Positions 1-64,000 of a DNA stretch of 64,000 bases are shown piece by piece; position 1 is the first letter of the stretch, and each line of letters begins with the position of its first letter. The position numbers and the translations under genes were made by a program. The notes under the pieces are model-generated. The model did not search any database. It saw only the letters and a program-made list of their open reading frames with translations, and was not told where the DNA came from. Origin of the DNA: Coptis chinensis (Eukaryota > Streptophyta > Magnoliopsida > Ranunculales > Ranunculaceae); assembly GCA_015680905.1 (NCBI GenBank), contig CM027380.1:11054001-11118000 (forward strand), given 5' to 3'.

Positions 1-390
1 GACTTCATGGACTCCATGTTATGACCAATATTGCTTTTATAGTAATCTACTTTGTATCGTAGTATGTTAGTTATGTTAGTTATGTTACTGGTTTTTTAAT
101 TTTACCTGTACAAGTAAATAATGAGACAATAAGGGACTTCCTAGTTGTGTTATGTGTAAGATCAATTTACTTGAGCATTTGCTTTACTTCTGTAATTTTT
201 GAGTTTCATTGCTTTTCAGATAAAATCATGGCATCTCTGAGAGTTGAGGTCTTGAGGATTTCATAATGGATCATAGGAAGCACCTTCCCCTATGTACTCA
301 GTTTCTGACGGATGATACAACGGAGGGAGTTGAGGCTTGCCTCCATTTGTTCGACGCATCTCCAGGACCTAGGTTTTAGTTTATTTTGTA
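1..390. other. Non-coding sequence, no gene recognised
   Basis: Only short open frames are present and none resembles a known protein. The stretch ends where a sequence repeated near the right end of the window begins. Confidence 0.5.
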
Positions 391-914
391 TACTTTTGGG
401 GATGTTAAGCAACCGTTTATTGTTGTACATGGTTAATTTATTTTGCTCTAATTCAAAGTGGAGATTAATGAGTGATCGTAGATTTAACTCTCCAGAATTT
501 ATTCCTTCTTACTAGTACCCTTCTTTTGCGTCTGCGAGTGATCCAAGTATTTTAACTTGGTTGCTGGTACCAGATCTACGTTGATCAAGGAACGGCCCTA
601 GTTCTGCTCGAACCGTCTAGGCTAGAACTGTTGCATCCTTGAGAAACCCTTGACACAATCAGTTCAAGATCTTCTTTAATCATTTTTAGTGCCATTTAAA
701 GATCTGCTGTCAGAGTCTCATCTAAAAACAGAAACCTTCCAGCAACACCAGCTAGCTAATAATCTGGTGTGTGCTTATGTGCTTCCACGGCTTTCCTCTA
801 GCTCATTGATAGTAACTAATTACTTCTTGTGCCATATCAAGCGGAACTTTGCTCTAGTTTTGCAATGAGTTATACTATTACCATGTCAGCCTCGAAGTTC
901 AGACTAACTAAAAA
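391..914 (+). repeat. Dispersed repeat, copy A of a 0.53-kb sequence also found at 57190-57725
   Basis: This stretch matches 57190-57725 almost base for base over its whole length. Copy B has about 16 extra bases near 57420, flanked in both copies by a short ctag-type repeat, so copy A probably lost them. Part of it (about 535-660) also resembles the reverse complement of about 1758-1950, where an antisense frame reads WNQVYQGTVLVLQEPSR. No family is recognised. The right end of copy B is interrupted by a Copia LTR, so the full unit may be longer. Confidence 0.8.
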
Positions 915-2159
915 CTAAAACACTTGACTGTCTTCGCATCCTTGATAAACTGCACACTACAATTTGTTCTCCCACAACATTGGCAAAGAATTATTCAATG
1001 TTACGTAGCTAAAACTACGCTAATGTCTTCCCCCTGCTCAGAATGGGGAATATTAAGTTTCCTACCGAAGAACCAAGCACTAAAAAGATGTGCGAACAAG
1101 GCAGAGCTACTGACTCCTGTATCCAATGTACCGTCTTCAAAACAGAAATAATGCTGACAATAAGTGGTTGCACAGATTTCAACAACTATGACATGCCAAA
1201 TGCATTATCTGCTTGCTATCCCTGCTAGGTAGGATCATTTACTTAAAGGTTTTGATCTTTCGGTTCTTTCCTAGTCAAATATCCTCTGTTTTCTACAGTG
1301 AGTGGCACATCTAGCCGACTGCGCCAAATCTAAATACTTTCAACCCATTTTTTTTTTCGATAAACCTTAATTGTTGAATCAGCCCACACCCATTATCTGC
1401 AAACCTGAATAATTTTTTAAAGTGCTATCTGACGTAGCCAACTTCCAACGTCTATTCACACAATCAAAAAGGAGATTGCAGAAGAGGAAGCATTCAACAA
1501 CCTATTGAAACCACGTACCATTGTTCACCACACAGTTTCAACAGTACAATCTACACACCTTTTATTAGAATTCCCCTTAAATCATGGGATCTCATAATTG
1601 TAATATCTTGACATTGTGTAGATGTATTAATGGTGTATGGTTGGTGATAAGTCTATATAAACCACCATTGGTATTGTAATCAAATCCAAGTTATCAATAA
1701 CATTTCCTTCTATTAGAATTCTAATAATTCACATTCTAACAACTTTAGCATTAACTTTCACAGCCAAAGAAACCACCCAGAGTAGAAATGGTGCTGCAAA
1801 AAGGATTCTGTTTTGGAGGAGGCAACAGTTCTAGCCTCTACAGATGAAGCCCTAGATGGTTCTTGCAGAACTAGGACCGTTCCTTGATAAACCTGGTTCC
1901 AGTACCAATTACCAGGTTGGAAAAATTGCACCGCCCGCAGACACAAATGAATAGTACTCAGAAAACCAAACTAATACAACAGTAGCTGGGAACTTTGATC
2001 TGGGAGAATCCAACTTCCATCATACGACCATTTTGCTGAGAAAGTGACCCAAAAATGCAATACTACTGCAAATTTCATTTAGTCAGGTTGCTTAGTGCTT
2101 ACTTGAACATACAAATTGCATTTGCAAATTTTTCATATATATGTCATCTCATGATACAC
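915..2159. other. Non-coding sequence with a possible LTR-like tail and an inverted copy of the 391-914 repeat
   Basis: At about 1650-1742 there is a stretch resembling the 3' part of a Copia LTR: a ctatataaacc box, then gtattgtaatc, then an end in ctaaca. No matching start or target duplication was found, so the assignment is weak. Positions 1758-1946 on the minus strand hold a 62-codon frame related in inverted orientation to about 535-660. No other gene is seen. Confidence 0.35.
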
Positions 2160-2160
2160 C

Positions 2161-2179
2161 AAAAACAAAGTCTAAATGC
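2161..2179. repeat. Left target-site duplication of the LINE-type insertion
   Basis: The 19-base string aaaaacaaagtctaaatgc occurs here and again at 4062-4080, directly after an A-run. This is the expected product of target-primed reverse transcription. The A bases shared with the poly(A) tail make its exact left edge ambiguous by a few bases. Confidence 0.9.
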
Positions 2180-4061
2180 TCTCTTCCAATATTCTGTTTG
2201 ATCCTGGGGGATTCTACCTCTCAACCGATTTCAAGACAACCTATGTCTTGGAGCTCTCTTTTTAGTAATTCTTGTATTTCTAAAAATACTACACCTTTGA
2301 GAATTTATACACCTGAACTTACTGATGGAGTAGCTGTAGTACCTCAAGACCTCATTGATGAGGGCGTTGAGGAGTGGAAAGATACCTTGGTAGGGTATTT
2401 TCTAGAAAAAAGACTAGCTTTTCCTTATGTGAAAGCTTCACTTGAGAAAGCTTGGAAATTGAAGGGTTCGATGGAGCTAACTACAGATAGGGACTTGTTT
2501 TATTTTACCTTTACTGTTGATGAGGATAGGAAGATGGCTCTAGAAGGGGGGCCAATCTTTATTGCTGGGAGAATTTTCATTATCAGACCTTGGAATGTTG
2601 AGGCTGAAAGGATGAGAAACAAAATCTCTACTGTTCCAGTATGGATTAAGATGTCGAATGTTCCGAAAGAGTTGTGGACGAAAAATGGACTGTCTTTTCT
2701 TGCAAGTTTGGTAGCGAAACCCATGTGTATGGATGAAGCCACCGCTAAAAAGCAGAGACTATCGTTTGCGAGGGTATGTGTTGAGATTCCATTACTCTTT
2801 CACTACCCAAAATCTGTTAGTATTGAAGTTGGTGAGAGGGAAATGAGCATTGGTGTCGAGTATCCATGGAAACCTTCCTCCTGCTCCACCTGTATGAAGT
2901 TTGGACACAGTACAAACAAATGCAATAGCACTGTAGTTAATACTTGGATTCCGAGAAGAAATGTAAATGGTCAGAGTAGTAATGCTGGTGCTCAGCAAAC
3001 AACAACAAGGATTGGTCAGCTTCCTACTCAAGTGGTGGTCCAGACAATTACAAAGAATGTTACTGCGGTGCTGAACTCTCCTCATGCAGAGTTAGTACCA
3101 ATAGTTTGCGTGGGTCCTTCCACTGTTAGAACAGAAGAATCTGGCCAGAGTAGTGGTGCTCAGGGGAATGGAACAGTGGTTGAAGAGCTCAATACTAGTG
3201 GACATGATACTGGAGTTGATCCTTCCATTGGACTTCAATTAGCACTTTATGTGCCTGATAAGATAACAACTCCTATAGTAAATAGGATTGGTGAAACTAT
3301 GGATACTCCTCAATCGCAAAGAGGAGCTTCAAATAACCAGAGAGATAAGAGTAATACGGTTACACCAACACAAAGTCATCAGCCTAGAGTTATTTCGATT
3401 AACCAACTGCCAAGTAGTAGAGAACGAAACATGTATGAAGGGCTAGTTGCTGGATATGAGGATGAAGATGATGATCTCTCAGAGAATGAGACCGAGTTTT
3501 TTGCGGATGCTGCTACAGTAGCCCCAACAATTGGCTTGCATAAGAGCTCAGCGCCTTCTAAGGATCAAAATCAATGGACTACTGTGAAGCCAAAAAGAAG
3601 CAAAAGAATCCAAGAGCGTTCTTCAGGAGAAATAGAGCCTACGCTTGCTATGATGAAGAAGGTAAAGTCGCTAATGAAAAACAAGAAGATGAGAAATCTT
3701 GAAGACTACACCAAAGAGTTTTGGAATGATACTTTGGGACTTACTTATGTGTGTTGCTTTGCGAAGGTTTTTCTTTTGCAACTATGAGAAAGTTACGGAC
3801 TCATCTTAGAAAGGATCATTCTAAGATTGTTAAAGAAATCATGACTAGAAAGTAGGATTATCATCTCTACTTTCTTAAGTTCGATTGTAGGATGACTAAT
3901 ATGTTATCTTATGTTAGGTTTGAAGCCTGTCGATATAGTGTCTTTGTGCTCCTCCTTTCAATGATCTAACTCTTAGGGAGGCTTAGCTTGTAAAGTTTAA
4001 CCTTTTGCAATAATATCAAGTGGGGATATACCTTAACCCCAGCTTACTTTTTCCAAAAAAA
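2180..4061 (+). mobile_element. LINE-type (non-LTR) retroposed insertion with ORF1 only and a poly(A) tail
   Basis: The unit is about 1.88 kb, lies between perfect 19-bp target duplications, and ends in a 12-base A-run (4055-4066). It holds one long ORF encoding a gag-like protein and about 270 bases of 3' untranslated sequence. No endonuclease or reverse transcriptase follows the ORF. It is therefore either an internally deleted L1-type element or a retroposed transcript of a DUF4283 gene, mobilised in trans. The intact duplication and open frame suggest a fairly recent insertion. Confidence 0.85.
2243..3787 (+). CDS. DUF4283 / zinc-knuckle protein (plant LINE ORF1-like)
   Basis: The product resembles the ORF1 (gag-like, RNA-binding) proteins of plant L1-type LINEs. 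A DUF4283-like domain occupies the N-terminal part (VEEWKDTLVGYFLEKRLAF, ALEGGPIFIAGRIFIIRPW). A CCHC knuckle follows as CSTCMKFGHSTNKC (C-x2-C-x4-H-x4-C). The remaining half is low-complexity and polar, ending in a basic patch (KPKRSKRIQ) and a lysine-rich tail. The open frame runs back to an ATG at 2141, but those first codons lie in the target duplication and flanking DNA. I therefore place the element's own start at the ATG at 2243, giving 514 residues. No stop interrupts the frame. A domesticated host DUF4283 protein is the alternative. Function would be RNA binding and packaging; that is inference from the family. Confidence 0.75.
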   Translation: MSWSSLFSNSCISKNTTPLRIYTPELTDGVAVVPQDLIDEGVEEWKDTLVGYFLEKRLAFPYVKASLEKAWKLKGSMELTTDRDLFYFTFTVDEDRKMALEGGPIFIAGRIFIIRPWNVEAERMRNKISTVPVWIKMSNVPKELWTKNGLSFLASLVAKPMCMDEATAKKQRLSFARVCVEIPLLFHYPKSVSIEVGEREMSIGVEYPWKPSSCSTCMKFGHSTNKCNSTVVNTWIPRRNVNGQSSNAGAQQTTTRIGQLPTQVVVQTITKNVTAVLNSPHAELVPIVCVGPSTVRTEESGQSSGAQGNGTVVEELNTSGHDTGVDPSIGLQLALYVPDKITTPIVNRIGETMDTPQSQRGASNNQRDKSNTVTPTQSHQPRVISINQLPSSRERNMYEGLVAGYEDEDDDLSENETEFFADAATVAPTIGLHKSSAPSKDQNQWTTVKPKRSKRIQERSSGEIEPTLAMMKKVKSLMKNKKMRNLEDYTKEFWNDTLGLTYVCCFAKVFLLQL

Positions 4062-4080
4062 AAAAACAAAGTCTAAATGC
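4062..4080. repeat. Right target-site duplication of the LINE-type insertion
   Basis: Identical to 2161-2179 and located immediately after the poly(A) tail of the insertion. Confidence 0.9.
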
Positions 4081-4087
4081 AATTTAA

Positions 4088-4260
4088 ACTCTAAAATTAC
4101 CCATACCCATCTTGCCGAGAACATAGCAACCTTTAGCTTTCCTAGGAAATCTATTAACGTTGTCAAAGGCATCATAGCACTCTTCATCTGTTGCACACCT
4201 TGCTAGAGCATCTGCCACACAATTACCCTCTCTAAACACATGGAGAAAAGTAGCATTCCT
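4088..4260 (-). pseudogene. LINE-type RNase H (RVT_3) C-terminal remnant
   Basis: On the minus strand the sequence reads RNATFLHVFREGNCVADALA, then a cysteine and acid-rich segment, and ends with GKMGMGNFRV and a stop. The REGN-x-VADALA signature is characteristic of the RNase H domain at the C terminus of plant LINE polyproteins. Sequence upstream of it (to about 4400) is too decayed to follow in one frame. It lies in the opposite orientation to the adjacent ORF1 insertion, which landed just beyond its stop codon, so the two are independent insertions and not parts of one element. Confidence 0.7.
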
Positions 4261-4269
4261 GATACACCC

Positions 4270-4614
4270 GAGACGCCATTCCTACCAAAATGCTTCCCTG
4301 TGATACACACTTAATTGCAAAACACAGCTCATTGGAGATAGCATTGTCTCTTCATATACTGCTGGCGGAAGCAGTTACTACTGTTTGAGACCACTCCAAC
4401 AAGAAACCCGCCAACGTTTAATCCTAAAAAGAAACATTCCCCTTCAATAAAATAAAAATCTATTTTTTCCTCTTCATCCTTTAAAGGTATTTAAAATAAA
4501 TAAAATATTTAGCGAAAATTATTGGCAGAAATTTATCGGCAGAAATCATAAAAAACGCACTAAGAAACATGGAAAATTTGATGTTGGAGAGATGAAGCAG
4601 GTTATTGCCGAAAC
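4270..4614. other. Non-coding sequence
   Basis: The first 100 bases may be the decayed upstream part of the RNase H remnant. The rest is AT-rich and shows no recognisable gene. Confidence 0.4.
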
Positions 4615-4770
4615 AGCAAGCATTTACATTACTCAACTTTTACAAGATCTTCCTACTCTTCAACCAATTGATGTCACAAACAAAACCTTCTATGGCCACC
4701 TGAGGAAATGAGACTGATCTACAGTCTCTAATTGCCATTAGATATGGATTTGAAGGCGGCTTAAGTTCGT
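4615..4770 (+). pseudogene. 5'-end relic of an LRR receptor kinase
   Basis: This matches the first about 150 coding bases of the two large receptor-kinase genes (5564 onward and 34460 onward): signal-peptide region, the caaccaattgatgtcacaa string, and the start of the LRR N-terminal cap (gatttgaaggcggcttaag). Small deletions and substitutions break the frame, and similarity stops after the sequence equivalent to GLSS. It marks a further, almost erased copy of the gene upstream of copy 1. Confidence 0.8.
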
Positions 4771-4774
4771 ATTC

Positions 4775-5548
4775 AGAATTTACAGTAACTAAAAAGTAAT
4801 CACATATTCACAGCAAAATGTCAATAACTGAGAAGTAAAAACACCATATCATCAATCTAGTTAGTAAATTTGGGGACATGAATTATTCGGAACGTGAATT
4901 GGGTATAATTCGGTTTCAATTTCGAAACATTTGGGGAAAAATTCGGTCATATATTTGTTGTACAGCAAATATTCGTCTATATGTTTATTCGTGTATAATT
5001 TGATTTTATATAATAAAAATTCGTACACATAAACTACTTCCATTTTATGAAATATAGGTCAAAATCACAGATAATTACTTATATTAAGCGTTCTAAATAG
5101 TATTTTTAAGCTATATATATATTTTTTAACCACCACATCACATCTTAACAAATTGGATTCTTTTCGAGAAAAATATATTTTTTTAAAAAAAAACTGCCTA
5201 ATATTTGGACCGAATTATTTCCGAATCCGAATTTTACCTGTTTAGAACTTTTTCCCGAATGATTCGTTTTCAAAAATTGTGTTTAATACGCAAATTAAAC
5301 CCGAACAAGGATCGTCAATCAACTTTATTCTTTCGTCTTCTTTATCTCGTCGTCCTCAAGAAAAGGCAGTTGCAGAATCATCCATACATCTCCGGTCAAC
5401 ACCTACTAATTTGGGCCAATGATTCATTAGCCGGCAAAATGGGTCATTATCGAAAGTGATATAGACAGACTGGCAAGACCAAATTTGAACTCTGCTCCTA
5501 TATATTATTACTAAACGTTTACACGTTCTTCCTACTGAATTCGCAAAG
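4775..5548 (+). promoter_or_regulatory. 5' flank of receptor-kinase copy 1
   Basis: No gene is seen. The part from about 5187 is shared with the 5' flank of copy 2: tgcctaatatttgg is found again near 20630, and cccgaatgattcgttttc again near 33568. A ctatatatt box at about 5499-5507 lies 40-50 bases before the start codon and is a plausible TATA element. Confidence 0.5.
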
Positions 5549-8225
5549 ATGATTTCAAAGCAGCCATTTACATTACTTAACGTTTACATGTTCTTCCTAC
5601 TCTTTGACCAATTGATGTCACAAACAAAACCTTGTATGGCCACCTCAGAAAATGAGACTGATCTTCACTCTCTAATCGCTATTAGAGATGGAATTGAAGG
5701 CGGCTTAAGCTCGTGGAACCAATCTTTCCATTTCTGTCAGTGGCAAGGCATTACATGCGGCAAGCGTCATCAAAGAGTCATAAGTTTGAATCTTTCCAGC
5801 CAGAGTTTGGTTGGATCGTTATCGCCTCATATTGGAAACCTCACTTTCCTAAGGTTCATCCGCCTACGGGAAAATAAGCTCTACGGTGAGATTCCACGAG
5901 AAATTGGTCGGTTGTTTCGACTTCAAATACTCAATCTGTTCGATAACACTTTCGAAGGAGAAATTCCAGTCAATCTAACCCAATGTACAGAACTCAGTTT
6001 CATTGATTTAAGTTGGAACAAATTGTCAGGGAATATTCCGGCAAACCTTGGCTCATTGTCAAAGCTTGTATTCTTGCTTATTAGAAGAAACAATCTGACA
6101 GGAGTGCTACCCCCTTCTTTAGGTAATATTTCGTCGCTTCAAAACTTGTATGCAGAAGAAAATGCATTGGTTGGAAGTATTCCAGCCAGCTTTGGTAGAC
6201 TGTCAAGCTTAATACAGTTCTTGGTTGGAGGTAATAAACTGTCTGGTGAGGTCCCTTCAACAATTTTTAACATATCATCCCTGATCAATTTAGCAATTTA
6301 CATTAACCAATTTAGTGGTAGTCTTCCACCAGACATGGGCATCACTCTTCCTAATCTCGTTCAATTCCTTGGGGGTACAAATCAACTTTCTGGACTACTC
6401 CCAGTTTCATTAGCTAATGCTTCTAATCTTCAAAAATTTGATATTTCAACAAACAATTTTGAAGGACCAGTTCCCAAGGATTTTCAATTCCCTCAAACTA
6501 TCGAATGGCTAAATCTTGGAAGCAATAATCTAGGAACAGGAGAAGCTCATGATTTTAGTTTTATCACTTATTTGACCAACAACAGTAATCTAAAGATATT
6601 GGACTTGCACCAAAACAATTTTGGAGGTGTTTTACCCAACTCTATTACCAATCTCTCCAACCAAATGGAAAGGTTGCATCTAGGATTCAATAAAATATCT
6701 GGAATCATCCCAGAAGGGATTGGGAACCTCGTCAATTTGCTTATATTATCTCTCTCTTCTAATAACTTTTACGGTACTATTCCATCTTCTATTGGAAAAC
6801 TTCATAGTTTACAGGGGTTAGCTCTTAATGCGAACAAACTGTCTGGACCGATCCCATCTTTTTTAGCAAACAATACAAAATTGAGTGTGTTATATTTAGA
6901 AATGAACAGACTGGAAGGAAATATTCCTTCATCTCTTGGTGCTCTTAGCCATTTGCAAGAACTGTATCTGTTACAAAACAACCTAAATGGTACCCTTCCT
7001 AAAGAGATCTTTAATATTTCCTCTCTGCTTTTTCTTTACTTCTCTATGAACTCCTTAACTGGTTCCCTCCCTTTAGTAGTAGGAAAACTAAAACATCTTG
7101 TTCTAATGGATGCGTCTGGAAATAAGTTATTTGGTCCATTGCCTATTCCTCTTGGTGAGTGTGAGCGTCTGGAAAAGTTATATTTGTATGATAATTTGTT
7201 TGAAGGGACAGTTCCTCAATCTTTCAGTTCTTTAAAGAATGTGAAAGAGTTAGATCTATCAAGCAACAACTTGTCTGGTGGAATTCCGAAATATTTAGAG
7301 GTCTTTCCGTATCTCCAGCTGTTGAATCTATCCTTCAATAAACTTGAAGGTGAGGTACCAGTGAACGGAATCTTTAAAATTGCAAGCAATTTTTCAGTAG
7401 ATGGAAATTCTGATCTCTGTGGGGGTATACGTGAATTGCAATTGCCGCCATGCCGAATTAACAATTCTGAAAAGCAAGGAAGGTTCGATCCTTCCAAAAT
7501 AGCAATTATCATCAGTGTGGCCGTGTTTATTCTTTTGGCATCATGTTCTATGATATTTTACTTGAGAAGAAAAGGTAAACTTAAAACGGCTTCTTTGCCA
7601 TCAATCGCTGATCAAAGCATGTTAAGGTCTCTTATGGAGATCTTTTCTCAAGCGATCGGTGGATTTTCTCCAACTAATTTTGTTGGTTCGGTGGTTTTGG
7701 CGGTGTGTATAAGGGAATGCTCAACCAATATGAAACTGTTGTTCTTTGTTAAGGTGTTCAAACTTCAATTGAGAGGATCGTTAAAGAGTTTCATGGCAGA
7801 GTGTGAATCATTGCGTAATATCCGCCATCGAAATCTTGTTAAGATTCTAACTTCTTGCTCTAGTATGGATTATGAAGGAAATGAATACAAAGCACTAGTC
7901 TTTGAGTTCATGCCAAATGGAAGTCTAGAGAAGTGGTTGCATCAAGAGATCAGTAAACAAGATGAAGAATTGAATTTGAACCTACTTCAAAGACTAAATG
8001 TCGCCATTGATGTTGCTTCTGCACTTAGCTATCTTCATCACGAGTGCCACGCTTTGGTTATTCATCGTGATATAAAGCCAAGCAATGTGCTTCTTGATAA
8101 TGATATGGTAGCTCATGTTGGTGATTTTGGTTTAGCAAAGCTTCTTTCGGGATCGATAGAGAACTTGCATGACAATCAAAGTACCTCAGCAGGGGTAAAG
8201 GGATCTATTGGCTATGCCGCTCCAG
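5549..8225 (+). CDS. LRR receptor-like kinase copy 1, exon 1 (kinase N-lobe scrambled)
   Basis: The architecture is that of LRR-XII receptor kinases (the EFR / FLS2 / Xa21 group): signal peptide, LRR cap with CQWQGITCGKRHQR, about twenty LRRs of GxIPxxLGxLxxL type, a membrane span (IAIIISVAVFILLASC, near residue 650), and a Ser/Thr kinase. It would sit in the plasma membrane. Compared with copy 2, two pairs of compensating indels change the juxtamembrane segment (SMLRSLMEIFSQ) and the glycine-rich loop, where GSGGFGSVYKG has become GSVVLAVCIREC. The subdomain II lysine (FVKVFK), HRDIKPSN and DFG remain. The exon ends in GYAAP plus one base, with intron donor GTAGG at 8226, as in family members with one kinase-domain intron. 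The frame is open, but kinase activity is doubtful. Confidence 0.85.
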
Positions 8226-8862
8226 GTAGGAATTCAAATATCAACATGAGTTGATTTCAGTCCTTTTTCCAATGCATGAAAATCAATTCAATATCTGGTA
8301 TACTGCATTAGTTATAATATTTATGTGCCCATATTTTAGTGACACTCAAATGCTTTTATTTGCCTATTTTCCCCCCATGTTAAGTTAGACACCATTAACA
8401 GCCCAGTTAAACGACCTGATATAGGTACAGGAGGGCCTTGGATAGTTGGATGTTTTAAGCTCCGGAGCTTATAACATAGTTATTTAGATATTTTTAAAGA
8501 GGAAAAATGAATTGTTAGTGCAAATGAAAAGCTGTTAGAGTGAATAAAAACTATCAACTTAATCTAACTTCTTTTCTGTCCATATTAGTTGAGTTAGAAT
8601 TAAAAAGATCGAGGATAATGACGAAAGAACTGTGGTTGTAGCGGTAATTAAGCAAGTTTGTTTACTTCTATCAACATCTTAAGTGGCGATTGTGAGGACC
8701 TTTTCAATTTCTCTGTAGTATAATGGATGTAAAGCATTACGATATTACAATTATATATATACTGTTTTCATTTTCTTTTTTCTTTCCAATGGCTCTTAAT
8801 ATATTTATTTTTTTACTTTTAAATGGTTTTATGGAAACTAGTGATTGATGTATATGTTGCAG
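8226..8862 (+). other. Phase-1 intron of receptor-kinase copy 1
   Basis: GT donor at 8226 and an AG acceptor in tgttgcag ending at 8862. Joining restores GAA, giving GYAAPEYGMG, the usual kinase subdomain VIII context. Copy 2 has the same intron at 37119-37767. Confidence 0.85.
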
Positions 8863-9263
8863 AATATGGTATGGGAGCTGATGCATCCATACAAGGTGAT
8901 GTGTATAGTTACGGAATTCTGGTGTTGGAGATGTCCACAGGAAGGAGACCAACCGACGAGATGTTTAAAGACGGTTTATGCCTCCATAACTATGCTAGCA
9001 ATGGTTTGCAAGATCAATTTATAAAAATCATAGATCCAATACTTCTATCTGAAGGAGATGACACTCTAGGAGATACTTATAATAGCATGAAAATCCGCAA
9101 TCACAAAAGAGCAAAACTGCTAGAGTGCTTGACTACAATAGTCAGAATTGGGGTTGCATGTTCTGTTGAATCACCATCAGAGAGAATGGATATCGAGATG
9201 TCGAAGAAAGAATTGCACGCTAGCGAGACATATTTGTTGGTACTAGGTTCACGGAGAACGTAA
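8863..9263 (+). CDS. LRR receptor-like kinase copy 1, exon 2 (kinase C-lobe, altered tail)
   Basis: Encodes EYGMGADASIQGDVYSYGIL, followed by STGRRPTDEMF and the last kinase helices up to GVACSVESPSERMD. Another -1/+1 indel pair then changes the copy 2 string DIRDVSKELHA into DIEMSKKELHA. A final uncompensated one-base loss ends the protein early at GSRRT. The spliced product would be about 1,025 residues, within the normal range, but it lacks the copy 2 C terminus. The exon is followed by an AT microsatellite and then a second copy of the same exon. Confidence 0.8.
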
Positions 9264-9330
9264 CTAACTCCAAAGACGGTTTAATTGAAAGGTAAAATCA
9301 CATCTTTTTCTTTGGTTGTTATTTATGCTC

Positions 9331-9332
<2 letters not shown>

Positions 9333-9414
<82 letters not shown>
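9333..9414. repeat. (AT)n microsatellite
   Basis: About 80 bases of uninterrupted AT dinucleotides lie between the two tandem copies of receptor-kinase exon 2. This is a likely site of replication slippage and possibly of the local duplication. Confidence 0.95.
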
Positions 9415-9416
<2 letters not shown>

Positions 9417-9463
9417 CATTTAAATGGTTTTATGGAAACTAGTGATTGATGTATATGTTACAG

Positions 9464-9600
9464 AATATGGTATGGGAGCTAATGCATCCATACAAGGTGA
9501 TGTGTACTGTTACAGAATTATGGTGTTGGAGATGTCCACAGGAAGGAGACCAGTTGACGGGACGTTTAAAGACTGTTTATGCCTCCATAACTATGCTAGT
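9464..9600 (+). pseudogene. Receptor-kinase exon 2, duplicate copy, left half (interrupted by Gypsy element)
   Basis: A tandem duplicate of 8863-8999 with its own intron end (gttacag). It reads EYGMGANASIQGDVYCYRIM through GTFKDCLCLHNYAS and stops being homologous at ctagt (9596-9600). The coding sequence resumes at 18815 beyond the retrotransposon, giving a direct demonstration of the insertion site. Confidence 0.9.
9596..9600. repeat. Left target-site duplication of the Gypsy element (ctagt)
   Basis: Pairs with ctagc at 18810-18814. The intact paralogue has ctagc at this point, so the last base of the left copy has mutated since insertion. Confidence 0.8.
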
Positions 9601-9743
9601 TGTAAATGTTATATTTTGTTTAACCTTACTGGAGTAGGCAATTTGGGGAAGATGGGTTGATTGATTGGGTTTGACCGAGTTCGTTTGGACGAACTACCTA
9701 CATATCAAGTTCTCTCTGCTGGGGGGAGATTTGAATCCGGTCA
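9601..9743 (-). repeat. 3' LTR of the Gypsy element, truncated
   Basis: Begins TGTAAATGTT and matches 18271-18421, then diverges abruptly after gaatccggtcag. In element orientation this is the 3' end of the 3' LTR. Its other three quarters, the polypurine tract and the neighbouring end of the antisense ORF have been lost, most simply by one deletion. Confidence 0.85.
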
Positions 9744-9768
9744 GAGAAAATGATCCTGGTGGGGGGGG

Positions 9769-10119
9769 CTGGAGGAAGCGAATGACAAGGTGGCATTGTA
9801 CACGGGGTACGTGTAGAAAGTAACAGTTGCAGCCAAGGCGGCGAAGGACACCTATAAGACTCTGTTTGGAGAGGCAACTGAGCTGGCCAAAGAATACAAT
9901 GAGCTGGAGTATAAATATCTTGCTTTACAGCAGGAACCAGAATGTGGGGCTCGAGGTGCAACAGTGATAGACACACCTGGAGATGCTAGTATCGTTCTTC
10001 CTGTATCTGAAGGTACTGTTCTTGTGAATGACTCTGTCTCGGATCTAGCTATGGATACAGCTGCTTTGGAGGACGCACTGGAGCCCCTAGCCACTGAGAA
10101 TTTGCCAAATGTTTCTTGA
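9769..10119 (+). pseudogene. Antisense ORF of the Tat/Retand-type element (3' part)
   Basis: The frame reads LEEANDKVALYTGYV, a stop, then VAAKAAKDTYKTLFGEATEL and a coiled-coil-like stretch (AKEYNELEYKYLALQQEPE), ending VSDLAMDTAALEDALEPLA and a stop. It is transcribed opposite to gag-pol and sits between pol and the 3' LTR, where Retand-like elements carry an additional antisense ORF of unknown function. One in-frame TAG and the missing N-terminal part make it non-functional. The assignment rests on position, orientation and coding character, not on a recognised domain. Confidence 0.6.
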
Positions 10120-10449
10120 ATCTTGTCAACTTTGAGTGAGTGTTCTCTTAAAAGTTTGTTCGTCTTTGTTTTGTTTTAAAAGGGTTGTCTTGATACAATA
10201 GAGCTGGTTTCCTAGGCTTGCCTAGGCAGTTTGTCTTTTATGTTCGGTATGGCCTGGGCCACATACATTAAGAGCTATTAACCTGGGGCGACCTAGGCAG
10301 TTCGCCTTTACTTTATGCTATAATTTTGGTATTTGGACGAGCTAGTTTCCACATAAGTGGCAGTTCGGTAGTTTTAAAGAACTGGTTTCCTGAGTATGTT
10401 AAGGCAATTCGTATTTTGCACTTATGAAATGCATGTTTGCTTTGAAGTA

Positions 10450-11070
10450 TTAGCTTAATTTTGTTTGAATGCTTGGTGCGTGTTGTCTTGACATCTGAGT
10501 AGGAGTTAGACCTAAAGATGTATATCCCGTTGTCTAGGGAGACTTAGAGTGCCATGAAGCATTTGAGCTTGATTGAGCGTACTGCTCAAGAGAGCGTTTT
10601 GAGTGTTCCAGGGAACTTTCTGCACTAAGTTGATCCTAAAGTTGTAGGTCTACAATGAGTGAGAAGTGTTGGAGCTATGAAGCCCTTAAGCTCGAGTGAG
10701 CGTTTTAGCTTAAGTAAGTGTGGTGTTCTTAGAGAATGTTTTACACTGAGTTGACCCTAGAAGTATAGGTCTCCAACTAGTGCGAATTGTGTGAGCTATG
10801 TAGCCCTTAGCTCGATTGAACGTTTGATTGTAGAGAACGTTTAAGCTCTGGAGAGCGTTTAAGTTCATTCGAATGTGTTGCTCTTAGAGAGCGTTCTGCA
10901 CTGAGTTGACCTTAGAGTGTAGGTATCCAACTAGTGAGAAGTGTGTGAGCCATGTAGCCCTAAGCTCGAGTGGGCGTTTAAGTGTGTAAATGTTTAAGCT
11001 CTGGAGAGCATTTAAGTTCGAGTTAGTGTTTTGCTCTTGGAGAGCGAGCTGTGCGTCTACTTAATGACAT
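10450..11070. repeat. Degenerate tandem repeats in the Gypsy element's 3' region
   Basis: Three to four units of roughly 120-150 bases share gttgaccctagaagtataggt, gtgagaagtgtgtgagc and atgtagccctaagctcgag. The spacing is irregular. Related motifs make up the tandem array at 51640-52430 in the second Tat-type element. Variable tandem repeats in the 3' region are known for Tat/Ogre elements. Confidence 0.75.
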
Positions 11071-11168
11071 TGAGAGAGTGCAGTGCATTGATGCCAAAAT
11101 AAAAACTATGTGTATAATGTTAAGAGTAAGAACTCATGGAAATGGAATTTTTTATTGATAAAATTTCT

Positions 11169-11687
11169 TTAACAAGAAAGTATTTCAAAGACGTGGTAAT
11201 GCCTGTCCATCTTGGGTTTTGATCCAATATGCTCCATTGCCAACGACTCGTAAGGGCCTTCCCATGTTGGTGCCAGTTTCGAGTCATCTCTAGTCTTCTT
11301 CAAGACTAGGTCGCCAGGTTGGAAACTTCGAGGGATAACTCGCTTGTTGTATGTCTTTCTCAGAGTTTGGTGGTAGGATGCCACTCGAATGGCTGCTAGG
11401 TCGCGTTGCTCTTCAAGTAAGTCGACCTCTCGAGCAAGAATGGAATCGTTCTGACCGGATTCGACAATCTCAAATCGAGTCGTTGTAATTGTCAGTTCGG
11501 TAGGAATGACGGCCTCAGTACCATAGCATAGTGAGAACGGTGACTCGCCTGTACTAGAATGAGCTGTCGTTCTATAAGCCCATAGAATGTTTTCTAGCTG
11601 CATTGGCCACTGGCTTTTGTTCTTTTCAATCTTCTTTTTCAAGTTCTCCAAAATTGCTTTGTACGTTACTAGCTTCTGATTGACCAT
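11169..11687 (-). pseudogene. Gypsy integrase C-terminal part
   Basis: Reads KAILENLKKKIEK, WAYRTTAHSSTGESPFSLCY, GTEAVIPTELTI, and the C-terminal FQPGDLVLKKTR / GPYESLAM region typical of Gypsy integrases. The third catalytic acid lies just upstream in another frame (SNGQSEASN), so a frameshift separates this segment from the core domain. Confidence 0.9.
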
Positions 11688-11718
11688 TGCTTTGAGCGTA
11701 CTGGGGAGTGGAGAATAC

Positions 11719-12195
11719 TTAAACGATCTTCCACTTAGCCAAAAATTCCTTAACTATTTTTCCCTTGAACTGGGAACCATTATCTATCACCAGTGTGTGG
11801 GGGAGGCCAACTCTGGTAATGATGTTGGTCCAAATGAAGTTTTTGACATTAGATTCCTTGACATGAGCCAAGGGGATCGCTTCTACCCATTTGGTGAAGT
11901 AATCTGTCGCAACTAGGACGAACTGGAAGCCCGTGCTTTTTTGTGGAATGAATAGACCCATGATGTCCGAGCCCCACATGTGAAATGGCCAAGGGCTGGC
12001 AATGTTGATGAGTTCTCGAGCTGGCTGGATGATATTGTGGTCAAATGTTTGGCATTTCATGCATTTAAGTACATACTTATTGGCATCGATCTGCATTCTT
12101 GGCCAGAAGTATCCTTGTGAGATTGCTTTGTGAGCCAAAGAGCGACCTCCTACGTGGTTTCCGCATTCTCCCTCATGGATCTCTATGAAAATCAT
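11719..12195 (-). pseudogene. Gypsy integrase zinc-binding and core domain
   Basis: The segment reads HEGECGNHVGGRSLAHKA and CMKCQTF (the HHCC zinc finger), then WGSDIMG and VIDNGSQF, which carry the first two catalytic aspartates of the DDE triad. The protein would join element cDNA to the host chromosome. The frame breaks before the catalytic glutamate, which is found in a different frame near 11700. Confidence 0.9.
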
Positions 12196-12473
12196 CTAAC
12201 CTTGTTCGGGGCTTGTGTATTCGGCGGACTTTCTGAAAAGTTTGCTTTTACTAGGTAGTAGCGACCTGACTGGTATTGAACCTATCTGGCCTTGGTTCAA
12301 TTTGTTGGTGTCTTGCCTAGCTGGATATACTCTATGATAGGTTGCATCCATGTTTGACTCATCTGAGTGTCAAAGAGTGGGCATAGGTCGGTAACTTCTA
12401 GGATGTCCTCATATTGGTAAACAGGTCTATCAACTACTTTGATGAGTAGTTTCCTAGGGTCACAGTTCGGTGT

Positions 12474-12791
12474 TTAGGTTGCGAGATACACCAAGCTGTC
12501 AGCATGGCGATTCTCTTCCCGTAGGAAGTGGTGTATGGTGACTTTCTTGAAAGAAGGCAGTAATTGATTTACAACTTGAAGGTATTTAGCAAGGTTACCT
12601 TCATTGGTGGTATACTCATTGGCGACCTGGCGAACGACTAATTGTGAATCGCTGAAGACCTTGAGCTCCTGAAGGTTGAGTTCTAATGCCATGCAAAGTC
12701 CCATGATCAAGGCTTCGTATTCAGCTTTATTGTTGGAGGTCGCAAAATCGATGCGAACTGATTTTTCCACAATAGAGCCATCTGGTGACAC
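12474..12791 (-). pseudogene. Second, archaeal-type RNase H of the Tat element
   Basis: Reads SPDGSIVEKSVRIDFATSNN, then KAEYEALIMGLCMAL and VFSDSQLVVRQVANEY, and ends with HADSLVYLAT. The NNKAEYEAL and DSQLVV motifs carry the acidic metal-binding residues of ribonuclease H. Its position after the ordinary Gypsy RNase H and before integrase is diagnostic of Tat-lineage elements, which are known to have acquired an additional RNase H. Confidence 0.85.
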
Positions 12792-12899
12792 TAGGACTAC
12801 TCCGACTCCGCTGCCACCTAGATTGCTGGCTCCATCTATGTAGAGTGACCATACCGATGGGTCATGTTGCTTAGAGGATGGGGTGTTGTCCTCTGGTTC

Positions 12900-13216
12900 C
12901 TAGTTTAGGTCGTCAACTGGGAAATCTGCTAAGAAATCAGCCATGACCTGACCCTTCTGAGAGGTTCTTGGGGTGAACTCAATGTGGTGTTCACCGAGTT
13001 CTTCTGCCCATACTACCATGTGAGTTGTCTTGTTGGATTTAAGAAGGATCTTTTTTGGTGGCAGGTTGGTGAGCACTTTGATTGGGTGTGCTTGGAAGTA
13101 GGGCCTGAATTTTCCTGTTGAATAAAGTAGTGCCAGTACTGCCTTTTCAATGTGGGAGTAGTTCTTCTCAGTTGGCAACAATGTCTTGCTCGTGAAGTAG
13201 ATTGGTTTCTCTGCAT
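12900..13216 (-). pseudogene. Gypsy RNase H domain
   Basis: Reads NYSHIEKAVLALLYSTGKFR, then FQAHPIKVLTNLP and VVWAEELGEHHIEFTPRTSQ, and ends MADFLADF. This is the retroviral-type RNase H that follows reverse transcriptase in Gypsy polyproteins. A stop at about 13217 separates it from the RT segment. Confidence 0.85.
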
Positions 13217-13217
13217 T

Positions 13218-13736
13218 CTATTCCTCTTTGAAGAGAACTGAACTGATAGCGAAGTCAGACACAGCTAAGTATAGCCCCAGCGTTTCACCATCAATTGGTT
13301 TGGCTAGCACAGGTGGTGTTGACAAGTAGTCCTTGAGAGTGGAGAACGCTTGGTGGCATTGCTCATTCCATGAGAATTGTTCACCCTTCTTGAGAATTTG
13401 TAGGAAAGGTCGGCATTTGTCTGATGCTCTCGATATAAATCGGTTTAGAGCTGCCACCATTCCTGACAGTTTCTGTATCTGCTTCTTTGTTTTTGGGTCG
13501 GGCATGTCCAAGAATGCTCGAATCTGATCAGGGTTTGCTTCTATCCCACATTGTGAGACCTGATACCCCAGAAATTTCCCAGAGGACGCTCCAAAGAGGC
13601 ATTTCTCAGGGTTAAGCTTCATCTCAGTTCGCCGAAGTCTGGAGAATGCTTGTGTGAGGTGATCTAAGTGATCTCCAGCTTTCTTACTTTTAACGACCAT
13701 GTCGTCTATGTAGACTTCCATGGTGTCACCTAACAT
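13218..13736 (-). pseudogene. Gypsy reverse transcriptase, C-terminal half
   Basis: Contains the catalytic YIDDMVVKS box, FLGYQVSQCGIEANPDQIRA and the connection region up to VLAKPIDGETLGLYLAVSD. The N-terminal half continues on the same strand at 13740-14390 in broken frames. Confidence 0.92.
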
Positions 13737-13739
13737 GTC

Positions 13740-14389
13740 TTAGAACATATCGGTGACGAGTCGGTGGTAGGTCACTCTAGCGTTCTTGAGGCCAAATGGA
13801 GGGACATTGTAACAGTAAATTCCTTGCTTTGGTTACGAATGAAGTTTTCTCTTGGTCTTCTTCTGCTAGTGGGATTTAGTTGTAGCCATTGTAGGCATCC
13901 ATGAATGAGAGGAGCTCGTGGCCACAGGTCTGGTCCACGAGTCGGTCGATTCTTGGTAAGGGAAGCTATCCTTAGGAGTTTCTTGATTTAGGTTGGTAAA
14001 GTCCACGCAGAGGCGAACTGTGTCGTTCTTTTTTGGGACTGCTATTATGTTAGCGACCCATTCAGGGTAATCGACTTTCCTAATGAAGCTAACTTTTTTG
14101 AGATTTTTGACCTCTTCATTGATTGCTTTTTGGAATCTAAGGGATAACTTTTAAGGTCGTTGGCGAATTGGTTTAGCATTGGGTTAACATTTAGCTTATG
14201 GCATGCAACATTGGAATCAATTCCAGGAACATCGATGTACGACCAAGCAAAAACGTCTTTATTTAATGATAAAAAGCTTACAAGTTGTGTCTTGAGAGTA
14301 GGATCAAGGTTAGCTCCTACATAAACGAACTTGGGGTCGTCGTCAATTCCTAGGTTGACCTTTTCCTTCATCTCGGTCTGGGCAACCAC
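13740..14389 (-). pseudogene. Gypsy pol linker and reverse transcriptase N-terminal half, frameshifted
   Basis: The upstream part reads NKDVFAWSYIDVPGIDSNVA and CHKLNVNP, the segment preceding RT in Tat elements. The following RT motifs (WVANIIAVPKKN, RLCVDFTNLN, FPLPRIDRLVDQT, FMDAYNGYNQI) can be read only by changing frame several times, so this is clearly inactivated. Confidence 0.85.
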
Positions 14390-14683
14390 CTCAGTGGGCT
14401 GGGCGACCTTTGGGGTCTTGGTCTCTTGCGGTGTCTCCTTGACCTAAAGGGGTCGGGTGACCTCTAGGGTCTGAACTTCTGGAGGGACGTTTTTGATCGA
14501 GCCCCCAATGTTTTCCTTTGTGAGCTCGCTTTGGGGGTCTTGGTCAAGGTCTTGACCTCAGAGATTAAGTCTTCTGCCAGCTTGGTTTTGGTGATCTCTC
14601 CCTTATTTTTGAGTGAAGCCCCAACAGGCTTGTTGACTGAGAGGATCTTGTTGCAATTGTGGGTGATATATCACTTTTGGGTG

Positions 14684-16323
14684 TGTTAGAGATTTGAATT
14701 TTCTACTCCGTTCGATGTAAACTCAATCTGTCCTTACTCACGAATCTCCGTTTGTTTAGTTTGAGTAGGGATTTGTTCCACCTAAAGTCTAGGACAACAT
14801 ACAACTTGATTATGCTCTTTAGGAAACTAGTGATGAGTAAGTTCTTTATGCTAAGTATTGGTTTGTTTTAAATCTTAACGGACGCTTAAACTGCGAGATA
14901 CGAAAACGGAAAATTAAGATTAACACTAGGTATTTAAAGAGAGAGAAAGGGTAGAGGATTATGCTACTCATGCAAGGTCTCATTCTATTCTTTTAGAATC
15001 AGATTACTACCAGCTCTAAGCCGTTTTAGGTTCATTATCAACCCCCAAACGGATTGAGAATTGATCCCTAGCGAGATGAACTCATTTCTAAGTCCATATC
15101 CCTAGCATAAGGAGTTAAACTGGTATTTCATCTATGAAATACCATCTCAACTCCTGGACTCATACAACATATTCCTGTCAAATCGAGAAATAAGAGGTCA
15201 AATACGACCCGCGTGCGCGGCTAGCCCAGGCATGAAAAGGGTGGCGCATGTGAGTCATTCTTAACTTCCAGGCCTCAAGTTTGGCCAGACACTACCATTT
15301 TGGGGTAGGATGCTACATGGGTCCTTAGTTCTATGCAGTGAATCCTATTTCTAAGAAACATATACGAATCCTAGCTCACATGAGCATCATTAACCCTCCA
15401 CCTTGGAGGGTTTTAGCTCATGATCCTTGGATTATTTGAAAAACTACAAGTTATCTATGCTAATGAAAGAGAGAGAAGAAAAGAAGACTAGAACACCTGA
15501 TTACCTAAGGAAAAGATGAAGTTTATTCAAGAACTAAACATGTTCCCCATTAACACTATTACAAACTTTTACATAAAACAAAAACTAAAAACTAAACTAC
15601 AAGACAAGCATAAAAAAGGAATCCAAAAAGGGAGTTAATGCTCCAAAATCAGCCCCCCTTATACATAAGAGAGCTTTCTCTCTTCTCTTCTTCCCACGTG
15701 AAATACAAATTTCTCTTAATTTTCATCTTATCCACAAAACCAAAGCAAAGTGACACCTTACATGGTTTACACTATTAACACATAATCTTATCTAATTTTA
15801 TTAATTGCATGTAAGGTGTTCACTTTGTTCAAATTATTTGCTCCTTTTGTCTTGACTTGCATGATGACTCATCAAATTTTGTGGGCCCGCATAGTGGGTC
15901 CATGTACTGTGTCTAGTGGCGGGCAGGTCTTTTGGTATTTTTACCACTTCCCACCATTGCATAGATTTCGTCGCACTGATCGTCTGAGCAGCTCACTTGT
16001 CACATTCGGAATCCTGGTTCAAAATATATGAGCTTCGGAAGTTTGATGCTTTTGTGCACGTAATCTTGTTTCTGACTTGATTCTGTACTGTTTGAGTCTT
16101 TGGGCTTTAGTCCGGATTTGTTGGGCTTCACATGGGCTTAATCAGAAAGCTTATGTATACTCCCTATTCCGTGCTTAAATATTGCCTTTATAATCATTTT
16201 TACGTTATTTGCTCCAACCTGCAAAAGCACGAAAATGCGATTATTTCCTGATTATTAAACACATAATTAACCAAATTGCTATGTCTCTATGGGGTCTAAT
16301 ATTACAGTTTTGGGTGCTTATCA
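14684..16323 (+). mobile_element. Athila-like solo LTR nested in the Gypsy element
   Basis: About 1.64 kb of non-coding sequence interrupts pol between the protease and reverse-transcriptase regions. It starts TGTTAGAG and ends GGGTGCTTATCA, the TG...CA form and terminal string I associate with Athila-type Gypsy LTRs, whose LTRs are of this length. The left flank ends in ttttgggtg, and the same nine bases lie just inside the right end (16308-16316). The insertion could therefore also be read as 14684-16307 with a 9-bp duplication. Under the solo-LTR reading the 5-bp duplication is not conserved. Confidence 0.55.
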
Positions 16324-16743
16324 GCAGGCAGCGAGGTTGTTGCTTCTGAGCTCCATCATGCCTCTAGGGCTAGGAAAGCGTAAAACCTGATGGAGTGTTG
16401 ATGGAACTGCTTGCATCTTGTGGATCCAACGTCATCCTAAAATAGCAGTATAGGACGAGTTGACATCTAGAACGTTGAAGCGGGTGTTGATGATGAGTTT
16501 GTCTTCGTGTGACCCAACTGAGACAGGTAGAATGATGTCTCCTATTAGGTCGGCTCGTGATTCATTGAAGCCATAGAGGGGGGCTATTGGATCGATCATG
16601 ATTGACCTGGGCATGTTCATCTCCTTAAGGGTGTAGTAGAATAGGATGTCGCACGAACTGCCTAGGTCGATTAGGACGCGCTTGACAGTCCAGTCGCTAA
16701 TTTTGACGTGGACCACCAAGGCGTCATTATGTGGGAGACACAC
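16324..16743 (-). pseudogene. Gypsy protease region
   Basis: Reads VHVKISDWTVKRVLIDLGSS, then CDILFYYTLKEM, PLYGFNESRADLIGDIILPV and NTRFNVLDVNSSYTAILG, a retropepsin of the Tat type. The catalytic triad, normally D-T-G or D-S-G, is D-L-G here, which should inactivate the enzyme. Downstream it reads WIHKMQAVPSTLHQVLRFPS in another frame, up to the nested insertion. Confidence 0.88.
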
Positions 16744-16827
16744 CTTGTTGAGGTCGGCCTCAGTGAAGGTGATGTCTCCTGAGTTGCGACCATTTGTGCG
16801 TGGGATGGGGGCCGCTTGCGAGGAGAA

Positions 16828-17286
16828 CTAGTAGACTTCCTGGAGGGCACCTACTCGTCTCATTTTCTCCTTGGAGGATGTGACAGAGTCGTCATGGAAG
16901 GTAATCATGTTGATGGTTTTGTTGTTGTCTCTATTAAAGGAGTGCTGACGACGCTCATGACAAGATCGTTCACTAAAGTGTCCTCTAGCATGAGAGCGAG
17001 ATCTGCTGTTGTTGCGGGGTGGAGTTTGGCTGCGTTCTCTGCTAGCCATGAGTTTGTGGCGTAGGTCGCCATCGGCAATATCAATGTAATGTTTGATATG
17101 CCCTGCTTTGACGAGGTCTTGTAGGTAGTGCTTGAGCCCCCGACATTCGTTGGTCTCATGGTACTTTGCTTTAAAGAAAGCGCAGTACGGCTTTCCTGGT
17201 GTGTCTTCTGGCCGTTTTACCTCAGGTCGGTAATAGGCCGCATTTTTTATTTTCTCCAGTATGTAACCTGGAGTTCTTGTAAGCAT
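16828..17286 (-). pseudogene. Gypsy gag, C-terminal part with cysteine-histidine motif
   Basis: Reads CAFFKAKYHETNECRGLKHY and IKHYIDIADGD followed by an arginine/serine-rich tail. The C-x8-H-x4-C arrangement is the shortened zinc-binding motif of Tat-lineage gag proteins. The homologous segment is found at 52600-52735 in the second element. Confidence 0.8.
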
Positions 17287-17334
17287 AGCGAACTCTCGTT
17301 TGGTTTAAGTTCGGGTGTTGGTCTACTGACCTTG

Positions 17335-18206
17335 TTACCTGGGTCGCTTCTTAGAAGATGGGGAGCTATCTGAGATCACAACGACTTCACCTGCTTCCTT
17401 CAGTCTTTCTTTTTCGAGGTCTTCTGCAAGTTTGATGTACTTCTCTACGCGTGCGTACAATTCGTCTAGTGTTTCAGGGTGTTCCTTCATGAGCAACCTG
17501 GAGATATCAGTGTTCTTCCTGATCGCGTTGGTGAAGGCCACTGTGGCAAACGACTACTTGAGGCTGCTCTCCATGGACAATAGCTCTGTCTTGAAATTCC
17601 CCAGGAAGGTGTGAATTGGTTCGTCACTCTTCTGAGACAATTGGAAGAGTGAATTGAGGTCGGCTGTCTTCCGTCTGTTGTGGACATACTGGCTGGTGAA
17701 CTGGTCAGTAAGTTTTCAAAACTGTCGATTGAGTTCGGTCCCAGCGAGTAGAACCAATTAAGAGCTCCATCTTTTAAGCTTGTTGGAAACAAGCGGCACT
17801 GTAGGTGGTCGAACTCCTGCGCACTGTAGAGTGCAAGGCTACGAGCTACGTGCTGACCAAGGCATGTGCTGCCATCGTACATTGCGAATTGAGGCTGAAT
17901 GAAATCTTAGGGGGAGGGTTTATTGAGTACCTCAGTTGTGAAAGGGGACGCTCGATACGTCTTCAGTATCTTCTGAATGACTTGAGTGGCATCCTTTTTG
18001 CCGGTGCTTTGTTCGATCCGCTGGGAGAGACTGTTGATTTGTTGGTTGACATCGTTAATTCCCTCTTCAGCGGTGATTCCATTCGGGTTCTGGGACTCGA
18101 CCTGGGTTTTTAGTGCTGCGTTCTCCTGCCGGAGCACTGTGATGCTACCGTTCATAGCTTCCATCTGGGTGGCCATACTCTTCAGTTGACCCTGGAGGCT
18201 TTCCAT
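17335..18206 (-). pseudogene. Gypsy gag, N-terminal and central parts, frameshifted
   Basis: The N terminus (17907-18206) reads MESLQGQLKSMATQMEAM and a coiled coil. The centre has CRLFPTSLKDGALNWFYSL and AFTNAIRKNTDISRLLMKEH, typical retrotransposon gag. The segments lie in different frames. Gag would form the cytoplasmic virus-like particle of the element. The AFTNA / ELYARVEKYIKL part is shared with the second Tat-type element (52805-53110). Confidence 0.85.
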
Positions 18207-18252
18207 GCTTCGTGGGCTTGAGATTTATTTGAAGTGTTGTGAACTCAAGAAA

Positions 18253-18270
18253 TCGAGCCACAGAAGGCGC
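18253..18270 (-). other. Primer-binding site of the Gypsy element
   Basis: Immediately inside the 5' LTR the minus strand reads TTGGCGCCTTCTGTGG. A TGGCGCC start directly after the LTR is the usual primer-binding position and composition in plant Gypsy elements. The second Tat-type element has TTGGGCGCCGTCGTGG at the same place. Confidence 0.7.
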
Positions 18271-18809
18271 CAATGTAAAGGTTATATTTCGTTTAACCTT
18301 ACTAGAGTAGGCAATTTGGGGGAGATGCATGGGTTGATTGATTGGGTTTGACTGAGTTCGTTTGGACGACTTGCCTACGTATCAAGTTCTCTCTACTGGG
18401 GGGAGACTTGAATCCGGTCAGACGTAGTTCCTCCTCTTTTTTATATAGGCAAAGGTGGCCGCGCCTCCTCCTCTCTCGCGTCAGGTCAAGTTCTGGACTT
18501 GATGACATTTAATGAACCATGAAGGCGTCCTGCAGTGGAGTAATGGCAAGCGTAGCTGAAACTCTGGTCTTGATAATGCCAGCTGCAACATATGTTACTA
18601 GCCGTTGGGGTGTTGGCTAGAGTTAGCGTTCTGGAAGCTTGACGTTCTAGACGCGGGCGCTCTGGGAGAAGGACGTTTGGGGTGCTGATGAGGTCGCTTA
18701 ACCTGTATGAAATGGTCATCAACAATCTGGACGTGTGGATGAGTGTGATTGTCCTGTTGTGCTGGACACGTGGCTAATATCCAATGGAAGCGTATATTAC
18801 TCCCTCACA
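18271..18809 (-). repeat. 5' LTR of the Gypsy element
   Basis: A 539-base LTR with TG...CA ends (tgtaaaggtt at the left, ccctcaca at the right), bounded by the primer-binding site on one side and the ctagc target duplication on the other. It is complete, unlike the left LTR. Confidence 0.88.
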
Positions 18810-18814
18810 CTAGC

Positions 18815-19034
18815 AATGGTTTGCAATATCAATTTATAAAGATCATAGATCCAATACTTCTATTTGAAGGAGATGACACTCTAGGAGATACTTATAATAG
18901 CATGAAAATCGGCAATCACAGAAGAGCAAAACTACTAGAGTGCTTGACTACAATAGTCAGAATTGGGGGTTGCATGTTCTGTTGAATCACCATTAGAGAG
19001 AATGGATAGGGCAGAGATGTCAGTAGAGAATTGC
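18815..19034 (+). pseudogene. Receptor-kinase exon 2, duplicate copy, right half
   Basis: Continues exactly where 9600 stopped: NGLQYQFIKIIDPILLFEGD through RAKLLECLTTIVRIG. An extra G then shifts the frame and gives an early stop. Similarity to the paralogues ends near the sequence equivalent to RELH, where AT repeats and a long-TIR element begin. Confidence 0.88.
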
Positions 19035-19050
19035 TATATATATATATATA

Positions 19051-20601
19051 CGGGCCGGCTACGTCGACATACTATTCTAACATACTATCTTGACATACCC
19101 ATCCGACCCTCAAATCAAACAAAATCTAATGGCTAGATCTATTTCTAGAAAACCAAGCAAATAAAAGAAAATGGGTCACAAATAACAACGGGGCAAAAAT
19201 GTTATTTTCTTTCACACAAATAGAAAAATCATTTTATTCTTTTCACAACTCGTTCTTCTTCTTCATACACGTTTTTTTTTTCTCCACCAAAAACAAGCTC
19301 TCGCTTGACGCGAAAGAATGAAATTTAAGGTCTTTTTTTTTCCCAAAATTTATGTTTGGTAATTTATACGATTCATCCTTCAACTTAAACATATTGAAGA
19401 TGGTGTATTCATGTTCCTTTTATATATATCAATGATTGAACAGGCAACTCCAAATGTCATTTTCTTTTAGAAAACTGACTCTACTCCCTCTTAAAGGGGT
19501 ATATCCTTGTGTATTTTCACTGGTTTAAACTTGCATTTCTATTTTATGTACATGGATTGATTTTTCTCTCATGTTCAAGGTTTCTACATATCTATTGGCT
19601 TCTCAAATCTGAATCATGCAATAAAGTACACCAAAGTTGGGCATGAAGGATGACAGCTTAGACTGAAAACTAGTGTAAATTATGTTTTGGGTTGTATTCT
19701 TGTCAAATTTTCGACTTCTCTGAGATAGTGAGTCTTCTTGACATGGACAGGTTGCCACCAAATAATCGAAGATTATAGTTCCAAAACCTATAAAATTTAG
19801 ATTTCTGTAGGTAGAGGCAACCAGTTTGCACAGACATAAGAATTTATAAACTTAGCGACCTGGAGGTCCGTAGGCTAAAAGAAATCAAATACATCATTAG
19901 CTTAAACGAAGCAAAATATTTTACAACAAATACTATACTGCGGTTGAGAACAAGAAAATCTCATACTATTTTTTAAAATGGAAAACAAAGGAAACCCCAC
20001 GTTTCTAACCTCATTTCAGTTCACTAATTTAACTTCTATATCTTGTGGTGTTTGTTCTTTCTCTGTTTCACTTGTTTGAATTAAATTTTTGGTTAACTTC
20101 GATGGTTTTATACTATTATAAGAACTTTAATGGTTTTATACCAAAATAAGAACTTCAATGCAAATGAAGTTATTGTTGGATGTATGGGTGTTTATTTTCC
20201 CTGAGTTTTGGGTTCTTTCTTACTAACAGCACGTAGGCTTGAAGGAAATATTGGTCTTCAATGTCGACAACAGACCAATATCAACAATGCTTATATGGAT
20301 ATTCTCCTTACCCATAGCTGCCTTTACTCCCTTTAGTTCGAAGCTCACAAACAAGAAGAAGATAAGAGAACTCCACGGCTTTGACAAAACTATTAAAAAT
20401 TAATAATCTCGCGAAGAAAGAATTGAAATTAATGTGAATGACGAAAAACAAGCTTGTGAAAAAGGCAAAAATATCAATTTTGCCCTTTCTTATTTGTTTG
20501 GTTTCTTATATGCACATCTAGACGTTAGATTGTATAAGATCTGACGGTTGACTAGGTATGGCAAGATAGTATGTTAGAATAGTATGTCAAGATATGGCAA
20601 G
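19051..20601. mobile_element. Non-autonomous DNA transposon with long terminal inverted repeats (MULE-like)
   Basis: A 1.55-kb unit whose ends are inverted copies of each other over about 150 bases. Both read gacatactattctaacatac then tatcttg, and further inward aaccaa[g/a]caaataa. It lies in AT-dinucleotide sequence on both sides (tatatatata), so a 9-10 bp target duplication is possible but not provable. No ORF of note lies inside. Long TIRs favour a Mutator-like origin, but the superfamily is inference. Confidence 0.75.
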
Positions 20602-20614
20602 ATATATATATATT

Positions 20615-21095
20615 TTAAAAAACTGCCTAATATTTAGACTGAATTATTTTCGAATCTGAATTTTACCCGTTTACAACTTTTGAACACATATGCAAACTAT
20701 GCTACACATTTTTTTTTTTTTTTTTTTTTTTTTTCCCCTAAAGTCTTAAAGTCTTGAAACCCGTCCCTCGAGATCAATAGTTAACATGATTTGTTTGGAT
20801 TCTAATTGTAATTGGTAATTGTAATTATGTAGGAAAGGCTCATCTATTTTTTTTAATAGAGAATAATTATGTTATTTAAGGGACATTAGGAAAGGTTTTT
20901 CTAAATTATTAATAAAAGAGAGTTTGTTCTAATATTAGCAGAGAAATTAGGAATAATTATATAATTTAAATGATATTAGGGAGACTTTTCTAAATTATTA
21001 ATAAATAGGGGGTTTGTTCTAATTTTTGTGAGGGAGGTGTTTTGAAATTAAGCAACTATGAGATTACAAATTGCCTACTCGACAGTGGATAGGGG
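20615..21095. other. Receptor-kinase 5'-flank remnant and AT-rich repeats
   Basis: Positions 20624-20685 match the distal 5' flank of copy 1 near 5187. They are followed by a T-run (20710-20734) and an imperfect direct repeat (gttatttaagggacattagg near 20870, a related copy near 20965, both followed by ctaaattattaataaa). No gene is seen. Confidence 0.55.
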
Positions 21096-21104
21096 TTCCT
21101 AAAT
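21096..21104. repeat. Left 9-bp target-site duplication of the large MULE (ttcctaaat)
   Basis: Identical to 33494-33502. Nine-base duplications are the hallmark of Mutator-like transposition. Confidence 0.93.
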
Positions 21105-21424
21105 GGGTATTGCTATATACAAACCCCATATATCTCAAGGCAAACCCCATTTAAAAAAAATTAATACCAGATATGTCCCCAAATAATCTCTTAAGGCAGA
21201 CTCCACTTAAAAAGTGAAAACACATAAATTTCAACTTTTGTCTTTTTACTCTCTCTCAAGAAACCTTCTTTAAACCCACATTTTTTTTCCACTCCTCTCA
21301 TTTTCCAATCCAAATAAACTTAACCCACACATCTCTTCTTTCTCTACACATATTCATCGTCTTTTTCAAATTATTTTGTTCTATTTTTATTTACAACCCA
21401 TCTTTTTGTTTTTCATTTTTTTTT

Positions 21425-23428
21425 ATGACATTGAGTGAAATGGAATGGGCATATGATGTTTTTAATGTGAAAAATGAACTATTTAATGAAGAGAAATTTC
21501 AATCAAGTGACCAAGACGGCGACCAAGACGAGGTAACTCCATATACAACTATTGTTCATAATGATTCCAATATCAATTTATTATGAAATCATTATGAGGA
21601 CGACTTGTACAAAATGTGATTACAAAGTATTTATGCAAACTCAATCTATAAGGACGATCTCTTCCGTTTAATGGTTGATTTGAATAGTGAGTGTTGGGAA
21701 ATGGGAATAGTCTTACGTTCGAGACGCCCCAGAGCCAACTAACTTTCTAAGACTCGCTACCTTGGAGGCGACTTATGAAGCATTAGACAATCTAATTTGG
21801 CCGTCTCTTAGTTACTTTGATAGATATCCTATATTTTTCTTGTGACAAATATTTAGCTAACATTATAATTCACTGTAAATGTTATAGGATCCTCTATACA
21901 GTCACAATGAGGTACCAATTGATGCACTTCGGACTTCACAAAATTCAAATGCATCTTCGGAGGAGCACTACATAGATCAAACCGAACATTTTAACACCAA
22001 CATGGTATGCATGGATGAATATATGTTTTGAAACTTACTTTTTTTATTTAATACCTTCTTACCCATGGATTAATGAATACTTAAATTGATTTATAGGTAT
22101 TTGATAGTCGTCAAGATTTGATTGATTGGACACAACATAAAGGAAGTGAAGTGGGAGCTATTATCGTCACTGGGAAATCTCAAAATGCAATTGGTGGGAA
22201 GGCTCCTAGACTTATTTTGATATGTGAGCGTGGTGGTAAATTTCGATCTCGTAAAAAGGTAGAAGCAAACGAGAAGGCAGTGAGAAAGACTGGAACAAAA
22301 AAGATGAATTGTCCTTTTAAATTAAAAGCGTGTTTTGAATGTGGTAGTTTAGATAGATGGACACTAAGAGTTGATTGTGGTCGTCATAATCATGGGATGG
22401 CAAAAACTATGGAAGGTCACTCTTATATGGGAAGGTTTAATAAGATGGAAATGATTCTTGTATCTGAGATGAGTAGAGTTGGAGTCAAACCAAAAAAGGT
22501 CATGAATGCTGTCAAAGCAAGAGATATATTAAACTCATCCTCCATGAGACAAATGTATAACGCAAGACACAGAATTAGACTTGATGAAATGGAAAATAGA
22601 ACACAGTTACAAGAGTTGGGTAGATTGTTAAGGGAAAATGGATATGTGGAGTATAGTAAACGTCGAGAAGGTAGCAATGAGGTTTGCAAATTGTTTTGGG
22701 CCCATCCGGGTTCGATCCAAATGGCTAAGACTTTTAACCAAAATTTTCTCATGGATTGTACGTATAGGACAAACAAGTATCATTTCAAGTTGTTAGAGAT
22801 TGCAGGAGTGACATCGACCAATATGACTTTCACTGCATGTCATGTGTTGATGGAAAAGGAAAAAGATTATGACTACACTTGGGAATTGGAAAGGTTTCGA
22901 GAGATACTCATGCCTGAAGTTCCAGTGTTGATTGTGACTGATAGGGAGCTAGCTTTGAAGAATGCGGCCGATGTAGTCTTTCTAAATGCAAAGAAGCACT
23001 TGTGTCGATGGCACATTTCCCAATGTGTCTTTAAAATGGGAAAAAATATTCTCAGTGACGAGCAAAACATAAATAAACTTTGTGCCATGTGGACTAATAT
23101 GGTAAAGTCAAAGACACAGAAGAGTTTTTTGAGAAAGTTTGCTTCTATAGAATTAGCTTTTAAAGATTATCATGTGCTCATCCAATATTTGCGTAGAACA
23201 TGGTTGCCTTACAAAGAAGCATTTGTTGCTTACTGGATAGACCAACAAAAGCACTATGGAAGCACTACGACGAATAGGGTGGAAGGATTGCATGCTCGAC
23301 TGAAGTGGAGCTTGAAGGGGACATGCAAACATGATTTTCTTGGAATGTGGAAATTGATCCATCCAGTTATCAATATTGAGATGAGCGAAATTAGAGCCTC
23401 TTTTGAGAGGAGTTTAACTAGATTTTAG
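21425..23428 (+). pseudogene. MULE transposase (FAR1/MURA-like), three exons, with nonsense codon
   Basis: Exons 21425-21532, 21888-22004 and 22097-23428 have GT-AG junctions and stay in frame (MTLSEMEWAYDVF; DPLYSHNEVP; VFDSRQDLIDW). The product cuts element ends as a nuclear DDE transposase. A WRKY-GCM1-type zinc motif is present (CPFKLKACFECG, then CGRHNH). The catalytic core has FLMDCTYRTNKYHFKLLEIA and VLIVTDRELALKNA, each with an Asp, the conserved CRWH of the insertion domain, and TNRVEGLHARLK with the presumed Glu. A TAG at 23426-23428 (after SLTRF) ends it where homologues would read a glutamine. The frame then shifts in a T-run before the SWIM domain. Confidence 0.88.
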
Positions 23429-23429
23429 C

Positions 23430-24233
23430 ATGAGCACAATGACGAGTTTTTTTAGTGAGCTCAGAGGATTTATTTCAAAGAGAGCTTTAGATTTGATTTT
23501 GGAAGAGATGAGACATATAGATGTCATTGGGGTAGATGATAGTGTTTGCGACCACACTTTGCGTACTTCACACGGTTTGCCGTGTGCGCATGAGCTAGTG
23601 ATACTCAAACAAAAAGGGTGTAGAATACCTCTTTCTGAAATTGATGAATTTTGGAAAAAGTTGTCTATTGAACTGAAAGCCAGTGATCCCATTGGTGTTG
23701 ATTACAAACCAGCTATGGATTTATTTATTCAACGACTAGGATCGACTTCTGAAGATCAACAGAGATCTATGATAAAGATGCTCATGGAACTTGCAATGCC
23801 TGAAAGTTCATCATTGGAGCCACCAAAGGAGGATGTTACACCTAAAGGCCGTCCTAAGGGCAGTACTAAGAAGAGGCCAGCAAAAGAAGAGTGGTCAACT
23901 ACCCGAGATCCGTCATGGTTTGAGTACCCTCCGGATGCTCCACCCGTGACTCCACAATCTATAACGAAGCCCAAGGCCAAACCATTTGTTCCAAAGAGGA
24001 AGAAACCAAATTTTGATGTTGGTTGCTCCATTAATGAAATTGAACATCCTCCAGATGCTCCACCCGTGACTCCACAATCTATAACGAAGCCCAAGGCCAA
24101 ACCATATGTTTCAAAGAGGAAGAAACAAAATGTTGATGTTGGTTGCTCCATTAATGAAATTGAACATCCTCTAGATGCTCCACCTGTGACTCTACAATCT
24201 ATAACGAAGCCCAAGGCCAAACCATATGTTTGA
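23430..24233 (+). pseudogene. MULE transposase C-terminal region: SWIM zinc finger and repeated linker
   Basis: Continues the transposase in a shifted frame: FFSELRGFISKRALDLILEE, then the SWIM motif CDHTLRTSHGLPCAHEL (C-x-H form for zinc and DNA or protein contact). A basic linker with PKGRPKGSTKKRPAKEEW follows, then a 40-residue unit (PPDAPPVTPQSITKPKAKP to NEIEH) repeated nearly three times. The third repeat is closed by TGA where the second has TCA. The linker joins the transposase to the OTU domain. Confidence 0.85.
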
Positions 24234-24290
24234 AAGGGGAAGAAGAAACTGAGTTTTGATGTCAGTTGCTCCATTGCTCAATCTGGATAT
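23931..24290 (+). repeat. 120-bp coding tandem repeat in the transposase-OTU linker
   Basis: Three units starting at about 23931, 24051 and 24171 share ccagatgctccacccgtgac and aagcccaaggccaaaccat. They differ at only a few bases, so the amplification is recent relative to the element. Each encodes 40 residues rich in Pro and Lys. Confidence 0.9.
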
Positions 24291-24889
24291 AAAATGTGTT
24301 TTTCGCGTGAATTGCTACAGTTTATTGTTGGTTTTGAAGACCCCGTCGGCGATGGAAATTGTGGTTTCAGGGCTCTCTGCTTGGCTTTGGGAAGAAAAGA
24401 AACCGACTGGTTTTGGATGAGACAAGAGTTATTAAGTGAGTTAATGTCAAATGAGGAATATTATGTGAGGATATTTTCCCAGGAAGCTGTTGATGGATTA
24501 AATAAAAGGATAAGGATCGTGCCAAGAGGAACAAATGGATGGATATGCCTATTACTGGGTATTTGTTTGCGTCGAGATTTGACGTTGTGCTTGTACAGTT
24601 CTCTACATCATATTGTTATACATTTCTCCCTATGAGATTTCCAATGGATCTAAACAATGTTAATGTGCTTGGGATCGGTTATGTTAATAGTAATCATTAC
24701 ATTAAACTAGATTTGGAAGATGGTTGCCCAATTCCAAAAATAGTGTTGTTTTGGAGCAGGAATAGTCTAGAAATAGCAAAAAGCTGGGAAATTCTAGTGA
24801 AAAACCGTGTGGAGGCATTCCAAGGGTTGAATGTTCAAGGGATTGCTCAAGCGGAGGCTTTCGAAGGAGATCCAATTTTTGTCGATTAA
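24240..24889 (+). pseudogene. OTU-family cysteine protease domain of the MULE
   Basis: Reads FIVGFEDPVGDGNCGFRALC, which has the OTU catalytic Asp and Cys (DGNCGFRA). After a one-base frameshift near 24535 it continues MDMPITGYLFASRFDVVLVQ, then GIGYVNSNHYIKLDL with the catalytic His and DGCPIPKIVLFW. OTU proteases remove ubiquitin-like modifiers. Their role in transposons is not established; protecting the transposase from turnover is a reasonable guess. The domain appears to be the C-terminal end of the same polypeptide as the transposase, separated by a nonsense codon at 24231-24233. Confidence 0.85.
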
Positions 24890-25119
24890 TGTAGTTGGGC
24901 AAATAGATGTTTGAAATATTTTATACTTTTACAGAGGATACATGAAGAAACATTTTTTGCGATGAAAAGTTTTTGTAAAGACTTTGATAGAATGGAATTG
25001 AGTTTCTTATATATTTTGGAACCAAACATTTTACATATTTTAATTTTGATGTTTCGACTTTCATTGTTTACATGTATTGGTCTGAAACATTTTGCCAAAA
25101 TTTCAAATTAGTTAGAGTT

Positions 25120-25690
25120 TTAATTTTGATCAAAACTAACCTAAAAAATAAAAGATGTTCAAATTAGGCTAACTCGGTGCATTGGATGGTTGAATTTGGA
25201 CCGTTTATAAATATAGGAGATTGTGTTGGACCTGTCTTAAGAACGGTTCATTGGAACCAACTTTAAAATAAAAGATGTTCATATTAAGCTAACTCCGTTT
25301 GCATTGGATGGTTGGAATGGACCGTCTTAGAAAGATAGGAGATTGTGTCCTGTCTTAATTAAGAACAGTTCATTGGAACCAACTTTAAAATAAAAGACGT
25401 TCAGATTAGGCTAACTCTGTTTGCATTGGATGGTTGGACTGGACCGTCTTAGAAAGATAGGAGATTGTGTTGGACCTGTCTTAAGAACGGTTCATTGGAA
25501 CCAACTTTAAAATAAAAGACGTTCATATTAGGCTAACTCCGTTTGCATTGGATGGTTGGACTGGACCATCTTAGAAAGATAGGAGATTGTGTTGGACTTG
25601 TCTTAAGAACGGTTCATTGGAACCAACTTTAAAATAAAAGACGTTCAGATTAGGCTAACTCCGTCTGCATTGGATGGTTGGATTTGGACT
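25120..25690. repeat. Tandem array of five units of about 121 bp
   Basis: Units begin near 25145, 25266, 25387, 25509 and 25631 with aaaataaaaga[t/c]gttc. Each contains ctaactccgtttgcattgg, then gaaagataggagattgtgtt and gaacggttcattggaacc. The copies are 85-95% alike. More decayed relatives of the same unit lie at 26930-27430. The array is inside the MULE, between the OTU domain and the captured genes. There are no unrelated spacers, so it is a satellite-like array. Confidence 0.9.
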
Positions 25691-25713
25691 ATCCCATCTC
25701 GTTTTGGATAGCT

Positions 25714-26430
25714 GATCTAAACTATTTAATTGGTCAAAATTGGTCAATTTTTAGTAATTCACTCAAATTTGGTTCACAGTGGCTGACAAAATCTTTATTT
25801 TAAGACAATAATTAAAAAAACATTACTAACCATTGTTTATACACCTAAATGTTACATATTCATTTTATGGTCTTCCCCACTGCACTATATGAGTTTAGGG
25901 TTTAAGGTTTATGGGTAAGGTTTTGTACTTTACAGAGATGTGAATGAAATTAAATTTGAACAATATATTTTTTTCTTTAATTCAAAATTTATTATTGAAT
26001 TTTGGCTCACAAAATTAGTTTTGGAATTTAAATACACGACTCAGTTTAGGGTTTTGGGTTTATAAACCGTTTAGTTGGTCAAAATTGGTTAATTTTTAGT
26101 AATTCACTCAAATTTGGTTCACAGTGGCTGACAAAATCTTTATTTTAAGACAATAATTAAAAAAATATTACTAACCATTGTTTATACACCTAAATGTTAC
26201 ATATTTATTTTATGGTCTTCTCCACTACACTATAGCCTATAGATGTACATATGGGTTCAGGGTTTAAGGTTTATGAATAAGGTTTTGTACTTTACAGAAA
26301 TGTGAATGAAATTGAATTTGAACAACATTTTTTTTTCTTTAATTCAAAATTTATTATTGAATTTTGGCTCACAAAATTATTTTTGGAATTTAAATACACA
26401 ACTCAATTTAGGATTTAGGGTTTTGGGTTC
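25714..26430. repeat. Direct repeat, two copies of about 345 bp
   Basis: The string ggtcaaaattgg starts at 25732 and 26077. From each point about 340 bases are nearly the same (ttcactcaaatttggttcac, cattgtttatacacctaaat, ggttttgtactttacag). It is non-coding. Together with the adjoining 121-bp array it suggests repeated unequal exchange inside the MULE. Confidence 0.88.
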
Positions 26431-26930
26431 AGAGCATATATATAGTGAAGGAAAACTTTGATTCAAAATTTTTGGTCAATTGATTTGTAGTTTTTTTTAT
26501 TTTTTTCATATGAAGTCTTGAATATGAAATTTAAATTGAAATTTCCCGCCCAAATTTTAAAATTTGAATTTGAATTTGAATTTTAAATTTTAGTAAAATT
26601 TCGAACACAATATTTTGGTAATTTGGTTTGTATTCTTCATTTCATGTTCAATACAATATGAAAACATGAATTGAATTGAAATTGGAGTTAGTGATAACAC
26701 AAAACCAACTTGAAATTCAAAACACAAAATTGAAATTGAAATTTTTTGCCCAAAATTTCAAATTTCAAATTGGATTTTAAATTTCAGTGAAATCTCGAAT
26801 CCTGCCCAAAATTTGAATTTGAATTTTGAAATCCGACCTTAGAGTAAGTTGTACCGAAATATTTTGTCAAAATTTCAAATTTCAAATGAAGAGAGATGTG
26901 TTGGTCAGAATGGTTCAATTTAACTAACTT
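26431..26930. other. AT-rich simple sequence inside the MULE
   Basis: Dominated by irregular repeats of aatttgaa and aaatttca. No ORF of interest is present. The composition resembles internal sequence of plant DNA transposons. Confidence 0.6.
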
Positions 26931-27430
26931 AAAAAAAGTAGATGTTCACATTGGGCTACTCTATGCCCTCTTTTGTTAGTTGGAATGGACCGCCTTTATA
27001 CATATTTAAAATGTGTAGGTCCTGCATTAGGAATGATTTAATTGAACTAACTTATATAAACAAAGATGTTCCAGTTAGACTATCCCTTTATGCCTCTTTT
27101 GGTTGGACTGGACTGTCTTACACTTAGATTAGATTTTGCTGGCTAGCTTTGTTTGATTTAGTTGGTTGGACTGGACTATCTTATAGTTAGATTAGATTTT
27201 GCTAGTCCTACATTAAGATCGGTTTAAATAAACTAACTTAAAGCGAAAAGACGTTCTCATTAGGCTAGTGTTTCGGCTTTAGTTGGTTGGACTGGACTGT
27301 CTTACTAGATTAGATTTTGCTAGTCCTGTATTAAGATCAGTTTAAATAAACTAACTTAAAGCGAAAAGACGTTCTCAACTGGCTAGCATTTCTACTTTAG
27401 TTAGTTGGACTGGACTGTTTTACACCGAAA
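26931..27430. repeat. Degenerate tandem repeats related to the 121-bp array
   Basis: Four to five irregular units contain agatgttcacattgggct or agacgttctcattaggctag, followed by gttggactggactgtctta. They share the skeleton of the 25.1-25.7 kb units but with shorter and variable periods, so they look like an older part of the same array. Confidence 0.75.
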
Positions 27431-27767
27431 GATGGAATTTTTTCTAGCAAGTTATTAGTAAGTTATCACATTTCTGTAAAGATGGATATCACATTTCTTT
27501 CTCCACCAAAATTTGTTTGAAACACTTATGACATTTAGGAAGAGATTACAACAACCAAAGTCAGTTAAATCAAAAAATTTAGTGTCTCAGTGATCCATCA
27601 AATAGTCAGTTTATTCTCTGAATTCTAACTTCCAATTTCTATTCCATTTGAGAAGATCACTATCATAAGCAACATTGATCACCTTAATATAATATATATG
27701 ATTTTAACATCAAAATTAATTAAAATGACTAGTATGCTGGTTTATGAAATAGAAAGATTGCAAAACC

Positions 27768-28274
27768 TTACTTAAGAAGTTGTCGCAGTAATCCACATTG
27801 GAGGAGGCCAAAACAACTGAGAGTATCCCGCATAATGGCCAATGGTGTAATACTACCATTCTCCAGACTAAACACGCCTATAGAATGACGATTAAATGCA
27901 GTCTCCTCTACCTTAAACGATTGAAAGTACCTATCCGTAAAATATATACAATTCCCTTTACTTCCATACAAATCAGAAGCTGGAGCACAAAAGGAGCAAT
28001 TATCACTCAAGAACAATAACCGGTCACCCAAACTTTTGAGCTCAACCCAAGTCTTCTCCCACTTATCCAACCTATATACTATAAATAGCAATGTAGTATC
28101 CATAACATAAGTGTCATCATTAGGAACATAATTTTCATTATCATTCCAAAAGTTCAAATCATCGGAAGTGTGGTTAAAATTGTTTCTATCAAATCTTTGT
28201 AAGGGCTCCTTTGACTGCAACATATACAAATACAGAATCGTCTGTAGTTCTCCAAGCAATCCTACAAAAAACAT
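27768..28274 (-). pseudogene. DUF295 (F-box/KIB-type) gene fragment captured by the MULE
   Basis: The minus-strand frame reads DKWEKTWVELKSLGDRLLFL, then NCSFCAPASDLYGSKGNCIY and FTDRYF, and ends IGVFSLENGSITPL. This is the C-terminal DUF295 pattern of plant F-box proteins (SKIP23/KIB-like), which normally act as SCF substrate adaptors. No F-box is found upstream. A short upstream stretch (28290-28320) reads QPPAKLGKLLVY, possibly an earlier piece of the same gene. Its place inside the MULE in the same orientation as the PMD gene suggests capture of host coding sequence, but it could equally be a chance decayed neighbour carried along. Confidence 0.8.
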
Positions 28275-28605
28275 AAACTAACAACTTCCCCAACTTAGCA
28301 GGTGGTTGAGTCCAATGAACATGTCAACAAGAACAGAGGATTAGGAGATAAAATCCCCCAGCCCGATAACACTTCAGTTATCTAGATAATAAGAGATAAA
28401 ACACTTAAATAACAGTTAAGTTAGCTAGATAATATAATAAGAGATAAAATCCCACAACCCGAAGAATCATCCCAACCCACTACAAAACCCCTAGTATAAA
28501 GTCATCAAAGACACAAGTTTTAGACAGGAGACAAAATGAGAGCATCTATTAGATGTTCCATGATAAAAAAACCCCAATTAGATAGAAACACCAACATTAA
28601 CACCA

Positions 28606-30936
28606 TCACTTCTTTCTCTTCTGCCTCATTGCAAGTTGTCGTTTTGTCAACTTTGTTGTGTCAATGTCCATGTTATCTCCACTATTTTCACCACCATCTC
28701 CACCATTATCTTGACCACCCCTACTATTTTCACCAACATCTCCACTATTTTCACCCCCACCTCGACTTTGTGAACTTTCTTGAATAATTTGTTGGAATTG
28801 GAGAATGTTGTATATCATCTTCTCACGTGCTAACATCCCATGAACATCTTGGGTTCCTCCTATGTCCAACGATTCTTTAAGCAACCTTGTCGCTTCTGTT
28901 ACAATAAGTTCCTATATATAAAGTAATTTGACAATTAAATGCATATCACAAATATGACTAACATTAGATATATTATATTTTTCGAACATAATGAAATCGA
29001 ATACGAGTAGGAATAAAAAATATATATACATCTTACCCAATTTACAGGTGGAAGTCTATGAACTTATGAAAAGTGCTTCGGATTCCGTGATTACGAGGAT
29101 GGCTAATATTGTTGAACCAATCTATGTATCTATTAACGTAATCCGAGGAAGCCACAACAGGTTCACCACGTTCAAACTTAGACAAAACATGATTATTCCC
29201 GGCGTCCACAATCGGGAAAAAGTGTAATGATTCACATTGTATCGCACATTTATTTTTTTACTACCATATTTAGGTTGAATCGGCATACCAGGAATCCTTT
29301 GAACATATCCAACCTGACGTAGAACTCGGTCAATATTGTAGCCTTCACTATATCAAGCACACACAATACGCCATTAAAAAAAGTAACGTCGTCTAATGGT
29401 CGGATGTCACGAACATTTTTGTAAGGGTCCCAATAAACCTAACACACAAAAATTCATAATTGTTATTCTCTTCCATCATTTTACAAACTAACAAATTATA
29501 ATAAGAAAGTATTAAACTTATATCCTTACTTCTCTAGCTGATAATAAGTCTATCTCCTCCCGAAGGTAGATAAAAGAAGACAATGTGGCCATTGAAAGTG
29601 AGGGATATACCATCCACCGTCTCATGCGAGGCATATCCCTTTTAAAGTCCATATTGATCATGGGAGAATTTTGAAGACGAAAGTGTTTATACACCCAAGC
29701 CTACAAAAGTATTTTGTGAACAAATCAAATTTTAAAAATGAGATAACTCCCTACAATAATAAAATACTACTTACTTCCAACAATGTCATACACCCGGCAA
29801 CTTGTCTCCCATTTCGTTGAGATGCTTTTGCCAACTCCCTATATAAATAAGCCAACGCAGCAGCACCCCAAGCATACTTTGAAACATTGTCAACCTCCAA
29901 AGAATACCGCAAGTAGGCAACGTGTACACCAACTCCCGACTTGTCATTGAAGATTGTACACCCCAAAAGAAACAACAAATAAGCTCGAACATGACAATCA
30001 ACAATTTCAGTCGTAGCATCTTCGGGCGTGTTAGAGAATGTCTTCCTTAACCACTCTAGAGTCACATGCCCCTTTTTCACTTTGGGTACATTTTCGGCCG
30101 TCAAACCAAGCCCTTGTATAAGCAATTCTTCTGCTTTTCCTTTATCTAACAAATAGATTCCCTCCACTGGAAGACCTTTGATTGGAATCCCCAAAATTTG
30201 GCTGACATCATCGAGAGTAATGGTCATCTCGCCAAATGGGAGATGGAAAGTAGTTGTTTCTTGATGCCATCTCTCACAAAATGTTGAAATCACTACTGCA
30301 TTGAAGTTTTTCCATGAATACAAGGCTAAGTTTAACAACCCAGTAGCTTCTAGCTTCTTTTGGAAAAGAGGTGATTCTTCACTTATGTCCCATTGCTCTA
30401 GTTTGACGGTATGGTGGTGCAGTTTTAGAATACCCCTTTCCTACAAAATTAAACAAGATTTTAATTTAATAAATAATTAAATAAATAACACGACTATAAA
30501 ATGAATTAAGCATAGATGTAAAAAAAAAAACCTTTCCAGCCCAAATCTTGCGAGCAATATGGTCCTCATAATCGACCAAAACTTTGCTATCTATAGGACC
30601 TCCGGAATATATTCCCAATTTAGACTCTCCATCACTCTCGTTCTCATCAACTTGATGCAAATTTTCTTCTTGCCCATTAGAAACATCTATCTCCTCATCA
30701 TGTTCTTCTTCCAACTCAACATTATCTACTTGCTTCAAATTTTCTTCTTGCCCATTAGAAACCTCTATCTCCTCATCATGTTCTTCTTCCAACTCAACAT
30801 TCTCGTCTTCTTCAATATGGTCTTCTACAACTATTGCTTTTTTGGTTTTTCGTATTAGATGAGATGCCGTTTGGGGCATCCTAACTGAAGGCTGGCGACT
30901 AGAGACAACTTTCCCTTTCTTTTTTCAGGGCGGCAT
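28606..30936 (-). pseudogene. Plant mobile domain (PMD, MAIN/MAIL-like) gene, five exons
   Basis: Exons, minus strand: 30532-30936, 29775-30440, 29530-29700, about 29045-29438, and 28606-28911. Exon 2 holds the PMD core: FCERWHQETTTFHLPFGEMT, LDDVSQILGIPIKGLPVEG, LGCTIFNDKSG and AWGAAALAYLYRELA. Exon 3 reads AWVYKHFRLQNSP and MPRMRRWMVYPS. Exon 4 has VYWDPYKNVRDIRPLDD, and in a shifted frame VLRQVGYVQRIPG and YVNRYIDWFNNISHP. The N terminus is acidic with two DVELEEEHDEEI-like repeats. The last exon is glycine- and asparagine-rich and ends KRQLAMRQKRKK. PMD proteins are found in plant nuclei and in MULE and Gypsy elements. Lesions: a TGA four codons after the likely start (30936) and at least one frameshift in exon 4. 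Confidence 0.85.
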
Positions 30937-33410
30937 GACTATCTTTGTAATATGTCAATAGCTAACAATGGTCAAATTTCAATTACAACCCAAACTTTAT
31001 GATGCAAGACAGAAAATGCAAGCTTTTGAAGTGAACGAATTTAGTAAGTGAAACCCCAAGCACAACATGCAAGGAAATGAGATAAAAGTCATAAAACTAG
31101 ACAGACACATTTTTGTGTATGCGACTATGTACTATCCTAGTATGTGATACCGTCTTTTGCATATTCATTTTCCTCTTTATTCTGTGCATTTTCAGAAATA
31201 AAATCCACAATTTAATAATTGGGAACAAAGCTTCTTACATTAATTAAAATGAACAAATCAAATCAAGTTTCCTAGTTGATCTGATGTTAGAGCTACAGTA
31301 ACTTACAATCAATGTTTCGTTATGACACCCTGAAGAATTGTAAAACTACTATGCGTGTTTGCGGTTGACGTGTTGATCTATGCCATCCCGGATAGTAGTC
31401 CTGAAATCAGTGAACCCAAATAAAAAACAGGGCGTGATTCAGTGGTTTATTTCTTTCTTAATAAGCATCAGTGCCCATGTACTCAAGGGTCTCATGCAAT
31501 ATCAGCCTAAGTGCCTAATGCATATAGCTACGGTAATTTAGTTAAGAGCAATAGCAATCTACCAATCTTGTATCCTCTGTACGGTAGACAGATATATCAA
31601 CTTATCAAGTGTGAACAAACTATATAGTAATACTGACCCCTAACCTTTCAAGAAGACAGCAACAACCTTTATTAAACAAAATATAGCTGACAGTCAGTTT
31701 TTATTGGAGACGGAAGTATGGATTGCGGAGAACTTATAAACTGATTTTGTCCATTTTCCATGGTTAGGAAGGAAAAAGAGGGGGAAAAAAAGGGGACCAT
31801 CTAAAGATACCCTATAGAAACTAGGAATTTTCAAACATTATGAGGAAAACGATAGTGTGTAGAACAGTGACAGTTTTCCTTTTTTTTATATACAGAACAC
31901 AGTTGACATTCAAGATGCCAAATTGAATCCAATTTCAGTTCCTATGGGCAAACATGAAGTTATAGGCCTATAACTTCTAATGGCTTCCTAAACTTGGTTT
32001 TCATCAATAATAGCATCATAGTTCATAGTTCAAACAGAATGTTACATCTTATGGTGATTTTGTTTCCTCATTCAAAGTATACTTCAAAGACAAATGATAG
32101 GACACACTGAATACTGTAAGTGTATCAGAGTTCAAAATTTAAGGATTAATGTTTCCTTATACCTTTTATGACCAACAGTTTGAAAAATAAGAGTTGTTCC
32201 TTGTTTCTACAACTTAAAACCTAACATTTACAAGATCGATCTTGTGAAATGATTGTCATCCAACTGGCACAAAACTATAAGCACAAGACACCCCTAAAAA
32301 TGACACAAACAAGGCGCCTCCATCCAACCTTATGCCCTACCACAACTCACTGTCACCTGAAAAAGATGAAATAAACTTCGCTTCTACCATTTTCGGATGG
32401 GCGTACCACCACAGAAACCGTCGATATGCCAATCACCAACCTATAGGTTATGACCCAAACGAAACATCTTAGCTTTTACAGATGCGCTCCATGAAAATAT
32501 GGAGACTCACAACGATTGAAATCGAAGGCACAAAAATCACCTGGTGCTATGGGTAAAACAATTCTAGCAACAAGGTGTCGCCAGCGCTGGTTATATAAAT
32601 GTGAAACATAGTCATTCAAAGTATACTTCAAAGACAAATGATAGGACACACTGAATACTGTAAGTGTATAAGAGTTCAAAATTTAAGGTATAAGGTATAC
32701 TTGGAACAAAGTCGACTTATATAGACCCAATCTACATTTCTAGTTCTAAAATGCTTGCATTATTCTTGTCCTACTTGGAAAACTAAAACGTTTTCTTCAC
32801 AAATTCGTAAACACAAACAAGAACTCGAGTAAAAAACTAACTACATAGCTATGAATCAAGTATGAAGATTATACCTATTACCCAAATCTTAAAAACAAAT
32901 AATCAAACCATAAGACAGCACAGTTAAACAAAAGTTAAGTTAAAATGGGTAATAAAAAAGTTCTTATTACCTTAAACACTTGGTTTCCTCAAATTATCAA
33001 GAGTCTCCTGGTGGTAATGGTCATTCAATGAAGAAAAATCAAATCTTGCAGCTGCCAATAAAACATCACCACATATCAGCTAAACACGTTAACAACTTAT
33101 ACATTACAACATTGAACTAAACATAACATTACCAGATAACCCAGCCTTTAAACATGATTCAAGGACTTCCACAGATTATGATTTGGGCCCAAGTGTTCCA
33201 ACGATTTTAGTCAAATATGGTAAAAACTTAACACGTTTTAAAACTCATTTTTCATTATAACATCTTAAAAATAGGAAGAAGAATTTTTTTTTAAAAAAAG
33301 GTGGCTCACAATGTTGTATTTTAGAGGAGGAAGAAAGAGAACAGGCGAAGGAGAAAGTGAAAAGAGAAAATAAAGTTTTTGGTTTTTGAGGCCCAGGGTG
33401 GGTATCCCCA
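30937..33410. other. Non-coding right arm of the MULE
   Basis: No convincing gene. It contains a 79-base direct repeat (32074-32152 and 32612-32690, beginning tcattcaaagtatacttcaa). The final 80 bases form the right terminal inverted repeat. Confidence 0.6.
32074..32690. repeat. Pair of 79-bp direct repeats in the MULE right arm
   Basis: Copies at 32074-32152 and 32612-32690 differ at one or two bases (aagtgtatcagag versus aagtgtataagag) and are separated by 459 unrelated bases. A recent internal duplication is likely. Confidence 0.85.
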
Positions 33411-33493
33411 ACGATAATTTTAAATTTGGGGTCTGCTTTGAGAAAAAATGGGGTCTGCCTTGAGAGATATGGGGTCTGTATATAGTCCTTCCC

Positions 33494-33502
33494 TTCCTAA
33501 AT
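33494..33502. repeat. Right 9-bp target-site duplication of the large MULE (ttcctaaat)
   Basis: Identical to 21096-21104, directly after the final CCC of the right terminal inverted repeat. Confidence 0.93.
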
Positions 33503-33718
33503 ACCCAACTATCATATACCGTAGAGATACCAAAATTTGTCCGAATCCGAATAATAACCTTATTTTTCCCGAATGATTCGTTTTCAAAAATTGCGTTTAA
33601 TACGCGAATTAAATGCGAACAAGGATCATCAACTCAGTTTTAAATACTTAATCGTCAATCAACTTTATTCTTTCGTCTTCTTTATCTCGTCGTCCTCAAG
33701 AAAAAGCAGTTGCAGAAT
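33503..33718 (+). promoter_or_regulatory. Distal 5' flank of receptor-kinase copy 2
   Basis: From about 33565 this matches the copy 1 flank (cccgaatgattcgttttc, gtcaatcaactttattcttt, gaaaaagcagttgcagaatc). It has a short insertion duplicating tcatcaactcagttttaaat relative to copy 1. No ORF of note is seen. Confidence 0.6.
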
Positions 33719-33727
33719 CATCCATAC

Positions 33728-34157
33728 CATAGTACAAAATATCAGGATATGGATATTTATCGATCTCTGATTTATGGATATGTATCGTGGATATATCTCT
33801 CTCTTTGGGGATATTTGACATTGTTTCTCATACAAATATCGTGAATATATTCAAAATATCGACAAATATCGTAGATATTGTGGATATTTCTTAATATATC
33901 ATTATACATTATTTATATTTATTTGAAATATAATGGTAAATATTAAATAAAATTGTTACATATACAAAATATCGCCAAATGTCTCCAAATATCGCAAAAT
34001 ATCCCTAAATATCACAAATAGCGAAAATATCATTGAAATATCACTGATATTTATAGTCGTATATATCTCTGAACATATCGGGATATTTATATATCTTTTT
34101 CTGAAATTTAGATAAATATCTACAAATATCACGATATATCAAGATATTTTGTACTAT
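33728..34157. mobile_element. 430-bp MITE-like element in the 5' flank of receptor-kinase copy 2
   Basis: The ends are inverted (atagtacaaaatatc at the left, gatattttgtactat at the right). The unit is flanked by the 9-base repeat catccatac (33719-33727 and 34158-34166). Copy 1 has catccatac once at the equivalent place (near 5379), so an empty site is available for comparison. The interior is made of degenerate gatat/atatc motifs. The superfamily is uncertain; a 9-bp duplication points to Mutator-like. Confidence 0.82.
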
Positions 34158-34158
34158 C

Positions 34159-34401
34159 ATCCATACAACTATAAAGCAAAAGATTTATACTAAACTAGTA
34201 ACATCTCCATTAAACACCTACTAATTTTGGCCAATGATTCATTAGCCTACAAAATGGGTCATTATCGAAAGTGACATAGACAGACTGGAAAGACCAAATT
34301 GACAAAATGGGTCATTATCGAAAGTGACATAGACAGTAGTAGGTGTTTACTGGAGATGTTACTAGTTTAGTATAAATCTTTTGCTTTATAGTTGTATGGA
34401 T
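34159..34401. repeat. 65-bp inverted repeat (palindrome with 113-bp loop) upstream of receptor-kinase copy 2
   Basis: The arms 34159-34223 and 34337-34401 are inverted copies with about one mismatch (ccattaaac versus ccagtaaac). The loop holds a direct repeat of about 35 bases (aaatgggtcattatcgaaag at 34252 and 34309). The right arm supplies a TATAAAT at 34371, about 70 bases before the start codon, in place of the copy 1 ctatatatt. The transcript, if started upstream, could form a long hairpin. Confidence 0.88.
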
Positions 34402-34444
34402 TATTACTAAACGTTTACACGTTCTTCCTACTGAATTCGCAAAG

Positions 34445-37118
34445 ATGATTTCAAAGCAGGCATTTACATTACTTAACGTTTACATGTTCTTCCTACTCTT
34501 TAACCAATTGATGTCACAAACAAAATCTTGTATGGCCACCTCAGAAAATGAGACTGATCTTCACTCTCTAATCGCTATTAGAGATGGAATTGAAGGCGGC
34601 TTAAGCTCGTGGAACCAATCTTTCTATTTCTGTCAGTGGCAAGGCATTACATGCGGCAAGCGTCATCAAAGAGTCATAAGTTTGAATCTTTCCAGCCAGA
34701 GTTTGGTTGGATCGTTATCGCCTCATATTGGAAACCTCACTTTCCTAAGGTTCATCCGCCTGCAACACAATCAACTCTATGGGAAGATTCCACAAGAAAT
34801 TGGTCGGTTATTTCGTCTTCAAGTACTCAGTCTGTGGGATAACACTTTCGTTGGAGAAATTCCAGTCAATCTAACCCAATGTACTGAACTCAGGTCCATT
34901 GATTTAAGTTCGAACAAATTGTCAGGGAATATTCCGGCAAAGCTTGGCTCACTGTCAAAGCTTGTATTCTTGCTTATTAGAAGAAACAATTTGACAGGAG
35001 TGCTACCTCCTTCTTTAGGTAATCTTTCGTCGCTTCAAGCCTTCTATGCAGAAGAAAATGAATTGGTTAGAAGTATTCCAGCCAGCTTTGGTAGACTGTC
35101 AAACTTAATACAGTTCCTTGTTGGGGGTAATAAACTGTCTGGTGAGGTCCCTTTGACAATTTTTAACATCTCATCCCTGACCCATTTAGCAATTTACATT
35201 AACCAATTTAGTGGTAGTCTTCCACCAGAAATGGGCATCACTCTTCCTAATCTCGTTCAATTCCTTGGGGGTGGAAATCAACTTTCTGGACTACTCCCAG
35301 TTTCACTAGCTAATGCTTCTAAACTTCAAAAATTTGATATTTCAAAAAACAATTTCGATGGACAAGTTCCTAAGGATTTTCAATTCCCACAAACTATCGA
35401 GTTGATAAATCTTGGAAAGAATCATCTAGGAACAGGAGAAGCTGATGATTTGAGTTTTATCACTTATTTGACCAACACCAGTAATCTAAAGATATTGGAC
35501 TTGCACCAAAACAATTTTGGAGGTGTTTTACCAAACTCTATTACCAATCTCTCCAACCAAATGGAAAGGTTGTATCTAGGATACAATCAAATATCCGGAA
35601 TCATCCCAGAAGGGATTGGGAACCTCGTCAATTTGTTTATATTATCTCTCTCTTCTAATAACTTTTACGGTAGTATTCCATCTTCTATTGGAAAACTTCA
35701 TAGTTTACAGGCGTTAGCTCTTAATGCGAACAAACTGTCTGGACCAATCCCATCTTTTTTAGCAAACAATACTAAATTGAGTGAGTTATATTTAGAAATG
35801 AACAGACTGGAAGGAAATATTCCTTCATGTCTTGGTGCTCTTAGCCATTTGCAAGAACTGTATCTGTTACAAAACAACCTAAATGGTACCCTACCTAAAG
35901 AGATCTTTAATATTTCCTCTCTGCTTTTACTTTACTTCTCTATGAACTCCTTAACTGGTTCCCTCCCTTTAGTAGTAGGAAAACTAAAACATATTGTTCT
36001 AATGGATGCGTCTGGAAATAAGTTATCTGGTCCATTGCCTATTACTCTTGGTGAGTGTGAGCGTCTGGAAAAGTTATACTTGTATGATAATTTGTTTGAA
36101 GGGACAATTCCTCAATCTTTCAGTTCTTTAAAGAATGTGAAAGAGTTAGATCTATCAAGCAACAACTTGTCTGGTGGAATTCCGAAATATTTAGAGGTCT
36201 TTCCGTATCTCCAGTTGTTGAATCTATCCTTCAATAAACTTGAAGGTGAGGTACCAGTGAACGGAATCTTTAAAATTGCAAGCAATTTTTCAGTAGCTGG
36301 AAATTCTGATATCTGTGGGGGTATACACGAACTGCAATTGCTGCCATGCCGAATTAACAATTCTAAAAAGCAAGGAAGGTTCGATCATTCCAAAATAGCA
36401 ATTATCATCAGTGTGGTCGTGTTTATTCTTTTGGCATCATGTTCTATGATATTTTACTTGAGAAGAAAAGGTAAACTTAAAACGGCTTCTTTGCCATCAA
36501 TCAGTGATCAGCATGTTAAGGTCTCTTATGGAGATCTTTCTCAAGCGACTGGTGGATTTTCTCCAACTAATTTTGTTGGTTCAGGTGGTTTTGGAAGTGT
36601 GTATAAGGGAATGCTCAACCAATATGAAGCTGTTGTTGCTGTTAAGGTGTTCAAACTTCAATTGAGAGGATCGTTAAAGAGTTTCATGGTAGAGTGTGAA
36701 TCATTGCGTAATATCCGCCATCGAAATCTTGTTAAGATTCTAACTTCTTGCTCTAGTGTAGATTATGAAGGAAATGAATTCAAAGCACTAGTCTTTGAGT
36801 TCATGCCAAATGGAAGTCTAGAGAAGTGGTTGCATCAAGAGATCAGTGAACAAGATGAAGAATCGAATTTGAACCTACTTCAAAGACTAAATGTCGCCAT
36901 TGATGTTGCTTTTGCACTTAGCTATCTTCATCACGAATGCCACGCTTTGGTTATTCATCGTGATCTAAAGCCAAGCAATGTGCTTCTTGATAAGGATATG
37001 GTAGCTCATGTTGGTGATTTTGGTTTAGCAAAGCTTCTTTCGGGATCGATAGAGAACTTGCATGACAATCAAAGTACCTCAGTAGGGGTAAAGGGATCTA
37101 TTGGCTATGCCGCTCCAG
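34445..37118 (+). CDS. LRR receptor-like kinase copy 2, exon 1 (intact)
   Basis: Predicted plasma-membrane receptor kinase of the LRR-XII type. Signal peptide at residues 1-30 (NVYMFFLLFNQLM). The LRR N-terminal cap has CQWQGITCGKRHQR. About twenty LRRs follow, then a cysteine pair (DICGGIHELQLLPC), a membrane span from about residue 650 (IAIIISVVVFILLASC), and the kinase. The glycine loop is VGSGGFGSVYKG (about 711), the ATP lysine VAVKVFK (K734), the catalytic loop HRDLKPSN (D840), and DFG (D858). Most members of this subfamily are non-RD (HCD); this one has an arginine before the Asp. Substrate and ligand are unknown. It ends GYAAP plus one base before intron donor GTAGG at 37119. No stops or frameshifts were found. 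It is about 90% identical to copy 1 over the LRR region. Confidence 0.92.
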
Positions 37119-37767
37119 GTAGGAATTCAAAGATCGACATGAGTTGATGTCAGTCCTTTTTCCAATTCATAAATGCATGAAAATCAATATCTGGTATACT
37201 ACATTAGTTATAATATTTATGTGTCCATATTTTTGTGACACTCAAATGCTTTTATTTGCCTCTTTTTCCCCCATGTTAAGTTAGACACCATTAACAACCC
37301 AGTTACACGAGCTGATATAGGTATAGGAGTGCCTTGGATAGTTGAATGTTTTCCGCTCTGGAGCTTATAGCATAGTTATTTAGATATTTTTAAAGAGGAA
37401 AAATGAATTGTTAGTGCAAATGAAAAGCTGTTAGACTGAATAAAAACTATCAACTTAATCTAACTTCTTTTCTGTCCATGTTAGTTGAGTTAGAATTGAA
37501 AAAATTGAGGATGATGAAAGAACTGTGGTTGTAGTGGTAATTAAGCTAGTTTGTTTACTTCTATCAACATCTTAAGTGACGATTGTGAGGACCTTTTCAA
37601 TTTCTCTATAGTATAATGGATGTAAAGCACTAAAGCATTACGATATTATATATATATATATATATTCTGTTTTCATTTTCTTTTTGCTTGCCAATGGCTC
37701 TTAATATATTTATTTTTTTACTTTTAAATGGTTTTATGGAAACTAGTGATTGATGTATATGTTGCAG
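37119..37767 (+). other. Phase-1 intron of receptor-kinase copy 2
   Basis: GT at 37119 and AG at 37766-37767 (atgttgcag). Length and sequence match the copy 1 intron closely. Confidence 0.88.
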
Positions 37768-38201
37768 AATATGGTATGGGAGTTGATGCATCCATACAAG
37801 GTGATGTGTACAGTTATGGAATTCTGGTGTTGGAGATGTCCACTGGAAGGAGACCAACCGACGAGATGTTTAAAGACGGTTTATGCCTCCATAACTATGC
37901 TAGCAATGGTTTGCAAGATCAATTTATAAAGATCATAGATCCAATACTTCTATTTGAAGGAGATGGCACTCTAGGAGATACTTATAATAGCATGAAAATT
38001 GGCAATCACAGAAGAGCAAAACTGCTACAGTGCTTGACTACAATAGTCAGAATTGGGGTTGCATGTTCTGTTGAATCACCGTCAAAGAGAATGGATATCA
38101 GAGATGTTAGTAAAGAATTGCACGCTTGCAAAGACACATTTCTTGGTACTAGGTTCACGGAGAACGTAACTGACTCCAAAGACGGTTTAATTGAAAGGTA
38201 A
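37768..38201 (+). CDS. LRR receptor-like kinase copy 2, exon 2 (kinase C-lobe)
   Basis: Joined to exon 1 this gives GYAAPEYGMGVDASIQGDVY, the P+1 loop and subdomain IX. It continues with GRRPTDEMFKDGLCLHNYAS and ends RMDIRDVSKELHACKDTF and KDGLIER. The complete protein is about 1,035 residues, normal for the family. This is the only copy in the window with undamaged kinase N- and C-lobes. Confidence 0.92.
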
Positions 38202-38701
38202 AATCACATTTTTTTCTTTGCCTGTTATTTTGAAATTAAGTGCATTTGCCTCATATATCTTTTTGTCTTCAATAGTATCTGGTATCAAGTCTAATATCTC
38301 GGGAAATATATCCCACAAATAGTTGATCACGGCAAAACAAAAATAAAAGGAGTATGTGCTCTCCATGAATTTTCTGTAGTTATAAATATGATATCTAGTA
38401 TCAATGTATGTTGTCTGTGAAATTCCTTCGGCTGTGAGAAGGGATAGTCTACAATATCTAGTTGTTAGATGAGATAGTCCTGCTTTCTGTGGTATAGTTC
38501 TCTGCTTCTCTTAGTATTGGTCTATCGTGCATATGAATGTATCAGTTGAAATCAGTACTAGGTTTACTAACACGACTTTGATAATCTCTTTCTCTCTCTT
38601 TTTCCCCTTCCTACTTGGCTTGTATTGCATTTAATATATAAGCATGTTGCACAAGCTAGCTAGGAAATTCTTAAATAGTTTTGTCATTTTCTTTTGTGCA
38701 G
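38202..38701. other. Sequence between receptor kinase and dihydropyrimidinase exons
   Basis: No ORF is recognised. The last part (about 38600-38701) reads as a normal intron end (cttttgtgcag) for the first dihydropyrimidinase exon. The junction between the kinase 3' flank and the dihydropyrimidinase intron cannot be placed. Confidence 0.5.
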
Positions 38702-39774
38702 CTTGTAGGAACTGATCATTGTACATTCAATTCAACACAAAAAGCTCTTGGAATTGATGATTTTGAGAAAATTCCTAATGGTGCTAATGGTAATTTTCAA
38801 TTCTTGCCACCTAAAGAGTAATTTGAAAGTTAAATAGGCTGTACAGGGTAACTGAAATGAGACCCTTTTTTGTCCAATTTCTTCTTCTTCTCCTTTTTTT
38901 TTTCTTTTTTTTTTACAAAAAAAATCCGATAATTGAACTTTACCTTTGGTTATTCAACTTGTTAATTCAATGGGCCATCTGGAATTTTCAGGAATTGAAG
39001 AGAGACTGCATCTTATCTAGGACACATTGGTTGTAGGTTTTCATGGATTCTTAGCTTCTGAAGAAAATGCCTGGCGATATTTCTACTCCCGTTAACCTTA
39101 CTGTTTCAATTGATCTGATGTAGGAGTCTGGTCAAATTTCTGTTACTAATTTTGTGCGAGTAACGAGTACTGAATGGTATGCATATACTCTGGCTTCTTT
39201 GTTATCTTGGCATGGCATATCGCATACCAGATAGAGTACCTCTGTATTTGTAGTAATGATAATAAGTCACATTGGGATGCCGGGGACACTGTATTTTATT
39301 TAATTGTTAAAAAAATGGTAAGCCCAACAGTGTAATGGCTTCTATTTTGGAGTACCAATGCAGTAAAGAGTTACGCTTCAGTTGTATGGTTGCTTACTGA
39401 AGCATGGAATCTGAGAGTCATGATCTCAGATGACCGTTTGGTATACTAACAAATGACAAGTTTTGGCTTAGTGAATGTTTGCCTTTATATATTTGACACA
39501 AACGAGTCGTTGTAAGATTGATAGTTTACATTTTTGCTACTGGTTTCTATTATATCTATGATTGAGTTGGATGGTGCTATCTGTATATTAAAGGACTTGA
39601 CATGATTGAAATTTGCAGTGCTCAGATATTCAATATCTACCCAAGAAAAGGAGCAATTCTTGCTGGATCTGATGCTGATATAATCATCTTCAGCCCAAAT
39701 TCGAGCTTCAAAATATCATCAAGGTCCCATCATTCAAGATCAGACACAAATGTGTATGAAGGAAGGAGAGGAAA
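38702..39774 (+). pseudogene. Dihydropyrimidinase, four internal exons of the C-terminal half
   Basis: Exons 38702-38789 ([20 protein letters not shown]), 38992-39032 (GIEERLHLI, stop, DTLV), 39124-39176 (ESGQISVTNFVRVTSTE) and 39619-39774 (IFNIYPRKGAILAGSDADII, HHSRSDTNVYEG) are spliced by GT-AG junctions that keep frame. They match plant dihydropyrimidinase (PYD2 type), which opens dihydrouracil in pyrimidine catabolism and carries metal ligands including the Asp of GTDHC. A TAG replaces the conserved Trp codon in exon 2. The catalytic N-terminal part and the last exon are absent, so this is a DNA-level duplicated fragment, not a gene. Introns are kept, which rules out retroposition. Confidence 0.88.
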
Positions 39775-40149
39775 GGTATTTATTGTAATACTTATATAGA
39801 TATCTATTTTGGCTAATGAATTGGCTAAAATACTATTAGTAAATCTGACCAGTGAAATATCTATATCAATTGGGTATTGTAGTCACTGTAATTCACGATG
39901 TACACTTTGATTGTTGTGACGGACCTATGATAGACTTAAATGCTTTTATTGGATATTTAGAGGTTAAGATGAATTAAGCTTGTGAGAATTAGCATCAGTA
40001 TGTTGAAAACAGTCCCTTAATTAATAGTTTCTTTTGAACCTTCCTAGTTCCTACCCTCATAAAAACATGTGAGAAAAATAAGCTACTAAATGCAAGCAAA
40101 AAACGTGGGCATTTCTTGTTGCGAAAATGAATTTCACAGAATTCCATTG
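39775..40149. other. Intron-like and non-coding sequence
   Basis: Starts with a normal donor (gtatttattg) after the last dihydropyrimidinase exon. The final exon expected in homologues is not found before the next receptor-kinase fragment. Confidence 0.5.
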
Positions 40150-40608
40150 GATGGAACTAGTGATTGATGTATATATTGCAGAATATGGTATGGGAGCTGA
40201 TGCATCCATACAAGGTGATGTGTACAGTTATGTAATTCTGGTGTTGGAAATTTTCACAGGAAGGAGACCGACCGATGAGATGTTTAAAGACAGTTTAAGC
40301 TTTCATAACTATGCTAGCAACGGTTTGCCAGATCAATTTATAAAGATTGTAAATCCAATACTTCTATTTGAAGGAGATGACACTTTAGGAGATACTAATA
40401 GCATAAGCATTGGCAGTCACTGAAGAACAAAACTGCTAGAGTGCATAATTGCAATAGTCCGAATTGGGGTTGCGTGTTCTATGGAATCCTCATCACGGAG
40501 AATGGATATTAGAGATGTCAGTAGAGAATTGCACGCTATCAGAGACGCATGCATTTCTTGGTACTACGATTCACGGAGAACATATCTGACTCCAACAACG
40601 GTTTAAAT
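40150..40608 (+). pseudogene. Receptor-kinase exon 2 fragment, fourth copy
   Basis: Starts with the end of the intron (gtgattgatgtatatattgcag). It reads EYGMGADASIQGDVYSYVIL, then FTGRRPTDEMFKDSLSFHNY through DTNSISIGSH and a stop at about 40423. Beyond it, in the same or adjacent frames, lie LLECIIAIVRIGVACSMES and RMDIRDVSRELHA. No exon 1 lies upstream, so it is a truncated duplicate. Confidence 0.88.
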
Positions 40609-41660
40609 GAAAGGTAAAATCACATCTTTTACAAATAAATGAGTATGAAAGAGATAGAGAGTAGAAGAAATCTGTATTTTGCTATGTACTTTCCCCTTCA
40701 TTTATGTTCTTATGGGATATATAGAACACTGTTTAGAAACATTAATAAATTGAGTAAAAAGGAAATTGAAGGCAGATTCTTTGTACATGTGTTAGAGGTT
40801 GCTACCAACCAGTACATGATTCCCCGGATAGCGGCCGTATGCTCTATTTTTATGAGGTGAAAGTTATTGGTTATTTTGTATCAATTTGGTTATTGTACGT
40901 GCAATCTTTGTTAAGGCCAACTCAAATGGTCCCTTATCCCATTAAAGCGTAAACCATGAAAATCTCCCTCCAATGCCCCAATATCTGCAACTGAAGTTCT
41001 CACCGTGTATATGCAACCAAATATGCAGAGGGTGGCTCAGGTTGAATCCCACAATATTTTTATGTCATATTTGTTTCTAGTTGTACCTGTAAAGATTTTT
41101 TTGTTATGTTTTGTAACATTTGTAAAGATTTCTTGTGTTGATCATAGATTTTGGTGAGTTTGTCCAAAAAATGTGTCATTCAATCTAAATTTTGATTACT
41201 ATAATTGGTCAAAGACCCTATATAGATTTTAATCTCTTGCTTTCATTCTTCCTTGTGTCTATTTAAAAAAAGAGTTTCAATTCAACGTGTTTGTTCCATC
41301 GTATCTTTCAAAGAGTTAGTTGTTCTCCGGTTAAGCCTACTGATTAACAATTGGTGGGCTTAATCGGGCAATATTTTGTTTTTGAGTTCTTTCATTTTTA
41401 TGCGAGTTTCAATTCTACGTGTTTGAGAAATTTACTTATGTAATGCTTTTATTCCTAATATATTGTTTTTCCTTTATCCTCCCTTCCAACCACTTTCTTT
41501 CAAACCTCTTCCACCATGGTGAGTGAGACGAGACTGTTGTACATTTCTTTTTGGGATGACTAGTGTCTTTGCTACTATCATTGTTGACAAAAAGTTGTCT
41601 TACCTGTTGTTCATTTGAAGTTTTTTAAATCAAAAGTTGAGAATGTAGAGGACATAATTG
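40609..41660. other. Non-coding sequence, no gene recognised
   Basis: A 73-codon frame at 40639-40860 has no recognisable similarity. The last 150 bases precede the F-box exon and include a possible ATG at 41516 that does not lead into it in frame. Confidence 0.4.
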
Positions 41661-41661
41661 A

Positions 41662-43670
41662 GACTTATTTATTGGATTTGCCTGAATCGGCCTTGGAATG
41701 CATTTTAGAGAAACTCCTTGATTTGTGTAAAGTGGCAGAAGTTTGTAAACCGTTGAGAGATGGATGGTGGAGCGATTACCTATAGGAGAGGCACATGAAA
41801 AAGAAAGGGGTTGGAGTGATCGGGCAGGCTGCTTATCGAGAATGGAAATGTCAGTATAGTATGAGGAAGGAATTTTATGAAAAGAAGAAGAAAAGTTGGC
41901 TCAGGTCTCTCTCTTTTGTATGCTCAACTTCATTGCCTATGGATTCTATCATATCTTGGTATCTTTGTCTTGAGCATGGCAAGCTCTGGTTCCCAGCTCA
42001 GGTCTATAACTGAGAGGCAGTTATCGTGATTACTTAATCCCAACTATTTCTTAGTTAAACGTGTTCAATTGGAACTTATCAACAATGAGCAGATTTTTTT
42101 GTTTCTTTTATTTTAGGTTTTAAAGATCAGCATTATGTTTCAATCGAACGACAATCATAGTTTGGATTTGCATATCACAATATAATGCTTGACTCTCGAT
42201 TTGTAATGAATGGTTTATGAGTTTCAACGTCTGACGGTTATGGTTTTAAAATGACTGAAATTTAGGTTCTTCTTTTCCGTCTTTTCATTTCAGAATGGGC
42301 ATGTTCAGTATATGTTGTCATGTTATGATGCGGAACTTCGCTATGATTGCTTCACAGACACCTTTCAAGCAAGGTATCAAAGTTTATCCTACATTTTCGT
42401 TTTCACAACAGATGATCTCATGTTGTCATTTTTCTAATTCAACATCAATTTTAAAGCCTCAAAACATCTAATTGTTTCAAGCTGTAGAATGATGGATAGA
42501 AAATGACCAAAATGCTAGTACTAGCACTATTGACACTTTTCAGTGTATCTTTAGCTCATTTGAGTGGGTGTTCATACCTTCTAGAACTTATTTTGTTCAT
42601 TGGATGTTTGCTCTGTTTTCAGGTATCCATCTCATCATTCATGGACACCAGTGATAGAGCAATGCGTGCACTGGGATAGGATAAGAGCACCACCAATAGA
42701 CATTCCCCCTCATAATGTTCATGCCTCAGATTGTTTAGACAAATTACATCCGGGGGACCATGTTGAGATTCAGTGGAGAGGAAACAAAGAACTTCCTTAT
42801 GGTGTGTTCATGACGTCTGAATTCTACGCTTTCTTGAAATTTATTGATTCGAAGTTGTACAAGATTACATTAAGTTTCCAATATTTAATCTACTTTCTCT
42901 AATTTTCTACCTCAATATTTTATACCAAGTTTATCCTTAAAACTAGAATAAAACAAATTTATTGAGTTAGTTGTTTGTGTTGTATTACTTGTATGCTTCA
43001 CAGGGTGGTGGTATGGTGTTGTTGGTCACCTGGAGACATGCGACGAGATTAGAAGTCTCTGCCGTTGTCATAAATGCGGTAAGAGAACTTATTTTTCTGA
43101 TTCGATAAACTGAATTCCCCATATGTTAGTGTTAAGTTTCCTCTTCAAATGTTACGTGCACATATTTACTTCTACTGTCTTACAGTAAGAGTAATATGCC
43201 ACCCTATAGCTTTTGTTGCCTCGCGTGTTCATTTTGAGAACAGTTTCTCGACCAGGGAGGAGAAACCAGAATTCTCCTCCTAAATAATAAACAAGGTCAT
43301 GAGGCACCACTGGTTACAGTGTGTTGCTCATCATCAATAAGTCGGGATGCTCAGTTGGCAGGGGACATGGTTGTAATTTTGGGGAAGAATGAGAATTAAA
43401 ACTTTTCCATCTCATTTCTCTTGTTTTTTAGTTGTTACTTGTCAGTATAGTTCTTGTTTTACCGCAGTCTTATTTCAATAGATACTTTCATAGTGGCATT
43501 CAACCAATGTAGCCCTGGTTCACGGTGGAGACAAACAACCCTAAGCAGGAAAGACCACCAGGAAGTGGGCAAGTGAAGCAGAGGGATTTTATGGTGGAAT
43601 CAGGAAACTTGATAAGAAGGAAGAAATCTGTGTGTGGAAGCATCTCTGGCCGAAAGATTTACTGCCATGA
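41662..43670 (+). pseudogene. F-box protein gene (plant At2g41170/At2g26850-like), five exons, inactivated
   Basis: Exons about 41662-42016, 42294-42373, 42623-42801, 43004-43078 and 43482-43670. The F-box reads LLDLPESALECILEKLLDLC. It continues ERHMKKKGVGVIGQAAYREW, then [70 protein letters not shown] and [14 protein letters not shown], ending [11 protein letters not shown]. Such proteins are substrate adaptors of SCF ubiquitin ligases. Lesions: TAG for the conserved Trp before ERHMK, TGA for Arg at the end of exon 1 (42011-42013), a GC in place of the GT donor there, and a frameshift in exon 5 after EVGK. Introns otherwise keep phase, so the gene died fairly recently. Confidence 0.85.
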
Positions 43671-44044
43671 CTGGTGACAACACCAGGTGCAGATCTTACT
43701 GTTCGAGTTGTGATTTTAATCATGTGAAGAGTCAAATGGTACATAAGAGCTGAGGAAAGCCCTGCGCATATATGGGATTCAATGGGACTCCAATCCATGC
43801 GCACTCCATGTATCATAATACGAATCTCTCTGTTGATAAATTATAGCATTGTTGAATATAGTGTGGGGAAAACAAATGTTTCGATCTTCTTCTTATTTCT
43901 CAGGAGTGTGGAATCATTTATGAGTCCATGTATCATAAAAAATTTCATGTTGTTTTCCTCCACCTGGCAGTCAGTTTGTGTTTTTGTAAAATAAAACTAC
44001 ACTTTAAAGATCTCTTTACCTATGGACTGATTTTTTGTTGACAG
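43671..44044. other. Gap between F-box and UBA-protein genes
   Basis: No exon of either gene is recognised. The first exon of the UBA protein (start codon and first membrane span), expected here, is absent. The string tccatgtatcataa occurs twice (43806 and 43924). Confidence 0.5.
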
Positions 44045-46655
44045 GACATCTTTGGGAGGCTTCGTCTATGGAGGTTATTTGCGTCTGTGTTTGCCTTTTC
44101 ATTGACACCGGAATTGATGTTTGGACTTTATTTACTCTACTACTTCAGGGTATTTGAGAGGCAAATTGGGTCTAATAAATACTCGGTGAGTTATCTACCC
44201 CCACACGGTCCTTTGTTTGTCTCGATTTTTGTGCATGTTCACTCTGTTGAAAATTCATAGAGCCTTTACGCAAATAATGGTCCCTTGTTGGTCTATATGG
44301 TGCCTTGCAAGTTTTTTCTACTGTTGAAATATTAATGATAGAAATTCATATTGATGAGAAGCTTTAGTTTGTTGGACCATAGTGTGTGAAGAGTTCACCA
44401 GTCCTTTTTCTGAGCACTTAATTTTTTGATGGATTTCTTTATTAAAAGGATTGTAAAGCAATAAATTAGGGTGAAGTTTTATTTCTCTGATTTTGCAGAT
44501 CTTTCCTTGAACATGCTGGCATCTGGACCTTATGGTCTTATATTTTCTTCATTTGTGCCATTCTACTTTGACATCCCAGTTTTGACACGGTTTCACATTT
44601 TTGGAATTAACTTCTCTGACAAGTCGTTTGTATATTTGGCAGGTCTTCAGGTAAGTTGGTTCTATAACTACTTCATGGTTTTTCCTTTTTATCAATTTCT
44701 AGGTTGGCTCGACATGAAATAGTTTTGTTCTCAACTAAATTCTAAATGTATTTTTACTGTAACCTCACAACTCCTTTTCTAGTCATGGAAAAGATCTATT
44801 CTGCCAGGAATATGTGGTGTTCTTGCCGGTCTTCTCTATCGTTCCAATATTTTCGGCATACACCGCATCAAGGTTAGTTTATAGTTTTCCAATTGTTCTT
44901 TAACCTTGCTTAGATAATTTAGCTGGGCAAATTCTGATATGGCAGTAGAAAGATTACTTAGATTTCACTAGTAGGCTAGTCGCTAGCTTACTAGTTCTTC
45001 ATTGAATGGAGCAACAATTTTAGTCATTCAAACTATTTCATACAGAAGATCTATCGGGTCAAGTTGTACTTAGATACAATATTTCTATAATGCAGCTAAT
45101 TGTAATTTTTCTAGTTACAACAATAATAAAAAAGTAACTTTCTAGTTATCAGGAATGAAGAAAACATGACTCCAGAAAAAGGGTACTATAGATAGATGGT
45201 TATAGGTCATCTTGTGGAGCTTCTTTTTCTTTTTCTAAATGAGCGATTTTATGTTATACCATAGGTTTTTTGTCGAGTTGCTCTGTTATATTGGGCACAC
45301 AGATCTCAGTAAAATCTTTAGATTGTGAACAGCACAGACTGTCTGATATGAAATTGGAACAACTGTATTTTGTAATAACTAATTGATTATCTGGTTCTGA
45401 TTGCAAAATCGGCTCCTTTTTCATTTCACTTGAACAAGTAATTCCCAATGACCAAATGTCATACAGCTCCTAGGGTGCCATATGCATGCTATTTGCCATA
45501 CTTGGAGTGGTGTTGTGGCTTTTTTTGTTACTGCAATATGTGCATGTCCTAAACCTTTTACATCATCCTTGACAATGAAATTTGTTTATGGAATAACTTT
45601 TGCAGTTCCCAGAGTTTGTCAGTTCATTATTTTCACGACTGTCTTGGCCCACTTTGGGAGGTTCATCACCTTCAGCATCAAGCGGGAATGTTATTGGAAA
45701 TGTACCATCTTATACCGGCCGTGAAGTGGAGGCAAGTACTGCTAGTAAATGATTTTTTGTTGTTGTTTGTCACTTGTGGAGAACTTATGGATTAACTTTG
45801 TTTTATTGCACAGAACTATATTCTTGCATTGTGTATGTTAATATTATTACGATGTGAAGTCCTTATTCAAATTTATGTCTGACGTTGGCTCCTCTTTAAA
45901 TGTTGAAGAATCTTAATTTATCTTTAGGCTCTTGCAGATCTTCATTTGCTGCATTGATGCTTAAATTTTGGAGCTTAGATTACTGACTTAAAGTAGATCA
46001 CATATCACATCTAATGCTCCATCATCCTGCCACGAGAATTTCACTTTCATATGTTCCACTTGCATTTTGATATGGTTCAAATTCCTGGGACACTATGATA
46101 TTGTGGCCGTCAGGCATTTTGTTTTGCTTTGTTGGATGTTCCCCAGTTAGTGCCTTACTGGAAGGATTTTTTTATTCGCCACTTGTCTTGGACTCCATTT
46201 TGCATGGTCTTGTGCTTTGTCATGGCTTTCCGCGGTAAAGCTTTATGGACAAGTATTACTAGACTTATAATAAATGGCGGGCACTGTGGTTTTCACTGTT
46301 GGATTGCCTAAATTATGTAATGGATCCTTGTTTGGTATAATAATAACATTATTAAGAATAGCAATAACAATAACAATAACAATGAAAACAATAATTGGTT
46401 ATCGCAATGGTTCCATTCCTTTTGTACTTCCTCATCTCTTATTCTGTCCTTGTGACTCACTAACCTATTTTCTTGGTTCAGGGAAATTATTCTTCCGCTG
46501 CTCCTCTTGCTTCTACCATGGAGCCATCTGACAATTCTATCGCAACACTGGTTTCAATGGGCTTTGACAGGAACTCAGCAAGACAGGCACTTGTACAGGC
46601 CAGAAACGATGTCAATGTGGCTACAAACATCCTTCTTGAAGCACAATCTCACTAA
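44045..46655 (+). pseudogene. UBAC2/rhomboid-like UBA-domain membrane protein, incomplete
   Basis: Exons 44045-44185 ([20 protein letters not shown] to [13 protein letters not shown]), 44499-44650 ([20 protein letters not shown]), 44783-44872 ([20 protein letters not shown]), 45606-45731 (FPEFVSSLFSRLSWPTLGGS) and 46482-46655 (UBA domain, [20 protein letters not shown] to LLEAQSH). The family is a multi-span endoplasmic-reticulum protein with a C-terminal ubiquitin-binding UBA domain, related to rhomboids and implicated in ER quality control. The first exon and the exon after NKYS (another membrane span) are not found. Joining 44185 to 44499 would shift the frame, so the surviving exons cannot make the normal protein. 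The fourth intron appears to use a GC donor (gcaagt). Confidence 0.82.
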
Positions 46656-48600
46656 TTCAAACCCTGGTCAGTAGGGGGATAAAAAGAGAAATGGGTTTTC
46701 AAGTTCGCAATGCTATCTGAATCCTGTTTGCTGGGATAAGAACCATCAAACAAGCATAGTCATCCACTTTTGAACCACATTGGTCGACTCAGTAACTGTC
46801 CAGGGGATTATGGTATATTGGTATCCTTTTTGGTTTGGCTGTTTCGCTGCAGATATATGCATGGTGCGAGATCATCATTTCACATACACTAATGATTTAC
46901 AGAGCTTAGGGAGAAACTATGTAATCAGTTTGGTACTTTGGTGGAGTCATTTCTTCATCTGGAAGAGATTTGATTTTGTATAGAGATTTGAACGATGTGG
47001 TTCTTTATTGCCATTGTCAATTGGTATTAATTCAATTCATGAACTCCCAGTAAGATTATATGAGGGAATAGTTTATCAGTCTAGATGCTTTCATAACATC
47101 TAAATTCTTCATCTATTTAGCTTACATGAGTAACAGCTTCTGGCACTCGGCAGTGTTGATGCTCACCATATGCTCGTACGTCTGTAACATTAAATGTTCT
47201 ATTCGAATCCGTAGAAAAGTGTGGTCACAATGTATGGTCCTGTACAACGCCCCAGGACTGCTTCTTGATATTCAGATTATTATTATTTTGTAATGTTAAA
47301 AAATGGAAGTGGAATAGATTCAATAGAAGCAAATGCATTATAAAGAAGAACAAGGTAGTATCATTTGTATGTTGTATTTCTGAATGCAAATAAAGTCAGG
47401 CGTATTGTACATCCCGATCACCAATTTGTAGTTGCATCATTTTCGTTCTATATGTGTTTATCAGAGAGATGTTCCATTGTTCTTCACAAAATCTCATTCA
47501 GCGATTCATAAGTAGTACTAGTAGTTACCCTAACTCTTTAGAAAAGCATGAAATAATTGTATCTCACTATATCTCATTCTAATGCAAGCTCGCCCATACA
47601 TAACTGTGCTGGTGTCATAAACCTAGACGCCTAGTGTACATTTCGGAAAGTATATTAATCGAACTAGGGACTAAGATAGTGTTTTGCCAAATATTGGAAT
47701 GTTTTATAATCTCTTGCATTTTCTAGCTCATGAAATGCAAAAATTGCAGCAGGAATGGTTGCCATAAAGCTTACCATTAATTATTTTCTAGTTATATGAA
47801 AGTGCCATCTCGAGTCTCGATCACTGTAAAATTTAAAACTTGTGTGTTAACAATAATTTGTTAGCTCTGCCATGATTGGATATACCTCATTTGATATCAG
47901 TTCTGTACTTGCCATAAACACACCTAAGTCTACATTTAAGAAATTGTATTAATTGAATTAAGATAATTTTTTTTCAAGTATCGGAAGCCTTTAGAATCTC
48001 TTGCATTTTATAGATGGAATGCAATTGAAGTAAAAAATGGCTACAATGAACAAGGGAAAATATATAGTATGAAGAGAGAAATCGGGCCTGTCTTCAATTA
48101 ATCAATATTCCATATTGAAATGTAACATTCTGTAGAGCTGCACTTTGTTCTTCATATACAAATTGTACATTCTATAGAACTACAATTTCTTCATAATTAG
48201 ATCTACTCCATATTTTGGTTCTATAACTAGGTTGAATGCAGGACAATGCCTATAACTAGGAGAAAGGCATCCATGTCATATTTGAAGCGCCTTTCGGAAT
48301 GTTCAGTGTGCCTAGAGGAATCCAGGTCATATTTGAATTTCAAATTATATTGGTATTAGAATTTGGATTAGAATTGGAAATCTATTCAAATATGGTTATG
48401 GTGGGAATTCTATAAAAATCTATCGAGGCATCGCGAAAAATAAACTTCGCTGCCATTCCCACCATCTCTTCCTTCATCAAGATTCTTCATCATTATCTGT
48501 TTCTCCTTTAACCGCAGTTTTCAAAAAATTTGACCAAACACCCTAAGCCCATCCATCTTCAATTCAACTGAAACCCAGAAAATTGTACGGTTTTTTATAA
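46656..48600. other. 3' flank and intergenic sequence
   Basis: Holds 46906-47233, a sequence repeated at 56345-56673. A degenerate direct repeat also lies at about 47620-47780 and 47920-48050 (both contain atctcttgcattttctag-like and aaatgcaattg-like strings). No gene is recognised. Confidence 0.5.
46906..47233 (+). repeat. 3' flank of the UBA gene, copy A of a 328-bp duplication
   Basis: Begins ttagggagaaactatgtaat and ends gtggtcacaatgt. Copy B at 56345-56673 differs by one inserted base and about one substitution. It includes the probable 3' UTR end of the UBA gene. Confidence 0.92.
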
Positions 48601-48604
48601 GAAG

Positions 48605-49420
48605 ATGAGACTAGAAACAGAACCACCACCACTGCTATCTGTTCCCACCAAAAACGATGATGAAAAGTCTGGGGTGTACATCTCAGTTGCCCAGTCTGGT
48701 AAGAAGGGATGGCTTGTCCTGGATCCACACAGTGGAAAGGTGGACAAGGGTTTTCAATATCTGAATATCCCCTACTCAATCTTCCTTCTGGTTTAGATAT
48801 AGACAATACTATGTTTTACGGTATTGCTGCTTTCGACTCCAAGATATATTTTGTTGGTGGTAAATATATTCATGGTGGTGGTTACTCTTCAAACGTGTTT
48901 ATATTTGATCTCGCTGCAAATACATGGAAAGAAGGCACTCAATGAACCAATTTTCCTTCAGTGGTAGCTATTGGAAAAAAGTTATACGTCTTTGGATGTG
49001 GCTCTCATCAGATGGATATCACTATTGGCCAATGGGCTGAGTGCTATGACCTCGATTCTGATACCTGGGCATATCTCCCTAGTCCCCCACAAGAGGTTTT
49101 TGATAGCCACTGTTAATTTTGAAGCGGTTTATAAGCATCGGGACCAGATTATTCTCTGGTTGGGAGGCCGGTTTATTCCTACAATTATGCTACTAATACA
49201 TGGAGTTGTTTGGGGTCTCAAATCCGAAAGATTCCTATCATGTGCCAGCACATGGTTGTTATAGAAGATGTTGTGTTTTGACAACAAGCTACACTGCTAC
49301 CGGTTCCGAATAAAAAAATCCCAGGTTTCTGAAGAAAGATCTGGAATTGATCTGGTCCTTGATGGATTCGGGGATCTTTATATTCCTGGTAGTTATATCT
49401 ATGACGCACTTGTAGTGTGA
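48605..49420 (+). pseudogene. Kelch-repeat protein pseudogene
   Basis: The start reads MRLETEPPPLLSVPTKND, then GVYISVAQSGKKGWLVLDPH. After a frame change it gives IAAFDSKIYFVGGKYIHGGG and SSNVFIFDLAANTWKEG, and after a TGA (about 48943) VVAIGKKLYVFG and ECYDLDSDTWAYLPSPP. These are kelch blades (GG, then Y and W spaced). A third blade in another frame reads YNYATNTWSCLG. Several frameshifts and stops show it is not functional. Kelch proteins of this kind form beta-propellers, often in F-box/kelch ligase adaptors. The exact subfamily is not recognised. Confidence 0.75.
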
Positions 49421-50398
49421 GACTGTAAGTATCTTTGCTTGTGTGTTTAGACTTATTGTTATGTGATAGATCATCTTACTGTTTGGTGTGTGCCAACAAT
49501 ACCGTGTTTCCTTAAAACAGAGATTTATGTATATGGGTGGGTGGGTGTGTGTGTGATTCTGTGTAGTTACCAGAGACTGCACATCTTTACTAGCGCCTCA
49601 ATGCGTAAGCCTAGGCGCGGTTTTTAAACATTGTTTGTAACTTTGGTCACAACCGAACAAGGTTTTGACTGTGAAATCCATCTACGGAGAATTGGTGAAG
49701 TGCATGCTTGGTGATTCTTCAAAAGGATGAAATCATTCGACGTTTACTACTCCTTATTGGTTCCCTTCTGTTGGGCGACTTTTCTCAAGACGGCGAAGCG
49801 AATTTGAACAAATTTTATCTTGAGTAGGAAGATAAATTGGAAGATGTGAATCATTTCCTTTTAGCTTTCACAATTTCTGTTGAGATTTAGGACATCTCTT
49901 TGCAGGCCTTGACAAGCCATGGGCCAAACCATCGCCTTGTACAGTTGTACCTCATTCACTATATTATTGCTAAAGCTTAATATATGGTAGATGACACTAT
50001 GGAAGCTGAATATATGACCTTGTGGAAGGAGCAGAATAGGATTTCCAGCCCTGTGCTTGTGAAAGGAGTCTTTAATGTGGCCGTATTCGGCTACAAGGAT
50101 TTGTTATAAATGTAACCATATGTTCATTGAGACTTTGAGAGGGGCTTTTGGGAATTCGATGTGATTCAATATTGGTTCAGGCTGTATCTTATTATTTCCT
50201 TAGTGGTTTGATGGGAAGGACACTATTGTATAACAGGATGAGGTTGTGGCGAAGGATGAGTTGGCTAACGGGTGGATACTGTTTGGGATGTCTTAATACG
50301 TTTTTTTCCTATGAAGAAGAATATGTAGAAGTTTTTGATGACTGTCTTTTTAGGATGAAGAAGAAAAAGTAGAAGTTTTTTCAATTGTCTTTTTAGGC
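49421..50398 (+). other. Decayed sequence downstream of the kelch pseudogene
   Basis: A short frame near 50200-50290 reads DEVVAKDELANGWILFGMS, possibly the gene's C-terminal part. A roughly 50-base tandem repeat (gtagaagttttt, gactgtctttttag, gatgaagaagaa) lies at 50310-50398, next to the insertion point of the second Tat-type element. Confidence 0.4.
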
Positions 50399-50966
50399 TA
50401 AAGGAGCGTTTTGGTTTTCTCCTAATTACAATAAGGAAGAACGGGAAGGGTTTGGAATTTGATGTGACCGAGGAATTCATTTGGAATTAACCGCCCACGA
50501 TCTTCTCGCTTTTTCCTTTTTTCGGGGAGAGAAGAATGGTCCGACGAAGTTCCAAAAGAGGTGGTATTTATAGAGTTTTGAGAGAGGAGATCCTTCCCGA
50601 CACGCGTGTATTCTTTGTACAAATGTAGGGTGGAGATCGCGGATGAGTGTTGAATTGGATCCGTTATGATTGGGGGTAGATGCGGTAGTCCCTATTTCGG
50701 TGTTGAGATTACCACTAAGATCTTGGCAATCATTACACGGTGGAGTGTGTTTCTATTCGGCCGTTCAGTATCGGCAAAGTGTTAAATGATGAGATATCTT
50801 CGATCGCGACCACCTACTCGAAAGCCGCCGCAGTCGGTCTTGGAGGTCGCCTTGGATTCATCTATGCGATGTCCGCTAGGAATTTGTTCTCGGGTTTGTC
50901 TTGGAGGTCGATATCTTGATTCGCTTTATGCTCGCGAGTCGATTATGAGGATATCGCTCCCCTACC
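50399..50966 (-). repeat. 3' LTR of the second Tat-type element
   Basis: Matches 53817-54387 along its length: aaggagcgttttggttttct, then ggaagaacgggaagggtttg, ending atatcgctcccctac. The expected TG at its left edge is not preserved (gctaaaggag versus tgtaaaggagg). Numerous one- to five-base indels separate the two copies. Confidence 0.85.
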
Positions 50967-51639
50967 CAACCTACCGATGGGGCGCCAGGTGGAAACGCCG
51001 GGCCGGAGAAAGAGTCGGACGGCGTGGTGGGAGCGGAGCTTAACAAGAGTGGATGAACCGACCGGTAGAGCGCCACTTTTGAATGTTAGGGCCTCGTGAA
51101 TTGGCGGGAAAAATGTAGTTTTATCTTACGCACGCGGATTTAATCGTAGCGGTTAAGCGTAAACGCGATGTCGCCGCGTTATGCGGAACTGGCCGAAAGC
51201 GATGGTGCCTTGGAACAGCGGGCTATAAGCGTAGGGCTGTAATGATTACTCCTTGGTAACCGAGCGGCGGTTTATTCAAAATCAGATTTGGAATACGAAA
51301 AAGTTATTAAAAACGACTAGGGTTTCCGGTGAGTGCTCTGTTTCTTGTTATCTTTCCCATTTCCATTTGCTTTCCCTCTCTTATACCGGAGCAAACAATA
51401 GAGCTGTGTTTTCAGGCTTGCCCGTTTCGCCTTTTGTTCGGAGGATTGGTTTCCACGAAAGTGGCGGTTCAAGACTTGGTGAATTTTTGTAATGAGCATC
51501 GACCGGATTTCTGGGTAATCCCGCCAGTCGGTGGGCGTAGTTGTGATGACGCGTCTTGTCATGTAACGTTGTTTTGGATGTGTATGCATGCTCTTTGTGT
51601 ATTTGTGTGTAACTAGCATCTTGATCTTATAAATATCGT

Positions 51640-52430
51640 CTGTTAAGTTGTCAACCCTAGAAATATAGGTGCGGACAGAACTGGATGGGTTTACGGTGCG
51701 TGGATGCGCGGAGAGCGTTGCGCGATGAGAGGCGTTCTCGTGGTCGATCCTAAAATGTAAAGGCAGCGACGTAACAAGACTTGCAAAGGCTATGTAGCCC
51801 GATGAGCTCCGAGAGCGGTTTTTCGCGAGAGCGTTCTCGTGTAGTCGATCCTAGAAATATAGGTCCTCGACGTTACAAGAACTGGAGAGGCTATTAGCCG
51901 ATGAGCCCATCGCTTCACGAGAGCGTTCTCGTGTAGTCGATCCTAGAAATATAGGTCCTCGGCGTTACAAGAATTGGAGAGGCTATGTAGCCCTGAGCTC
52001 CCCGAAATTTTGTCGCTTTCGGTGAAGGCGTTTCGCTTTAGTCGATCCCTAGAAATATAGGTCCCTCGACGTTACAAGAATTGGAGAGGCTATGTAGCCA
52101 GTGAGCTCGAGGAGATGTCGCTTTCGGCCGGCGTTCTCGCTTTAGTCGATCCTAGAAATATAGGTCCTCGACGTTACAAGAATTGGAGAGGCTTTCGGCG
52201 AAAGGCTTTTCGCTTTAGTCGATCCTAGAAATATAGGTCCTCGACGTTATAAGAATTGGAGAGGCTAAGTAGCGATGAGGCCTCGAAATATGTATTTCGA
52301 GTGAAGCGTTCGCTTTAGTCGATCCTAGAAATATAGGTCCTCGACGTTATAAGAATTGGAGAGGCTAAGTAGCCGGTGAGCTCTCGGATGCGCGCCGGCG
52401 AGCGTTCGCTTTAGTCGAATAGTGCGAGCA
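51640..52430. repeat. Tandem array of about eight units (75-105 bp) in the second Tat-type element
   Basis: Each unit contains tagtcgatcctagaaatata, ggtcctcgacgtta, caagaattggagaggctatg and tagcc. Units start near 51645, 51741, 51841, 51934, 52040, 52142, 52216 and 52316. The motif is homologous to the less regular repeats at 10450-11070. Confidence 0.9.
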
Positions 52431-53110
52431 TTGTCACGATCCGAATCGTCCGGAAGGTAATCACATGAATAGTCGCGAGCATTGTCACGATCGGTTTCGC
52501 CGTGGCGAACGCTCCGCGGGGCGCCCCTCGATGAGGGCGAGCTCCGTATCCCTTGGCGGTGGCGGTGGGGGAGGAGATCATTGCGTACCGACGACGAGCC
52601 AAGAGAACTTGTGACGCAGTCGCCATGAATGCTAATGTAGTGTTTGATATAACCAGCCTTCCATGTCTTGGAGATAATGCTTGAGCCCCCAGCATGCATC
52701 AGTTTCATGGCACTTCGCTTTATGAAATGCACAAAAAGGCTTGCCAGGTCGATCTGCGGGCTGCCTGGTGGTTGGCCGGAAAAATGAGGCGCGCTTGATC
52801 TTATTCAGTATGTGACTGGGGGAGCGGGTGAGGACAGTAAACTCTCTGCTGTTATCCGATAGTTTGGTGCAAGCGACACGGTGCGCTTCTTTGGGGAACG
52901 ATCCGAGACTTCGGCGACCTCGTGGCTCTCTGCTAAACCATGGAGTTTTAAGGTTTCCTGCAACTTGATGTACTTGTCGACACGAGCGTAGAGCTCGGAC
53001 AGTGTCTCTGGGCGTTCCTTCATCAGCGATCTAGCGAGATCACTGTTTCGCACTCGGCAAGCATTAGAAAAGGCCAGTGTGGCGAAAGATTCTTTCAAGC
53101 CACTTTCCAT
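52325..53110 (-). pseudogene. Gag remnant of the second Tat-type element
   Basis: Reads SGLKESFATLAFSNACRVRN, then LMKERPETLSELYARVDKYI, homologous to the first element's gag centre. The Cys-His region follows in another frame (CAFHKAKCHETDACWGLKHY-like, by shifting frames around 52680-52735). Frames break at several points. Confidence 0.85.
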
Positions 53111-53816
53111 GCATAGTAGTTCGGCCTTGAACCGTCCTAGAAATTCTCGAATAGTTTCGCCCTCCTTGAATGATAATTGAAACAGAGAATCAAGTCTTCA
53201 AAACCATTGCGGTAATGCATCGGGCGGGCGAACAAATCGATAAAAATTTTCTTTCGAAGGTGTTGATAGAATCGGACTCGATTGAAAAGAACATCGAGAG
53301 CGCCATCCCGGCTGTCGGCCGAAATAATCTGCAGATGGAGATAGTCGAACTTCGGGTGAAATTTTGTAAAGTGCCGTGACTTTGAATATAGCGAGCCACA
53401 TCTGGTCGACGAAAGGGTGTCTTTGCCGCATACATGGAAAATGGATAAAGTCGGGTGGAGAGGATTTTTCGAGGACCTTGCGGTGAACGGAGATGCGCCG
53501 ACACGCCTTAAGCATCTTGTGTACAATGGAGTCCTTCTTCAGAGGTCCGCCAATCCTTTGGGACAACTCGTTAAAGTCCGATTAACGTCATTGATTGTGT
53601 TCACTCCGTTTCCCGACTTGTTGTTGCCGATAACTATCCACTTTTAACGTAGCATTTTCCTCCCCGAGCAAGGAAATGCTCTCATTCGTTACTCTAACGG
53701 TGGGTGAGGTTCAACTTGATCTTCTATGCTAACCATGCTTCGTTAAATCGGAGAGTTAGAGATAGATGAACCGATCTAAAGTGGTCTCCAAGAATCGAAA
53801 CCACGACGGCGCCCAA
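53111..53816 (-). pseudogene. Gag N-terminal region and primer-binding site of the second Tat-type element
   Basis: Equivalent in position to 17500-18270 of the first element. Short pieces such as LSICSPARCITAM-type gag-like frames occur in three frames and no continuous gag can be read. The minus strand next to the LTR is TTGGGCGCCGTCGTGG, the presumed primer-binding site. Confidence 0.55.
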
Positions 53817-54387
53817 TGTAAAGGAGGCGTTTTGGTTTTCTCCTAATTACAATAAGGAAGAACGGGAAGGGTTTGGAATTTGGATGTGACCGAGGTATAT
53901 TTGAGTTTAATCGCCTCACGATCTTCTCTCTCTCTTTTTCCTTTTTTCGGGGAGAGAAGAATCATCCGTAGTTCCAGAGGGTGGTATTTATAGAGTTTGA
54001 GAGAGGAGATCCTTCCGACACGTATTCTTTTGTACAAATGTAGGGTGGAGATCGCGGATGAGTGTTGAATTGGATCTGTTATGATTGGGGGTAGATGCGG
54101 TAGTCCCTATTTCCCGGTGTTGAGATTACCACTAAGATCTTGGCAATCATTACACCCGGTGGAGTGTGTTTCTAAGCCGCTCAGATCCGGCAAAGTGTTA
54201 AGATCTGAGATATCTTCGATCGCGACCACCTACTCGAGCCGCCATCCTTGGTCGGTCTTCGAGGTCGCCTTTGATTCATCTATGTTGCAAGACACGCAGG
54301 TATGTTCTCCCGTTTTGTCTTGAGGTCGATATCTTCGGTTAAAGCATTATCCGAAGCGATGCCCTATGAGGATATCGCTCCCCTACA
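53817..54387 (-). repeat. 5' LTR of the second Tat-type element
   Basis: 571 bases with TG...CA ends (tgtaaaggaggcg; ctcccctaca). Better preserved at its ends than the left copy. Confidence 0.88.
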
Positions 54388-55290
54388 TCATTGAAGGACA
54401 ATATCTTTTTAGGCTAAATAGTTTGGAGAGTTTCTTGTGGCACTGGTCTCAAACCCTAGTAACTTCTTCTCACAGCTATATATAAAGATACTTTGCCATC
54501 TCCAAATTGCTATGAGTTAAGTGTGTCATGGAAACATTTCGGTAGGAATGGCCTTCTATTTGCACTTGTTTGGGGTGGAATATTTTGTAAAACTAAGGGT
54601 ATGCAATGAATATTTATGAAAAATTTGCAAAATGCAGCGGGTATGTTAGAGCATGGACCAAAATATCGCCGATATATTTGATATATTGCTGATATATATT
54701 GGTATTTTGGTACACTAATATTGATATTTCCGATATATATCTACCGAATATAGAATCCTTTTTTCCCGATATATATTGTAATTTCCGATATAAAATTTTA
54801 TATCACCGAAATAATCGATATATTTGATATTTATGATATATATTGTTTGACTTTTTGACCATTTTTTAATATAAATCCGATATTTCCAATATATTTCCGA
54901 TATTATATTTTCGATATATCTTATATTTCCGATATTTTAAATAGTTTGTACTGGTCACAAAAAAAAATGGATATATCCGATATATATCAGTTTTTGGGTA
55001 CACCGATATATTACTAAATAAAATTTTTGCAGTATTATTGCTCCATTGGCTTACTTTCTCAGCAAAATGATCGTATGTTGGAAGTTGGATTCTCCTAGAT
55101 CAAAACCATCGATGTTCCCGGATCAAAAGTAATAATGTTCTCTCATGTGTAGGGAAATAGAAGTGGGAATATGTTCTCGGTGTTAATGTAGCCCCCCACC
55201 ACCACACACACACACACGCACACACACTCTCATAAAGTGAACTCCAGTACGTTGATCTCTACCACCAAAACTGGACCTACATGATGGGTT
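54388..55290. other. Intergenic sequence with GATAT-rich repeat
   Basis: From about 54655 to 55010 the sequence is a degenerate array of gatatat/ccgatat motifs like those inside the MITE at 33728-34157, and may be a related but decayed element. A (CA)n run with one G lies at 55203-55226. No gene is seen. Confidence 0.55.
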
Positions 55291-56344
55291 GAGGGCTGAT
55301 TTTTATGAAGATAATCTCCCTACAAAGGAAATCACCCCCAACAGACTTTAGCTCAAAAAATAAGTACGGAGGGCTGGATATCAGGAACTTATCAATTTTG
55401 AACCTAGCATTACTGGGCAGGTTGTTATGGAGATATATCACTGAGGACAACTCCTTGTGGCGAGAGATGATTATTGCAAAATATGGTAACAGTGAGCACA
55501 GGTGGTGGCCAAATCCAACGTCACAACTCACAAGCATATGGATGTAGTCTTTAGAGAGACGTACTTAATATTCTTCACGACTTTACGGGCGGCATCGTCT
55601 TCAAAGCTTGTAATGGCCATAGATGTCTGTTTTGGCTGGATACTTGGGCTGGAGATAAACCGTTGGCTGAACAATTTCCATTGGTATTTCAAGTTTCTAC
55701 AAGGAAGAGAGGCTTCATTAATGAGTTTGTTTGGATGGGCAACAATCAATTGCCATGGAAACTGTTTCTTAGAAGACAAACTAATGACTGGGAGATGCAA
55801 CAATACGCATATTTGGTGATGAAACATGAAAATGTGAGATTTAAGGAAGAAACTGACAAGTGTGTATGGATTGGGTCAAAGACCAAAAATTTTGCACTGA
55901 AGTCTATCTACACGGCCTTGTACATACAAGGCAGCAATGAGCAACCAATTGATCATTTTCCAGTTAAGTTGGTGTGGAAAGTTCCAGTAACATTAAAGTG
56001 AAATTCTTCTTTTAGGGGGAATTCACGTAGGTAAGCTGACATTTGACACACTCATTCATAGACGTACCACGACGGTTTCTCCTACGTGTTTGATGTGTAA
56101 CTCTCTTCATGGAAGCATAACACCCCTAGAAGGATTGCTCTTTTGCACTGGGGGTAAACTGATGGAACCGGTGACAACGGTGTTCCCCTTGTTGGCACAA
56201 GTTGATTCCATATAAGAGTTGCTGCAATGATGGCCAAGAAGAAGTGGGAGTAACTTTGGCAACAGGTTATGGAATTTGCTCCTTCAAGTCATTGTTTTTA
56301 GCAGTGGAGTACGTGTAACCTCCCTGTATATATAAACAACGCCA
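55291..56344 (+). pseudogene. LINE reverse transcriptase 3' fragment with zf-RVT region
   Basis: Reads KYGGLDIRNLSILNLALLGR, then LLWRYITEDNSLWREMIIAK and YGNS. In a second frame, RFPLVFQVSTRKRGFINEFV-like sequence is followed by NDWEMQQYAYLVMK, CVWIGSKTKNFALKSIYTAL and FPVKLVWKVPVTLK. This is the C-terminal end of plant LINE polyproteins (the zf-RVT domain). The 5' three quarters are missing, as is usual for truncated LINEs, and stops follow. No poly(A) tail is visible. The fragment abuts the copy of the UBA gene's 3' flank. Confidence 0.82.
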
Positions 56345-56673
56345 TTAGGGAGAAACTATGTAATCAGTTTGGTACTTTGGTGGAGTCATTTCTTCATCTG
56401 GAAGAGATTTGATTTTGTATAGAGATTTGAACGATGTGGTTCTTTATTGCCATTGTCAATTGGTATTAATTCAATTCATGAACTCCCAGTAAGATTATAT
56501 GAGGGAATAGTTTATCAGTCTAGATGCTTTCATAACATCTAAATTCTTCATCTATTTAGCTTACATGAGTAACAGCTTCTGGCACTCGGCAGTGTTGATG
56601 CTCACCATATGCTCGTACGTCTGTAACATTAAATGTTCTACTTCGAATCCGTAGAAAAGCGTGGTCACAATGT
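56345..56673 (+). repeat. Copy B of the UBA gene's 3' flank
   Basis: Near-identical to 46906-47233 over 329 bases, with sharp edges on both sides. It is joined on its left to the LINE fragment. Confidence 0.92.
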
Positions 56674-57189
56674 TCTTACTCTAAGTCAAATTCCAATAGA
56701 TAGAATATTATGTAAGCTACTTAGAGTCCAAGACCATAATCCATTATTTATGCAGACACTTCACGCTTCAATTTCCACACACGAAAAAAGATGGAAACAT
56801 TACAAATACCCAGACCTCAACAGAATGCAATGCTTGCTATTGGTGGCTGCAGGTTCTTTTTCTCGTTTTTTCTTGGATCACTTGTTTGAATGAAAATGGG
56901 TTTTCTCAATAAACAAATGCGTATTGTTGTTGGTACATTGGTGTTGTGGACATGATTTTCTCTCCCTACAATGAACATTGGCGTATGATATTCCAAAAAT
57001 AATTGAAAGTAAAGAGATCTTTGAAAATTTACCAAGTATTCCGAAATTTTCGAAAGTTTCGAAATTGGAAATATATTTTGAATCCGAAAAAAAAATTGGA
57101 TCGGATTTGGCTAGCATATTAAGTTCTGAAAATTTTTGGAAAAATTCCGAAGGAGGTTAATCCGATCCGATCCGATCCGAAGTCACCCC
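56674..57189. other. Non-coding sequence with a short GATCC microsatellite
   Basis: Includes an AT-rich stretch with gaaattttcgaaagtttcg motifs and four units of gatcc at 57158-57180. No gene is recognised. Confidence 0.5.
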
Positions 57190-57725
57190 TACTTTTGGGG
57201 ATGTTAAGCAACCGTTTATTGTTGTACATGGTTAATTTATTTTGCTCTAATTCAAAGTGGAGATTAATGAGTGATCGTAGATTTAACTCTCCAGAATTTA
57301 TTCCTTCTTACTAGTACTCTTATTTTGCGTCTGCGAGTGATCCAAATATTTTAACTTGGTTGCTGGTACCAGATCTAGGTTGATCAAGGAACGGCCCTAG
57401 TTCTGCTCGAACCGTCTAGGGTTTTGTCCCTAGAGGCTAGAACTGTTGCATCCTTGAGAAACTCTTGGCACAATCAGTTCAAGATCTTCTTTAATCGTTT
57501 TAAGTGCCATTTAAAGATATGTTGTCAGAGTCTCCTCTAAAAACAGACACCTTCCAGCAACACCAGCTAGCTAATAATCTAGTGTGTGCTTACGTGCTTC
57601 CACGACTTTCCTCTCTTTATTAGTAACTAATTACTTCTTGTGCCATATCAAGCGGAACTTTGCTCTGGTTTTGCAGTGAGTTATACTATTACCATGTCAA
57701 CCTCGAAGTTCAGACTAGCTAAAAA
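57190..57725 (+). repeat. Dispersed repeat, copy B (matches 391-914)
   Basis: Close match to the repeat at the left end of the window, in the same orientation. It keeps about 16 bases (ttttgtccctagag region) lost from copy A. Its right part is cut by the Copia LTR at 57728. Confidence 0.85.
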
Positions 57726-57727
57726 TT

Positions 57728-58293
57728 TGTATGGTTTTTTACCGATATCTCATGCATGATTCCTACGATATGTATAATTACACTATATCACATGCATAAA
57801 ATAGCGCAGCGGAAACAGAAGATCGTACCTTGGTCACAACTTTCAATTTGAAGTTCCAAGCTTTGATCTACATGAGAAGATGATGTTCTTGGCACACTCA
57901 AGATCTTCTTCTTCTCAACTTAGCTGGAGTCAAGTTCCAACCACGAACGGGAAGCAACATTTGTTCATGAACCAAGAACCGACAATGGCTAGGGAGGTTA
58001 CCACTTATGGAATCTCCACAAATTACTAGCTTCTTCTTTAGAAAATGTTGGAGGCCACCATTAAAAGAGAGAGAGCTTTTCTTTGTTGTTTTTGGGATGA
58101 TCAATATGTGAGGGGTGGGGGGTCTATTTATAGAGCTCTCCCACCTCCTCAATATCAGATAGGATAGAGTTCTACACTCATCCTAATATCAGATAGGATA
58201 GAGTCCTACACTCATCCTAATACCTGGTGGTTATCCTTATCTTGGTGGTTTATCCTTATCCTGATGGGCGTTTATCCAACCTTATTTCCAACA
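57728..58293 (-). repeat. 3' LTR of the Copia element
   Basis: 566 bases with TG...CA ends (tgtatggttt at the left, tttccaaca at the right). The LTR's inner edge directly abuts a purine-rich tract, which fixes the boundary. It interrupts the dispersed repeat copy B. Confidence 0.85.
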
Positions 58294-58309
58294 TCTCCCA
58301 CTCGCCCAC
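58294..58309 (-). other. Polypurine tract of the Copia element
   Basis: On the minus strand GTGGGCGAGTGGGAGA ends exactly at the LTR start TGTTGG. This is the priming site for plus-strand DNA synthesis. Confidence 0.85.
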
Positions 58310-59348
58310 AACGGTGAAGAAGGTTTCTAAGATAAGCATTTAAGTAGAATGCTCAGCCATTTGTGTGTCTCACACGGCAAATGGTTCGTGTGACCCTAGC
58401 ACACGTATCATGATATCTGTGAAGTAGCAAGTCGCAATAAAAAGTACGACACAATGATCTACCATGAAAGTGATCTTAAAGAAGACGAATTCGGAAACCT
58501 AATATTCGGAGAGTGTGTGTATACCCCAAGATCTGTTTGTTTCATCACTTTGACAAATAACACTCATCCCTATGAGTCCACACCATAAAATAAAAAACGT
58601 ATCACATGATTCACAATTATCATCAATTGTTCTGGCCAGGTAGAATCCCAGTGATTGTGTGATAAACCTTCAGTTCTTTTACCCTTTGCACGCAAGTTAT
58701 TGTCGTCAGAGTTCTACCAACTTCCCAGTATGCATCCAGTCAGCCTTTTAGTAAGAGCTTGTGGGGAGCAAACCAAAGTTACGAGTAGTCCTCTTATTTT
58801 CTTGACAAGGTCAAAAGTTCAAGGAGGGTACCATTCGATATGTCTTAAACAAAAAACATATCAATAGAGCTCACATAGCAAGAATTTTTTAGGGATATTT
58901 ATTTTCTTGCTCTCAGGTGGTCAACTATACACATGTTGTGTGAAAACATGTCATGGCAAGAGTATCTAATTTGTTTACTCAACAATAGATATCTGTATGT
59001 CCACTCATACCATGCAAGTGTTGTCATCCCTAATGACAATTCCAATGATACTTTGCTCCCACTTGGCAACAACCGTTTGTAGGTTTAGACAAAATCTTCC
59101 TTATGAAGCCTGTTTCTTCTTATCCAATTATAAGAAAGTGACTAAACACTAGGTCCACCCTTCCCATAAGGTTTAGTGACTTGTCAAGCTAAACTCCCAC
59201 TGTTTAAAATGGAAGTGACTATTCATGTGAGTGAACCAGTCAACCCTACTGACATACATATGAGATGATAAACAATATAATGAGAATGCAATCGATCTGG
59301 AAAGAATGCACGTTTATTCATTAAACCATCAAAGTGTTCTTAGCATAA
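58310..59348 (-). other. 3' untranslated region of the Copia element
   Basis: About 1 kb without a convincing reading frame lies between the RNase H stop and the polypurine tract. A 70-codon plus-strand frame inside it has no recognisable similarity. Confidence 0.55.
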
Positions 59349-59935
59349 TCACATCCTCTTTAACCCAAGCATTTTTACATGTGCAAGGAAGAGTTCCTTT
59401 GGAATAGGTTTGGTTAGTGGATCCGCAACCATCTGATCAGTGGATATATGTTGTAGAACCACTTTCTTCTTCAGTATCATTTGTTGTATGTAATGGTACT
59501 TTAACTCCTTGGTTCTTCCATGGTACTTTGGATCTTTAGCATACGCAAGAGCAGCCATGCTGTCAGTCTAGATATGAATTGGTTCAGTAGCTCTTGAGAA
59601 CACTGATAAGTGTTTGATGAATCGTCTGAGCCACACATGACTCCATTGGTGGCAGAAAGCAAAGATGCAATATATCGGCTTCCATAGTTGAAAGTGTTAT
59701 GGAAGTTTGCTTTTTCTTTCCTCGGATATAGCACCTCCATTCATTATGTAGGTATATCATGAAGTTGACTTCCTCTCATCAAGGTCTTCAGCCCAGTTGG
59801 CATCGGAATACCCAATCAGCTTAAGATCTTTCCCTTGGTAGACAAGTGAGTAGTCCACGGTGCCTTTAAAATACCTCATTATCTTCTTGGATGACCTTCC
59901 AATGTGCGACCCCAGGGATTTGTTTGGAACCTTGA
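59349..59935 (-). pseudogene. Copia RNase H
   Basis: Ends KYHGRTKELKYHYIQQMIL, then ISTDQMVADPLTKPIPKELF and LKRM. The R-T-K-x-x-x-x-x-YH and ADPLTK motifs are typical Copia RNase H C termini. The upstream part (59501-59935) is in other frames, so the domain is not intact. Confidence 0.9.
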
Positions 59936-59937
59936 TA

Positions 59938-60762
59938 CTAACCTATTTGTGATAGCGGATGTCCGGCCTTGTACACAACATTGCATACATAAGGCTTCCA
60001 TTTGCGGCTTGAGTATAGTACATTTTTCATAGCCTGAGTTTCAGTAGGATTCTTGGGAGACATTTTAGAACTCAAAGACTCTCCTAGACTTACTGGGAGA
60101 TCCACTTGCTTACAATCAGTCATGTTGAATCTTTCCAAAATCTTCTTGATATATGTCTCCTGAGACAAAGATAACAAGCGTTTGGGCCGATCCCGAGTTA
60201 TTTTAACTCCTAAGACATAACTAGCTTCACCCATGTCCTTCATTTCGAAGTTTAATGACAACCACTCCTTAGTGGAATTTATCAATGCCTTATTATTACA
60301 TACTAACAAAATGTCATCCACATATAGAGATAGAATCACAAAACCTTTTTTAGATGTCTTGACATATACGCAATGGTCCTCATTTACCATTTCGAATTTG
60401 TCTTGAAGCATAGCTTCATGGAATCTCAAATTCCACTGTCTAGAGGCCTATTTTAAACCATATATGGATCTGTTCAGTTTACACACTTTGTGTTCCTGAC
60501 CCTTGATTGAAAAACCAGTGGGTTGATCCATATAGATTTCCTCTTGCAATTCTCCATTGAGAAAAGTAGTGACATCCATCTGGTAAAGCTCTAAATCTAA
60601 GTGGGCAACCATTGACAAGAGAAGACATATGGAGGCAAATCTCACTACTGGTGAGAAGGTGTCCTCATAGTCTATTCTTTTTGGGTGTAACCTTTTGCAA
60701 CAAGCCTGACTTTGAATTTGTCTATGTTCCCTTCCGCATTTTTCTTGATCTTGAGAACCCAT
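59938..60762 (-). pseudogene. Copia reverse transcriptase
   Basis: The two open pieces read HPKRIDYEDTFSPVVRFASI, then QMDVTTFLNGELQEEIYMDQ, NRSIYGLK and YVDDILLVCNNKALI with the catalytic YVDD. They continue NFEMKDMGEASYVLGVKI. A stop after SIYGLK (about 60447) separates them. Confidence 0.92.
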
Positions 60763-61439
60763 CTGTTCCCAATAGATCTCCTGTTTGGAGGTAGATCAAC
60801 TAAGTCCCATACTTTGTTTTTCTTCATCGACTCCAATTCTTCCTTCATAGCTTCCATCCACTTACTTGTATTGGACCCAGAAATAGCCTCCTTTAACGTT
60901 TTAGGTTCATTAGATATTTCTGTAACTGCATTGGTCATATTTATCTCCCCTTCAATCTCAAACCGACATTTGGGGATATGGCCTCTAACACTCTTACGAG
61001 GTTGGGATTGATCAATCAGTTGACCAATGCCATTGTCACTGGAATCAGGGTTGATGAAAGTTTCATCTTCGCTTTGTTCATCAGCAGTTATAAGGTTGTC
61101 AACTTCGTAAAGTTGTATATCCTTATCAACCTCACCCCTCATTGGGTATTGATCCTCCAAGAATCTGACGTTACGTGCTTCTATTTCTGTGACATGCCCT
61201 TGAGTATCCTCCCCTAGGAAGACATACCCCTTAGAAGTCTCATTGTATCTTATAAAGACACACTTCTTTCCAGGAGCACTCAACTTCCCAAATTCTCGAT
61301 TTTGAGAAGTGACAAAGGCTACACACCCCCATGGTCTAAGGTAGTTCAAAACGGGTTGTCTACCAGTCCATAGTTCATAGGGTGTTTTGTCAACAGATTT
61401 TGAAGGAACTAGGTTAAGTATGTGCGCAGCCGTAAACAA
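60763..61439 (-). pseudogene. Copia integrase C-terminal part to reverse transcriptase N terminus
   Basis: Reads AHILNLVPSKSVDKTPYELW, then GCVAFVTSQNREFGKLSAPG and GYVFLGEDTQGHVTEIEARN, a variable acidic linker, and KWMEAMKEELESMKKNKVWD and RSIGNRWVLKIKKNAEG at the start of reverse transcriptase. This is the longest open stretch of the element (about 230 codons). Confidence 0.9.
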
Positions 61440-61941
61440 TGCATCACCCCAAAATGAGATGGAAAGTTAGCCTGAGCCATCATAGATCTAACCATTTCCA
61501 GAAGAGTTCTATTCCTTCTCTCAGAGACACCATTCTGCTGAGGGGTATAAGGAATAGTTAGCTGTCTAGCTATACCCTTATTTTCACAGAGTTCCTTAAA
61601 CTCATCAGAAAGATACTCACGTCCGCGGTCAGTTCTTAAGGCTTTATTGTCCTATCAAGTTGATTCTCAACAAGGTTCTTGTACTTTTTAAAATAGTCCA
61701 AGGCGTCTGATTTGTGAGACATCAAGTACACGGTCCCATAACGTGTATAGTCATCTATGAAGGTAATGAAATACAAAGCCCCATGCCTTACTGTTACATT
61801 CATTGGTCCACATATGTCAGAGTGAATAAGTTGTAAAGGATAAGTTGCCCTTTGGGCTTTCCCAAAAGGTTTCTTGGTGGCTTTTCCAGCAAGACAACTT
61901 TCACATGTTTCCATTTTAACAGAGGTTAAGTTACCTAACAA
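61440..61941 (-). pseudogene. Copia integrase core
   Basis: Reads CESCLAGKATKKPFGKAQ, then LIHSDICGPMNVTVRHGALY and FITFIDDYTRYGTVYLMSHK with the first catalytic Asp in HSD. The downstream part (DRGREYLSDEF-like and EFKELCENKGIARQLTIPYT-like, NGVSERRNRTLLEM-like) is readable at 61480-61640 only with a frame change. Confidence 0.9.
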
Positions 61942-61998
61942 CCCTCCCTTTGCTAAGCGGTCTATCCTACTGTGTCCAATATGTCCTAGTCTAGCATG

Positions 61999-62277
61999 TC
62001 ACAATTGGCAACCAACCATTTTAGACATAAAAACTTCAGTTTGTGCTAAGTGTAATGTCATAAAAGAATTCATTAAATAAGCATGACCTATCAAACTGTT
62101 ATTTAAAGATATCTCAAGCGAGTTCTGGGAAAAATTAAACACATAGGATTCTTGAAGTAATTTCAAAACTGATAAAAGATTTCTCCAAATTGAGGGTACA
62201 AAAAGTACTTCTTCGATCAATAAGGATGGATCTCCCACTCGCAAAATCCAACCTACAAGTGCCTGTGCCCAAAACAT
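61999..62277 (-). pseudogene. Copia protease to integrase linker
   Basis: Reads VGDPSLLIEEVLFVPSIWRN, then LLSVLKLLQESYVFNFSQNS, the conserved region after the Copia protease (VLFVP..RNLLSV). The frame ends in stops on both sides. Confidence 0.82.
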
Positions 62278-62371
62278 CAGCTACACTTTGGTTTCCCATG
62301 TGGACTCTCTGAGTTCCTTGTGGAAGTTTCCGAAATCTTCAAAGCGGGGACCTATCCCGGCTTTATGGTAG

Positions 62372-62722
62372 TCATGTCATTCCTGCTGAATCTACAATCC
62401 AATATTGTGATGAATCGACAAAGATGACAAGATTTATCACATTGACAGTACTTAAAGTAAAACTTACCTCAGGAGAAGGACATGCCCTAGCATAGTGTCC
62501 CATCTGATGACAACGGAAGCATTCAACACTAGTCATGTCTATCGACTTCCTAGGTTTCTTTTGCTGTGGATCAGGCTTGGCCTTTTCCTTGCCTTTTCCT
62601 TTTCCACTTTTCTTGTTCCAAGGAGCCTTCCTCTTTTTGGAGTTGACAACATTTGCTTCAGTTTGAATTACATGCTTTTCATTGAGAAGCCTTTGTTCCT
62701 CAAGCTCACATTTTCTCTGCAT
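62372..62722 (-). pseudogene. Copia gag C terminus and protease start
   Basis: A lysine-rich stretch (KKRKAPWNKKSGKGKGKEKA) is followed by the nucleocapsid knuckle CFRCHQMGHYARAC (C-x2-C-x4-H-x4-C). The protease start YWIVDSAGMT follows, where the usual D-S-G is altered to D-S-A. Confidence 0.9.
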
Positions 62723-62759
62723 TTGTGCAAAGTTTGCGATACTGTTGCCTTGCGTTAAG

Positions 62760-63295
62760 ATAAGACGAAATTGTTCCCAAGTTTTAGGTAAAGACCTAAT
62801 GACAGCTTGAATTTGTTGTTCATTTGACAGACTGCCCCGCTTGGGCTAACTCAAAGAACCATGTTCCTCATCATCACGTGCAATGTCAGGTCATCATAGA
62901 GGTATGGGGGGACTTGATAAATTTGTCAAAGCTCATTTGTAGCCTCCTGGTGTGTGTAGTAGTCGAGTACCCCCCAAGGTCCGCCTTTATCGCTTCCCAT
63001 ACCTCTTTAGCCGATCCAAGGCCATCATACCGCATCATGAAGTCATTCCTCATGGTGCCAAGTCCGCAATTCGGGCAACATTGTCTCGCTTGTATACTCA
63101 TTGTACTTCCTAAGTGCAAGAAGATAAGCAGCTTGTGTTATTCCCCGGTGGTAGGTTTTGCTATTGTCTCGCTTATTACGTCAATGACCTTCCTATCTGC
63201 GCGAGAATTAGCCTAACTTTCCTAAACCAAAGTTTAATTTTTATCGTTTAACAAGTCCTTTTTCGTAGCATCGTGAACGGGATTTTCCATCGGGT
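62760..63295 (-). pseudogene. Copia gag N-terminal and central parts, decayed
   Basis: Recognisable pieces are MENPVHDATKKDLL, GLGSAKEVWEAIKADLG and RRLQMSFDKFIKSPHTSM, typical of Copia gag (UBN2 type). Multiple stops interrupt them. Confidence 0.75.
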
Positions 63296-63299
63296 GCCA

Positions 63300-64000
63300 T
63301 TCTATCAAGTTTGAATTCCAAAATAAGATACTACTTAATAAGAATCATCTCTTAAAATAAATCTAAGTAATCCACATTTTCACATATGAGATGATCATGA
63401 TAATCTACTAGCATGATTCTAGCCATTAAATAAAATCAATGCATTTGACTATCAATAGCATAGAATATGCAAAAATCTACTACTTAAATTTCCATTTAAT
63501 AAAATTGTTTCTACACAAAGGAGTTTTCTATCTTTCAAAAACAATGTGGAACTAAAAAAGAGTCACCAACCATGAACATAGAAACGCGTCTTGGGTGTCC
63601 AGGGAGTCATCCTCATCCTCACCAGTCACTATCAGCCTATTTGAAAATTACTAGCCACTTCCTCTGTTTCCCGGTGAGGTGGGAAAATAAACTCGATGAC
63701 ACATCATATGGATTTGGTTCCTCAAAGATTGTCCCATAATCGATGTAGGAGAGATTTAAGTGGTCGAGCCTCATTCCTATCCTGAATAGGACTGGGGCTC
63801 TTTGGTGTATATTCTGATGATGGTGGCTCTGTCTTTATCTTATCAGATTTCAAGACAGTACGCTGCAAAACTCTCATATATTGTTTTGCAGTCATGCGTT
63901 TCTTGGAAGCACATCTTCCAATATCTGGTTCAATTTTCCTACAAGTCTCAGGTCTATGCGACTTAGGCATTGTGCCTTAGTTTTCATATGACCGTTGATA
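63300..64000 (-). other. Unassigned right end, one 82-codon minus-strand frame
   Basis: No LTR or primer-binding site is recognised. The minus-strand frame at 63722-63970 reads MPKSHRPETCRKIEPDIGRC, then ASKKRMTAKQYMRVLQRTVL, and is basic. I do not recognise it. It could be element leader sequence, a host exon, or chance. Confidence 0.35.

Follow-up and report, generated by a model that had tools for sequence, protein, structure and literature searches.

The stretch between positions 21105 and 33493 of the window, by which we mean the whole 64-kb piece of Coptis chinensis DNA analysed here, raises the question of whether a transposase with an OTU protease domain and a plant mobile domain (PMD) gene form the core of one MULE family, or whether the PMD gene was captured a single time by one copy. 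Our analysis indicates, with high confidence, that the element is a degenerate copy of a MULE with terminal inverted repeats (TIRs), the core of which consists of two convergent genes: an FAR1/AFT-MULE-SWIM-OTU transposase and a PMD gene.

Boundaries and contents of the element

A sequence-only reading of this DNA had described the boundaries as exact, and they are. The 40-nt cores of the left TIR (21113-21152, plus strand) and the right TIR (33446-33485, minus strand) are 93% complementary, and a perfect 9-bp target-site duplication lies directly outside, its left copy TTCCTAAAT at 21096-21104 and its right copy at 33494-33502. Within the 64-kb window, TTCCTAAAT is found at 21096 and 33494 only, abutting both ends from outside. 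MULE target-site duplications are 8-11 bp long, with 9 bp being typical. Perfect duplications of 8-9 bp surround four of the eight family copies tested, including that in the window; among the other seven, three have 8 perfect base pairs, three have 7 out of 8 (one of these only with shifted ends), and one, from which the left end is missing, has none. With a MULE domain, TIRs and a 9-bp duplication all present, 21105-33493 (plus strand, in the direction of the transposase) is confirmed as one delimited TIR-type MULE. No Rfam RNA genes were matched in 20500-34000.

Apart from the two core genes, the element contains passengers. A KIB1-4/DUF295 gene fragment at 27720-28163 (minus strand) was recognized from Pfam, which places the KIB1-4 beta-propeller domain (formerly DUF295) at 27771-28277 on the minus strand with an E-value of 7.4e-20, and from the comparison of copies. 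The piece is indeed inside the element as first read, but its presence in just 2 of 23 copies excludes it from the family core, and, with donor-like loci being 97-98% identical, it is a captured host fragment. Others captured in the family are RING, thioredoxin and methyltransferase fragments. The right-hand region, 31030-33314, differs from copy to copy, and in some carries other host fragments. Pack-MULEs are elements with host fragments and no transposase; the present one has host fragments, but the transposase gene is there as well.

The transposase and its fused OTU domain

The transposase gene is on the plus strand. Its upstream coding block (21888-22007) matches the annotated Coptis protein P0152 at 100%, and is followed by an AFT/FAR1-like N-terminus with the MULE domain (22097-23428), open until a stop after a frame change; a SWIM-like region with 40-residue repeats (120-bp unit; 23418-24233), which in the window copy is in another frame; and a C-terminal OTU domain with DGNC and NHY motifs (24234-24889), which is frame-broken in this copy. 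The breaks are a frame change near 23,420, a TGA closing a frame at 24,233, and a further frame change within the OTU part. The window copy is therefore broken and degenerate. The earlier description of an FAR1-like transposase with a SWIM finger holds for the MULE transposase (PF10551, E 1e-20, in 22097-23425), while neither FAR1 itself nor SWIM was matched by Pfam in the window copy: AFT alone appeared, with 21.1 bits against a cut-off of 21.6, and the SWIM-like C-x-H...C-x-H string was read from the sequence.

The OTU assignment required evidence from outside the window copy, where the best Pfam match was Peptidase_C65 at an E-value of 0.22. Pfam's cut-off for OTU/C65 was not reached elsewhere either, the best C65 match being that of the relative P0022 (9.6e-4, 19.1 bits vs 24.3), and the copies L062 and L070 had no OTU/C65 match. 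The DGNC and NHY motifs are, however, present in family copies. Furthermore, a predicted structure of modest quality (mean pLDDT 59.1; 70-89 in the core blocks) was most similar in Foldseek to OTUD3 (E 2.2e-4), with four matches at E <= 0.001, and the best 50 of 173 rows were OTU-family or otubain-type proteases, one of them titled just 'ubiquitin protease'. On the other copies, this predicted fold and the relatives, we regard the fusion of an OTU-type domain to the transposase as established. No ULP1 protease domain was matched among the ORFs scanned.

The OTU half of the combination put forward as possibly undescribed is not new, since OTU-fused MULE transposases are already among public plant proteins, some bearing OTU protein names, and fused relatives occur in other angiosperms. 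Those from Aquilegia (P0153), Centaurea (P0158), Citrus (P0157) and Cannabis (P0156) show a MULE transposase and then a DGNC...NH OTU-type region; the comparison covers the proteins. Among the open-licence articles searched, none appears to pair OTU with a MULE or FAR1 transposase, the three that came up looking unrelated from their titles.

The PMD gene and its linkage to the OTU domain

The PMD gene (28609-30936, minus strand), delineated by alignment and Pfam, is convergent with the transposase and has a stop at codon 4 in the window copy. The domain (PF10536) was matched in 29754-30440 on the minus strand with an E-value of 3.3e-42 and 145.3 bits, vs a cut-off of 34.9, the exon spanning profile positions 16-181 of 347. 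The proposal of a five-exon PMD gene on the opposite strand is borne out as to domain and strand, but not clearly as to exon number, as there are five or six aligned blocks, approximately 30936-30532, 30440-29775, 29709-29524, 29435-29340, 29349-29037 and 28911-28609. A fold search with a model of the Cinnamomum relative P0063, rather than of the window element, returned no PDB match at E <= 0.001 (best E 1.1). When viral contigs were scanned with PMD and OTU alignments, 83 and 13 pattern matches came up, none of which was confirmed.

Among 34 close PMD loci, 31 accompany a family end or OTU part. A listed OTU lies within 32 kb of 23 of them, and all 23 pairs are convergent. The complete order, left end-OTU-PMD-right end, is found at seven loci including the window, with partial versions at others. 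Conversely, no PMD is listed for 17 of the 40 listed OTU loci, though five of the 17 keep the PMD 3' flank. One locus picked for lacking the PMD, L041, misses the equivalent of window 27128-30900 while still having the PMD gene's opening bases, a pattern such as a deletion of the PMD region would leave. Because the two genes are found together repeatedly and always facing the same way, within the family and in the distant pairs described below, a single capture is rejected, and PMD belongs to the core of this MULE family.

The expected matching of domain trees, on the other hand, was not found within the family: distances of the OTU/transposase and PMD parts were not significantly correlated (Mantel r 0.18, p 0.20, n 17), the copies forming a star-like burst, and no excess of changes was seen at any codon position. 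Support for the pairing comes instead from linkage and from the distant subfamilies.

There, 20 of 20 co-located OTU/PMD places (L072 and L074, the query locus, included) are convergent, where 0.54 are expected. The PMDs of these subfamilies share about 40-55% of residues with that of the window. The three loci examined individually (L072, L073 and L074) have long open frames, and dN/dS between distant subfamilies is 0.32-0.35 for PMD (dS 1.1) and 0.32 for OTU (dS 0.98). The OTU/PMD pairing is older than the window's family. Parts of the elements may also recombine, since the synonymous distance between L073 and L074 is 0.41 in the SWIM part vs about 1.0 in OTU and PMD.

Motif arrays between the two genes

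The spacer holds 122-bp tandem repeats with GGTTGGACTGGACCGTCTTA-type motifs (25145-25682) and a second block (26907-27430) that shares a repeat of ~120 bp with the first. Subfamilies bear different motif arrays between the two genes, each motif being confined to its own subfamily in the 11 sequences scanned. One 24-mer, from motifs picked after inspection of the sequences, has 588 exact places, vs 0 for the reversed control, and 13 of 28 OTU places have it at a distance of 8 kb or less (0.18 expected). Nevertheless, of the 100 motif places listed, 68 have no listed OTU or PMD nearby (the OTU list covering 141 of 2466 candidates), and just 3 of 24 distant PMD places have a listed motif in their vicinity. 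In the window's whole non-coding part, the commonest 7- to 9-mers do not exceed the shuffle maximum; in the spacer alone, with AT-rich words excluded, the count is 7 vs a maximum of 6.

Discussion

What might the PMD protein do? In the scheme we propose, a spacer filled with tandemly repeated motifs separates the convergent genes, and the variable slots carry captured host fragments. The transposase would act at the TIRs, the OTU domain would act in cis on a ubiquitin or ubiquitin-like tag of the transposase or of chromatin, and the PMD protein would counteract host silencing, possibly via the motif arrays, in the way VANC does in VANDALs. That PMD is an anti-silencing partner is a proposal to which we give at best an even chance. 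More tentative is its fuller form, a large, old MULE superfamily in which PMD, as the counterpart of VANC, would recognize the arrays of its own subfamily and lift silencing, with OTU protecting the transposase or stripping ubiquitin from chromatin.

The comparison rests on several likenesses. According to Hosaka et al. 2017 (PMC5735166), DUF1985 is present in VANC, whose target motifs sit in tandem repeats; both systems combine a transposase and a second protein with non-coding motifs in changing tandem repeats. In addition, 28 of 40 PMDs scanned weakly match DUF1985 at E <= 1 (best 7.4e-5), a similarity of the relatives, as the window PMD exon has no such match. The latter, together with its TIRs, sets the Coptis element apart from VANDALs, described as non-TIR in PMC13317346. 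Its motifs also differ from those of VANDAL, and VANC-like activity would here be an analogy.

MuDR has a convergent two-gene layout, and maize MURB is a helper of transposition. By the same layout, PMD could be a helper of transposition itself, with the repeats a spacer that has no binding role, and both the missing DUF1985 match in the window PMD and a Cinnamomum PMD model resembling no solved protein suit this reading. It sits less well with intergenic arrays that are motif-rich and differ between subfamilies, or with the silencing role of the host PMDs MAIN and MAIL1 as given in PMC5418596, and we consider it rather unlikely. Less probable still is a one-time capture of PMD from a host gene, with the captured copy being carried along and having little or no function. 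The family does hold captured RING, thioredoxin, methyltransferase and KIB1-4 fragments, the PMD-MULE cases in that article are described as captures, 17 of 40 listed OTU loci are without a listed PMD, and selection is not seen within the family; however, the convergent arrangement also recurs in subfamilies with PMDs sharing about 40-55% of residues with that of the window, and this, together with dN/dS of about 0.3 and long open frames, makes such hitchhiking improbable. Finally, the earlier doubt that two nested elements have ends merely looking paired, for which the variable right-hand region could speak, is contradicted by recurrence: three other copies show this pair of ends with perfect duplications, and the internal order is shared by seven loci. 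Both ends are those of a single element, and the nested reading retains a negligible probability.

The association of PMD with MULEs, noted as known in the sequence-only reading, is published for grasses and Amborella, where Ikeda et al. 2017 (PMC5418596) describe captures and treat an anti-silencing use as speculation. PMD-C there is a transposase fusion, arising from two captures, whereas the Coptis element, from a eudicot, has a separate, convergent PMD gene and, as its partner, an OTU-bearing transposase. KI-MULE/KIU and ULP1-MULEs, as outlined in PMC13317346 and PMC2528002, also join a MULE with a cysteine protease from the ubiquitin/SUMO systems, which in KI-MULEs lies opposite in orientation to the transposase. 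In Coptis the protease is OTU, not ULP1, and fused to the transposase rather than in a second gene.

The OTU/PMD family is a second protease-bearing MULE design, alongside the ULP1 one. It also provides a system outside Arabidopsis for asking what role PMD has and whether transposons use it against silencing, a question made concrete by a recurrent gene pair and subfamily-specific motif arrays in a multi-copy family. Should the fuller form of the anti-silencing proposal be true, MAIN/MAIL, which act in host silencing, would be related to a factor with which a transposon counters it.

Element structure and surroundings

The element that the sequence-only reading delimited at 21105–33493 is genuine, as borne out by its paired arms (40 nt, 93% complementary), the flanking duplication and the domain matches. 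TTCCTAAAT adjoins both ends and occurs nowhere else within the window. Inside, the transposase frame gives a MULE match (1e-20), the minus-strand gene a PMD match (3.3e-42), and a KIB1-4 propeller (formerly DUF295) fragment at 27771–28277 a match at 7.4e-20. Three parts of this copy are broken: the transposase, the OTU region and the beginning of PMD. The element ends ~0.9 kb upstream of a plus-strand receptor-kinase-like frame with leucine-rich repeats (34376–37144, 923 aa), which is related to another such frame at 5489–8251 (plus strand, 921 aa). The window also holds a plus-strand DUF4283 open frame (2096–3784, 563 aa), a domain often found in plant retroelement proteins, and, on the minus strand at 13221–13739 and 59941–61466, pieces of reverse transcriptase that represent two kinds (RVT_1 and RVT_2) and are probably decayed retroelements.

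Core and captured cargo

Seven nearly complete copies were retrieved for comparison with the window; six were picked for a PMD match and one for lacking it, so that PMD presence in six of seven reflects selection and is not a frequency. All seven share the transposase-OTU part and repeats, up to ~27430, with an inverted piece within the OTU part of the copy on contig C6. The PMD gene, from 28161 to ~30750–31110, is common to the six, with an internal gap in one. Two slots vary among the compared copies, 27430–28161 and 31030–33314, and they look like capture sites, since other copies (L042–L043, L046–L047 and L049) hold RING-H2 or thioredoxin fragments there. Gene fragments in other copies match RING (4e-10), thioredoxin (3.9e-6) and homocysteine S-methyltransferase (4.1e-6).

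The KIB1-4 piece is not regular content of the family: the fragment (27720–28163) occurs in 2 of 23 loci holding the adjoining core, a count that excludes nine short matches at three places. It also lies without the core on C2 (98 and 97%) and C9 (96%, partial); these places appear to represent the donor and its relatives. Very probably, OTU-transposase and PMD form the core and KIB1-4 was captured.

The OTU domain

OTU and the C-terminal linker of the transposase share one open frame at two loci (L062, 348 aa; L070, 379 aa), and at L072, of a distant subfamily, a single 528-aa frame extends from the transposase core across a SWIM-like part to OTU. Pfam OTU models missed the family's copies. 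Searching PDB sequences with a profile yielded seven weak matches (E 0.078–0.77). OTUD5 and OTUD3 account for one each and VCPIP1 for three; the last two are chains labelled RNA-dependent RNA polymerase, and their entry titles name viral OTU domains. The AlphaFold model has a mean pLDDT of 59.1, with core blocks at 70–89; its top structural match is OTUD3 (E 2.2e-4), four matches reach E ≤ 0.001, and the best 50 of 173 are OTU-family, rank 36 being titled only 'ubiquitin protease'. Of 48 homologous proteins, 16 contain a DGNC-type motif; these come from Coptis, Aquilegia, Cannabis, Citrus, Centaurea, Ipomoea, Gossypium, Sesbania and Spinacia. The remaining 32 either do not have it or are too short for a verdict; some homologues are already named OTU domain proteins by their source records.

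Recurrence and depth of the OTU–PMD pairing

All family match counts are lower bounds. The Coptis genome has at least 43 matches to the right 300 bp of the element (40 of 146 candidates scored), at least 41 to the left 300 bp (40 of 122) and at least 40 to the OTU stretch (40 of 70). At ≥60% identity, the PMD exon is present at a minimum of 34 loci, counted after merging second pieces of one locus, and the next PMD group lies at 40–55% (150 of 2856 candidates scored).

The proposed association of OTU with PMD stands as a recurrent arrangement: irrespective of orientation, a listed OTU lies no more than 32 kb away from 23 of the 34 PMD loci, and 23/23 such pairs are convergent. It does not extend to every copy, 17 of 40 listed OTU loci having no listed PMD. 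With clustering by place and a single orientation required, at least one further family part accompanies PMD in 31/34 loci, and the order left end–OTU–PMD–right end is found at seven, including the window. Five of the 17 PMD-less loci (on C1, C2, C3, C4 and C9) keep the PMD 3′ flank, and a sixth, L041, misses the equivalent of 27128–30900 and retains 30900–31111, the very start of the gene and its upstream part; these remnants indicate that PMD loss or decay is common in the family. PMD-free lineages may also exist.

The pairing recurs in another subfamily, where 110 distant PMD places were compared with 141 OTU places. Twenty pairs, including the query locus L074 and L072, lie ≤15 kb apart, against a mean of 0.54 and a maximum of 3 under random placement, and all 20 are convergent. 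At L072, L073 and L074, chosen for their PMD frames, the OTU transposase faces PMD in three of three. From alignments that may include a few intron codons, PMD dN/dS is 0.35 (L072–L073), 0.32 (L073–L074) and 0.45 (L072–L074, where dS is only 0.16), and OTU dN/dS is 0.32 (L073–L074); comparisons with the window family are saturated at synonymous sites. Between L073 and L074, dS is 0.41 in the SWIM part versus 0.98 in OTU and 1.10 in PMD, so an exchange of parts between subfamilies is possible.

Matching domain trees, the proposed mark of a core module, were not obtained within the window family: OTU/transposase and PMD distances show no significant correlation (r 0.18, p 0.20, n = 17), and one three-copy group (c1_113, c9_143 and c8_231) is present in both trees. 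The copy tree is star-like and changes are even across codon positions. Recent copies look neutral, and among these comparisons only those across subfamilies show selection.

Motif arrays between the genes

Two array motifs, both selected after inspection, lie between the genes. AAACGRYRTGGCCAYRTCGTTT gives 17, 10 and 16 strand matches (≤3 mismatches) in L072, L073 and L074, corresponding to ~9, ~5 and ~8 sites because the motif is nearly palindromic, and none between the genes of eight window-family copies at the same tolerance. GGTTGGACTGGACYRTCTTA gives 5–11 matches in each of these eight copies and none between the genes of L072, L073 and L074. Exact genome occurrences number 588 and 166, respectively, with 0 for reversed controls. 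In the parts of C1 and C2 spanned by 100 listed motif places, AAACGRYRTGGCCAYRTCGTTT is ≤8 kb from 13 of 28 OTU places versus 0.18 expected (maximum 3), mostly 2–4.6 kb upstream or 0.6–1.5 kb downstream of the OTU match; it is near 3 of 24 PMD places, and 68 of the 100 have no listed partner. A plain k-mer test of the window's entire non-coding part gave no excess.

Possible roles of PMD and OTU

Published MULEs already include ones that carry PMD, ULP1 or anti-silencing genes; the pairing of an OTU-transposase with a separate, convergently oriented PMD gene was not found in the open-licence literature searched. A DUF1985 match with E ≤ 1 is present in 28 of 40 mutually related PMD proteins (lowest E 7.4e-5), followed by DUF7745 (4/40); the window's PMD exon gave no DUF1985 match. 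The model of a Cinnamomum PMD relative (P0063, mean pLDDT 76.7) found no relative among solved structures. Genome-wide, Coptis has many DUF1985 (PF09331) places (best 2.6e-9; 150 of 476 candidates scored), so that VANDAL/KIU-type elements, or else other carriers of DUF1985, may be frequent in this genome.

DUF1985 is present in VANC of VANDAL MULEs, and the target motifs of VANC lie in non-coding sequence, within tandem repeats that change (PMC5735166). The host PMDs MAIN and MAIL1 have a role in silencing according to PMC5418596, where, as in PMC8616336, MULE use of PMD against silencing is speculation. The main rival is that PMD is a transposition helper; the likeness to VANC through DUF1985 and the silencing role of MAIN and MAIL1 favour an anti-silencing role. 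Tentatively, and with somewhat less than even confidence, we propose that the PMD protein would counter silencing of the element, while the OTU domain would act in cis on the transposase or on nearby chromatin.
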